Counted from the first letter of the stretch, positions 1 through 64,000 are shown. The stretch is DNA of 64,000 nt from Utricularia gibba (GCA_002189035.1 NEEC01000019.1:558001-622000), one strand, 5' to 3'. Notes: generated by a model from the letters alone, not told the origin. Numbers and translations are program-made.

Positions 1-2129
1 AAAGAGAGAGCAGACGTCTTGTTCAACCACTGGAGACATCATGACAACACATGTACCCGTTTGAGTACCAATAGTGCTTGAGACCCAGGGAGAACAACCT
101 CATGGAAACTTTCCAGTATTACTTCCCGCTAACCGTGGACTAGCATTACGAACCATCAAGGAGGAAATCACTGCAAATCACTCAGATCGTCTCTTATGCA
201 TCATCTTTGATGGAGAAGAAGACTATTTTGCAAATCAAGGGAGTGTCATTTCAAGAAGATCTATTTTTTCACCATATGATGTTTCCTTTCTTATATTTTC
301 TGATACGTGTTCGCCTCTAATAATACTTAAAAAAAATTACACTAAAATATCCAATAATACACATAAATTAAGATAATTGTCTTAATGTAGAAAAACCTAA
401 AACTTATATTATAAACTCACAATTTGACAATTCTAATTACATTTAGATATGGAAAATGACCTAAAAGGTAGTTATAAAATAGAACTGCCTAAAACTTATA
501 TTATAAACTTAACAACATATCATTGAACTACCTTAATTTTAGATTAGTCTTAATCTTTCATCGTAAGAAAAATAGAATGCATCAATTTTTGCACAACAAA
601 CACAAAGCTCCTCGTATTCAATTTCAATCTATTGTGCTCGTATTTGTTGTATAATTGGTTGTGAATTAAACTTATAAATTTTTTTGATAGGAAAATTTGT
701 ATTTATACAACGACTTGCAAATTTTCGCTTATCAAGTACCAATTATTTTCAGGATATCAATTATGGCAATCATAGTAGTGTTGAGTGATGTTGAAATAGG
801 GAAGCTGATTTTCAAATTTGAAGAGAAGGAATTGGAGTTCAATGTAGAACATGTCATGAAGAGATTCAATTACGACAAGCTTGCACAAGATCAAGCAAAG
901 AATGAATTTGTTCAAGTGAATTTGTGGGTAATTTTTCTCCATGAAATTCAACAGATAAATCATGCACATAATGAAAAGGATGACATCTAGGGTGACATAC
1001 CAATGATGGCTCGACTAAGAAATGTCGAGCTAAACACTAAAGTGGAAATTGAACTAAATAAGTCTACATCATCGTTGAAATATGAGTTTTTACAGGATAA
1101 CTGCACTTACCCGTGCGAAACCTTTGAATGTTAATGCTTTGCTAGTAGATCTAATGCAAAGTAAAGTGGACAGAGAGAAAGCAATCGCACTGCGTTTTAG
1201 ACATCTCTGTTGCTATTCAACTGTCCAGAGATACTACGTTAGCAAGGATGAACTTGAAGTGTGGAAAGATTGTCTCCCAATAAATATTCCATTCTTTAAA
1301 AATATATGAATTATTAAAAAAAAAGAGAGATAATTGACCTCTTAATAGAAGAAAGAAGGATACAAGGATTATGCATGTCAATTGAAGGAGAGGTTGTAGC
1401 TGGATATTTTATTGCCACGAGAAACGATTAAAGAACATAATAGGGATGTTATATATTACTTTTATTATGATTGACTTTTACTGTAATAAAATTTATAAGT
1501 CACTTCTAGATAAATAATATTTGATTAATATTTATTAAAAATTAAAAAAATGAAGTTGACATAGTTTAATTTTCTCTACTTTTATAATAAAGACAATATT
1601 ACCCTTCATTATTAAATAATATTGAATATGAATGTTTTTATTTAACAAATACGTACTAAAATAAGTGAATGAATTCAAACAAAACGACTTATTTTAGTGA
1701 TGTTGAAAGCCAGGAGAAGATAATACCCTCATATAAGCACAAGTAATTTTTTGAATTCGAAAATAGTGTATAATAAATATGCTGGTGATTATAAGAATTC
1801 ATTTGGTTCGAAAATGAAAATAAATACTTTTTTCTCCTTTTAAAATCAAATTATAAGTGACTTAAAAGTAGAAAATTAAATTAATTATAAGTATCACACA
1901 AAACACTTATATAAGTTTTATTTTACTTTGATTTAGTTTAATTAACGTTGGAGTAGTGTGTTTGTGTTGAATATGCATGTTTGCTATGAAATCCCGTGTT
2001 ATTTACATCTATGCTAAGTGTGTTTAGATTTAATCTGGTTTTATTGTGTTTAGGTAGTAAATTCGCTTTAATCAAAACCCTAAATTTGATCATTTTTATT
2101 ATTTTCATGTGTTGTCTATAAAATATATA
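1..2129. other. AT-rich intergenic sequence with weak ORFs
   Basis: No gene is recognised. Three short open frames (74-376, 697-990 and 1082-1309 on the plus strand) have no clear intron structure or convincing family match. The rest is AT-rich with homopolymer runs. The stretch at 760-900 faintly resembles the end of a Ty3/gypsy protease region and is listed separately. Confidence 0.5.
760..900 (+). pseudogene. possible gypsy protease-region remnant
   Basis: The translation contains a stretch resembling the segment after the retropepsin of Ty3/gypsy polyproteins: an acidic 'VEIGKLIFKFEEKELEFNV' run followed by 'MKRF'. In intact elements this follows a 'LGRPFL' motif, which is not visible here. 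No reverse transcriptase or integrase is seen nearby. If it is a gypsy relic it is short and isolated. It may equally be chance similarity. Confidence 0.2.
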
Positions 2130-2714
2130 TTATTTTCATACAACGTTTTATTTCTTGAGTATTCAGAATCACTTCGTAAAAATCTTATTGTAATCCAGTG
2201 TATATATAAGACATATATTTATAAATTCATCGTTTTTTATGGATGAATTTGAATTTATTACTATATTTATTTTATTATTAAATATTTATGAATCTTGCTT
2301 TACAGATATTTTAATGGGATGAATTTTATTGACATGCTTATGAAAACAAAGAAAAAGAAATTGTTTTGATCACATACCAAAAAACAATCTCAAAAAATCA
2401 TTTCGATCAGATCAAAATCATCATTTTTGTACATTTTTTAATCATTATCAACTATTAAACCTTGATTATTAGATATTCGAAAATAAAATTTTTATGACAT
2501 AACACTTTACAAGATTCAGCAGAACGTGAGTACCTTTCAATGCAATTAAAATAATAAAAATATATGAAAATATCGTGTTCTAAATTATGATAATAGTGGT
2601 CTACATTAATATCATAATACGTAGATGTATTAAATGCAAATCGTTCCTTCAAGCCGTTGTGATAGTGAGCATTATTTATTTATTTATTTATTTGGATTAT
2701 TAAACCTAGGTTTA

Positions 2715-2965
2715 GGGCCAAGTACGGAGCACTCATCCATGAACCGTTGACCGGATAAACGAACCCTAACGTTAGGGACAAAAAGCGATTACCAATGACC
2801 GGTTTTCTTCCCCTGAGTTGGCATAATGTATTTGCACCATCACCATATTCAAATTTTCACTGAAACCGTACGATTATAATTTGAAATACTACGGGACAAC
2901 CGTGTTCTACGGTTCGGTAACCGAAACCGGTCCATCGTTTCGGTTCGAACCGGAGAGGGGACCCA
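2715..2965. promoter_or_regulatory. GC-richer promoter patch with CCGGTT/AACCGG motifs
   Basis: In an otherwise AT-rich promoter this patch has repeated, often inverted CCGGTT/AACCGG cores (for example 'gaccggttttcttcc' and 'ggttcgaaccggagagg'). It is conserved in the duplicate at 31090-31325. It also shares the 13-mer GGTTCGAACCGGA with the left end of the hAT-like element at 8779. It could be a cis-regulatory cluster or a small hAT-derived insertion that predates the duplication. No binding factor can be assigned. Confidence 0.35.
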
Positions 2966-3458
2966 ACAATGACCAAAACTAGTGCGAACAACCCACCAGA
3001 GTGTCCTGCCGGGTAAATCAGAAATACAGACTGCGGAGTCTCTTAAACGGCTTCCTTCATTTTTAGGTAATATAATATAATATAATATTCTCTCAAGTTT
3101 TCAAGGGACAGGAATTGTAATAAATAAAAAATAGTAATAAAAATAATTGAGAAGGGTTTTGAATTTTCAACAAACACTTTGTCTTTCTTGAGTGTCCAAT
3201 TACGCCACTGCTTTAAAGCCGGTATTTTCGAATGCTTTTTTATTATTATTTGTCTATTTTGGAAATTGCCCTGTGTTGAAAAATTCAAACACGTTGGGAA
3301 GAAAAAAAATATAATATTTTTTAATTTTGGTGATTTTGTTTTTTGAGAATTTTTTTTTATTCTAATTTGGAAGTTGGAAACCGTTGAAAAATTCAAGCGC
3401 TGGGGATGAATATTTGCGTAAGATGAATAATTGTATATATTTATTTGTTACCAGAAAA

Positions 3459-3680
3459 ATGGCTGAGAGGGCGCGAGCATCGAAACATTGGCGTGTGTTA
3501 CAGAAGAAAGTGAAGAATCGTGACGAGAAAGTGGAAAGCATTTGGATTTGCGTCTCCTTGTCTTCGTCTCCGTATGAGCTCCGAGAAGAAGAAAATGGCG
3601 AATCTGAAAGTGAAATCGCAGTTTCTCGCTACCTTCTTCCTAATACTCATGACTATTTCCGCCCTCGTTCTCTCCGCTAA
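3459..3680 (+). other. Overlapping upstream ORF of TBL copy A
   Basis: A 73-codon frame starts at an ATG in strong context (aaaATGGCT, beginning MAERARASKHW). It overlaps the TBL start codons at 3574 and 3595 in a different frame and ends at 3680. The same uORF exists in copy B at 31809-32030 with few changes. If transcription starts upstream of it, scanning ribosomes would meet it first and TBL translation would be reduced. Whether it lies in the mRNA is not shown by the sequence. Confidence 0.4.
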
Positions 3681-5124
3681 ACGCGGAACAGTCTCGAAGA
3701 ATCTCGAACTGGAGAGTCGTCATGAACAGCAGCAAGATGCAATACGCCCAGATTCCTGCGATTTGTCTTCTGGGAAATGGGTTTTGGATGAGGCGTCCCC
3801 TGTTTACGGAGAAACGGAGTGCTCCTTCATGATTGATGACTACGCTTGTGAGAAGTACGGGAGACGAGATTTCAAGTTCCGGAGATGGAAATGGCAGCCC
3901 CATGAATGCAATCTTCCGAGGTTTTGTTTTTCTTCTTGAATTTCTTCTCCCCAATTTTCATTAACCTGCGTCAAAAACAGGTTTAACGCGACAGCGCTCC
4001 TGGAGAAACTTAGAGGGAAAACGCTGATATTCGTCGGGGACTCATTGAACAAGAATCAGTGGATTTCTTTGCTTTGTTTGATTGAGTCTTCTGTTTCCAC
4101 GAAATCGATCACCAGAAGAGATAATCTCTTCACCTTCTACGCCACCGTATGCCCTCGGATTCATTCTTGTTTTTCTGGGTGGTCTTTTTATGCGAACTCT
4201 GGACCTGTTTTCGTTCAGGAATTCAATGCCACGATTGGGTTCTACTGGTCACCATTGTTGGTCGAATCAAACTGCGACAATCCCGAAACACACAGGATCA
4301 AAGATCGTGTGATACGAATCAGTTCCATCGAGAAGCATGCTAGATATTGGAGCGATGCTGACATACTCGTGTTTGATTCCTTCGCCTGGTGGCTGGAACC
4401 AACCATGACTGTCATGTAAGGCCTTCTTCTTCACGGTATACCCTGCAATTATACTGTAAAAAATGGCGACATGGCAGAACATGAACTTTAATCCATTGCT
4501 ATGAATCCCAACTTTCTTTTTGGAGAGGAATCCACTTTATTTAAATGCAGGTGGGGGTCCTTCGAGAGCCCATACTCGATCAAGAAGCGCGTCCAGATGC
4601 CGCACCGGCGGTACGAGATGGTCCTGGAGACATGGTCGCAGTGGCTCGAGATCAACATCAACCGGACCAAAACCAGGCTGTTTTTCAGGAGCCTCTCCCC
4701 GTTACACCTCTTGTCAGTTGCTGAAACTACGTGTTTTCTTTTGATAAACTGAATTTCACCTATCTTAATGGTATGCGTACTGCAGCGGCAAGAGTTGGGG
4801 CGAGCCGATGAACTGCTACAACGTGACGGAGCCGATTGGGAAGCCCGACTACTGGGGGTCATGACGGATGTGGAGATGATGAGAGCATCGAAGATGGCTG
4901 TGGATAGATTGGCCGGACGGGGACTGCGAATTGAGTACATGAACATAACGCATTTGTCGGATCTTCGGATAGACGGGCACCCTTCCATTTACCGGAAGTT
5001 TCACCAGCCGCTGTCGGAGGAGCAGATGACGGAGCCCACGAGCTACGCCGATTGCGCACACTGGTGCCTACCGGGGGTGCCGGACGTTTGGAACCAGATT
5101 CTATATTCTTATGTCATCAACTAA
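3574..5124 (+). pseudogene. TBL (DUF231) acetyltransferase-like gene, frameshifted copy A
   Basis: Trichome-birefringence-like proteins are Golgi membrane O-acetyltransferases of cell-wall polysaccharides. Exons read as 3574-3920, 3981-4146, 4219-4415, 4551-4712 and 4786-5124, all with GT-AG introns. The start is ATG 3574 or ATG 3595; only the second is kept in copy B. An N-terminal membrane anchor (FLATFFLILMTISALVL) is followed by the TBL domain (CDLSSGKWV, WKWQPHECNLPRF) and the catalytic GDS motif (FVGDSLNKNQW). In exon 5 the run at 4854-4858 has five G where copy B has six, so the frame meets a TGA at 4862-4864. The product would be about 309-316 residues and lose the last ~87, including the DxxH motif (DCAHWC), which remains in the shifted frame. 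It is probably a recent pseudogene. A homopolymer sequencing error is the main alternative. Confidence 0.85.
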
Positions 5125-5316
5125 ACTACAAACTCCAAGGATTTTGATCATCAGTCCGGCTCACGCAGTTCTCTGTTTTGCTGCTCGCCAGGGACTTTGT
5201 TCACACAAAAGAAAGAATACACTTTTTTCCAGTGAAGTTAAACCTTTTTACTGCTGCCATACAAAATGGTTCAACTTCTAAGAAGAAAGATGGGGCAAGT
5301 GAGACAAATGGCCGTT

Positions 5317-5679
5317 CTCTCTCTACTCGGTAAGATGCCCCTGTGTCTTGGGTAGGCTTGCTTTTCCTAGTTTCATGTTTTCGGCTATTAGTCTTATGTA
5401 CTCACGCATGCAGACATTTAATTCCTATTTTGTCCCTAAATTAATAAATAATGTGCAAAGTGATCAGAATATACGACCCTAGCCAAATGCGCTGTCCATT
5501 CCTAGGTCTAGATGAACTTTAAGTTCACCCCAAAACATGTGTTTACACACATTAAATTTACTAATACTAATTTTGACAATTTTAATTATTTTACTTCACC
5601 TAAATCTTTATCCTAACACTTAAAATACTATGAATATGACTAGTTTTGATACAACATCACCTTCTCCTTGAACTTGACC
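5317..5679. other. No gene seen
   Basis: AT-rich sequence between the end of the duplicated segment and the gypsy-type remnant. No open frame, RNA gene or terminal repeat is recognised. Confidence 0.5.
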
Positions 5680-7552
5680 TTAAAGGCCTCCTTCTTGGAA
5701 GTAGCATTGCCGATGGCTTTTCCCATCTCTTCCACCACCTTCTCCAACTCTACCTCGTGCCAAGTCGGTTTACCTAGGATCACCCTCAGAGAGCTCTCCT
5801 CAACCTGCACAAGTTCAATCTTGGCGTCTTGGGCACCAATAATGGCCTAGAGCTTAGAAACCTTCTCAATAAGGAATTCAACTTCCTTAAGCAAACTCCA
5901 TCCAAGAGTGAAACCCTGGAGGGTGAATGCTAACTAGCTTAGAAACTAAATGTGAACGAAATCGGAGGAATAAAGAGAAACAATACCTCCAAAATCCTGC
6001 TAAGTACCCATTTCGGTTGGAGGCTTGAAAGATTCGCGATGGCCTCTGCTAGGATTGATCGTAGTTCAGCTGGGATCGTGGTTGGTGTGCGTGTTGAACC
6101 CCTCGCCACACCGATTTGAGGCCTCGACGTGCAAGGTGTGGCTGAATTGTAGGGCAACTCTTGAATCGGAGTCTTAGTAGCCTTCGGTGAAGGCAGAATC
6201 TTCTCTTTTCCCTTCCCAATCGAGGAAGGCAGAGTCTGCTCTGAATCCTCGGAGATCCGAATCTCTCTATCCCCCTTAAAGAGATAGTTCACTTTATCGG
6301 ATTGAACCTCTAGAGAATCGGCCTGAAAAGGGGTGTTAGGGAAAAGATCAAAATTAAAAATTCAGTAGTAGTACACGGTAAAGACTAACCTACAGGTAGG
6401 GGATTTTATCTGGGTCTGGTTCCTGCACACTACGCATTTCTGCAGAGAAACATGCCAAATGGAAGTCTACAACCCCCTTCTCCTCGCCATCTTGTCAAAT
6501 GCAGGCCAAAATATGAAGATGGTGAAAAACAGGTAAAGTGTAACCCCCTTCACTTTTCTGTTTTTTGGAAGGTTTTTGGACACAAACCTTAACCCTCTTC
6601 TTTTTCTTTGGGGTTTACGGATGAGTTGAGGGCTTAGGGACAGGGTTAGAAGAGGAAGGGAATATTAGACTAGAGGGGGAGTGGGCTACTGGATTTGGAG
6701 GAATGTCAAAGGGGGATTGAAGAAGATGCTGATACTCTAACTCAGATCTAGGGGGATGATGAAATCGTGCCATTGTCTGCCCTGGCATCGATCGAGAATC
6801 ATGTAGTTTGTCAAGGAATCCCACGAAAGCATTGAGGCTCAGGATTCATATTTAATGATACACTCATCGAGCCTTCAACACACATCTCTACGAGACTTGT
6901 TTGAAGTGTGGAAACGACCGAATGGCTTTACCTTGAAAGGGTAGGAGCCTTAACCGGAAAATTCCACCTAGTTTCCAAAGGAGGAACAACCCAAATGAAG
7001 GAAGACCACTAGTTGTGGTGGGTATCTGGGGCCTTAATGATGAAATTGGGATTGTCCTCAAATCAGCGAAATTGGAAGTGGGCAAACCTATACATCGTTG
7101 GTTTAGCTTTACGAACCGCAATCTTGAAAAGTTGAAAGAAATCCACCAGGGTCATGACTAGATCCATACTTTCTGAGTAGAATAAAAATGTGGTAAAGCA
7201 AAAATCGAATTCAGGGTGAGGCAATAAAGTGGGATGGTGAACATGCGCAAAAATTGTTGCCAAGAGGATGGAGTGGAAATCGGAGGCCGCTTTCCAAATA
7301 GTCAATTGGGACAGGGAGGCTGAAGAGAGGAAGAGGTATTTCCCCTGCCCCATAGGGTATTTGGGAATCCCTAGCCCAAGTAATGATGTACTCATCCGGG
7401 ATCAAGTACTTAGATCCGATGGTAGAGATATTCAATTCACTGGACTTCCTACCCATCTTAATGTTTGGAATCGGAGTAAGGACTAGGTGTTCAAAGATGC
7501 GAAGAAGAAACCCTAATGAAAATGGGGGATTAAGCAGAGTGTTAAGTGTCAT
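5680..7552 (-). pseudogene. Gypsy-type element remnant with Transposase_28-like domain
   Basis: Read on the minus strand from 7552, a conceptual protein is spread over several frames. It begins with features of the plant 'putative gypsy type transposon' (Transposase_28-like) domain: KYLIPDEYIITW, then a GLRFPLHP motif around 7270. Later segments (7121-6888 and 6292-5939) are polar and proline-rich, as in the disordered regions of such proteins. Frames change repeatedly, so it is not functional. The same domain type occurs at 10197 and 13693. Assignment rests on the 'GLR(L/F)P(L/I)HP' signature. No protease or polymerase is seen here. Confidence 0.5.
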
Positions 7553-8770
7553 TTTTTAGTTGTTTATTATGTATTATTATATACTAATATAGTATTAAAT
7601 CGCCTAAATTAGGAGTCATATTGATAAGTATTTGATTTTATTAGAAAATTCCTATTTTTATATTTTGTATATATTTTGTTATCTTTTTTCGTGCACTCAA
7701 AATATAAGGAAGCAGACTTGGAGTGTTGTAGGAGGCTTGCAATAGACCAAACATTGACCTATCGTGCTACATGCGATTTGGGACAATTAAGTCAGAACTC
7801 CTAACTTACGGCATGTCAGAGTCTATAGCAATAATTGAGTGCTTACTTGCATGTATGGGAAAATTGGTGGTGCACGCAAGACAAAAAGAATGATGAAAGG
7901 GGAATAGAAGAAGTTAATGCACGTGGGGATTGAATTAAAAACCAACTTGAAACACTTGCTTTCGAACTTTTGATACTTATTTTTTGCACTTAGAACTTTT
8001 GGTTCTTTCTCTCCTCTAAGGGAGGAAGAACACTTTAGCTTTCCATTTTCATTTTCTGCTTTCATTGCCATTCGTGACTAAATTCTTTTAATTTCTGGAA
8101 ATAGATGAAGTTTACTTTCAAGTCTTGAGCACTAATCTTGGTTTTTTGCTGAATTCATTCTAAATTTTGCATACTTCCACGTGTCTTGTTACAGTCTTTT
8201 TGTAACGTCTCCTAGTCATGGTCCATGAATAGCAGGCTACTTCTCGCGGATTTTGATGAAGAGCAAGGTAAAGAGCACTATTTTCAACCCTATCGGTTCG
8301 AGGAAGTAGCAAATAGTTTGTGACCGAGGTACCGCGACAATGGACAGATAGTGGCCTCTTACCTGCCATTGGTCATTGGCAATAACTCGGCACACAGGTA
8401 GAATACAATTTTAAAGACAATCGATGGCATTCCTCTTGTCTTCTCAATTATTCAAGGGGGAACCACATGAGGCTATTCCCGTGGCCCCTTGTCAATTAAA
8501 GTCTAAGGGAGAGTAGGCTATTCCTTATTCCTATAACCAGCTATTCGGAAGAAATTAGTAAAAACCGAGTAAAGGATAGACAAAAGGAAGAAACAGAGTC
8601 CATTTCCTGGGAATTGCGTCCCGTAGTCAAGGTCCATTACTTGCATTGTAACTTTTATTTCTACACTTCAAAAAACTCTTTTTACAAACATGTGACAATT
8701 TGTAAAAATTTAGTACAAAACACTTTTCGTAAAACTTAACTCTATGAGATCGACACTTGTACTATGCTTT
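7553..8770. other. Non-coding, LTR-like flank interrupted by the hAT element
   Basis: No gene is recognised. The sequence continues after the hAT-like insertion at 15995. The text near 8740 ('gagatcgacacttgtac') resembles the interior of plant gypsy LTRs, so this is probably part of the older retroelement into which the hAT-like element jumped. Confidence 0.35.
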
Positions 8771-8778
8771 ATTGTGTT
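8771..8778. other. 8-bp target-site duplication, left
   Basis: ATTGTGTT immediately precedes the element and is repeated exactly at 15987-15994. Eight base pairs is the hallmark duplication length of hAT transposition. Confidence 0.85.
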
Positions 8779-8940
8779 TAGAGGTGGGTTCGAACCGGAA
8801 CTGCGGTTCAAACCGAAACCGTCGGTTCCGGTTCCGGTTCGGTTCTAAGGGATGGATGTCCGTACGGTTTCGGTTCGGTTCGGCATAATTGGAACCGTGG
8901 AACTGACGGTTCCAAACCGTGAACCGTACGGTTCGGATTT
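8779..8940. repeat. Left subterminal GGTTCGG-rich zone of hAT element
   Basis: GGTTCGG, CCGGTTC and their complements recur in both orientations across about 160 bp. The matching zone at the right end is 15780-15986. Such clusters bind transposase in hAT elements such as Ac. That role here is inferred. Confidence 0.75.
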
Positions 8941-9035
8941 AAAAATAAAAAAAATTAAAAAAATTTAGAAAAAATTAAAAAAATTTAAAAAAATTTAAAA
9001 AAATTTAAAAAAAATTTAAAAAATTTAAAAATATA
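8941..9035. repeat. A/T low-complexity repeat
   Basis: Imperfect tandem array of an aaaaaaattt-like unit of 9-11 bp just inside the left subterminal zone of the hAT-like element. Confidence 0.8.
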
Positions 9036-10002
9036 TATTATTTTTTATACTTTTCTCAGGCACACATACGAAGGAAGTGGGTGCTTGAAAAATCTTCTCA
9101 AACAGTGATGGGGTCTAAATTGATTTTCACCTTTAACAAACACCCTTTCCCAAACACACTCACAACAGATATGGGTGTCTGGAAAATGGTCTCAGGTACC
9201 CTCACGACACACTATCTTAAATTACATACACTTATTTTTCATCTTCTAGATTTCTTTTGTTCATAAATGACAATATACATCCATGGCTTTTGAGATGGAG
9301 TATTCATTGTCTTCTTTGAACCAAGCCCATGTGTATCCCACATTAACGCTACCTATGAAATAAATAATTTGATAAGAGTCCAATACATGGACGCGGATTA
9401 TATAGAAACGATGCCCATGTGTATCCTGTATTAACACTACGTATCAAATAAGTAATTTGGTAGAAATCCTACACATGAGGGAATGTGAGTGTCTGGAAAA
9501 TGGTCTAAGCGATAGACGAATATTCTTTATTTATTGAAATTAATGTATAGTAATTAGGATATATAAAATCATTTCATTTTCAAATTTTGATATTCTAATT
9601 AATGCAGCAACAAATTTTTATATTTATGAAAATTAAGAATACTTTCAAAGATTGCGCAATCCCCAAATTTCGGGTACGGGTGCCTAATTTTGCATTTCTT
9701 GTGCCAGTCGCCCACATTAGCGATTTTGGGTTCCTCAAAATTGGAGTATTAATTACACGATGGGTACGCATCGATTCAAACGAGCGGCACACACCTTGTC
9801 TGAAAACAACGGAAGCTATTATCGACAACTTACGAAAGTAGGGATATCATTGCGTGTAATCATTAGCTTATGATTTGGTGTATTAAACCAAATCCCCACG
9901 CACCCATACACAACGCTACACATCACCACCCCACTCCCCACGTTGTCAATTAAAACAACCATAATCCCCACCCATATGGTAAGAAAATTTTCTTACCTCT
10001 TT

Positions 10003-10021
10003 CCCCCCCCCCCCCCCCCCC
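10003..10021. repeat. Poly-C tract of 19
   Basis: Uninterrupted run of 19 C on the plus strand in AT-rich DNA inside the hAT-like element. Long C/G tracts can form quadruplex or i-motif structures and are prone to length error. Confidence 0.9.
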
Positions 10022-10196
10022 AGCCAAAAGCAACCGAATGCCCCACAGTCCCATCACCTACTTGTAGTGTTTTTTAAATTAAACAAGGTAAGTGATTTAT
10101 TTTCCACCATGGGTTGCTGATCTATGTTCCAAATTGAAATACCTTGTCCAGTTATTGTAGTTTGATTTTTTATACAATTCCTATGGGTGTTTGTAG

Positions 10197-11960
10197 ATGC
10201 ACATTTCTGAAAAATTGAGAACTAGGTTCTTGATACCGGGTGAATATGAGATTTGGGACAAAGAACCGGATAAGTTGATTGAGGATGAAATTCCAAACCA
10301 TGTGAGTCCAATGGGATTTGCCTTAAGCACGGAACATTTTCGTTGTGGTTTGCGCTTACCATTATTGCCCTTTTTAGAAGAAATATTAGAATGTTTAGAG
10401 ATTCTTTTATCTCATTTGACTCCAAGATCTATCTCATATATGTTGGCCTTTATTAGTATTTGTGAGGAGTTATGTCTTGAGGTGGAACTTCGCTATTTTT
10501 TTGCTGTGAATGTATGCTTTAGAACTCTAAACAAGAACCACTACACCTTAAAGGGGAAAAAAGGGTTGGTGCTAGTAAAGAATGTGAGAAGAGGATTTGA
10601 AGAATGGTGGACAAGTTTTGTTTGGATATATCCTCCAATGGAAACCAAATTTCCTCAAATTTATACTAATTCGAGCGAAGTAGGCAATGCGAAAGGTAAA
10701 TCTTGCTTTGTATTGTTAGAAGAAATATGAATAAAAATATTCCATATTTTTATTGAAATATTCTATATTTGTATTGAATGTTTTTATTGAAGATATTATG
10801 ATTGAGCGTTTTTTTTAATCTACTATTATTAAAACTATTGTTATTGAATATTTTTATTCAATACCTTTTTCGAATATTTTTACACTTATCATGTTGAATA
10901 TTCTTATTCAATATTTTTGTTGAATATATTGTTAATAAATTTACTTTTATTGTAGGATTTGATACCTTGTCCAAGAGGGATATACAAAATCTCATTCTCC
11001 TCTTCTCAAGTATGCAAAGGAGTTTTGTTGACATTTTACCACCATTTGTGGATGCACTGAGGACAAAACGCTATTGGTGTGGTGTGTTGAAAAATCCTAG
11101 AGTCTCCCAAAAGAATGAAGACTTGTCTAAGAATGAGATGACACAAGATGGGAATGATGTTGAAGGGGACGAGCTCACACATGGTCTCGATGATGTCGAT
11201 GATAGACTTGAATTTATAACAAAGGAGAATGAAGAGCTTCACTACAAGTTGAATTGGTATGAGAGTCGTTGGGTATATACCGGACCTCCTTTTAGTGCTT
11301 CTAAGCCTCAACGAAAGCTGATTATCTTGGATGTAAATGGTGTGCTAGCAGACATCGTTTACAAGGCTGGAGCGTCAAGGTCACGAATCACTTCAGATAA
11401 AATCATATATGGCCGATCAGGTACGTTAACACAATACTTAATTTTGTGTGTTATGTGCATTCACGATTTGTGAGATATCATAGGTAACTTTTCGTGCAAA
11501 TTATGCAATCTTTCTACGTCCACATGCCCGCGATTTTATTAGGTGGTGTTTAGATAATTTTGATGTAGCTTTATGCTCATCCCGTGGGGGGTACGTGTGC
11601 TGCATCTTTTTTTTTTGTTGGTATTTAGAATTGGTGCAAACACTTGCAATTGATTTATTTTGTAGGGAGCAACTACAAGCAATCACTAAATGGGTCTTTC
11701 CACCTTCATTATTCGACAAACTCATTTTCGTATGGGACCAAACCATGACAACGGACACCGGCTACGTGTTCACAACAATCCTAGCAACACGGTTTACATA
11801 AAGGAGTTGAGTCGTGTATGGGCTGTCAACAATGGATTGAACACAAGATATGACCATCACAATACCTTATTAATTGATGATTCACCTCACAAGTCAATGA
11901 AAAATCCGGTAAGTCATTTATTTTCAATTAGACAGACACTTACAAAATGTGACATTTTGA
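10197..11960 (+). pseudogene. hAT cargo gene 1: Transposase_28-like domain, coiled coil, FCP1/HAD phosphatase domain
   Basis: The first exon starts at ATG 10197 and encodes a Transposase_28-like module (FLIPGEYEIW, then CGLRLPLLPF near residue 60). After an AT-rich intron, an exon runs from 10956 (after tgtag) to 11420 (before gtacg). It holds an acidic coiled-coil stretch and HAD motif I, KLIILDVNGVLADIV. Later exons give LRPHARDFIRWCLDNFDV, KLIFVWDQ and LLIDDSPHKS, matching the FCP1-homology order with the DDSP motif. FCP1-like HAD enzymes are usually serine phosphatases with a DxDx(T/V) motif. Here the second Asp is Asn (DVN), as in plant-specific FCP1-like relatives, so activity is doubtful. 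The frame after the first HAD exon does not join cleanly and a shift is needed near 11760-11790, so it is called a pseudogene. Confidence 0.65.
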
Positions 11961-12070
11961 TTATACTGTTGAATTTATTTTAAAATAAATGAATAAATTA
12001 ATGACAATACTTACGAAACAACTTATTTATACTGTATGACGCTTATTTTGATTTTTAAATTAATTTACAG

Positions 12071-13345
12071 GGACGGCACATACATAAAAATGTTTCTTGT
12101 AGGGGCCGCCAAAATATTGAAATACTATTAAATTTGATTACGGATGTGAATTGTTTATTAAACGATTTCCAATTACAATTGGTATCCATATTTTAAAAAA
12201 GATTTTTTCGTGCATAATTATTTTAAATAATTTTATGCTAAAACACAGAATTATAAGTGTGTTGTTGACATAAAATCACATTTTAATTTAAAACATTTTT
12301 AGCAAAAATATGATACGAATGTAAGTTATTGTCTAACTTAACCTCAGATGTTGTGAGGTTTAGTAGAGGAAAACATTTGAGATACAATATACATATACTT
12401 GTGTAAAAAACTTCATTTTTATAATCATACCTTAAATATTCAGCACATTACAATATTTATGATGATAAGCGTCATCATCAAGGACCATTTATATTAAAAA
12501 AAACATAAATTTCCACTTCATGGTTTAGGGTTTTCAGGGTTTTAGGGTTTAGGGTAAATCAAATATCTGAAATATTCCTGCCTTTTTAATATGTTGCAAA
12601 TATGAAATTTTGCACGGCACATACGTAACATTGCGTTTTGTAGGGGCGGCAAAAACAATTTATGGAAACACTCTCAAATGTACTTACGAATGTGAATTGT
12701 TTATTAAATAATTTACAATTCAAATTGACGTCCATTAGATACAAAGTATTTTTTGTATCGAATTTCTATTTATAATCTGAAATTACAAATATATTATTCA
12801 AAGGCAATATAATGACTTTAAAGTTTATAAATAATCATCCACATTTACATTAGACACAAATATATCTTGTTCTCTCATTTAAATGTCAAATATTTTGATG
12901 CTTTATAAAAAAAATATTGAACATATATTTGCAAAGAAACGTGGTTTTTATTATTTTTAACGTTACAATATTGGTGATGATAAACTTCATTACTATGAAC
13001 AAAAACTACTAAAATTTTTAATGTGTAGTTTAATTAAGGGTTTAGGACAATTAAATGTGTAATAAATTCTTGTCATTTTTAAAAAAAATGTAAGGATAGT
13101 TGGATTTTGAGAAGGTACATTCAAACACACGTAATGCGTATGTGTCGCTGAAATATATCTATAACATTTTTTGTTTATAATTTTTAAAATACTGAAAATT
13201 CAAAATTTGGGACGGCACATCAAACAATGAGTATTTTGAAAGTGCCGCAATTTTTTTAATTATTTTAAATAATTGATTTAGACTATATATGGATGTAAAT
13301 TATTCTATGCAATATGATTTTCTGAAAAAGTTGGCATCCATTATA
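12071..13345. repeat. Three degenerate ~540-600 bp repeats in hAT interior
   Basis: A 130-140 bp core starts at about 12071, 12612 and 13209. Each begins '(g)acggcacat', contains 'ttgtaggggc(c/g)gc' or a decayed form, then 'ggatgtgaattgtttatta', and ends near 'ttggtatccat'. Sequence between cores also shows related lines (for example 'ttacaatatt.atgatgataa' near 12447 and 12964), so the units are about 541 and 597 bp. They separate the two cargo genes. The function is unknown. Confidence 0.6.
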
Positions 13346-13692
13346 TAAGTGTACAACCCTACCGAGTTTACATCACCTTTTGCTGCATACAAAGGCTCTT
13401 CTTATTAGTGTCGTTGCGCTCCTGAAAACCTAGAATTCATCGGCTTAAAATCGGGTAATCTTGTTGTTGCAACTTACATTATTTTTGTGAAATGTATTCT
13501 ATGCATTTTTTGCTGTAGTATGCGTTGTATATTAAGTTGGGTTTAGTTATTACAAATTTTCTTTTCGTATAATTATGTATTTAGTTGGGTTTAATTGCAT
13601 TTTTCATCGTTAATATCATGTTTGTTTTGCTGTTTTCCATTTCCTTATTTTTAGAATTTCATTCTTATTATGTATCCTTTATTGATTAGGGA

Positions 13693-14866
13693 ATGGATAG
13701 ATTTCGTATTAAATACGTCATCCCAACCGATTGGTTGACAATTCCTGCTCCGCAAAACACACCTCTTGACGCCAATCCCCCTCATGAATGTCCCAATGCT
13801 TGGCTTGTGTCTCGTAAAACATTTGATGCTGGTCTTAGGCTACCTATTCATCCCTTTGCTCTTGATGTGCTCACCTATTTGAGATTACCTATTGGGTTTT
13901 TAGCACCATCTTCCTATAGTATTATCTTAACCTTCTTACACTTGTGCGAAGCAGAATATGTAGAACTTTCCTTGTCAAATTTTTTTGCATTATCTCTTCC
14001 AAAAAAAACTCCTACTGGAATATGGTATTTTCAAGGATTACCAAATACTAGATTTCATCAAAGTCTACTCAAATTCGAAGTAAGTCTTTTTAATTTACAT
14101 TATTTTTCCAATATGTTATTTTACTTATTTATTTAACATTATGATAGCACTTCGAAACATTCATGGTGTCATTGAGAGGCGGTCTGCACCAACATCAAGG
14201 CGAAATCGTCATCAGCTTGTTGTTTATGAACAACCCATTCCGCTAAACATCAATAGCAATGAACAACAGGTAAATAAAGTAGGAATATTATTTAAATTTT
14301 TAATTTTTTCTTCAAATAAATAAGGTTTGCAATATAAAAAATTTTTTGTGTAGGAGAATTCTGAACAACAAAATGGAGATGAGGAGAATGAAGTGTCTCT
14401 TCATGAGAAGGCTGAAGTGTATATTAATGAGGAGCTCTCGGTTGCACGCCAACATGACAAAGAACTCATTTTAAACCAATATAAACACATTCAACGGATG
14501 GAAAATGAGGTAATAAAAATGAAACTTATTTTGCTAATACATGTGATAGTTGTTTTTTTATGTTTTCTAATTTAGTTTTTTTTCTCCTTTAGATAGATTC
14601 AGAAGAACAAAAACAAAATGGACGATTCGGTAGCACAGCAATCTATATACAAGGTTGAATTGAAGATGAAAGGCGATGAATTGATTGCTGGACAACAAAA
14701 ATCTATCAACTTTCAATTGGAAATAATGAGGCTGAATGAAAAAATACAGGTGTTAGAGGAAGAATTTCAACTTCACAGATTGCAAGCTCAATTGAATGAA
14801 AACGATGTTGTGTTTTTTTTTTCAAAGAGACATACCTTCTACAAGTGCGGGCACAAGCAAAGATAA
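13693..14866 (+). CDS. hAT cargo gene 2: Transposase_28-like domain plus coiled coil
   Basis: From ATG 13693 the first exon (to about 14079) encodes a domain like that of cargo gene 1: FRIKYVIPTDW, then AGLRLPIHPF near residue 50 and a hydrophobic helix. Later exons (about 14144-14271, 14354-14508 and 14593 onward) encode charged helical sequence such as EKIQVLEEEFQLHRLQAQLN, probably a coiled coil. Introns are short and AT-rich. No HAD domain follows, unlike cargo gene 1. The last frame ends in a T-run region and the exact exon joins are uncertain. Function is unknown. It may be an element-encoded accessory protein or a captured retroelement domain. Confidence 0.45.
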
Positions 14867-15375
14867 AGAAAGAGGTAGAGGCAGATCCAAAAGAAAGGGA
14901 AAAAAATGAAAAGGGTCCGTAACAATGTTGTGTTTTTTTTTTCAAAAGATTTGACTTATTTTGTAATATTATATTTCAATCGTGACAATCTAATTATTTC
15001 GCAAATGTCGCTTAATTTTCTAATAACTAATTGACATTTTTTACAAAAATTATAAAATTAAACATAAAAGCAAACATACAAATTACAAAAGAGATAATAA
15101 CAATTTTTTTTTCAGTAAAATTGAATTATTTCGTATTATTATGGCTAGCTCCTACCAAAGTACTTATTTAATAGGTGCCGTAACAAGAAAATTATTTCAT
15201 ATCACTTTTTTATACGTCCTACGAAATCCTCTAATGCATAGATATCGCTTCAAATTTTTAATAACTGAATCATGTTTTTCTAAAATATTATAAAATTGAA
15301 CATAAAAAACAATCATACGAATTAGAAAATGGACGATAACAATATTTATTAATTTTTAGTGAAATTAACTTATTT

Positions 15376-15450
15376 TGTATTATATTATATATTGAACTTA
15401 TACCAAATTATTTATTATATATTGAACTTATACCAAATTTATTTATTTCA
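15376..15450. repeat. Short direct duplication
   Basis: The stretch 'tatattgaacttatacc' and its surroundings occur twice in tandem, and a third decayed copy follows. AT-rich, inside the hAT-like element. Confidence 0.6.
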
Positions 15451-15779
15451 TATTATTATATTAAACTCTCACCAAATTACTTATTTTACAGATGATGTTA
15501 ATATAATATTGTTATGTTTCATTTTTCTGTGAAATTGTAAGACTAAATTCTTTAAATGTATTCTCGTTTTAATAATAAAAAAATATTTTCTCAGAAATAT
15601 TAAAGATTTAAACTAAAAATAATTTATTAGAAATATAGTTAAAAAAATTCTTTTTTGTACATATATATTAATTTTATTTAAAATAAAAATTAATTCTTTA
15701 AATATTTAATATTTATTAAAAATTTCACTTCCAGACACCCATAAGGATTCATATGAGTGCCTTGAAAGCACCTACAAAC

Positions 15780-15986
15780 AGTAACCGCGGTTCTGGTTAC
15801 GGTTCAATTCGTAAATCTCGGTTTCGGTTTTGAATCGAAATCGTTCGTACGGTTCCGGTTTCAGTTTGTTTCAAGCCTTCCGGATACGGTTCCAAACCGA
15901 AACCAGAACCGTTACCCACGGCGAACCGCGGTTTTGGAATCGACGGTTCGCTGGAACCGTTCGGTTCCGAACCGAACCCAGCTCTA
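15780..15986. repeat. Right subterminal GGTTCGG-rich zone of hAT element
   Basis: Dense GGTTCGG/CCGAACC motifs in both orientations, ending in CGAACCCAGCTCTA, which is the inverted counterpart of the left end. The exact ATTGTGTT duplication follows at 15987-15994. Confidence 0.75.
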
Positions 15987-15994
15987 ATTGTGTT

Positions 15995-17049
15995 TTACGT
16001 GTTTTCTAAATTAAAATTTATTGAGAAAACGATACGCAACATAGAGATAGACCGAAAACCCGAAAAAGCTTCAAAATCTCTAAAAGCCTCACTCAAAAAT
16101 GTGAAGAAAAGAGAAATACCTGGGAAGCTTGTGGACAGCACCGAGTTTCGTGACGGTGGAAGTGTGTCAGAGTAGGCGGGAGCGGAGAACACAAAGGATG
16201 TAAGAGAGCAGTGAAAGGAGGTGAAGTGTACAATGAAGGGAGGAGAGGCAATTTATAGAGGGGATTCTCAGAACATGAAGGGACATGACGATTGGGTTAC
16301 AAAAAATGGACAGGAAAACGTGGCATGTCTTGGATGCAACATGTGGCGAAGGAACTTACTAAATCGGAGGGAACTACAAACAGGAAATCGATATATGATT
16401 AGACATTGAGTTGGTGATTTTGATCTGCCAATCTATCGCGAGTACTCATCTCGGCAAATCAAAGAGACTGAATGGTGGGCCTTAAATTGGCATGTGCCAC
16501 ATGGAGGCGAGCCCGGGAGGTACTTATAAATCTATAGTTGGTGGATGACAAAATCAACTTCCCTTGAACGAAGTCAGTTGGAAAAGGTCTCAAAAGCATT
16601 CTAACAACCTACTATAGGTTACTATAGGTTGACAAACCAATAAGTGTTAGAACTAGGAAGCAAAGGCCATTTTGATAGTCTGAAAAGTAGCCAAATTATA
16701 GGAATGTCAAAGCAATCGACAGGTATTTGTTAGCAGGACCATAGTATGGCTACCAAGCATAGAAAGCAATTGACAACTGCAGAATTTGATTGGATCGGCT
16801 CTTCCTATAAATATAACAAAATCTGAAAAAGAAAAGGTTGAACTCCCTACATTTTGAGCTCGTATTCCTCTCCTTTTTTCCGTTAATGAAACCCCCTCTT
16901 CTGACGAGCTTTGACAGCTCCGTGGTTTTTTCATCTTATAGTGGTTTCCACTTTAAAACTCTTGTGTCTTTTTATTTTTTTTTTGTTCTCAAAACCAAGC
17001 CAAAATCGGAATATAATCTATCGGAGTGTGTCAATCCACATTCATGACT
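15995..17049. other. Non-coding flank, no gene recognised
   Basis: Continuation of the sequence interrupted by the hAT-like element. Short frames at 15990-16175 and 16221-16409 have no recognised domain. At 16800-16900 a TATA-like stretch (tataaatataac) is followed by pyrimidine-rich sequence, which would fit a retroelement LTR promoter. Confidence 0.35.
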
Positions 17050-18081
17050 CGAAAATCGGTCAAGTCCAACAGGACCAATTTTTGACCTCAACAGATGGTG
17101 AGCATACTTATGTTCTATTAATATATGTGGATGACTTACAACTTGTTCGAAATTTAATTGAAGAAATTCAAGTGTTAAAGATTGCACCTCATAATTGGTA
17201 CACTATTAAAGACTTGGGAGATATCAAGTATTATCTCAAGTTTCATATTTATAGAAATAAAAAAGAAATATTTATCACTCAAACTGTATATGTAACTCTA
17301 CCATTAAGGATTTAAACTTATCAGAGTATGATGGACAATTTGATCCATTTCCAAGGGGATTCAAATTTTCAAAGAATCTAGGAAAAGAAATTCAATCGCC
17401 ACTAAAGTATTGAAGCCTAGTGCGGTGCCTCCTATACTTAGGTTTCTCTTGGCCTGACCTATCTTATTATGTACAAACACTTAGTCAATAAATGAAATGA
17501 CCTAATGAACAACATTAGCATGCAGCAATTTAGGTTGCAAAATACTAGAGTGAGATGCTCAACAATGGATTATTCTATCCATTAGAGAAAAAAAAAAGAC
17601 ACTTAGTGCATTATGTGACTTCGATTGGGCAGCATGCCCATTAACCGAAGATCCCTAATAGGATATGATATATTCTTTAGATTTACTCTAGTATCCTAGA
17701 AAACAGAGAAGCAAGCAATTGTATCTAGATCGGTGGGTGAAGCTGAATATGGAAGCATGGCAACCACAACATGTGAGCTGAAGTGGATAACTTACGTGTT
17801 GTAGGAAATCGAGTATCTCAATGATGGAGCAATTCCATTGTATTGCGATACCAAGGTTGAGATTCAAATAATGGAGAACCTTATTTTCCACGAGCAAACA
17901 AAGCATATAGAAGTCGATTGTCATGGTAAGAGAGTGCTTTGGGATACTTAAATCTGTACATGACCAATAAAATCGCAAGTCGTTGATCTCTTCACAAAGC
18001 AGTTGGGAATGATGGAGTATGAACAATTTCTGCAGAAGTTAGGATTCATGGATTACAAGGCTATTGGGCTTGAGGAGGGGG
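17050..18081 (+). pseudogene. Copia pol 3' remnant (reverse transcriptase end, RNase H)
   Basis: The plus-strand frame to 17315 shows the Ty1/Copia reverse transcriptase signature YVLLIYVDDLQL, with the catalytic YVDD, then YTIKDLGDIKYYL. Downstream the RNase H region is readable only through many stops and frame changes (17450-18060), including sequence for the conserved end around the 'KHIEVDCH'-type motif. A purine-rich tract (ggaggggg) at 18075 precedes TGTTAATTC at 18082, which fits a polypurine tract and LTR start. The 5' two thirds of the element is missing. Confidence 0.75.
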
Positions 18082-18380
18082 TGTTAATTCACTCAATAGG
18101 CTCAATGAGATGGACAAGTGAAAAAACTGGCAAATAGCAGAAAAACGAAAAAGGAGAAAAACTCATAACATAAACCATGGAATAAAGCAGCAACAACCTT
18201 GTAATAAATATTGGAAAAGTTCTCATCCACATGTATAAATAGACATCAATGCAATATAATGATAATGGAATAAAGCAGCAACAACATTGTAATAAATATT
18301 GGAAAAGTTCTCATCCACATGTATAAATAGACATCAATGCAATACAATGATAATGGTAGATAAATTCTAGTTCTCTAACA
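18082..18380 (+). repeat. Putative 3' LTR of the 17050 Copia remnant
   Basis: Starts TGTTAATTCACTC directly after the polypurine tract. It contains an internal 88-bp tandem duplication and a TATA-like 'tataaataga'. The right border was not fixed. Confidence 0.5.
18179..18354. repeat. 88-bp tandem duplication inside LTR
   Basis: Two almost identical 88-bp units starting 'ggaataaagcagcaacaac' at 18179 and 18267. They differ at two to three bases. Each carries the TATA-like 'gtataaatagac', so the LTR promoter core is doubled. Confidence 0.9.
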
Positions 18381-19229
18381 CTATAGGTATGAATCCAATA
18401 GAACATCGAAGGATACCAATTGATCCATCGAGTTGACGTCAAAAACCACTTTCATAAACCTTCGTTTCACTTTTACACTATCACTTCCAATTTGACCACC
18501 ACTTTTTGAAATCAAAAAGTAACAAAATCTCAAGTAAACACAAAAGATAGAGCTCACTAGAAGAAAGATAACTAAAATGCACACCTTCATGTCTTTTGAT
18601 AGACCAATCCACAGGAGACACGATAAGCAACCCACAGGGGCTGGTCAAATTCTAGAAACCCGTGAAAGCAGGAGGCTTCCCTAGTTTCAAAATCAACCCT
18701 CCGATTGTAAATCATTTAGGTTTCATTTAGTATGAGTGATAGATATTTAAATGCATCTTCTCATGTATTCCACCGTGAGAAGTGGGTAACTTAATAGATT
18801 GGAAGTGAAGTGGTGCCAAGTCCATTGAAGATGTGGCTTTGGGAGTTATTCACATCAGTTTTCAATGTGAGAGATACTGATAGTTCGTGCACCCTCAAAG
18901 ATGGGGATAAATTCTGTCTATGCAGGGAAAGGAGGCAAACAACTCTGGAGAGCAGGAGGTGATCAAAATCAGATCATAGCTTAAGAGTGCATGTGTGGCT
19001 TTATTGTAGAGTCGGCAAGTGTGTGTGTTTGTTTCTATCCTTATTGTGTTGTTCTATAGTGAACATCCAAAAGGTTTTACTAGGTGTAAACATGATATTT
19101 TATTTGGTTAGTTATGATGTTCGTTCATGCATACACACAATTAACTCAACACTACATATGTTATTTTCCTCAAGTTCATGGCTAGACACCACATGTTTAC
19201 TGATGAACGTTGGAATGGGTTGCTAAATG
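18381..19229. other. No gene recognised
   Basis: Short frames on both strands (18381-18635 minus, 18987-19226 plus) without recognised domains. The motif 'tgatatttaaatgcatc' at 18740 recurs at 20379, on the other side of the LTR-like block at 19230-20340. That block may therefore be an insertion in older repeated sequence. Confidence 0.3.
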
Positions 19230-20340
19230 TTGCGATCTAGCACGTTCAACGCATCAAAAGAAATTTATAAACTTACCTATTTTACTAGACAAATCACATG
19301 AATTAATGTAGTGTGGCAAGCAAGGATCGAATCCACAGGAAATAGTTGCAATTTCCTAAAATTTATCACATTTACTAAAAACAAGAGGGTTTTTCTGGAG
19401 GTTTAGCTCTAATGTGCATAAGACATAAAATAGCAGGAGTTAAAATAAACGAGTTGTAGGGACGAAAATGGACTGAAATTAACGTGAATGTGTATAAAAA
19501 ATAAAATAAAAGTGATTTGGCTGGGTTTTATACTAGGGTTTGGCTCTTTTGCCACTCAAGAGAGCTCATAGGCTTAAACCAAGCTTTAAAACACTTAGAA
19601 AATAGAGCAAGGGTTTGCAAGAACAGTAAAAAGCATGCTAAACTTAGAACCAAACACGAAAAGATTAAACAAAAACATGTTCATAACCTAAAATAACGTT
19701 TACAAAGAGTTTCCCATTCACAACAAGGTACTGAAATGCAGTAGAAAGCATAAAAATGCAGAAAGTAACAGCAGCTACTTTGTCAACAGAAACGAAGTGC
19801 AAAAAATAGAAAATAAAGTGTTCAGTAGTTGCTCTCGATCATACATCTGCTGGAAATCAAATTTCTGGGCGAAAAGATGGTGTAGAAGTGTAGATTTGGA
19901 GGTCACCGGAGACGTTCGCTGGAGAAACATCGTTCTCCTCGCTCCCGCTTCGCTATTGTCCTCTCTCCCCTTTACTGTTCGCTTCTCTTGTCTCTCTCTT
20001 CCTTTTCTTTTTTCAATTCAAAAGTAAGGGTAGCTTCATCTTTTTCTCAAGCTTTTAGAAGAAAGATCTCTACTCCAAATCTTATCTTTTCAGACGAGCG
20101 GCTGCTTTCGGCGAAAAGTGACTTTTGCACAGCTTTTTTATCCCCTTTGACTTGTCAACGTGAAAAATATTAGAGTTTTTGGCTCAATTGGTGTCAATTG
20201 AGCCCGTTAACACATTTCACCAAACTAAATACGCAAAAGAAGACAATTTAGCATACTAAACAACATTTAGGCCTACAAAACATACTTAAAAACGTACATA
20301 AAAACATAATAAATACGGTATTATTATATACAAATGTGTC
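19230..20340. repeat. LTR-like fragment
   Basis: The line 'caaggatcgaatccacagg' near 19321 is a motif often seen in plant LTR and LARD/TRIM repeats. The block is non-coding and has an inverted 'ctcaattg...caattgag' near 20180-20202. No target duplication was fixed, so its class is uncertain. Confidence 0.35.
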
Positions 20341-20429
20341 TCTTGTTTCTAACAAGAAGCTGGCATCATGTTCTGATATTTAAATGCATCGTCCAATGTA
20401 TTTGATGTGTCATACCAATAAAAGATGAT

Positions 20430-21538
20430 ATCTTTATGGAATCAAGTGCATGAGCAACAGAGCTGTCAAAAATTGTACTTGCTTTGGGAAGTGAGAGGCG
20501 AAAGAAAGACTAAAGGAGAGAGGATCGCAAGAGTTAGCAGCACATACACGAGGGGGTTTCTCCCCCAACTCGAACACGACGAATACTGGAAGGAGAAGGA
20601 AAAGAAGGGTGATTTTTTAAAGAAGAACATTCAACGTGATGAACAAAGAACAAGACTTAGTCCAGCGCTACTGTTCCGGCCTGTGAACAGTAGCAGACAG
20701 AAATCAGTACTATAACTGCTTTATTTACGTCTCTTGACATTTTTAGTTTTTGCAACTAACTCTTTTACAATGTTTTGGACAATTTCACTGCTTTATGTTA
20801 ATGTTAACATATTTTACTTTCTAAGTATGAGTGGCTAGAATCATAAGGGTGCCTTAAGGTAAAACATGGTGGTGTGGACCTAGAATTCATAATATAATTC
20901 ATCATTGTTTCTTAACTCTTATTTCTATCATTCTATGGGTAGACCTAAGGAGGAAAACAAGTAGTTTCACAACCGAGATGTTTGAATTAGAAATAGACCA
21001 ACAAATCAAGGCAAGAGCAATAGGTGTTAGTGCAGAGTAGAACCAATAGAGCCGAGTAGATCTAGTTCTATACACTTTACATGTAGGTAGACCTAATTGC
21101 AATGTTGGTGATGATATTAAGGATTAGTTTAGCCGAAAATATGAGAAATGACCTAGGTAAACTTAGGTTATTTGAAGTTGTGAGTGCAAGAACATAATAG
21201 ATTAAATTAGACATTTTAGTACCACACCACCTACAAACCCTTAAGGCATCTTAATATTACTCTGAGTTAGAACCAGTATTTGTTATCTTCCGCGTTGAGA
21301 CCTGATCTTGTTTACTGAATTTGTTTACTACTGTTAGTTTGAGCCTAGATTAAGACCTACTGTTGTTTTGAATTCTACATCTACTGAAACACTTAGCAAG
21401 CACAAACTCTTTGTGATCGACCCCGAAATCCACTATACAAGTTTTACAAATTTGTATTTTGTATAGATTAGGGGTTATAAATTTATTTGATACGAAATTT
21501 TTATTTTTGCAGTAACATTAGGAAATTTCCGTTTATCA
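20430..21538 (-). repeat. Truncated LTR of the TGATAAA...TATCA family (inverted)
   Basis: Reverse complement of the solo LTR at 47273-48640. Shared landmarks are the 'gatcgaccccg' line (21415 region), repeated 'tagacctaa' lines, the 'ggtttctcccccaa' segment and the terminal 'gtttatca' at 21531-21538. It is shorter than the intact copy at its far end, near 20430. Confidence 0.75.
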
Positions 21539-22109
21539 ATCTACTATAAATAACTTTTTTATATTGCTTTATTTTTAAGATGAAAAGTAGAATTGTTTTT
21601 TTTCTTTCACATTAGTGGTGCTTCCGTTTCTTTGGATTTGTTTTGTAATTTGAAGCTATGCTTCAAATTATGTAGTATAGAATAAGTTTTAAGATTATGT
21701 AAATAAAATTAATTTGATAATATAAAACTCTTTTGTGAGATAACATAAAATTATATTTTAAAATTTAATAAATAAAATAAATATTGTAAAATTTAATATA
21801 TTAAATTATTATATAATTTAATGTTATGAGATAAATATATTTTTAGAACAGATAAAAATTGAATGGTGTAATTTTTTTAATTAATCTTTTATTTAATCCT
21901 TGAAGCAAAGATTCAAAAAATTCCATAATTTTTTAAGTTAATTACAGAATTTGAATGTTTAATTTTATTATAAAATGATTAAAGATTAAAATCTTCAAAA
22001 ACTAAATAGAATCACATCATAAAATTAATAACACACAACAAATCCTTCTTTTTTGCACTTTCACCTCCAATTAGTATCACCTCCAATTGTATTTTCTTTG
22101 GTTTCTTTG
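21539..22109. other. AT-rich non-coding sequence
   Basis: No gene recognised. It lies between an LTR fragment and a Copia gag remnant and may be the 5' part of that Copia element. Confidence 0.35.
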
Positions 22110-22286
22110 GTGTGGGAAGCTATTGAAGCAAACGATCCTCCAACATCGAGGATGCCTCATCAAACCAATTAAAACGACATGAAGACTCTCTTTCTAAACA
22201 CTATTATGCTTTAAATGCACTCTTTTCCTTTGTTGATAAGTCAGTATTCTATCATATTATGGCCCATAAATCTCCCCAGCTAAGTG
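22110..22286 (+). pseudogene. Copia gag remnant, left part (split by MULE)
   Basis: Readable as the N-terminal part of a Copia gag: 'VWEAIEANDPP' in one frame, then 'HYYALNALFSFVDKSVFY' in another. The matching right part resumes at 29284, after the Mutator-like element. Frames are broken. Confidence 0.6.
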
Positions 22287-22296
22287 GAAAAAATTG
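22287..22296. other. Target-site duplication, left (MULE)
   Basis: GAAAAAATTG, repeated exactly at 29274-29283. Nine to ten bases fits Mutator-type insertion. Confidence 0.75.
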
Positions 22297-23169
22297 GGGG
22301 AAATTAGTATTTTACACGTGTCAGAGTTTTTTATTTGCAATTTACCGGAACTTTTTTTCTAATTTGTAAATTACCTTACTTTTTTATTTGTATTTGCGAA
22401 ATGCCTTAGATTTTAGGATTAAATTTGGTAAATACATGTACTGGAGGAAAGAGGTTGGCAAAATACCATAACTTTTTGTTTTATTGGTATTTTACATGGG
22501 TTATAATTTTTCATTTGTAATTTATTGGAACTTTTTGTTTTAATTTGTAAATTACTTATTTTTTTTATTTTTCTTTGTAAAATGACTTAGATCTAGAAAT
22601 TCATTTATTGAACCGCATGATATTGTCTTGACTATTTAAGAACTCCATAATATTCAAAAATAATTATTGTTATTGGTGAATAAAAATATATAACATATTT
22701 ATAAATATCCACAATCGTTATTATCATTTAAAATTTATAATTTTCATATAATAAATTAAATTTTAATGAACATAACCATGAGTGCTTATAAAGAAAAAAT
22801 GATTTATTATAAAACTAAAATATTTCGAATTAAAATATTATAAATAAAATATATTATCAATTTTGATTAAAAACGTGATTTCAATTGTTTTTCATAATCA
22901 ATATTAAATATGAGTAAACAATTTTTTTACATAAATTTTTAGTAAAATATAGATAATTTGATGTAATAATAATTTATAATCATAAATAAATTAATATAAT
23001 GAACAGAAAATTAATTCAAGTATGAAAAATGATTAAAACATAAACTATCAATGATGTAATACGAATAATAGTATTCAAAAGATCAAAATGGATATATAGT
23101 TTTTAAAAATAACAGCAATCAATACATATAACACTCAATAATACGTTTATAAATTTGCCAATGTGGATC

Positions 23170-24351
23170 AGTCTCATCAATTAGCTTCTGACCGAACCGG
23201 AATTAGCTGACGTAACTTCCCACATCATTTGCATCTAGAACACCCTGAAGGAACAAATGAAAGACATTGTAGGGGGCAAGCAAATTGTCCATACCTTCAG
23301 TGCATTTCCATGAGATAGGAAATATTGCATTGTTAACCTAGAAAAATTGCATTAGATAGATTTATAGAAAAAATTTAAGAATAAAGAAATTTAATAAACA
23401 ATTAAAAGTCACTAACCGGGTTTAAAATCGATTTATAAGGAGAGTCATCCACTAACAATGTGTTGGTAGAGTTGTATTTGCCTTCAAATACTTCATTCTC
23501 CCAAATATATCGTAGAGGTTTCAACTTCATAGTATCAAATGCGTTATCGATCCGCCTCTCGGAAGTGATTATGCAATTGCTTTGATCCCATAAAAACACC
23601 AAATTCTTCTTGATATTATCTCCAAGAATGTACTCTACCAATGGCTTGAGTGTATCCCTATCACCAAAAATATTATTAGTAATTGAACACAAAATAAATC
23701 AATTTAATTTCATAATACAATATTTAAAAAATGACTTACATTCCCCTCGATGACCATATTACTACATCAAAATTTGCCATACACCACTCCAAAAAGGATC
23801 TAGAATATGGTCTTAAATACACTGAAAACAAAAATGGTGAATTTTATATGTAATTTAAAAAAATCAAACAAGTAAATATACTAACCTCCTCGTCCCTTAA
23901 TCATAATTGGAGGCGTAGGGTCTCATCTATTTCTACGATATACGACATCGGCTAGTACCCCATTAATATCTAAAACGAGTAACTTCCGGCACGTCATGGA
24001 AAAATAGTTAGGTTGCACAATTAAGCTTCCAGCTCTTTTTTCGTAATTACGAAGAGTGCTAGTCAATCTCTCTATCTCTGATTGTGCTTCTAATAACTCC
24101 AATTGTAGTTTTTGTACCTATAAATAAAATAGTAAATATGAGAAGAAAATATAAAATTTATATAAATCATTTAAAAATAAGTAACATACCATTTCGAGTA
24201 AGGTGTCAACATGTGTAGAAGATGAAAAATCATAAGGCTCGGGAATGTCTCGTGGCACATTTTCGACATTCGGAATTTCCGGAGATAGTTGTCGTCGAGA
24301 CGCACTCCTTTTAGTGCCATACCAAATACGTCTAGTATTTCGAGTATCCAT
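23170..24351 (-). pseudogene. MULE cargo: coiled-coil plus FCP1/HAD-type phosphatase
   Basis: Exon 1 starts at ATG 24351 and ends before gtatg near 24192. Exon 2 (about 24117-23887) encodes a coiled coil (QLELLEAQSEIERLTSTLRN) and HAD motif I, KLLVLDINGVLADVV. Exon 3 (about 23822-23742) gives LRPYSRSFLEWCMANFDVV and IWSSRG. Exon 4 (about 23660-23418) gives NLVFLWDQSNC and LLVDDSPYKS. Further sequence to 23170 (an NNAIFPISW-like stretch, then GVLDANDV and FGQKL) completes the FCP1-homology fold. One in-frame TGA in exon 2 (near 23930, after VVYRRNR) breaks it. The DxD motif is DIN, so the second catalytic Asp is replaced. Strand and position suggest it is a passenger behind the transposase gene. 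Confidence 0.7.
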
Positions 24352-24708
24352 AAATGGTGACTCAACTTCTTACCATTTCAATTGTTTACCATGAACCAAG
24401 ATAATCAAAGAAACTCTTGACGCTTCACCTAATTCATTGACACCTTCATAAAAATAAATGTTTATTATCTCTGAAAAAAGAGAAGTTCATTCTATTAATT
24501 TTTATTCACTATCTTAATTTGTATATAAATATTCTTGGTTTATATTTAGATTTTTACGTTTACAATTGTTATAAAAAAGATTTTCAAAATGTATTAGTTG
24601 TATTAACTATATAATAAAACATAGAGATATAAATCCATAATACTTATATGAACAAGAATAGGAATACGACAACATAATTCATGACTCCACAATTTATTTC
24701 TGTTTTCC

Positions 24709-27700
24709 TCACTTAAATGTATGTTTTACCTTTTCAAAGAGCGAAGTACGGCGTGATCGCGTCCCTTGAACCGTAGTCTCATCAGAGAATGGCACTTGGG
24801 TTGGATAGGAAAGGGACAATGATAGTCGACCAGCCGAAGTAGTTGCCCTTGGCTCTGTAGGTTGTCCTCCCTCGAATGATGAATGTCTGTAGGTTGGATT
24901 CGCAGGCGAGAGTACATTGGTTGGAAGGATATCGTCTTGCCTGACATATGTGTCTTCTTCATTAATTTCTGTAACTCTTGACTTTCGCCTTCCTCTTTGT
25001 TGGAAATCTACCGGTCCTCTAAATCTGGTTGTTTGGTCACGACCCAACTTTGTTCTTCTTCTTGATGAGTCAACAACCAGCTCGAATGCTGATTCTGCCC
25101 ACTGACTCTCATCACGTATAGGGCGAACTTCACATTTGTATGTATTCACTAAGTTTGATGTCAGGTAATAATCACTTGTCTTCAATATAGGATTTAAACG
25201 GAATTGATGACAACCCTGTGGAATAAAATATTAATTAGATTGAGGATTCTTAAATACTAGTACTAACTGATTTTATAGAGCTTACCATTTGCGCATGAGA
25301 ACAAGGATATCTGTCTATCTGCCATATACCGCAGTCACAAGTTTGATCTCGAACATTGACTCTATATATTCGCATGGAATGATGCCCCCAAGATTGTACC
25401 TCACATATTTGACTGTTCACATCATATGATATGCATTTAAGCATTGTTAACTGATTCAATGCTTCTTGATACTTCATGTGGATTTTGTATCCCAAGGGAA
25501 TCCCATTTTTCTGCATTGATAGTGCCTCTGATCTATAACGTACGAAATATTCACGTGTCTTTTCGAAGGTCACCTACAAAGTTATGGTAACATCAAAATT
25601 TATTCAATAATGAAATTAAATTGCAACTCGTATAACCTCTGCAAGTGCAGTTGGAGGTAAATGTCTTGCTGATCATAAAACGCTATTCATACACTCAACA
25701 TGATTTGTAGTCATGAGTGTGTGCCTGTATTTTAAGAAAACATGTTAGCTAAAGTAAGTAAAACTAACAAAAAAAAACGTTTTACCGATGTCCACCATCA
25801 TAAAACAATGTCCACTCCTCTTTGGATATTTTTTCTAAATAGTGATAGGCATCAATCGAATGTCTTGCTATCTCACTCATGGCCATCCTGAAATCAGTTT
25901 CGGTTCTAGCATAAGAAGCTCTTTTGATCCATTGTCCCAAAGCTTTTGATTTCGAATGAACATGTGACATACAATTTTTTCTGATATGGAAGTTGCACCA
26001 TCGATGTATGCCATAGGGAGGGCTAAAGCGCTTGTAACTATCATAAGCACCAATAATCCCAGAAGCACGATCAGAGATAATACATACATCTTTCCTTTGA
26101 CGAATAACATGATTGGCAAGATTATAGAAGAAAAATTCCCAATCCTCAGTTGATTCTCCATATGCGAATGCATAGGTGACTGGGAAGACACAATTGCTAG
26201 CATCAACAGCAACACAAATCAGCAACTTGTAGTTGTATCGTCCATATAGGTGAGTTGCATCAACACAAAGCACGGGTCGACAGTATTGAAATCCTTCAAT
26301 AGCAAACCTGAAAGCCCAAAATACATTTCGCAACACCTTCTTCCCATCTAGATCACCACCATAACGCCATATCACAATTGTGCCTGGGTTTTGAGTGCGA
26401 AGCTCTCTTATATCGTGGTAGCTCAGTAGTGGAAGTTTCCCACATTCCATAATGAATCTCAGAGGCTCTGGTTATACAAGCCCATGCCTGCCAATATGAT
26501 ATCTCATAATACCATTGCTGCTTTACATAAGCTTGCACAAACTTAACATCTATCTTTCCATCCAGAAGTGAAACCAAACGTGGTGCGATGAACTTGATTG
26601 TAAGATTAACATTGGATGTTGCAAGATCAGCTGTGACATCGCACGTATGCGGTTCTACAAGCTTTGAGATCTTCCAAGTGTTAGATCGTGTCTGAAATCT
26701 TGCCCAGAGATAAAATGGACAATTAGAAGTTTTTTCTTTCGTCTGACGACAAATGCAAGCATATGTCTTTTTATCACTTGCCACCACACGGGTCTCTCGA
26801 TGTGCTATAGAAGTATTGTAGAGAGCAACTGCATCAATAAGGGTCTGTTTATCTGGAAAATGCATCCCTTGTCGTAATTGATTTGATCCCTCAGCATATG
26901 AATCATTGTGAACAGATATATCAATATCATCAGCATATAAGAAGTCCATTTGATCCGGTGATTCAATTTGAGTTTCAAAACAAGTTTCTGATGGATGATC
27001 AAAAATCCCTGGAATTTCATTATCCTCAAAGTCAGATTCATTGATATCTGAGGGATCATTATCAACATACATCGCCCCCTCTAAATCAGACTCTTCAATA
27101 GGGACTGTTGAGGTCTCATACGTTTGATTTACGTGGCCTCTATTATCATATATCTCATCTGAAACATATTCATGATCACCTGAAATAAAAGTTTAAATAC
27201 GAAATACTGAATAAAAAATAGTAATGTTAAAAAAATAGAAAGAGATTAGAGAATTTAATCAATACAAGAATGTGAAGATGGAATTCTAACCATAACGAAA
27301 CGAAGGCTCCCAAAAAGGATCAAATGGTGCATCCAAGTCTTGTGTTGGATAACTGCTATTGTTGCACCCCTCACTAGTTTGTTCGTTTAGGTTGAGCCGC
27401 CAATCTGCAATTATAAAAAAGTTCATGCTATTTTATATCACAACTTATGATAGAAAACATCAAAATTTTTCTAAATTTCACTTGGAGCATGACTACTAGA
27501 AATCTCATCCCATCGTGGGTTTGTTTTGACGAATAATTCAATTCCATACTCTGAATTGTTAGGTGATAAAATATAGCGTAATACGTCGGTACTTGAAATC
27601 TCCATAAAATTCGCATTTCCAGATTCCGCATCATAGAATTTTGCATTTAAAGTAAATTGAAAATGCAAGGGTGACATTTGGAGAGTCTCACCTATAATTT

Positions 27701-27833
27701 CAATAAGTTTATCAAGAGTAGATGTGCATTTAGCCTTGATGATTTTCACAGGATCTCTATCGTATGCAACGTATCCAGATGCATTTTGAATTAGATTTCC
27801 TCCGTAGAACACTTTGACAAGAACCTTACTCAT
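24709..27833 (-). pseudogene. MuDR-type transposase (PB1/Ub-like N-term, MULE core, SWIM zinc finger)
   Basis: Cuts and joins Mutator-type DNA. The N-terminal exon from ATG 27833 encodes a basic beta-rich, PB1/ubiquitin-like module (VLVKVFYGGNLIQ) often found at the start of plant MULE transposases. An exon at 27072-26430 carries the MuDR DNA-binding region (FPDKQTLIDAVALYN, TCDVTADLA). The next frame (26450-25782) is the MULE catalytic core: CVDATHLYG, WEFFFYNL and IISDRASGI supply acidic residues. The segment 25573-25250 has the SWIM CxCxnCxH finger (CDCGIWQIDRYPCSHA). A low-complexity tail ends at 24709. The join near 26409-26418 needs a one-base frame change inside what should be one exon, so the gene is probably inactive; otherwise it is well preserved. 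Confidence 0.85.
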
Positions 27834-28387
27834 TATCCTTTAATGAAAAAAGAAATTTCAGAAGAGAAACTAATGAAAAAAATTGCTTAATAGTGAAATA
27901 CAATACCTATTACATGAGATTGTCAAATTCTACTTTAAGATAGCATCTCATGTGGTCGAGAAATTGAGAAAAGAATTGATACGATTCATACTAAGGAAGC
28001 CTTTTAATATAGAAGATAAGAACAAATATTTTATATTGTGTGGCTAAGATTTATAAAGGATAATATGAAGATAAATAAGTGATGGAAAATAGTGGGAACG
28101 GATATCATGAAAACCAAATGGATAATATAAATTTCAATTTGTAATTTAAACCTTTTTAAACTTTTTTCTTATATAGTATTTAATTTTTTTCTTGTCTCAT
28201 ATTTTAAAAATATTACTTTAAAATTTATTATTATAAATTTTAAAATTAAAAACTTTATATAAAAAAATCACATTAGTAAAATGAAATAATTGGATGCTGG
28301 CACGTATGCAGCACCCATAGCTGGGCACTGCTTACCACGTTTGCAGCACCCAGAGCTAGCATATTGGAAGATCAATCGGCCAAACTA

Positions 28388-28525
<138 letters not shown>

Positions 28526-29283
28526 TCAAGTGAAATGTGAATAACACGTCTCTCTTTGAAAGAAGGGGCGCTTCCGGTTCTGTCGGTGCTTGAAACAATT
28601 TGGTCTTCTCCATATTACTATATCTCTAGAGCTGGCCGCTGCTTGTTAAAATAGCCAATGTAAATATAAGTTTTACATTATTATACAAAGCAATTTATAG
28701 ATCTAAGTTATTTTACAAAGAAAAATAAAAAAATATGTAATTTACAAATTAGAATAAAAAGTTTCGGTAAATTACAAATGAAAAATTAAAATAAATAAAT
28801 AATAATATAGCAATTAATTATTAATTTTTATTTCGTAAATAACTTATATCATTTATTATATTACATTTTTGTAAAAAATTTTAAATAGTTTAATAGTATA
28901 GGTTTCTTAATATCATTATTAATAATAAATTTTATTATTTAATATAATTTTAAAAACATTATACTTCATATTCTTTTGTTTTTTGTGTAAAAATCAATTT
29001 CTTCAACATTTGCCTATGCCAACATAAAATAATATGCCCATCATGAGTTTTTTTTATTTAAAAAATAAGAAGTTCAGTATTTTGCAAATGAAAACTCAGA
29101 TTATATGTAATTTTATAATAAAAAAAACTTTCAGTATTTTACAAATAAATGTAGTCTGACACAGACATTTACCAAATTTTGACTTGTAATACATGTAAAA
29201 TATTAATGAAATAAAAAGCTCCCGTATTTTACAAACATCTTTCTTCTGACACATGTATTTAACAAATTTAGCCGAAAAAATTG

Positions 29284-29640
29284 CAAGTTGATTATCAAAG
29301 AACCAATCGCACCCGAAAGATAAGTCTTCTAAATTTCAGAAAAGAGTTTGAGGGTTTACGTATGACTGAGTCTGAAAAGGTGAAGCAATATATTGATAGA
29401 TTAATGTTGATTATAAATCCAATAAGATTACTTGAGGTGTCTTCCTTTTCAAGCTGAGGGCCTTCTACAGGGCTCGTAGTTCTGGCAGGAGATAAAGAAG
29501 TTCAGGATTCTCTTATTGTTAAAAAAATTTCAGTAATTATACCTCAAAAATTTGATGCTACGATCACCTGAATTGAAGCTATATCTGATTTAACTGATAT
29601 GACCATTTCTGGCCTTGTTAGTGTTTTAGAATCTGCTAAG
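29284..29640 (+). pseudogene. Copia gag remnant, right part
   Basis: Continues the gag interrupted at 22286: KEFEGLRMTESEKVKQYIDR, then ISVIIPQKFDATIT and LTDMTISGLVSVLESA, which follow the order of Copia gag (UBN2-type). Stops interrupt it. No zinc knuckle or pol follows. Confidence 0.7.
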
Positions 29641-30369
29641 ATAATTTTTATTGTTTCTTATTTGCCTCAAAAAATTCCGATATCTTGGTTTTCTGTTAAG
29701 CATTGTCATGTTGTGTTGTTTTGTGGTGTCAATTTGAGTCAGTCATTACTGAGTTCACTATCCTGCTTGCATGCATGATCCATTTAGTAGAGTAAACTTG
29801 TAATAATGAGATCTAAGCATTTTAGTATTGCATTTTCTTCATTTGCTCTTAAAGAATTAGAGTGACAAGTTTGTATGCAGCTGTTAGTGTGCATATTGGA
29901 TTTCTAAACATTAGGATCATTAATCTCATCTTAGGACAATACTACATCCAGTTTGCATTTAGTTTACATTTGGAAGTTCGAAAATAAGCCACCGTTTGTA
30001 GACATACCAAATATTAGTTGTATTTGATGTGGCACTAAAAGCAGTACGACTCGATGATAATAATCATGGTAAATTTCCAACGTCCAAGACGCACCAGAAT
30101 GAATATTCATCCTCATCAGAATGAATAGTCACGAGGCAAGAAAAGGTAGGCATATTTAAAAAAAAAGTATTTTGTAAAAATACAACGTTAAATGAAGCAA
30201 TGAAAACTCTAGGGATTCATCACTTTTTGTGTTTGAAATAAAGAGTAAGTTAGAGTTATAAGGTCTTGAAACGATAAGAAAGAATCAAACTTTAAGTTGA
30301 ATGCATATTGGCTAGAATTTAGTATAGTGCTAGAATTTTAAACCATATGATTAGAAGATAAATATTTCT
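29641..30369. other. No gene recognised
   Basis: Non-coding sequence between the Copia gag relic and duplicated segment B. No repeat boundary was fixed. Confidence 0.4.
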
Positions 30370-31089
30370 TATTTTCATACAACATTTTATTTCTTGAGTA
30401 TTTAGAAGTACTTAAAAATCTTGATGTAATCCAATTTATGTATAAGACTTGCATTTATAAATTCATCATGTTTTATGGATCAATTTGAATTTTTTTGTTA
30501 CTATACTTATTCAATTATTAAATATTTATGGATCACATGCTTGATTTACAGATATTTTAATGAGATCATGACTCTATGAAAATAAAAAGCCTGCATCACC
30601 TTTTCCTTAGTAGTAATCAATATCGATAGTGATCAATCCCTAACCAACATCCACTTACACCCGCCAAACATATGATCCCTACGATTCCTTCATATTCTTT
30701 GATCCCACACGAAAACAATCTCATTTACTTATTGCTTAACATATGTGAAAACAACAACAAAATAAATTGTTTTGATCAAATACTAAAAAAAAAATCTCAA
30801 AAAATTATTTTCGATCAGATCAAAATCATCATTTTTGTACATTTTATGACATACCATTTTACAAGATTGAGCAGCCAGTCCCCTACAAACCGTGAGTACC
30901 TTTCATTACAATTAAAATAATAAAAAGATATGAAATATCATGTTCTTAATTATGATAATATTGGTCTCCATGAATATCATAATATGTAAATGTATTAAAT
31001 TAAAATAGCACCATCATGCCGCTGTGACAGTGAGCATTATTTATTTATTTTTTGGATTATTAAATCTGGGTTTAGGACCAAGCCTAACT

Positions 31090-31325
31090 CACAGAGATCA
31101 CACATCCATTAACCGTTGACCGGACAAAAAGCGGTTACCGATGACCGGTTTTCTTCCGCATGAGCTGGCTTCAAAGCACGTAACATCACCATCTTCAAAT
31201 CTACTCTGAAACAACACAATTTTAATTTGAAACCCGGTAGAACCGGTTGAAAGTCACTGTCCGGTTCGTTAACCGGAACCGGTCCACGGTTTCTGTTCGA
31301 ACCGGAGAGGGGACCCAACGATAAC
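31090..31325. promoter_or_regulatory. GC-richer promoter patch of TBL copy B
   Basis: Counterpart of 2715-2965, with CCGGTT/AACCGG motifs about 620-850 bp upstream of the TBL start. It has diverged somewhat, but the 'gttcgaaccggagaggggac' line is kept. Confidence 0.35.
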
Positions 31326-31808
31326 CAAAACTAGTGCGAACCCACCTGCGTGCCCTAGAGGGGAAATCAGAAATGCAGAGTGCGGTGTCTGTCTTAAACG
31401 GCTTCCTTCATTTTAGGTAATATAATATAATACAATATTTTCTTTCTTAAATTTCGAGGGACAGGAAATGTAATAAAATAATAATAATAATAATCGAGAA
31501 GGGTTTTGAATTTTCAACACACACTTTGTCTTTCTTGAGTGTCCAATTACGCCACTGCTTTAGAGCCGGTATTTTCGAATGGTTTTTTATTATTATTTGT
31601 CTATTTTGGAAATTGCCATGTGTTGAAAAATTCAACCTCGTTGGAGGACAAAAAATATATAATATTTTTAATTCTGGTGATTTTCTTTTTTTGAGAAAAT
31701 TTTTTTTTTTTTCTAATTTGGAAGTTGGAAACCGTTGAAAAATTCAAACGCTGCGGATGAATATATGTGTAAAATGAATATTGTATATATTAATTTTTTA
31801 CCAGAAAA

Positions 31809-32030
31809 ATGGCTGAGAGGGCGCGAGCATCGAAACATTGGCGTGTGTTGCAGAAGAAAGTGAAGAATCGTGACGAGAAAGTGGAAAGCATTTGGATTTG
31901 CGTTTCCTTGTCTTCGTCTCCGTCTGAGCTCCGAGAAGAAGAAAATGGCGAATCTGAAAGTGAAATCGCAGTTTCTCGCTACCTTCTTCCTCATACTTAT
32001 GACTATTTCTGCCCTCGTTCTCTCCGCTAA
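31809..32030 (+). other. Overlapping upstream ORF of TBL copy B
   Basis: ATG in strong context, 73 codons, beginning MAERARASKHW, overlapping the TBL ATG at 31945 out of frame. Length and sequence match the uORF of copy A (3459-3680). Confidence 0.4.
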
Positions 32031-33475
32031 ACGCGGAACAGTCTCGAAGAATGTCGAACTGGAGAGTCGTCATGAACAGCAGCAAGATGCAATACGCCCA
32101 GATTCCTGCGATTTGTCTTCTGGGAAATGGGTTTTGGATGAGGCGTCCCCTGTTTACGCAGAAACGGAGTGCTCCTTCATGATAGATGACTACGCTTGTG
32201 AGAAGTACGGGAGACGAGATTTCAAGTTCCGGAGATGGAAATGGCAGCCCCATGAATGCAATCTTCCGAGGTTTTGTTTTTCTTCTTGAATTCTTCTCCC
32301 CCAATTTTCATTAACCTGCGTCAAAAACAGGTTTAACGCGACCGCGCTCCTGGAGAAACTTAGAGGGAAAACGTTGATCTTCGTCGGGGACTCATTGAAC
32401 AAGAATCAATGGATTTCGTTGCTTTGTTTGATTGAGTCTTCTGTTTCCACGAAATCGATCACCAGAAGAGATAATCTCTTCACCTTCTACGCCACCGTAT
32501 GCCCTCGGATTCATTCTCGTTTTTCTGGGTCGTCTTTTTATGCGAACTCTGGACCTGTTTTCGTTCAGGAATTCAATGCCACGATTGGGTTCTACTGGTC
32601 GCCATTGTTGGTCGAATCAAACTGCGACAATCCCGACACACACAGGATCAAAGATCGTGTGATACGAATCAGTTCCATCGAGAAGCATGCTAGATATTGG
32701 AGCGATGCTGACATACTCGTGTTTGATTCCTTCGCCTGGTGGCTGGAACCAACCATGACTGTCATGTAAGGCCTTCTTCTTCACGGTATACCCTGCAATT
32801 ATACTGTAAAAAATGGCGACATGGCAGAACATGAACTTTAATCCATTGCTATGAATCCCAACTTTCTTTTTGGAGAGGAATCCACTTTATTTAAATGCAG
32901 GTGGGGGTCCTTCGAGAGCCCATACTCGATCAAGAAGCGCGTCCAGATGCCGCACCGGCGGTACGAGATGGTCCTGGAGACATGGTCGCAGTGGCTCGAG
33001 ATCAGCATCAACCGGACCAAAACCAGGCTGTTTTTCAGGAGCCTCTCCCCTTTACACTTCTTGTCCGTCGCTGAAGCTACGTGTTTTCCTTTTGTAAACT
33101 GAAGTTCATCTATCGTAATGCTATGCGTACTGCAGTGGCGAGAGTTGGGGCGAGCCGATGAACTGCTACAACGTGACGGAGCCGATTGGGAAGCCCGAGT
33201 ACTGGGGGGTCATGACGGATGTGGAGATGATGAGAGCATCGAAGATGGCTGTGGATAAATTGGCCGGACGAGGACTGCGAATTGAGTACATGAACATAAC
33301 GCATTTGTCGGATCTTCGGATAGATGGGCACCCTTCCATTTACCGGAAGTTTAACGAGCCGCCGTCGGAGGAGCAGATGACGGAGCCCACGAGTTACGCC
33401 GATTGCTCACACTGGTGCCTACCAGGGGTGCCGGACGTCTGGAACCAGATTCTATATTCTTATATCATCAACTAA
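31945..33475 (+). CDS. TBL (DUF231) polysaccharide O-acetyltransferase-like, intact copy B
   Basis: Likely a Golgi type II membrane enzyme that O-acetylates a wall polysaccharide. The subfamily and substrate (xylan or other) cannot be fixed from sequence alone. Five exons: 31945-32270, 32331-32496, 32569-32765, 32901-33062, 33136-33475. They sum to 1191 bp, 396 residues, with all introns GT-AG. The start is ATG 31945 because the frame upstream has no ATG; copy A's extra ATG (MSSEKKK) is CTG here. A membrane anchor at about residues 9-30 is followed by the TBL domain (CDLSSGKWVLDE, WQPHECNLPRF), the GDS motif (FVGDSLNKNQW), SDADILVFDSFAWW, and the C-terminal DxxH motif within YADCSHWCLPGVPDVWNQ. 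Intron 2 is 72 bp, a multiple of three with no stop, so retention would add 24 residues. The G run lost in copy A is whole here (six G at 33204-33209). Confidence 0.92.
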
Positions 33476-33659
33476 ACTACAAACTCCCAGGATTTTGATC
33501 ATCAGTCCGGCTCACGCAGTTCTCTGTTTTGCTGCTCCGCCAAGGACTTTGTTCACACAAAAGAAAGCATCCACTTTTTCCCAGTGAAGTTAAACCTTTT
33601 TACTGCTGCCACACAAACTGGTTCAACTTCTAAGAAGAAAGATGGGGCAAGCGAGACAA

Positions 33660-34719
33660 AAATGCAGACAGAAACTACCTGGTTTTCCGAGATCAGACAA
33701 AGAAGAAACACACGAATGAGAGGGTAGAGATGATAGGCACCGTGGAGTTCACTGGTTGCACGAATGGATATTGCCAATTCCAGGGAAGGATGGAAGCACT
33801 GCAACAAGAGCATCTACATAGCTCAGGGGATCTGAATACATCAAACGCGCTCTCAAGAACACTTCCCCCTCAAAAGGCTGATGCAGATCTACGTGCTTAT
33901 CACAGCAAAAGGAAATAATCTAACGTCCATCTTCTTTCACAATATCTCGGTGGGAAAAAAAACAACACAATATTGTATGAATACATCAATGCCCTTCTGT
34001 TAAGTGAAGAGATTCTAGTAACTCCCAACACCAAAATCTTTGTGAACATCAATCTTAATCAGATGATTCTTGAAATGTTCACCTCCTTGCAAGATGGAGC
34101 TCGTTTCCCCTTTATAAGAATTAAGATAGATTCTGGAAGAACATTGTAAAGACTGGAAGAACAAACTCACTGTTATCACTTCAGCCATACTTCAATATGT
34201 ACAATTGTATAGAGTTGTTTGTTGAGCTTACTATATACAATTACAAAGAAATAAAATAAGTCCCACAAGGCCCATAAGTGTGAAGTCTCTATTCTGTACC
34301 TTTGGTTATTATGTTTCAAATGAGAATAGTCGTCTTTCATCATTCCTCCCTCAAACTTGTATCCCGTGAAGAAACAATTCCAAGTTTGAACCTCAAATTC
34401 ATAAACGAGCTGACTGCTAGAGATTTATTAAGAATGTCAGCCACTTGTTTGGAAGATGATGCTGTGGTAACAAGAAGCCCTTCTTATACTATTCATGAAC
34501 GGTGTGGCAATCGATGTCAAGGTGCTTCGTCCATTCGTGAAACACATCGTTCTTGGTTATGTGTATGGCCGGTTCACTATCGCACCAAAGGGGAATTGGC
34601 AATGGTATGTGATATCTAAGGTCTCTAAGAATTTAGTATATCCATAGAAGTTTCAGGGTCACTGATCCCATCGTACGATACTCAGCCTCAACTGATGAAT
34701 TAGATACAGTATCTTGTTT
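33660..34719. other. No gene recognised
   Basis: Sequence unique to copy B's side after the duplicated segment. Frames at 33730-33918 and 34302-34619 have no recognised domain. The second overlaps decayed Copia sequence that reads on the minus strand. Confidence 0.4.
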
Positions 34720-35860
34720 CTTTGTCTTCTAGGAAGCAAGATTATTTCCAATGAAAATGCAAAAACCAGTCATTAATTTTCTTGTTAGAGTACACGAACC
34801 CCAATCCGCATCGCAAAAGGTTCGTAACGAAATTTTTTCTGCTACAGTATAGTATAAGCCATAACAAACAATGCCCAGTAGATAGCGTAATAGTCGAAAA
34901 GCTCCTCCCAACGTCAGCAATAGGATGTTTCATGAATAGATTGAGATGTTGCACCACAAGCTTCAACATTCTGCACTGGTTGATTTTTTCCATTGCTGAA
35001 TTTATGATTTCATGGGAGTGGAAAAGGCATCTTCTTTTGATCAAACATGCCAAAATCCTCTACTATGCGATGAGAATAATGCTCTTGAGTAAGAAGGAGA
35101 CCTACACAAGTCTGAATGAACTGAATCTCCAAAAAGAACTTGGCTTCACCAAGGTCTTTAATGGTGAACGTATGATGTAGAGCCCCTTTTATGCTGTCAA
35201 TAGCTTTCATACGAGAATTGGGCAAAAGAATATCATTAATGTAAAGTATCACCCATAGAATGAGCTATGAACTAGATAGCATAAAGGGACATGGATCATG
35301 AGTAGACTGGTGTAAACCAAGCTGAAGCAGCACATGAGTGAATTCTAAATTTCATTGACGTGACGATGCTTGTTTGATTTCGTAAATAGAACATTGCAGA
35401 AAACATACCAAATTGAAGCCAACTTTGTATCCCTCAGGCAATGCCATGTAAATTTTCTCATCTAAGTGGCCATGTAGAAATGCATTATTGATATTGATGG
35501 TTCAATTGTGTAGCCATTGTCAATGTCAATCGGATTGTGACAAGCTTTGCCACTAGAGCAAATAGATCAGAAAAATCAACCCCCTCAATCCGTCTATATC
35601 ACTTAGCCATTAGACGGACCTTGCGGCACTCCAAAGAGCTATCAGCCTTCAACTAAATCTTAAACTCTCATTTTGAACCTATCACATGTGTTTCCAGGAG
35701 GGAGAGTAGTGAGGATCCAGGTACCATTTTTGTCTTGTGCATCCAATTCCTCTTTCATAGCAACCTCCCATCCTACTATACCTTTAGCATATGCATAAGT
35801 AACATGTTCAAAGAGATTAGATATTTGGGTGCTACCAAGGTGCAAAGAAGTAAAAAGTAA
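34720..35860 (-). pseudogene. Copia pol remnant (RT to RNase H), inverted
   Basis: Read from 35860 downward: 'AMKEELDAQDKNGTW' marks the start of the Ty1/Copia reverse transcriptase. MILYINDILL (35252), with TIKDLGEAKFFLEI, is the YVDD-region equivalent with Asp to Asn change (YIND). LLRYLLGI and FCDADWGSC (34920-34729) are the RNase H start. Stops and frame changes are frequent, and the gag, protease and integrase are absent. Confidence 0.8.
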
Positions 35861-36289
35861 AGTTATTTGACAAATTAATACATAAAAGATGATTTTTTTA
35901 ATAAAAATTACAAAATGGAACTATTTTACTAATTTATTTTTCATAGAGGCCTACTTTACAAAAAAAAAAAAAAAAAAAACTCATATAATTTGAAATTATA
36001 TTAAAATTTTAAGATTATAAATATTTTGTAAGATATTTTAAGATTATATTATAAAATTTAATGTTATGATATATATGTATATATATGTATATTGAATTGT
36101 GTCAAAATTAATTAATATACTTTTTAATTAAATTTTTATTTCATTATTAAAATACAAATTTAATAAATTCAACATTTTTTAAAGTTAATTTTAAATTTGA
36201 ATTTATAATTTTATTATAGAATAAATAAAAAAATTATATTATTCAAAAATTAAATAAAATTACCTCAATAAATTTGTCTCTGCCAACAA
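35861..36289. other. AT-rich intergenic sequence
   Basis: Very AT-rich, with an A run of about 20 at 35960-35980 and (atatatgt) repeats. No gene is seen. It lies 3' of the NPF gene and could hold its polyadenylation region. Confidence 0.5.
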
Positions 36290-38175
36290 CTAGCCAGAAT
36301 TCGGAAAATTGTATTCCTTGATCATGTCGTTGGTGATTGATATGGGGTCAGCTACTTCAGCTGCTTCTCCATGATTTCGTGTTTCACTGTCAGCGTACCT
36401 GTATTGTGTAGCTACTACAATGAAGGCGATCAGATTTATGGAGCTTAAAGCCGCCAGAACCCAGAAGTATCTGTCCAAACGGCTTCTGTGCAATGTCTGC
36501 TGAAACCAGCTTCTCCTGCTGCCGAGCCTCTCGCTAACTTCGCCTACCACATACACAGCAAGCACACTGCACATGTATCCTATGCCATACACGAACTTGG
36601 CGAAGTATTCCAGGTACTCAGTCATGGATTCTGGTGCCTCAGCACGATAGAAAGCTGCAACGCTCTGTTCTAGGAAGGAATCCAGCCCTGCAAGGAGAAT
36701 GAACTGGAAAGTTAACCAAAATATGCTCATGGGAATGGTTGTTCCTGGGTGATCCAAAAGCTGATGGCTTCTGATAACATTCAGTCTCCTGTTCTCGACT
36801 AGTGCCGCGGCTATGCAACACAGGATGCTGGAGATCATGGCAAATGCGATTCCGAGGGAGGGTGCAAAGCCTCTCTTGTTGTACTCATGCATCATCTTAC
36901 TGAACACAGCCTTGGCAGATTTGAGTATCAGAAGAAGGACTTGCGGAGGAAGTGACAATTTTCCTACTCTCTTGTTCATGGTCTTTGCTTGCTCTACGAA
37001 GTAGGTATTCCCAGTTGAAGATACAATCCCACAAACGATGAACGTGAGCCCCATGGGAATCATTCGAACGGTAATCTTGGCTTCTTCCACCTCCTGTATT
37101 GTGCACTTCTTCCATTCCTTGCAGTCATAATCCTCTGGTGACATAATGGCTGCCTTGTGTAGGCATCTGAGATGAAGCAGCAGGCATCTTCTGATGACTG
37201 GAAGATGGACTGAATCATAAAGAATTTACACACATAGGTACCTGAGGCAACGGGTATGTGTAAAGCTCTGATGCGAACCATCTTCCCCCACCCTGTACTG
37301 GCGATGGTCCAGCGGAAAGGGCTTGCAGATATTGCAGGCAGAAGCGATGAACACTTTGATTACACACATGATCGGGCTGCCACGGAGACAGGGCTTGTAG
37401 TATGTACACCATCCCGTCAAAAAGAGAACTGTGGCAAGAAGAGTGACGATTGCCGTTATTCCGAACCGGATAGACCATGCTTTTATGTATGGAATCCCGA
37501 TGCCTCCAGCTAAAGCCACAACAACCACTGCCAATAGACACCACAGTTTCAAATGGCGCAACCTGCTGCGTCTTTCTTCCCCACTGGCTTGTTGTTCTTT
37601 AAGATACGGCTTCAGAGCAACATCGTGTCCGGCAATTCCGATGGCAACAAATGCCAATCCAGAGTAAAGGAGAGCTTTCTGGGTGTAGCCTATGCATTCT
37701 GGCTTAAAACTTCTGCAAGTTTTGGTCACTCTCGCCAGGATGGGTGGCGTGGACATAGCAACAAATCCAATTCCCTGAAGAAAACACAGCAGAATTCAAA
37801 GAATAGGATAAAAAAGACAGCGCCCCAGAATAAGGATCAGGTGATGAACTCACAACGCTGTAGGCAATGCTAGAAATTACAAGTGCCCCAAATTTTCCAA
37901 GAACAATATCCGCAAAGAAGAGGAAGAAAACAGGCAGGATTCTGGAGATTCCTCCCCAGAAGTTGATAATAGCAGCAGCGTGGGTGAAACTTAGATTCCA
38001 AACACTAGTTAAGTAATCTTGCAATACAAAGAGAGCGAGCTCAACAAATATGTCTGCCAAAAGGAGAGCTGCAAGAACAAGTCAGAGTAACAGAAAATGT
38101 AACAACAGAGAATTGGAATCTGATCTGAATGAAGTGCTTACTATTAATCCGAACGAAGCTGTGGGTTGTTTCCAT
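36290..38175 (-). CDS. NRT1/PTR FAMILY (NPF) transporter, NPF5-like
   Basis: Major-facilitator membrane transporter of the plant nitrate/peptide family. Members move nitrate, peptides, hormones or glucosinolates, and the substrate here is unknown. Four exons on the minus strand: 38175-38142, 38068-37854, 37774-37242 and 37166-36290, all GT-AG, giving 552 residues, a normal NPF length. The start is ATG 38175 (METTHSFVRI); the frame is open further upstream but has no ATG. Recognisable segments are ALFVLQDYL and FTHAAAIINFWGGISRILP (first helices), FFADIVLGKFGALVISSIAY, GIPYIKAWSIRFGITAIV, CLHKAAIM, MIPMGLTFIVCGIV and FQFILLAGLDSFLEQS. The ExxER proton-coupling motif of helix 1 is not present (FVELALFVLQ instead). 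The gene is followed on the same strand by nothing close and preceded 615 bp upstream by PYG7. Confidence 0.88.
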
Positions 38176-38789
38176 TACTTCAGAAACCCCAACACCTCCT
38201 CCACTTTCGCCCAGAGGTGAAGCTGGAGCCTGAAGATATGTCTGATACACCGGTTTGTCTATGCCATGATACACCGGAAAGTTGACCTTGTCTATGCCAT
38301 GATACCCGTCAACGGAATAAAAAAATCATTTCATGCTGTTACAGCTCAGCAGCCAGTTTTGACATTTATGACTGAGATGCCCTTTCATCAACTTCGGGGG
38401 ATTATATTTTTAAATTATTGTGGATATATTTCTAAATAACGTGCACCGTTCAAAAAGATATATTCAGATTATGTCATGTCTTTTCAAGCTCCAGTATCAA
38501 ATATCATCCCGAATGGCAAAGAACGCTGACCTATGTAATATTCTCTTTTACCTTTTTCAAAGGACAAAGTTCATTCATGTCAGGGGTTCTCAAGAAAATA
38601 GTAAACAAAGAAGGCAATGAATCATTTGCCTCTTGCTGGTGGATTTTGCGGGTTGGCTTCTGTAGTATTCAGCAGTTTGGGAACCACTGCACCAGATTTC
38701 TCAAACAGAAACAAACATGTTTCGAAATATTCCAAGAAGAGCTCGGAAAATTGGAAAATTGATGCTGGAAATAGATACAATCACAGAGA
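38176..38789. promoter_or_regulatory. Intergenic region: NPF promoter and PYG7 3' flank
   Basis: Contains the direct repeat 'tgtctatgccatgatac' at 38255 and 38290, just upstream of the NPF start. The rest is the probable 3' UTR of the upstream TPR gene and the NPF promoter. No other gene is seen. Confidence 0.5.
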
Positions 38790-39658
38790 TTATGAATCAG
38801 TCTGTAACCTGTCGATGTACTGGTCATAAAATTTGGCAGCACGCTCCAAATCTCCAAGTTCTGTGTAACAATCGGCTATGGCACCGTAAGCCTCTGTGTT
38901 TCCAGATTCTTCTCCTTCCTTCTTTGAGATTTTCAGAACCATTGAATGATATTTTATGGCCTCATGATACTTCCCCTGTCTTTGTAGTGATGCTCCTGAA
39001 AATCCAAAATCAATTTGATGGTGATGTGTTCTCGGTGTCAGTGTAGTGGTATGAATATGATAGGTTCGTTACCTAAGCCCCTTGCTGCCTTCTTCTGCTC
39101 GATAGGATCTTTTAGAGTTTGAGCAAGCTCGAGAGCAGTCTTGAACTCAGAAAATGCCATTTCTGGGTTTTGATTTCTCAGGAAGTTTTTGCCACTTTTC
39201 AAGTGAGAAATCAAGTCTTGTTTCCTTGAATCAACGATGACTTCATCCTCTGATATCTTCCCACTAACTGGAACATAACTCAAACTGGGAGCATAAGATT
39301 CGATCTTCGCTTGCCTTCTCAATGCTGTGTTTATCTGGCGTAGCTGTTCGTTTAGCCGTTGCAATTCAGCCTTTCTCTGACGTGCAAGCAGGCCTGCAAT
39401 CAAATGGAAGCATTTGCATGGTTTATTTTTAGGGAACATAATACTTTGACAAGAGTTATGCATGAAAAACAAAAAATCACCTCCCACAGTGGCACCTACA
39501 AGGGCTACAAAAAGCAACAATGGCATATTCATATTCAGAAGAGAATTATCGGCTTCACAGGCTTCAGCAAAAGCTTTAGGAGGTTCAGCAAACACCAATG
39601 AGTTCACGATTACAAGGGCTGCAGCTGGCACTCGAGAGAACAACCTTGCCTGCAACAT
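38790..39658 (-). CDS. PYG7: PYG7/Ycf37-like TPR protein for photosystem I assembly
   Basis: In Arabidopsis PYG7, the Ycf37 homologue, is a thylakoid-membrane TPR protein needed for PSI assembly. Exons on the minus strand: 39649 (or ATG 39658) to 39481, 39393-39073 and 38995-38790, with GT-AG introns and clean phases. Features in order are a targeting-like 'AEPPKAFAEA', a hydrophobic segment (MPLLLFVALVGATVGG), a coiled coil (RKAELQRLNEQLRQINTALR), the conserved KIESYAPSLSYVPVSG, and three TPR-like helices pairs (AFSEFKTALELAQTLKDPIE, GKYHEAIKYHSMVLKIS, AYGAIADCYTELGDLERA). It ends at YIDRLQTDS. The visible part gives about 231-235 residues, so the full chloroplast transit peptide is probably on an upstream exon that was not identified. 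A Copia LTR begins about 540 bp upstream of the visible start. Confidence 0.85.
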
Positions 39659-40194
39659 AAGGCTCAATCTTCAGGCTTACCTAAGATCAATCACGGTCAA
39701 GATTCCCATCAGCCAAAGGAACAAGCCTATCACTACGCTCATGTATAGAATTCTAAACGTAAAATAAGCTGCCTTATAAGGTATTCTGCAACAAGCAAGC
39801 TCATCCCAAAAACCACCTGCAACTACACATATCACGATTATGTAGCAAACCAATTACATCTAAACGCACCGGATCTTGGTCCCTTTTTATTTGTTGTGTG
39901 TGATTAATGATTTACTGAAAGAACAGCGAAAAAGCTGGAAAATGGAACAGACCCGACCATGAAAACTTCACTCAACACTGATTCACAGGATAAGCCAGAT
40001 GCTTCGTAGCAACTGCTTATATGGACAGAGCAGAAAAAACGATTTCAGAACTCAACCACGCTTGAAATTGCACCAGATCATAAGCTCAAAACCAATTCCC
40101 AGTTAAGCAAAAACTTCAGCGCTAAAACAGCAAGAAAGAAAAAGGCATTATTAGAAATAGTCATCATTAGCTACTAGTACACTCTCTACTTAAC
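39659..40194. other. 5' region of the PYG7-like gene
   Basis: Expected to hold the first exon(s), 5' UTR or first intron of the PYG7-like gene. No convincing transit-peptide exon could be picked. An acceptor-like tgcag lies at the 39650 border, which suggests splicing from an upstream exon. Confidence 0.4.
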
Positions 40195-40326
40195 TGTTAG
40201 TTTACAAGTAGGAATTAGCCGTTGCACATTATGTATATAAATACATATCATACTTGTAATAAATACAAGATTTTTTCTCCTACAATTTCTATTCGCCTTC
40301 TACATTTGGTCGCCTGTTTTCAATCA
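40195..40326 (+). repeat. 5' LTR of nested Copia element
   Basis: About 132 bp from TGTTAGTTTACAAG to TTTTCAATCA, with a TATA-like 'gtatataaatac' inside and the primer-binding site directly after. Short LTRs of this size are common in Copia. No 3' partner was found. Confidence 0.65.
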
Positions 40327-40749
40327 TGGTATTGGAGCAGGAATGAATGGCATTTGAAGCATCTCGTGTAGATAATCCATCTGATGCTAATATTGCCTAG
40401 AATCTATACTACACCCCTCCTACTCCATCTTCTCTTCTCGTAGACTTCACTTCTCCCTACTATGTCGGTCCCAGAGATACTGCAGAACTCATTCTCACTC
40501 ATCCACCACTAGATACCTTCAATTAGGGCATCTTTATTGATGTTAGGAAACATGCAATTCCACATCAGATTACTAACCTTCCGGAAATGAAATAAATGGG
40601 TTTCTACTTTTTTCACATTCATTTCCAGAAACAAGTTTAATTATGAATATTTATAAAATTAAAAAAACATAACTTTTATTCATAATCAAACATACTAAAA
40701 ACTTGAAACATAGTACAAAACATAAATTGAAATAGCTAGAAACAACCAA

Positions 40750-42130
40750 CATCAAACATATCAATTGAACTTCGTCCAAATATACTCGATCAAATCCTTC
40801 TTTAAACGATGATAAACATTGACATCATGTGAATTGATCACTATTCAAATAGCTTTACATATTCAATCCAATATCTCTGTAAATTTGTGGGGGTTAAACT
40901 ATTGAAGATTTATTATATTCATCTTCAATGTTGTCTTTAGGAATAACATGGCCTTTATTTTCCACAATCATATTGTGTAAAATGATACATGCATACATAA
41001 TATTTCCAAGTGTTTTTCGATCCCAAACTCTTCCAGGTGTTGTGAGTATTGCAAATTGGTATTGCAAAATACCAAAAGTACGCTCTATATTCTTTCGAGC
41101 ACTCTCCTAAAATTTAGCAAAAAGCCAAGCTTTTCTGCCTTGTGGAAGAGTAATAGAGTTCATAAAGACAGCCCAATCAGGATAAATACCATCAGTCAAA
41201 TAATATCACATATCATAAGAATTTCCGTTAACAGTATATTGTACTTGTGGACCAACACGATTATGCAACTCGTTTAATAAAGGAGAATGCCATAAAACAT
41301 TTAAGTCGTTATTCGCACCTGGCATTCCAAAAAATGCATGCCAAATCTAGGTATCAGCAGAAGCCACCGCTTCTAGCATAAGCGAAGGTTTACGATGATT
41401 TCCACGTTTAAATTGGCCTTACAATGCAACTGGATAATTTTTTCACTTTCAATGCATACAATCAATATTTCCAATCATTCCAGGAAAGCCTCGAGTCTCT
41501 CCCCATGCAAACAAACGTTCTAAATCTTCAATTGTTGGAGATCTCAAATATTGTTTTGAAAAACATTAGCGAATAGCAGTAACAAAGTGACGAATACATT
41601 TGATGGAGATTGTCTCTCCAATTCGAATGTATTCATCAATACTATCAGCAGTACATCCATAAGCCAACATTCAAATAGCAGTAGTGCATTTTTGCAAAGT
41701 GCTCAAGCCTAAGTGACCAGTGGCATCCACTTTATCTTCAAAATATGGATCTACTGATTTGACAGCATCCACAACTCGCTCAAATAAAGAACGATGCATT
41801 CGAAATCTCCTACGAAATTGTTCATTTGTGTAAGTTGGATAATCGCAAAAATAATCAGCCGCCAACCTTTCATGACCTAATTCACGATTGTGCTCAATAT
41901 ATTGTCGTGGACGTCATTGTTTTGAAGACTTTTCTTCCTCTTCATCAATGTAATCAACTCCTTGAATAATTGCCGCATAATCTATGCAATCGTCATAAAA
42001 AATAATAGGCCAAGGATTTGAAAAACTTGGATCTATGATACAAGTTATACAAATGCATTGTGACTCACCTATAAATAAGAGAAGATGAGTTTGTATTTCA
42101 TTAGAATTTGACGAAATTTGAATGTACATT
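40750..42130 (-). pseudogene. Harbinger (DDE_Tnp_4) transposase, decayed
   Basis: The conceptual minus-strand protein has YPTYTNEQFRRRFRMHRSLF, then GETISIKCIRHF, GFPGMIGNIDCMH (first DDE Asp), IWHAFFGMPGANNDLNVL (second Asp) and ARKNIERTFGILQ. Several in-frame stops interrupt it. Around IDCMH two expected tryptophans are TGA, and a nearby Gln codon is TAA, the pattern expected from methyl-cytosine deamination. It lacks an intact reading frame and is inactive. Confidence 0.85.
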
Positions 42131-43308
42131 TATATTATTATATATATCTACAATATTTATTTGTAACTATCAAATTTATTGTTTTCTACCATATTTATTG
42201 TTTTTCACCAACTTTTTTATATCTATTACATTTTTAATTTATTACCACATTTATAAATTACTTATCAAATTCAGAGATCTATCTATTTCTTATTAACAAC
42301 TTTTTTTATATCTATCACATTTTTAATTTACTACCACATTTATTTCTATTAGAAAATAAATTCGAAAATTAATTTATCTAAATATAATCAAATTTCAATA
42401 GGTATGGAAATTCATTTATAGTATACATTACATATTTTTATAACAAAAAAAACTAATCCAAATATAATGCATTTTCACATGTTATATAAATTTAATTGTA
42501 TTAAATACTATATGTATTTATAATAAAAAAAGTCATCTAAAAGTACACAACCAAAAACGTAAAAAATAATAATAATACAATAATAACAATAATGATAATA
42601 TTATTATATATATAATAATCATTATTTATATATATACAATATATATATAATCATTGCATAAATATAGACAATATATATCAATAATAATGTGTCATTTCCC
42701 CATTATTTATATAATATATATATATATATATAATCATTAATAGTTATATTAAAGTACTACATTGATATATTAATTAAATGTCACATTTTCATTTATAATA
42801 TTGTCTTTGTTAATAAGCTTGATGTTGGAAAAAAAGTTGGGAAATGTGCAAGTGCTGAAGCATACGGTTGTTCCAGAGATGACAGCAATGGCAAATGATG
42901 ATCAATAGATAAAGGTTCTTCTTCCCTTGTCGTTCAGAGTTTCCTTGAATAGCATGAAGTATGCAAAAGCTGATGTTCCAAAGATGAGAGCTGCAGCTGG
43001 AACTTGATAACTTGTCTATTTATTTTGGATTGTTTTAGCAGCTGAGAAAGTGATCAATATGTGCCATAGCTGCCACTCTTCTCAAGTAGGAATATCAATG
43101 CTTCGATCTTCTGACTACAGGCAAGAAAGCACAACAGATTCTAGAGAGACTTGAAGTAGAGTAACATTAGAATAACAACTATGATAATATCATCTCCATC
43201 AGTTGGGTAACAACAATTCCATGATAGCAAAACATAGTGATAGCAGTACAAAAAAAAGACAGAACAACAAAACATAATGATAGTAAAAAAAACACAATAA
43301 AAAAATAC

Positions 43309-44231
43309 TTAATCATCTGACTCATCAAGATCAACACAATCATTTTCTTCTTCATCTCTAGAAATGCTCTGATCTCCACTCACTAATTTGGTATTTGCAA
43401 TGCCATGATAAGCCATATCATTGATTGCTTTTTGTCCTGAAGTAAATTTGTTGACATCTTTATTTGAAAGACTTTCAAGCATGTCAAACAAATACACTTG
43501 ATTGAATTGCCATATCAACTGATTTCTTTTTTCAATATTTTTATTCATCTTGTCAATACCTTCTAAATATTTGGTCTTGAAAGAAGAAGAACTTGACTCA
43601 ATCAATTGCTTTCCATTCCGTTTACGCTTTGCTACCTTTTGGCCTAAAGGCCGTTCTTCTTCTACTAAAACTGGTGAAAGTTGTGAAGTTGATACTTGTT
43701 CATTTGATACACATGCGACACTCTCTTGTGATTTTTTACTATTTATGTCAACTATCAATTTTTGTGCATTGCAAAAAAAAAAAAAAAAATATAGTAAATA
43801 TCAGTAAAAACACAAGAAAATATGATATAAATTTTTCATACCAACATCCACTTTGGCTCATGCCGTAATATCTCTTAAGATTTGATATCAATGAAATCCT
43901 TTTGCTCTTCAACTTTAAAAAGCTCCATGGCTTGTTGCTTGAAATCAAATTCGTTATAGCCACTGCTTCCTCTTGACATTATCCTATCCATACAGCCTAC
44001 AAATTTACTGACATCAGAACTCAAACTTTTTCACTTTCTTCTTATTGTATCCATGCTACGAGGAATTAGGGGTGCAGTTTCATGATAATAATAAAAAATC
44101 ACATTCCAGAGATTGTTTCCTTTTTGTGACGTTTCCTTCTCTGAATCTTTACTAACATTTAACCATGCTGAAACAAGAATAAGCTTATCTTTTTCGGCCC
44201 ATCTTTGAAATGTTAATCCTCTAGTAACCAT
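43309..44231 (-). pseudogene. Harbinger ORF1: Myb/SANT-like and NAM-associated C-terminal protein
   Basis: First segment from ATG 44231: FQRWAEKDKLILVSAWLNVSKD, a Myb-like helix set as in the DNA-binding partner of PIF/Harbinger transposases. The second segment (43758-43309) resembles the NAM-associated C-terminal domain, with RPLGQKVAKRKRNGKQLIES and an acidic tail ending DLDESDD. A poly-T/A tract near 43780 and frame changes lie between them. It probably once helped nuclear import and TIR binding of the transposase. Confidence 0.7.
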
Positions 44232-44915
44232 TTTCTAAAAAAATGAAATAAAAAAATACAATAAAACAGAGATAAAACACTTAATAAAATAGGGAAAACT
44301 ATAGCAAGATAATATTATAGAGGATTAAATTGATAACAAACCATTGATCAATAATAAAACTTGAGTTACATGGGATTCATTTCAATCAAATGACGTAAGG
44401 TTGTGGAACACACAACAAGGTCGCATACTGAAAACATTATTCATGAATAAAAACCACATCCACACAACAATGCTGCCTACGTATAGAAACCATTATTTAT
44501 GGATAAAAACCACAGCCACATAACAAGATTGCCTGAAAAACATTATTCATAAATAAAAACCACAACAATTGATAGAGAATAAAAATTCATAAAACGAAAG
44601 AAAAATCCAATCAATCTAAGTTCATATTTATAAAAAATAACACTATAGAATCAGAAAAATAAACTAAAAAACATTGAACAAAATTGGGTAAAATAAAAAA
44701 CATTTACCTGTTGTCTGCACGACCTAATCCAGTGCGTGTGAATAGAGAATGAGGGAAGAGCAGCTTTTATTTTACTGAGTTTCGCAGCGGAAACTGGGTT
44801 TCCGCAAAGATAGTTTTCGGAAATCAGAAAGTTGCTTGTATTAATGTTCAAAAATTAAAATGTTAAAAATATACATCCACGTCATCATTTCCGAACATGA
44901 ATAATGATGCCCTTA

Positions 44916-47272
44916 TCCTCAGTGGGCTCGTCGTGTTTGTATTAGTCTTTCCACCCGGAATAAATTGCCTTTCATCGATGACACCTTATCAAAACCCTCT
45001 TCGAATGACCCATCTCACTATCATTGGCATAGATGCAACTCTCTCCTTTTGGCTTGGTTTAATCGATGCATCGAACCCTCTATTCTCTCAACTATCTACT
45101 ACAAATGTACTACCTATGAAATTTGGGTTACCCTCGAGCGGTGATTTTCTCGCCCAAATCATCAGCGGGTCTGTCAAATTCATAATTCTTTGGGACTCTT
45201 AACTCAAGGGAATAGTTCCGTGGACTCATTTTTTACTCAACTTAGTGCCTTTTGGGAAGAGCTCCTTGCTGTGCGACCTCTGCCTCATTGTACCTGTGGG
45301 AGATGTAACCCAGATTGCTTTGGGATTTTCTGCATCCAAACCGAACGAGACCAATGCTACAAATTCCTCAATTTGTTAAACTCTGAGTTTGACTCTATCC
45401 GTTCCAACATTCTTCTTCTTGAAACTCTATAATCTCTGGATTTCATTTATGGCATGGTACTCCAAGAAGAAAACTGGATCAGAGATAAACAACCACTTCA
45501 TCCATTACCACCAATGTGTACGCTTGCTATACCACCAAACCACAAAAAGCGCAATCAACGTCGAAAACATTGCACTCACTGTGGAATGCCTAACCACAAC
45601 AAGGAAGAGTGTTATAAAATTGTTGGATACCCATCCAAAAATCCCAAAGATAAAGGAAAGCAATCTTCCTTCTCCAATGCTCATCATGTTACATCACAAG
45701 AAGTAGATAACCACCGCCAGCAACAAGAGAGGCATGATAGTTTATCCATGTTAACTTCAGACCAAATCAAAGCTTTCATGACTCTACTGCAGAAACAACT
45801 AGAGAGTGGTGATAATCCTCACTCCACCTCTATTGCATCGGACTCTACCTCCCAGCCAGGTAATTTTGTAGGTATTTATTTTTCAAAAGGTATTTTGAAT
45901 CGTAATCCAAAACATGATGCTTGGATAATTGATTCAGGTGCAAGTGACCACATTTGTTTTGATCTATGTTTATTTTATAATTTTAACAAGATAAACCAGC
46001 ATGCTCGTATACCCAATGGCATGACATTTTATGTTGCACATATAGGGACTGTTAGAATTTCACCTACTCTAACTTTACAGCATGTTTTGCATATTCTAGA
46101 GTTTACTGTTAATTTAATTTCAGTACATAAGCTCAACATATACAATCATGCTCATGTTATATTTGAACCTAACATCTGTCATATCCAGGAATTGTCTACA
46201 AGGACAACGATTGGTACAGGTTAACAAAAGGATTCACTCTACTACTTGGACAATATTTGATTTTCCTCTGGTTCAAATGTTGTTATGCCATCTGTTAAGA
46301 ATTTGATACACTATGTTTCCAGTATTAGTTTATGCAAACAATTTGATGTTTGGCACTTTCATTTAGGACATCCTTCGCATGATGCACTAACACATATCAC
46401 AAAGCATTCTCCACACATTAGAAATTCACGTGATAAAATATGTCTTGTGTGCCCTCTTGCGAAGTATAAAAGACTTTCATTTCCTATTAGTGAAACTGTC
46501 TCAAAAGAGAAATTTGAAATTGTTCACATTGATACATGGGGACCATACTCACATAAATCTCTAGATGGCTTTAATTTTTTTTAACCATTTTTTATGATTA
46601 TTCTAGAATTACTTGGACTTATCTCATGAAAAGCAAGGGAGAGGCTCGTGACCTAATTCCTACCTTTATATCTATGGTCCGCATGTAGTTTGATAAAGTG
46701 GTTAAGATTATCCAATCAGATAATGCTCCTGAATTCAATCTGAGCGAGTATTATTCATGCCATGGGATTCTTCGCCATAAGTTGTGTGTTAAAACGCCGC
46801 AACAAAATGCAGTGGTGGAAAGAAAACATCAACATATACTTGCAGTGGCAAGAGCTTTGATGTTTCAAAGCCATCTACCCCTTCATTTCTAGGAAAATGT
46901 AGTACTAACAACAACACACCTCATCAACCGAACTCCACAACGATCACTTGATGGCATCACCCCATATGAAAAACTCAATGGTAAAGTGCCAGCATTTAAT
47001 CACTTACAAGTTTTTGACTCACTTTGTTTTGCTTCAACTCTGAAATCTTCTCGCACAAAATTTGATCCGCATGCGCACACATGCATTTTCATTGGATATC
47101 TTCATGGAATCAAAGGATATCAATTATATGATCTTCATACTCACAAAATAATTGTTTCTTGAGATGTCATTTTTTATGAACATGTTTTTCCTTTCAATCC
47201 TAAATATCATCAGTTTTTAAACATTCCTCGGCTACGAAATAATTCCCCACTAAATATAGAGATGTCTACTAA
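44916..47272 (+). pseudogene. Copia gag-protease-integrase, continued after the Harbinger insertion
   Basis: Frames change several times. Visible are the gag N-terminal part, a zinc knuckle CTHCGMPNHNKEEC at 45580, the aspartic protease DAWIIDSGASDHIC at 45920, the integrase zinc region WHFHLGHPSHDAL (46350) with CLVCPLAK, the integrase core IVHIDTWGPY and KIIQSDNAPEF (Asp residues), and TPQQNAVVERKHQH with the third acidic residue. Stops at 46583 and 46891 and shifts make it non-coding. Reverse transcriptase is absent before the solo LTR. Confidence 0.85.
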
Positions 47273-48640
47273 TGATAAATGGAAATTTTAGCAATGTCGT
47301 TGCAATTAAAGCAAATCTCCGTATCAAATAAATTTATAATCCCTAATCTTCACAAAAAACAAATTTAGAAAACTTGTATAGTGGATATCGGGGTCGATCA
47401 CAAGAAGCTTGTGCTTCTCATATATTCCAATAGATGCAGAATTCAAAGTAACGGTAAGTCTTAGTATAAACTCGAACTATTAGTGGCAAGTATGTTCAGT
47501 AAACAAGATAAGTAAACGATATCAGGTCTTAACGCTAAGGTAATAGGTACTGGTTCTAACTCATAATAATACTAAGGTGACTTAAGGGTCTGAAGGTGGT
47601 ATGGTGCCAAAATCCCTAATTTAATCTGTCATGTTCCTACACTCCCAACTTCAAATAACCTAAGTCTACCCAGGTCATTCATCATATTTTTGGTTAAACT
47701 AGTCCCCCATATCATCACCAACATTGCAATTAGGTCTACCCGCATGCAAAGCATATAGAACTTGGTCTACCCCGAACTAACACCTACTGCTCCCATCTTG
47801 ATTTGTTGGTTTACCTCTAAATCAAGCATCTAAGTTGTGAAACTACTTATTTCCCTCCTTAGGTCTACCCATAGCTTGATAGAAACAAGAGCTAAGAAAT
47901 AATGGTGAATTTTATTAAGACTCCTAGACCCACACCACTATGCTTCACCTTAAGGCATCCCTAAGGCTTTAGCTACTTATATTTGAAAGGTAAAAAGTAA
48001 TGACATTAACATAAAACAACAAAAATGTTAAGAACATCGTGCAGAAGTTGGGTGCAGAAACTAAAGACATCAACAAACTAAAAGAAAGCAATAGAGTTCT
48101 GGTTTCCGTCTTCTATTGTTAACAGTCCGAAACAGTAGCGCTAAATTGGGTCTTGATCTTCTTCCTTCACGCTGGAGGTTCTTCTCCATAAAAATCGTCT
48201 TTCTTTCTCCTTCTCCTTCAGTATTCTTCGTGTTCGATTGGGGGAGAAACCTCCTCGGGTGTATTCTGAAAATTCTGCTTGTCCTCCCCCCTTTGCGACT
48301 CTCTCACCTCCTCATCTTTCTCTCGTCTCCCACTGCCCAAGGAAAGTACATTCTCTGACAAATCTACTGCTCCCGGCTCTGACTCCCAGACTGTCGCCGT
48401 GATAGTGTACTCATTACTCGTGCAGCATAGTGACTTGCACGAAATCCAAATTTCTTCCTTGACTTTCGGGTTGCTGCTAGACTCCAAAATCGGGTTAGAC
48501 ATGGAGCCCACTAATACACCAAAAAAATCGTATTTTACCCAATCAAATAAAAATACTTAAACCTATAAAATTAACAGCTAAACATAATTAAAAATTTGTG
48601 ATTTTCATATCATAAAAGTAAGAAAATTTGTGTGCTATCA
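47273..48640 (+). repeat. Solo LTR (1368 bp) with 5-bp TSD, TGATA...TATCA family
   Basis: Starts TGATAAATGG, ends GTGCTATCA, with the target duplication ACTAA on each side (47268-47272 and 48641-48645). Internal landmarks are the 'gggtcgatcac' line and repeated 'aggtctaccc'. No internal retroelement genes accompany it, so it is a solo LTR made by LTR-LTR recombination. Related fragments are at 20430-21538 (inverted) and 58092-58620. Confidence 0.9.
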
Positions 48641-48849
48641 ACTAATCGTGCCATAGAGACACTGTTTCCTTGTACTTCTTCTATAGGAACCTCTGGCAAA
48701 CTGATATAGTAATTGATTTTGGCCCCACTATATCAGTTTGATGTTTATCCTTTCCATACTTCTTGATAAACCACAGAGGTCTCTCTTTTTTGCTAGTCCA
48801 ATAAGGTTCAACTGTGTGCCCTACCGTATTGTATTTCTCATAGAATCAT

Positions 48850-49650
48850 TCCTTGGAGTGCTTTCAATCAAGTGGAGGTAGTTGTGAATGATATGGTGTG
48901 GAAGAGTCACCTTAGAAGAGAAGTGCACTTTCAACAATCTCCTTCCTATCAGTGACATCACTCGTAACTACATTCGTAACCATGACAAAGAGGGGTTCAA
49001 TAGTCAGCGTTGAATTAGTAGCCAAAATTTGATTTTTCATATGTACAAAGTCGTTGTTCAAACCATGTAAGAACTTGGCTACTTGAGAGATCCCAATGAA
49101 CTTAACACACCTCCAACATGCATTAGGAAGTAACTCATCAAATCTCCCCAGATTCCTTTCAATCTAGTATAATATTCAGGCACACTCATGTCCCCTTGAA
49201 CTAAAAAAAAAAATTTCCTGATGCAATTGAAAAACTAATAACATGTTTACTTGCCCAAAATGCTGGTTCAGAGACTCCCACAAGGCCAAGCATCTTAAGT
49301 AGAAAGAAAAGTATAGACTAACTCTTTAGATTGAATTTAGTAGCCAAGAGAGAACCATGACACCTACTTTGACTCAAGCATCAAATTTTGATTTGTTCTC
49401 ATTGTGTGGAAGAATTCTTCTTGTTATGAACCTTAAGTTGTTTTTAGCAAGCAATGCCAATTTGATATCCTTGCCCTAAGTATGGAAATTATCTGAGAAC
49501 AACAAATACGACACCAAAGGAGTAATAGGGTTATTTGAACCTGAGATGAACATGTGGTTTGGTAAGTGAACACTGTCGTCATTGTATCCTACCTACATAT
49601 GCCATTCATTATAAGCAAATGAGAAGTTCACTCCCTGTGCAGTCATTCAA
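48850..49650 (-). pseudogene. Copia gag remnant, inverted
   Basis: Minus-strand reading from 49650: SDNFHT, GKDIKLALLAKNNLRFI, then GDMSVPEYYTRLKGIWGDL and KFLHGLNNDFVHMKNQIL, in the order of Copia gag proteins. Stops and frame changes throughout. It does not continue the element on the plus strand, so it is a separate insertion. Confidence 0.7.
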
Positions 49651-50495
49651 TGCTCGCCCTTGGTGATCAAATTATAAATGAACCTTCATCTACTTCTTTG
49701 TCTAGTATTTGGACCACAATGGGGCTAGAAATGTGAAGAGGGTTAGTTGTTGCTAGCATTTGTCTCTAAATTTGACTTGGAAACCACAAGAGATGGGGAT
49801 GATGGTGGTATCTGTACACCTTGCTTAGTCAAGTTTCTTCTCATGTTCGGCTTGAATCCTCGTAACTAATAGTGAAATAATGGGATATATCAGATTTTAG
49901 AATAGTGAAAAAAGACTATAATTCTCACCTATTAAGAGCATCAAATGAATCATACTAACTTTGAGCTCAGGCTTGAAAATTGAGGTCGTGTGGCATAACG
50001 CACGCAGTGGAGATTCTACCTGCATATAAAGGAGTAGGAGCACTTGCAATCTAAAGCATGGAACCATTTCTATCCTCTAACCATTTGGTTCCAACTACTA
50101 CATGGTACCAAACAAACAAAACCCAAACCATGAACATCCCTATCCTCTAACCATCCTCCAACTTGGTAGCACTATTATTGACAAAAAAGATATGATGCAG
50201 ATTAAAACAATGTTTCTTCCTACACATAATCATCAATATGTATTTAGCATGCTCAATATTAAAAAATATGGATATAAATACAAGGACCAACATCTCATAT
50301 TTCAATGCAAGAGACTTGAGGGCTCAAGGTTACTCAGTAACTTCAATTCACAATTTGCTTTGGAATTCAAACTCCCTGCACCTTGTGTTTGTCTCCCATC
50401 TTTGCTCTCATTGGGAACACATTGTGTAACAAAATTGTTTTCTAAGTTGTTAAGCCATTAGGAGAAAGCAGTGTAAGAAGTTTTGGATCAACAAG
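49651..50495. other. No gene recognised
   Basis: Flank of the inverted gag relic. A 119-codon frame (50102-50461) has no recognised domain. Confidence 0.4.
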
Positions 50496-51400
50496 TGTTA
50501 GAAATACTGCATGTGAAGCTCTCAACTACCAGACCGAGTCTTGAGACTATATGGCCACCACCGCTTCTCACTTCAATTTCCCTCCTTTAGTTCCTAGCCA
50601 ACACTTGTATATTAACTCTATTGAATGATAAGAAATGTGTGTTCTTCTCAATAAAAAATATTATTGGTATCAGAGCCAACTCTGATGGTGACTCACCATT
50701 TCTCACCAGCAGTAGTCGTCTCCATCATGGCTTCCAACACCAGTTTTGGCATATCTCCCACAACAGGGTTCAATCATATGATTACCATCAAGCTCTCGCA
50801 ACAACTATAGTCAGCTCTTGTGACAAAGCCACAACAAGACTTATCTCAAATCTATGTACTTCATTTTTTGTAAAAGATTTGGGGTCCCTTGTATATTTCT
50901 TGAGGATTCAAGTTACATCAGCTCCCGGAAATTTTTTACATTAACCCCTATGTCCTCGAGTGAAAAGCTATCCAAATATTAAGGTAAACCTCTAGTCAAT
51001 AGTGCAGAATTTCAATACCGAAGCATAGTTGGAAGTTTGCAGTATTTCACAATAACAAGGCCAGATATATCCCTCTCATTCAACAAAGTATGTCAATATC
51101 TCCAACATCCAACAGATGTGTGTTGGACAGTAGTGAAATGTATATTTCATTGCAAAAAGGGCACTCTCAATAGTGGCCTCACATTTTCCATAACCATCAT
51201 AGAACTTAGTGCATTCTTTGATGCAGACTAGGTTGGTTGTCCGACAATCGGCGATCCACTAGTGGCTTTGCAATTTTTCTGGGAAAGAACTTACTCTCAT
51301 GGAACTCACAGTAGCAACCGACATTGTCACGATCCAGCACAGAATCTGAGTACCAAGCTATTGAAAATGTTATTGCTGAGTTGATTTGGATACAAGCTAT
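50496..51400 (+). mobile_element. Internally deleted Copia relic
   Basis: A putative LTR starts TGTTAGAAATACTGC at 50496 and ends just before the primer-binding site TGGTATCAGAGCC (50665), the classic tRNA-Met complement. Gag start-like sequence (ASNTSFGIS, FNHMITIKLS) then jumps to the reverse transcriptase end (FFVKDLGSLVYFLRIQV) and RNase H (ITRPDISLSFNKVCQYLQHP). The middle of the element is deleted. All frames have stops. Confidence 0.7.
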
Positions 51401-51978
51401 TGAAAATAAACACAAAACATGAATGAGATGAAAATTATCAAAAACATAAGAATAAAGGCAACACAAACCAAAATAATTGAGAGAGACATAGAACCATGCC
51501 ATTGCAAAAAGGCTCATTTCCATGAAACAAAAACTCATTACACTGTATAGAAGTTACGCTTAATGCAATTAAAAAAGCTATTCTAAAGTATGAAAATACA
51601 AAAAAGGGCATGCCCAAGATTCTTGATAAGTTCATCTGTTGAAAAAGCCCTTTCAAAAACAAAAGAGAAGGTGCGGTAGTCCTCCATTGCTCCCTTTTGG
51701 TATGCACAACTATTTCTCATATCAAAACTGAACCAACGCATAGGAATTCGCAGAAATGGATAGAGAATTACCAGCATTACTTCCAATTTAACCAAACATC
51801 ACTAATCTAGCAATTCTTGATTTCACCCCGCGAGTGAATAATTTAAATTTTGAGGACGAAGAACACTTTTTGTTTTCTAGAAAAAAAAAGTTTCAGTTTA
51901 TGTGTGTTGTCAAGGCGAAATCATTATCAGAGATCACATATAAAAGTCTTACCATATGTTTTTCAGATATGGTTATAA
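51401..51978. promoter_or_regulatory. Former upstream region of the third TBL gene
   Basis: This stretch was contiguous with 62666 onward before the Copia insertion, so it is the displaced distal promoter of the TBL gene at 62777. A minus-strand frame (51583-51795) has no recognised domain. The last five bases, TATAA, are the target duplication. Confidence 0.5.
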
Positions 51979-52168
51979 TGAAGAATGAATCGAATGAAGA
52001 GAATCGATCGACTTCTCATGAAGAAAACTCTTATTTATACACAAAGTTTAGCTAAAAATAAGAAATTAACTAAATTTCATCCCTATTCCTACAACACATA
52101 TATATTCCTAATATATCTACTAATTCGATATATATTTCATAATATATTATCAATCTATTATGGCAACA
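51979..52168 (-). repeat. Left LTR (3' LTR) of the inverted Copia
   Basis: 190 bp. Matches the split right LTR at 56530-56624 plus 62549-62665. It holds 'atgaagaaaactcttatttatac' and 'acacatatatattcctaata' lines shared with the partner. Confidence 0.85.
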
Positions 52169-55100
52169 CTCCCTCCTCAAGACGCAACTCCAAAGCATCT
52201 TGGACAAGCAATTGTAGAAGCTGAAGTTGAGGAAGTAGGGTGTGAAAAAGTAGAATAGGAAGTGCCTTGGTAAAAATATCAGCGACCTGATCCTTGGAAG
52301 GAACATGCAATGGCACAAGGAAACCTGATGGAAAGTACTCTCGAACCACATGGCAATCAATGTCTAGGTGCTTTGTCTGCTCATCGAATACTGCATTCTT
52401 TGTGATGTGAATCGCTGCCTTATTATCACACATTAAGGGAATAGAGGTCTCCACAGGAAAACGAAAGTCTCATGAAAAAGAAGCAAGCCATTTTAACTCA
52501 GTCATGGTGGCCACTATACTTCGATATTCTGCCTCATTAGAGGAACAAGAAATGGCAGTCTGCTTCTTGGCCTTCCATGAAAGGGTTTGTCCTCCATAAA
52601 AAATGCAAAAACCAGTCAAGGAGCATCGAGAGGTTGGGCAGGCCGCCCAATCGGCATCACAAAAGGCTTTTAGACGTGCATCAAGTGTAGCTTTATATTG
52701 AATCTCTAAGGAAGTAGTGCCCTTTAAGTAGTGAATAACATGAAGTCTTGCATTCCAATGAGTTTGCTAAGTGTTTGCACAAACTGACTCAAATGTTGCA
52801 TGGCAAACTCTCAAGTCTGGATGTGCATATGAAAAATATAACAAGCGTCCAACCAAGCATCGATAGGGGGCATTTTTCAGGATCAGCCAGAAGAGGTGAA
52901 GTATCATCAAACAAGCAAAGCCCAATCGGTAGTGGAGTTTGAGTTGGCTGACAGTTCGAGAGCCCTAAGTCTTGAATGATGTTGGATATGAACTTTCTCT
53001 AATTTATAAAAATCCCATCATTGGAGCGATAGAGTTCCAACCCTAAGAAGTATTTGGCCTCCCCAAGGTCCTTGATGATAAATTTGGCATCCAAAAACTT
53101 TTTCAATCGTCTAATTTCAGAGGAAGAGGAGCTCGTGATGATGATGTCATTAACATAAACCAAAAGGAAAACTTGATGAGCATCAAAAACTTCAATGAAC
53201 AGACAAGGGTCATCGAGCAAAGCTTGAAACCCATATTGAATGAGAGAGGTAGTGAGCTCTTGATTCCATTGCCATGATGCTTGTTTCGACCCATGAGAGA
53301 TTTCAGAAATCTGCAAACTTTTGAAGAGCCATATCCTGTGCTTCCAAGTGGCAGTTTCATGTACACTTCTTCATCAAGAGTGCCATAAAGAAAAGCATAG
53401 TTCACATACAACTGGAACAATGGCCAAGATCATTGTGCAGCCATAGCAATAAAAACACAAACTATGGTGATTTTGGCCATTAGAGAGAAAATTTCATGAT
53501 AATCTTCTCCCACTACCTAAGCAAAGTCTTGAGCCACAAGTCGTATTTTATATTTGTTAATCGAGCCATTAGAGTAGAGCTTAATCTTGTAAACCCAACG
53601 GCATCCAACCGTTTTTTACCTGGAGGCAAGTCAATGATCTCCCATGTGTCAATTCATTTCAAACCTACAAGTTCATCCTACATTGTGACTAACCATAGTG
53701 GAACTTATCATGATAATGAGTAGGTTCCTTGAACTTATCCAAACCATACATGAAACTGAAGTGAGTAGTCAAAGATATTGCATCAGAGAAGCCATGCTAA
53801 CAACGTAATCAGATAAGTGGCACGGGGGGCGACGTCGATAAACTGGTTGAGAGGTGTGGGTAGGTAGAAGTGTGCCATGTGTAGGAACAATATCAAGAAT
53901 AGGATTCTCCGAAGAAGTGGAAAGTTCCAAGATGGGAGGATCATCAGTAAGAAATACCTCGTCAGAGGGAATATGATCAGAAGCAAAATGATTTGTACTA
54001 ATGCCTTGAGGTGATCCAAGGAAAGATTCGGCAACTGATGGGGAGGTATCAAGAGCACAGTCTCCAAGTGAAGATGTTATAGAATCTTGGAAGAGTGGTG
54101 GAAGACCAGTGGAGCGATTAACACGAGCTAGGTGAGCAGAGTACAGAAAAATGGTCTCATAAAAAATAACATCTCGTGACATGAAAATGCACTTTCAATA
54201 ATAGTCATAAACCCGATAATTTCCAGACCCTACTGTATATCTTAAAAAGATTGTCAGGATAGCATGAGGGATAAATTTATCCTTGTGTGGAGTGGTGTCA
54301 ACAACATATACCAAACATCCTAAAACACACAAATTGGTATAGTTTGGAGTTTGCTTGTAGAGAAGCTCATATAGACTTTTTCCACCCAAGCACCTTTGTT
54401 GACATTATGTTGATAAGATATGTAGCTGCTAGAATTGCATTGCCCCAAAAAAGTTTAGAGAGCCTTGCATGGAAAAGCATAGCATGAGCTAGGTCCATAA
54501 GATGGAAATGCTTCTATTCAACCCATCCATTTTATTGAGCTGAGTGCACACGAGTTATTATGGAGAGTGCCCGAGAAGCAAATAAGGGCGCACACAATTG
54601 ATTGATGAACTCTAACCCATTATCGCTTTGGATCTTCTTCACCATAACCTGAAATTGAACCTCCACCATTTTAAGAAAGTGGTTACAGTTTCAAGAACCT
54701 GTGTTTTATCCCGAAGTAGAAAGGTCCAAATCGCTTGAGAGTAGTCATCAACAATGGTCAAGAAATATTGGGCATCAATATGAGATGAATGCCAGAATTT
54801 TTCCCATATATCAATGTGTGTAATAGATTAAAAGCAAATGAAGCTCTCCTAGGATTCCTTTTGAAAGGCAGGTAAGTCTGTTTACCCAATTCACAAACAT
54901 GACATGAACAATTGTTGAGATACTTATTCTTAAAAGAAATATGTCTCCAAACTGAAACAGAAGCATGTCCAAGATGACAATGCCAATTTCTAGAAATATT
55001 AATAGAACAAGTTCATACTGAACCAATTGAAAGATTATTAGAAGAACCATGCAAATAGTAAAGTTCGCTCCGAATGAATCCTTTAGCAATCACCACCTTA

Positions 55101-56529
55101 CTCACTGGGTCTTATAGAAAACAGCCATCAAGATAAAAAAAAAATACAATGTGCAAGTTTCCTTGTTTCACAATTTTTTGGATTGATGCCAAATTAAAGT
55201 GAAATCTAGACACTTGTAAAATATTGGATAAGGTAGGGTCAGGTTGTAGAGGGAAATCCCCAACATCATCAAGGGGTAAGCGTTGATTGGTTGGTAGGAA
55301 AACATTGAGGCCACTATCAGGTTTACAAATATTTCTCAAATGTGTGTGTGTTCCACACATATGCGAACTAGCACCTGAATCCAAAGTCCAATCAGATGGG
55401 TGATTCAAGAAGGATGAGGAGTGCATACCAGCAAAGTGTCTTTAACCCTTAGCACCATCATTTGAATCAGTCTCCCTAGTAGGATGCATGATGTTCTTGT
55501 GTTGTATTTGATAAAGAGACCATATCGAAGTAGCAAAGTTGAGAAAATCGGGAGAAAAAGAAATTCCCTAATCAATGGAAACCTCAAATGGTGTTCCAGT
55601 GTAATCTTCAATCATGTGAGTAGCTTGTCCTGTAGGTTTGCACCAATTTTCAAGATAACCATTCAACTTATAGCATTTCTCCCATGTTTTTTCTGATCCT
55701 TCGAGAAAAAGATTCACTCGGCCCATCATACGACAATATGAATAATGATCTTCAGACCACTTCCCATTTGATGTTGCACCCAAATCTTTTGTTTTGGTAG
55801 CAATGGTGGCGGCGGAGAGGATAGACATAGTTTCATCATTGCTAGGATGCACAAAACTTGAATCCTTGCATCACTTAGAAGACAAAACAAGTTTATACGC
55901 ATCATCTACCGTAAGAGGTGGGCACGTAGCAATGATTTGATGCTTCAAACAGTGAAAAGAGTTGTTTAATCCATGTAAAAATTGTTGAAGATGATCACGA
56001 TTTTCCCAAGCACAAAGTTGATCCCCAATGTCTCCAGGAACCATCGGCAATGGACATAGAGCATCAAGCACATTCCAAATCCACTTCAATTTGGTATAAT
56101 ATATGACAACACTATCATTTCCTTGAGTTAGAGACTACAATTTTCAATGCAAATGGAAAACTTAGGGCTCGATAGAAGCTCCAAAATGACACTCAATCTC
56201 TATCCATAGATCTCTAGTCGTAGGGGCAAAAACAAAAGAATATGCAATCTCCTGCTCCATGGAATTGGCGAATATCATCAATCAATTTTTTTCCATTCCC
56301 GCAACCTCAGATGTCTAGTGTCTTCTCCACCCATGGGACTGCGTTCTCTCACTTGCTGTGATGGCTGCTGCAAATGGACCATATCTATATGATGTAGGCA
56401 ATCTTGGACGCTCAAAGCAATCCTTACGGCCATCGACCACACACAGTAATTATGCCCGGTGAATCGATTGAAGAGAAGGGAAAAAGGGGGAAGAAGAGTC
56501 ATTGGCCATGCCAACCTTCTTTGATACCA
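52169..56529 (-). pseudogene. Copia gag-pol of the inverted element, decayed
   Basis: In minus-strand order: gag (FNRFTGHNYCVWSMAVRIAL near 56470, then LQQFLHGLNNSFHCLKHQII at 55990), zinc-knuckle region, aspartic protease DWTLDSGASSHMCG (55390), integrase region (55089-54195), reverse transcriptase (FLLVYVNDIIITSSSS at 53160 with YVND in place of YVDD; FIIKDLGEAKYFLGLEL at 53060) and RNase H end (MCDNKAAIHITKNAVF and KHLDIDCHVVRE at 52420-52340). Many stops and frame changes make it non-functional. The near-full length shows it was once complete. Confidence 0.85.
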
Positions 56530-57099
56530 TGAACAATGAATCGAATGAAGAAAATTGATCAACTTCTTATTATGAAGAAAATTCATATTTATGCACAAAG
56601 TTTAACTAAAAATAAGAAATTATTTGGGAATTTTACACAAATAGTCATATTTTCAACATTCATTCCCCATCATCCTAACCATATTTTTCATTTTGTACAT
56701 ATCAACCAATTTAATCATTAAAATAATATATTTATAATTTATTATTTTATATATTAAAAAAATAATAATATATTTTTTTATCTCATCTATCCAACTTACC
56801 CCAAAAAATTCTCAAAAATATAAATTATAAATGAGACTTCTTTTTGTAAAATTCTCAAAGTTGAAATCTATGTCCCATATTTCTTATTTAATAAATTATT
56901 ATACATTGATAAAATAATATATTTTTAATTTATCATTTTATATATTAATAAAATAATAATTTTTGTATATTATAAAAGTAAACCATAGATTACCTATAAC
57001 TATTATCATATGTAAAAGTCCATCGTTATCTATAAATCGTAGCAAGATAGTCATAAGCATTCTTATTCTTCTCTTTTATCCTATTCATGAAAATCCAAA

Positions 57100-57990
57100 A
57101 CTTTGATTTTTTGGATGTCATTGTAGCATTCCAGAATAAATTATGAGACTCTTATTTAAACTTAGCTCTAAAGTTCCCACATAAATGTTTTATGCAATAC
57201 CAATGAGCTTCTTGTAGCTTTTGAAAGACTAAAAAGCTATTGATTGTCTTACGTATCCCTACTTTTCAATCAGAGATAATAAATGTAGTAGGAGAATAAG
57301 ACTTGATAACATTATCCACTAAATTGCTCAAAAACCAAAGCCAAGACTGGAACAATTCTTCCTCAACAATTTCAAAGGCTAGAGTAACAATAACTTTATC
57401 ACCATCAATAGTTACCATAATAAGTAACTTGTGTCGTTATCGTGAGTACAATTGTGTAGTATCAATAGAGATAATCAGTCGGCAATATTTATAAGCACGT
57501 ATACAAAGTCTAAACACCTTGAACACATGATGCAACATAATCTCACCAAAGTTAGTACGAAAATGATCATATTTAACAATAGTACCTCAAATAAATGAAA
57601 ATGAACATATTAAATATTTATTCAAACATGTAGAGTAACAACAATATGAAATATCTGTCATAGCATCTCAAATATCTTTTAGAGATGTTGGCATATTAAG
57701 CATTAGGGTTTCCCATGTGTCATATAAATCTCGAATACCACACTTGATTCCAAACCTTGCTCTCTTGTATATTGGTTTAGTCTTAAGTTGATTTTCCATC
57801 AATGTGATCACATCAAAAACAGAAATATTAGGATCCATTTTTAGAGTCTCCATAATTGCTGCTGCAATGACATTTATTCGCACATTCGTATGACGAGTAG
57901 AACAGGAACTACTAGTGAAACATATATAAGGTCCATCATACCATAAAACTATTCAAACCTATGTAACTTTACTGAAGATAACTCTAACAC
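57100..57990 (-). pseudogene. MULE transposase remnant
   Basis: Minus-strand reading gives VFRLCIRAYKYCRLIISIDT, LLIMVTIDGDKVIVTLAFEI, LFQSWLWFLSNLV and FIISD, the order of the MULE catalytic core with its acidic residues, interrupted by stops. An upstream frame (57883-57668) gives NQLKTKPIYKRARFGIKCGI, DNA-binding-side sequence. Same superfamily as the transposase at 24709-27833 but a different family. Confidence 0.75.
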
Positions 57991-58091
57991 ACCAAATGCA
58001 TTTCAAACTAGTTTTGCTATACAAATAATGAATTTCATATTGAGAATTAATTGACTTGTATACCTTTTCAACCTTTCAATTGCATATATGA

Positions 58092-58620
58092 TAAAATGGA
58101 AATTTTAGCATGTCGTTGCAATAAAACCAAATTTTCATATCAAATAAATTTATAATCCCTAATCCTTACAAAATACAAATTAATCACAAAATGTACTATG
58201 GAATTTGGGGTCGATCACAAGGAGCTTGTGTTTGTCATGTATTTCAGCAGATGCAGAATTCAAAGTAATGGTAAGTCTTAGTCTAAGCTCGGACTAACAG
58301 TGGTAAACAAGTTCAGTAAACAAGATCAATAAACAATATCAAGTCTTAACGCTAAGGTAATAGGTACTGGTTTTAACTCAAAATAGTACGAAGATGCCTT
58401 AAGGATCTACAGGTGGTGTGATACTAAAATATATAGCTCAATCTACCATGTTCCTACACTCACAACTTCAAATAAATTAAGTCTACCCAGGTCATTCATC
58501 ACATTTTTGGCTAAGCTGGTCCACAATATCATCATCAACATTGCAATTAGGTCTACCCGCATGCTAGGCATATAGAACTAGATTTACCTGGTTCTACTGG
58601 TTCTACCCCGTATTCCTTTT
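58092..58620 (+). repeat. Truncated LTR, TGATAAA...TATCA family
   Basis: Starts TGATAAAATGGAAATTTTAGC and follows the solo LTR at 47273 through the 'gggtcgatcac' and 'aggtctacccgcatgc' lines, then diverges near 58600. Confidence 0.8.
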
Positions 58621-58933
58621 TTGCCCTCCAACCCTTTTACTTCTCCATGGCTTTTCTTCCATTTGCTCAGTTTTCTGATTTTCACATTAGGTTGAAGGTA
58701 TGTGTTTTCACCTAAATCCCTAACCAAAGCTTGGATCTAAACAGGTCAAGAAGGGTCCAAAATTGAACCGGTGGAACATGAGGCTTGAAACGTGGGTGTA
58801 CCCGGCAGCATCACCCTCGCCTATCGCAAATTCAGCAGCCGCATTTGGTGCTTCAGTGGAGCTCAATTATTTTGTGCATTTGGGAAGGGAATGGTGGGGA
58901 ATTAAAGAATATTACTTTTTTGGGTGGGAAGAC

Positions 58934-59245
58934 GGTGCAGCAAGATGCATTTGGGGCTTGGGGAAGAAGGAGGGTGCAACAGGGTGTATTTGGGGTTTGG
59001 GGAAGGCAATGGATGCAACATGGTGTATTTGGGGCTTGGGGAATTTGGTGGGTGCAGCAAGGTGCATTTAGGGCTTGGGGAAGGTGATGGGTGTAACAAG
59101 GTGCATTTGGGGCTTGGGGAAGATAGTGGGTTCAGCAAGATGCATTTGAGGCTTTGGGGAAGTTGGTGGGTGAAGCACGATGCATTTGGGGTTTGAGGAA
59201 GATGGTGTTGCAGGGTGTATTTGGGAGAAGGAGAATAAGGGTGGT
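58934..59245. repeat. 39-bp minisatellite, about 7.5 units
   Basis: Unit starts 'ggtgcagcaagatgcatttg' and continues 'gggcttggggaag' plus a variable 6-bp tail. Units begin at about 58934, 58973, 59012, 59051, 59090, 59129 and 59169. Because 39 is divisible by three and stops are absent, several frames stay open. The minus strand reads as SPSPKCTLLHP-like repeats. Confidence 0.85.
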
Positions 59246-59579
59246 TTAGATATTAAAAACCTAAATTAGAATATTCATCTTGTTATTAGGGTCATTTAAT
59301 TTGAAGATATTATTGTTTTCATTTTATTATATTTTGTTGTAGTATTCATATCTTGTTCTTATATGATAATGTTAATGATATTCCATTTAATTTGATGATA
59401 TTATTGTTCTGTTCACTTTACTCATATCTACTTATACAATGTGTTAGTATTCTTGAGGAATATTTAGTTCATTATTTTACATATCTTAATATGATAGCAA
59501 ATAAATATGTATCATTCTTCATTTTGTTATTTTTTCTCTTTTTAATTCCATTATATGCTTCTCATGTTTAGGTGCTACA

Positions 59580-60780
59580 AATGGAAGATAATCGAAGTAA
59601 GATACCAACAAAAAGAATTGGAAAAACTGCTACTTGGGATACAAATAGGACACATATATTACTAGAAGCCATGATCACTGAAATTGCTAAGGGCAACCGA
59701 CCCACTACCACTTTTCGACCAAAAGGATAGGAGAATATTATGAATGATGTCAATAAAAAAGCTTATACAAACTACAACTTGAAGTGTATCAAGAATAAGC
59801 ATAATGAGCTTCGAAGTGAATGCAATCTTTGGAATCGGTTAATCGATAGATCAGGTATTGGATTTCATCCAAATGGAACAATAAATATGGATCCTCACTG
59901 GTGGACTGATCATTTAGCTGTAAGTTTTCACTTACAACCATTGTTTGTTATGTGAATTAAATATTTATTATTGCTTGTAGTTAGAATTTATTTTTTGGTA
60001 GAATATATCTATTTCTTCATTGTGGTAATGAAATTACTTTATTAGAATTTATGTTAAATTATTTTTAATTATTGTTTGTTATGTTTTATTTTATATAGGA
60101 GAATAGCTAATATATCAAGTTTGAGACTAGAACACCTATGTTCTCTGATTTATTAGCTCAAATTTTTGATCCAGTAATTGGTTATGGATAAAGAAAATAC
60201 ATCCCTACTCCTAATATTGAGATTTCTAATGATGATTATGATGATGATGTTGATCCTTTATTATCTAATGGAGATAGATTGCTAGACGTAGAAGATTTTG
60301 GATATTCATTGGGCACACACAATATACTCCACCTGAGATATCAGCTTTGTACTCTAAAGAGAACACACCTACTCAAAGTAGCAAGCAAGCTATTCATACA
60401 AAACGTAAGAGGATTGGTAAAGTGAGCAACAGTAATCAAATTGATGAATCATCTGAGATAATGGCTATAGCTTTAGCAAAAGTGGGGTTGGAGAGTTTAG
60501 AGTCTTTAAAATACTCTATTAAAAAATACATTGAGATGTTAGATGCCACAGATACTATTGTTAAAGGAGGTCAAACTTATTTGCATGCTTTGAAGTTGTT
60601 CAAGAATCGCCAAAATCGAGAGATCTTCATGTCTTTGAAGGATCCATATATTCGAAAAGATTACATTAAGGGCGAGATTTAGGATTCCCTAGGTATATGT
60701 AGTAGTGGGAATACCGGTTTATCTGCTTCAAGATCTGATGCTACATCCCCAACAAAACGCAAAGGTATTTAAATCGTTAA
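59580..60780 (+). pseudogene. Myb/SANT-like protein of a Harbinger-type element
   Basis: From ATG 59583 (MEDNRSKIP): TATWDTNRTHILLEAMITEI, GNRPTTTFRPKG, YNLKCIKNKHNELR, NLWNRLIDRSGIGFHPNG and INMDPHWWTDHL match the Myb/SANT-like domain of plant transposon proteins. A stop follows FRPKG near 59730. An intron-like break and more sequence follow (KFETRTPMFSDLLAQIF, 60120), then a helical 111-codon frame (60347-60682) with KRKRIGKV and LESLKYSIKKYIEML. It pairs with the transposase at 61157. Confidence 0.7.
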
Positions 60781-61156
60781 TTAATTATAATATATTGTTT
60801 ATATCATTAATGGTTTGTTTTTTATGCAGATTAGGGAATCCTCCAACATCATCAACATCAATGTTGGATGTTATTTTTAATTTTGTTTTAATCTATGTTT
60901 CTGTTAATTTTGAACTCTAGTTGTACATTACGATTGATCTTATTTCTTCTAAATTGGAACTTATATCTCGGGATTGATGAAAACATTGGGATTTGAACTA
61001 GCACACAGAGATTTGAGAAAACACAAAGTCATTGTCAATGTGCTCCTTCAATGACATTTCAAAAATTTATATCTTGGGATTGATGAAAACATTGGGATTC
61101 GAACTAGCACACATAGAGATTTGAAAAAACACAATTTTTTTTCTTTATAATCACAC

Positions 61157-61875
61157 ATGGAGATTGAGAATACTTGCATCTCTTTGCTTCCAATGGCATC
61201 TCTCTTTAACAATGCATCATTTCATGATTCTTCCGACGATGATGAGAAGAGCAAGGAAGCTCGACAACGTGCAGAGTTCATCAACGTTCAAATGGCTCAA
61301 TTAAAGCTTCTTAGAGATTATCACGAGCACTTCCTTGTGAAGCAACCAATGTATGATCGAGAAACTAGTGGATGGACTTTATTGCTTTCAATGTTGAATG
61401 ACCAGGATGCTCGTGCATATAATGAGTTGCAAATGCATAGCCATGTATTCTTACGATTTTGTGAGATGCTTGTGGATAACTATGGGCTATCTAAAAGGAA
61501 ATTTGTTCCTGTAGAAGAAGAGGTCGCTATTTTCTTAAGAAGGGTGGGCAAAGTAGAAGGTTACTTTAATTTACAAGAATTCTTTGGTCGGAGAGAGATA
61601 CTATTCATAGTGCTTTCCACAATGTCTTGAAAGCAATTAATTAGATGGCAGTGGAGTGGATTACGCCAAAACACAGTAACACACAAATTCATCCTTTTTT
61701 CATAAGTAATGCCAGGTATTCTTACTTAAGTAACTGTATCGGTGCCATAGATGGAACTCATATCAAAGCATGTATTCCTGAGGCTGAAAGGTCTGATACA
61801 TTGGACGTAAGGGTTATCCTACCCAAAACATACTTGCTGTTTGTAATTTCGATATGTGTTTCACTTATGTTATAG
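61157..61875 (+). pseudogene. Harbinger transposase N-terminal half, truncated
   Basis: ATG 61157 opens a 157-codon frame with MHSHVFLRFCEMLVDNYGL, KRKFVPVEEEVAIFLRRVGK and FGRREILF. The next frame (61645-61875) has RYSYLSNCIGAIDGTHIKAC, the first DDE Asp region (GAIDGTH). Sequence stops at about 61875, where it meets an inverted gypsy gag. The second and third catalytic residues are missing. Confidence 0.75.
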
Positions 61876-62480
61876 CTAGCTATCCAACTTATCTCTTTGA
61901 GCAGCAGTCAAACCCTTCAAAAAACACTTCACTTGCTTCAATTTGTCAAATCCATGATGTGGGCAGCTCGAAAGAAGGGTTGTGAACTTGTCCCAATACT
62001 CATGTAAAGGTTCATCATAATCCTGAAAAATATTTTCAATTTTGCTTCGAATTTCGTTTGCTCTAGAGGTGGGAAAAAATTGATTTAAAAATGCTTTCTT
62101 CATTTCCATTCAACTTCTAATACTTCCAGGTTCAAGTATATTGAACCATGTCTTGGCATATCCTTCAAAAGTAAATTAGAACACTCTGAGTAGTAAATCA
62201 TCCTCAATCACGTCCTTGGGTCGCAGCACACCTCTAACAGCAATACAATCATCAATATGCATGTGAGGGTCCTCAATCTTATTCCCATAATACTTAGGAA
62301 ACAGGGTAAGGGTTCCTGTCTAAACTCCAGATTAATTGTTGTTGTAGGAAAGATGATACAATGCCCTCGATATGTATGATCTGGTGACTCATACTCCCCA
62401 ATGGTCTTCTCCAAAATATCCACAAGCTGCTGATTATTTGGGTGGTTGTCACCCATCTCTATGGCCCTCAAATTAGCCAA
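61876..62480 (-). pseudogene. Ty3/gypsy gag fragment
   Basis: Minus strand: MANLRAIEMGDNHPNNQ (62480) leads into FTFEGYAKTWFNILEPG-like sequence, then KKAFLNQFFPTSRANEIRSK, EPLHEYWDKFTTLLSSCPHH and QVKCFLKGL, the retrotransposon gag core. It is broken between 62208 and 62109 and cut at 61876. Confidence 0.8.
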
Positions 62481-62776
62481 ATATGATTAGTATGATAGAG
62501 AATAAATTTTGAAAATATGACTATTTGTGTAAAATTTCTGAAATTATCTAAACTTCATCTCTGTTCCTAAAACACATATATATTTATAATATATCTACTA
62601 ATTACATATAACTAAAAAAATCTTACAATATATTCTATAATATACTATCTAACTATCATGGCAACTTATAATTCCATGCCAAATCTGGTTTGTGAAACGC
62701 CATGAATGCTCCCTCTCCATTTATGCATACTGTGTCAGGTATGAGACTTGTGAATCACTGAACAAGAGCACAACAA

Positions 62777-64000
62777 ATGTTGTTCCCTCAGTTCATAAGC
62801 TTTGTTCTCTTTCTTATACTGTCTACTGCTCTCCTGATAACGCGCAAAACCGGGGAAAAAGCCTCGTTCTTTCAGCGGCTGGACGAGAAACAGTGCAATT
62901 TGTTTTCCGGAAGATGGATTTTTGATGATGTTGATTACCCTCTGTACAGGGAGGAGGAGTGTTCTTTCCTGGAATATGATTTTACATGTAAGAAGAATGG
63001 GAGAAAGAATTTCAAGTATCAGAACTGGAGATGGCAGCCCCATGATTGTCTTCTTCCAAGGTAGACGACCTCTGGCATTCCAGTTTCCCTTTACAAATAG
63101 TTGAAATTCCGATGTGGGAGTTTGAATGTAGGTTCAATGGGAAGAGGATGCTGGAGAAACTGAGGGGAAAGAAGATGGTGTTTGTGGGAGATTCAATGAA
63201 CAAAAATCAATGGAAATCATTGCTTTGCATGATAGAGCCCTATCTCATTCCATCCTCTAACAAAACACTCATTTTGGAGGGGAACCTCAAATTCTTTCAC
63301 TCCCATGTATGTATCTCTTCCTATGGCTTCTTCAAACACATATCTTTCTCACAAGGCAATGTTCACATTTACGACAGGAATACGATGCGACGATCGGATT
63401 CTATTGGGCGCCAATGCTCGTAGAATCAAACTGTGACAACATTGAGTTACATCGATTTTCGCCAAAGAAAGTCCGTCTCAACTCGATAGAAAAGCATGGG
63501 AGGCATTGGCTGGATGCAGACATCCTCATCTTCGATTCATTTGCATGGTGGATGAGCCAAACCATGATCATGTCGTATGTCTCATAACATTACGGTTTAT
63601 CGTATGGTAAGAGTATGGCTTACCTCGATGGATGGTTTTTCAGGTGGGGAGAGATCGATAGCCCCGATGCAATATACCAACCGATGGATAACAAAGCTCG
63701 CCGATTCGAGATGGCTTTGAACTCATGGTCAGATTGGCTGGAGATTCACATAAATCGAACCAAAACGAAGATGTTTTTCATGAGCTTTTCACCTTACAGA
63801 GAGTGGACTGGGAAGAACAAAACAGTTTGGGGTACAGACTTCTTCTGTCATGGTCGAGTGGAGCCGATTTTCGACGAGGGGTATTGGCCTAGTGCTGTGC
63901 ATCCTGACATGGTGCAAGTGCTGGAATCTGCCATAGAAAAGTTGGCAACGAGAGGAGTGCAAGTGCAATACCTGAACATCACACACCTTTCTGGTTTTCG
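62777..64000 (+). CDS. Third TBL (DUF231) gene, partial at window end
   Basis: Same family as the genes at 3574 and 31945 but clearly diverged. Exons: 62777-63060, 63132-63306, 63378-63574 and 63645 to beyond 64000, GT-AG. Exon 3 is 197 bp in all three genes. ATG 62777 starts a membrane anchor ([20 protein letters not shown]), then the TBL domain ([25 protein letters not shown]), the GDS motif ([16 protein letters not shown]) and [14 protein letters not shown]. The last exon reads on through [20 protein letters not shown] and [17 protein letters not shown] without the intron that splits exons 4 and 5 in the other two. The DxxH end lies outside the window. A 10.7 kb Copia nest ends about 110 bp upstream of the start codon. 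Confidence 0.88.

Follow-up and report, generated by a model that had tools for sequence, protein, structure and literature searches.

The two genes at the centre of this analysis, one carried by a hAT transposon (element A) and the other by a MULE (element B), are, judged from their exons and domains, two now-decayed versions of a single accessory gene carried by transposons. Both lie in the window, that is, the whole 64,000-nucleotide stretch of Utricularia gibba DNA analyzed here. The better copies of this gene contain introns and combine a TRP28/Transposase_28 domain (PF04195), a linker, a short coiled coil (CC), which is presumed and judged by eye, and an FCP1-like HAD domain, the full gene at related loci being composed of a TRP28 exon, the linker (marked by the motif S(L/F)xDILPPFV...WCG), the helix, three HAD exons, and a C-terminal exon. 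At locus L065, a gene of 493 aa could be assembled by eye and, with its in-frame stops omitted for the Pfam search, matched both TRP28 (2e-7) and NIF (8.4e-6; 26.0 bits vs a cut-off of 21.8), each over its curated cut-off. A phmmer search of the HAD domain against the PDB gave no match at E 0.1.

Element A has the 8-bp target site duplication (TSD) and the short terminal inverted repeats (TIRs) of a hAT transposon: its termini read TAGAGGTGGGTTCGAACCGGAAC at the 5' end and TAGAGCTGGGTTCGGTTCGGAAC at the 3' end (as reverse complement), the short TIR being TAGAG(G/C)TGGGTTCG, and its 3' terminal base is the end of several other copies too. Its features are as follows:

8771 to 8778, no strand: TSD ATTGTGTT, left copy, an exact 8-bp repeat
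8779 to 15986, plus strand: element A, a hAT transposon of 7,208 bp, with TIRs and 8-bp TSD
10197 to 10730, plus strand: accessory gene, TRP28 exon (Transposase_28, PF04195; Pfam, 1.6e-9; same order in other copies)
10956 to 11420, plus strand: linker (VDILPPFVDALRTKRYWCG), followed by the short presumed coiled coil and by motif I of the HAD (LDVNGVLAD), up to intron 1
11494 to 11592, plus strand: HAD exon 2 (AIFLRPHARDFIRWCLDNFDVALCSSRG)
11667 to 11910, plus strand: HAD exon 3 (WDQ ... DDSP), with a frameshift near 11760
13690 to 14866, plus strand: second TRP28 gene, which has a presumed coiled coil of its own but lacks a HAD (PF04195, 2.5e-10)
15987 to 15994, no strand: TSD ATTGTGTT, right copy, an exact 8-bp repeat

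An earlier note on this DNA had taken 10956 to 11960 for the hAT-like element itself, an interval that corresponds only to the HAD part of the gene. Its description of the gene as a coiled coil followed by a HAD domain holds as regards the HAD and the presumed coiled coil but is incomplete, the N-terminal TRP28 having been overlooked. The two PF04195 matches in the window score 38.3 and 40.9 bits, against a curated cut-off of 26.2. The second TRP28 gene was likewise unseen by that note; several further copies have a TRP28 match equally far along (+2.3 to +2.5 kb). As for the decay of this copy, the genome match of HAD exon 3 is split at C142:569768 by the frameshift, and about 300 bp with the last exon, found directly after HAD exon 3 in other copies, are missing. 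Relatives of element A show the hAT dimerization domain PF05699 1.4–3.6 kb upstream on the same strand; no hAT transposase was recognized in the window copy, which on its sequence appears to be a non-autonomous one.

Element B is recognizable as a MULE from its transposase (PF10551), its degenerate TIRs, and its 10-bp TSD, within the 8–11 bp required:

22287 to 22296, no strand: TSD GAAAAAATTG, left copy, exact 10 bp
22297 to 29273, minus strand: element B, a MULE of 6,977 bp, with degenerate TIRs and 10-bp TSD
23417 to 23656, minus strand: HAD exon 3 (WDQ ... DDSP), locus L051
23744 to 23830, minus strand: HAD exon 2 (FSVYLRPYSRSFLEWCMANFDVVIWSSRG), locus L051
23923 to 24117, minus strand: helix resembling a coiled coil, with motif I of the HAD (LDINGVLADVVY)
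24118 to 24369, minus strand: linker exon of the accessory gene (PFMDTRNTRRIWYGTKRSA), with no TRP28 exon upstream
25250 to 27192, minus strand: MULE transposase gene, in several ORFs (MULE domain at 25782–26471; PF10551, 1.2e-14)
29274 to 29283, no strand: TSD GAAAAAATTG, right copy, exact 10 bp

A sister MULE (L084) retains a TRP28 exon (4811–5068) between its transposase and its HAD, and element B has no such exon. The earlier note was thus right that these are two real elements with separate TSDs, that both genes keep the same motif order (LDVNGVLAD, LRP, WDQ, DDSP in element A; LDINGVLAD, LRP, WDQ, DDSP in element B), and that both copies are now damaged.

To place these two genes in the genome, we searched 100 Mb of U. 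gibba sequence (one genome, 516 contigs), in which the HAD of element A gave 195 exon matches, many at 80–92% identity, and that of element B gave 157; matches so numerous and so similar indicate that the gene shared by the two elements is not a chance occurrence. The 135 places found were sorted into A-like, B-like, and a remainder (group C), domain contexts being taken from four 10-kb stretches and coordinate tables, and chance expectation was taken as random placement on the same contigs. Since each family search scores its best 150 candidates, the counts of co-location are lower bounds. The hAT dimerization domain lies within 6 kb of at least 17 of the 41 A-like places (1.5 expected), nearly always upstream and on the same strand. 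Among the 80 group C places, at least 29 have a PIF/Harbinger transposase no more than 5 kb upstream on the same strand (0.65 expected; the highest value among 2000 simulations was 4), and at least 23 are followed downstream by an oppositely oriented Myb/SANT gene (0.58 expected). TRP28 precedes the HAD in the same orientation at no fewer than 16/41 A-like and 39/80 group C places, with about 0.3 expected for each. Direct reading of individual loci revealed a Harbinger transposase (PF13359, DDE_Tnp_4) at L082 and a Myb/SANT gene (PF12776) at L081, and group C1 is, by this pairing of a DDE_Tnp_4 transposase with a Myb/SANT-like protein, assignable to PIF/Harbinger, a third superfamily of carriers that the earlier note had not seen. 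MULEs bearing the accessory gene were read directly at L083 and L084: clade C2 sits within MULEs whose transposase is divergent (L083), and clade B within MULEs with a same-strand transposase (the window and L084). Overall, the carriers comprise hAT elements, at least two MULE lineages, and PIF/Harbinger. A search of the genome for CACTA transposase (PF02992) gave zero matches and is therefore unusable as a control.

The ancestry of the gene was addressed with a phylogeny of 45 HAD domains, a HAD tree being what the earlier note had advised. The 40 element-borne domains all group together (97/99), with two host genes of an FCP1-like family (L014 and L020) as sisters, and within this clade each transposon lineage forms a single subclade (hAT A, 100/99; Harbinger C1, 100/100; MULE B, 99/99; MULE C2, 100/99). 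Both HAD introns lie at homologous positions in the element genes and in L014 and L020, motif I of these host genes is also of the DxN type (DLNGLL, DVNGLL), and TRP28 was not seen in either of them. The single clade, the one subclade per transposon lineage, and the homologous introns favor one origin at the DNA level, a fusion with TRP28, and then passage between superfamilies, over independent captures.

Selection on the element-borne copies, which that note had also proposed to measure, proved detectable at two depths. Between clades, omega is 0.13–0.17 (GY codon model; 2 delta lnL 180–268), values that are rough because synonymous sites are near saturation. Within families, omega of HAD exon 3 is 0.69 for the hAT family (2 delta lnL 11.3) and 0.43 for its stop-free copies (2 delta lnL 11.3), and it amounts to 0.73, 0.54, and 0.62 for C1, C2, and B, none of which is significant alone. 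When variation at codon positions 1+2 is set against that at positions 3 and in introns, the ratio is 0.71 (0.61–0.82) for hAT, 0.70 (0.61–0.81) for Harbinger C1, and, marginally, 0.70 (0.52–0.97) for C2; at 1.09, the MULE B copies show no present constraint. Nei–Gojobori estimates (pN/pS 0.34–0.41) were set aside, as they are biased low under strong transition bias, the codon models giving 0.54–0.73 for whole families. Stops are present in many copies, and the picture would be one of constrained source lineages shedding decaying copies, with the recent copies partly decayed.

How the gene came to be shared can be weighed on these data. The earlier note had offered the independent capture of one host gene family, and two such captures are rejected by the single HAD clade and the common TRP28 fusion, the homologous introns pointing the same way; nor did we find what it had named as the mark of random captures, that is, element-borne copies nested in unrelated host clades with no purifying selection. 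Neutral Pack-type events, in which a fragment of a host FCP1-like gene would be taken by chance, transposon by transposon, could draw on the known capture of gene fragments by MULEs (PMC13317346) and on the broken state of the window copies, but they appear highly improbable in view of the single clade, the common fusion, the constraint, and the whole-gene architecture retained across several superfamilies. The main historical rival is the repeated capture of a TRP28–CC–HAD gene resident in the host, under which the conservation between clades would reflect selection on the host gene, with the element copies riding along as passengers. One donor sampled several times would also be expected to yield a single element clade, the MULE B copies look neutral, and a donor may be missing from the contigs searched. 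However, no single-copy host TRP28–HAD gene was found in these 100 Mb (516 contigs), dozens of copies stand at stereotyped distances from three kinds of transposase, and the omega of the stop-free hAT copies, together with the position constraint on the Harbinger copies, indicates that selection acted after capture; we consider this scenario unlikely.

As to function, descent from a common ancestor and conservation while carried suggest that the gene probably helps its elements, for example by countering silencing, and is not a random passenger. The earlier note's idea of a real role in transposon biology thus gains indirect support from the deep constraint, the weaker but significant constraint in hAT and Harbinger, and the stereotyped retention in three superfamilies; its suggestion of a phosphatase acting on the Pol II CTD fares less well. 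That the elements employ a genuine phosphatase, for example on the CTD or on a silencing factor, would fit the FCP1-like HAD fold recognized through Pfam NIF, the nucleophile Asp retained in 45/52 copies, and the DDSP motif retained in most. Yet in 50 of the 52 copies motif I reads DxN and not the canonical DxDx(T/V), in which both catalytic aspartates are present; the acid/base Asp is Asn in these copies and in both host relatives, and in clade E the nucleophile is lost as well. A DxN motif is expected to cripple HAD catalysis. On the strength of this substitution, the label "phosphatase" is doubtful for the accessory protein, and a catalytic role seems quite improbable. The main functional rival is a direct part in transposition, the protein serving in end binding or complex assembly and not as an anti-silencing factor. 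This is possible but somewhat unlikely: the gene is associated with three types of transposase gene, hAT elements have two TRP28 genes, and DNA binding has been predicted for TRP28 (PMC11963269), but the transposases and ends of hAT, MULE, and Harbinger elements are unrelated, and TRP28 also occurs in Retand, an LTR element that lacks ends of this sort, so that a common target such as silencing fits better.

The reading we prefer, a TRP28–CC–HAD gene of one origin that passed among hAT, MULE, and Harbinger elements and would bind element DNA to counter silencing or otherwise help, is put forward tentatively, its chances as a whole falling somewhat short of even. The HAD part would have been acquired once, as intron-bearing DNA, from the host FCP1-like family with DxNGLL, and joined to TRP28, the fused gene then moving between superfamilies. 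TRP28 would bind element DNA, the coiled coil would dimerize the protein, and the DxN HAD, binding phosphoproteins or keeping some weak activity, might counter silencing or aid element expression and transposition. As the gene is kept despite unrelated transposases and ends, its target would be something common to the elements, most plausibly silencing or access to transcription, and we infer that its likeliest role is that of a targeted anti-silencing or transposition helper. A bolder version, which we regard as somewhat unlikely, would make TRP28–CC–HAD a general counter-defense of plant mobile elements, of one origin, passed among hAT, MULE, and Harbinger, with TRP28 also employed in Retand, and with a DNA-binding domain and a phospho-binding pseudophosphatase through which it would disarm a common silencing step.

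Our search of the open-access literature turned up neither a hAT, MULE, or Harbinger element described as carrying a HAD/FCP1 gene nor an earlier case of one gene common to these three in plants. The closest precedents are the TET/JBP genes of fungi, VANC/KIU, and the TRP28 ORFs of Retand. With the host FCP1-like DxNGLL family (L014, L020), the sister of the element clade, the gene has in common the HAD motifs, the DxN, and the intron positions, but the host proteins have long lysine-rich or acidic N-terminal parts in place of TRP28. The element-borne gene suggests a use for this plant DxN family, for whose function we found no account in the open-access literature. In Retand LTR retrotransposons, TRP28 (PF04195) is encoded by antisense ORFs in the region between pol and the 3' LTR, and its origin was called unexplained, with no similarity to other known TEs (PMC11963269). 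The same Pfam domain thus occurs in both kinds of mobile element, antisense and with no HAD reported in Retand, and as a TRP28–HAD fusion inside DNA transposons here; TRP28 is thereby placed within DNA transposons and paired with a fused domain, which opens its function to testing. Host proteins offer another parallel, as the PMD proteins MAIN and MAIL1, with PP7L, and the PMD–PP7 fusion MAIL3 affect TE silencing (PMC7156037) and likewise join a transposon-related plant domain to a phosphatase-type domain, although PMD and PP7 are other folds, in host genes. VANDAL MULEs carry as accessory genes VANC, a proven anti-silencing factor, and KIU/Kaonashi (ULP1), both treated in the review PMC13317346: they too belong to plant DNA transposons and include a captured host enzyme domain, but the present gene, in which no similarity to VANC or ULP1 was seen, spans three superfamilies. 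Such sharing between unrelated superfamilies suggests that the elements face one and the same obstacle, with host silencing as the likeliest candidate. The TET/JBP dioxygenase family of fungi occurs in hAT, Harbinger, and other superfamilies of DNA transposons that are unrelated to one another, and for it transmission between superfamilies was described and escape from silencing suggested (PMC12730594). The kingdom and the enzyme differ, TET acting on 5mC where we find a DxN HAD with TRP28, but both are cases of one family across unrelated superfamilies, with transmission between them.

The hAT element A and the MULE B, both of which carry a damaged copy of an accessory gene joining TRP28, a linker, a presumed coiled coil and an FCP1-like HAD domain (TRP28-CC-HAD), lie between the two copies of a trichome-birefringence-like gene, a tandem-like duplicate (2490-5308 and 30842-33660) whose copies are 91% identical. 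Element A also bears a second TRP28 gene (13690-14866, + strand), with a coiled-coil-like tail and without a HAD domain, and several other hAT copies have a second TRP28 match at an equal offset; the two TRP28 proteins of element A might pair with each other. On the outer side of MULE B, close to its right end, a further TRP28-CC-HAD linker exon is found as a fragment only (29980-30096, + strand; PPFVDIPNI...CGTKSSTTR); it shares about 70% identity with 24253-24369 read as the reverse complement.

Elsewhere in the genome, the HAD domains of tree clade E (L071, L075) have lost the nucleophile Asp (YVNGV) and still present DDSP, with Harbinger transposase matches upstream.

An unrelated repeat has three copies in the window (20452-21538, 47273-48372 and 58089-58606; 76-84% identity) and also adjoins some hAT copies. 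Finally, a TRP28-like ORF (5939-7555, - strand; YLIPDEYII...LESGLRFPLHPLG) lies in neither element A nor B, and perhaps originates from a retrotransposon of the Retand type, an LTR retrotransposon with TRP28 ORFs (PMC11963269).
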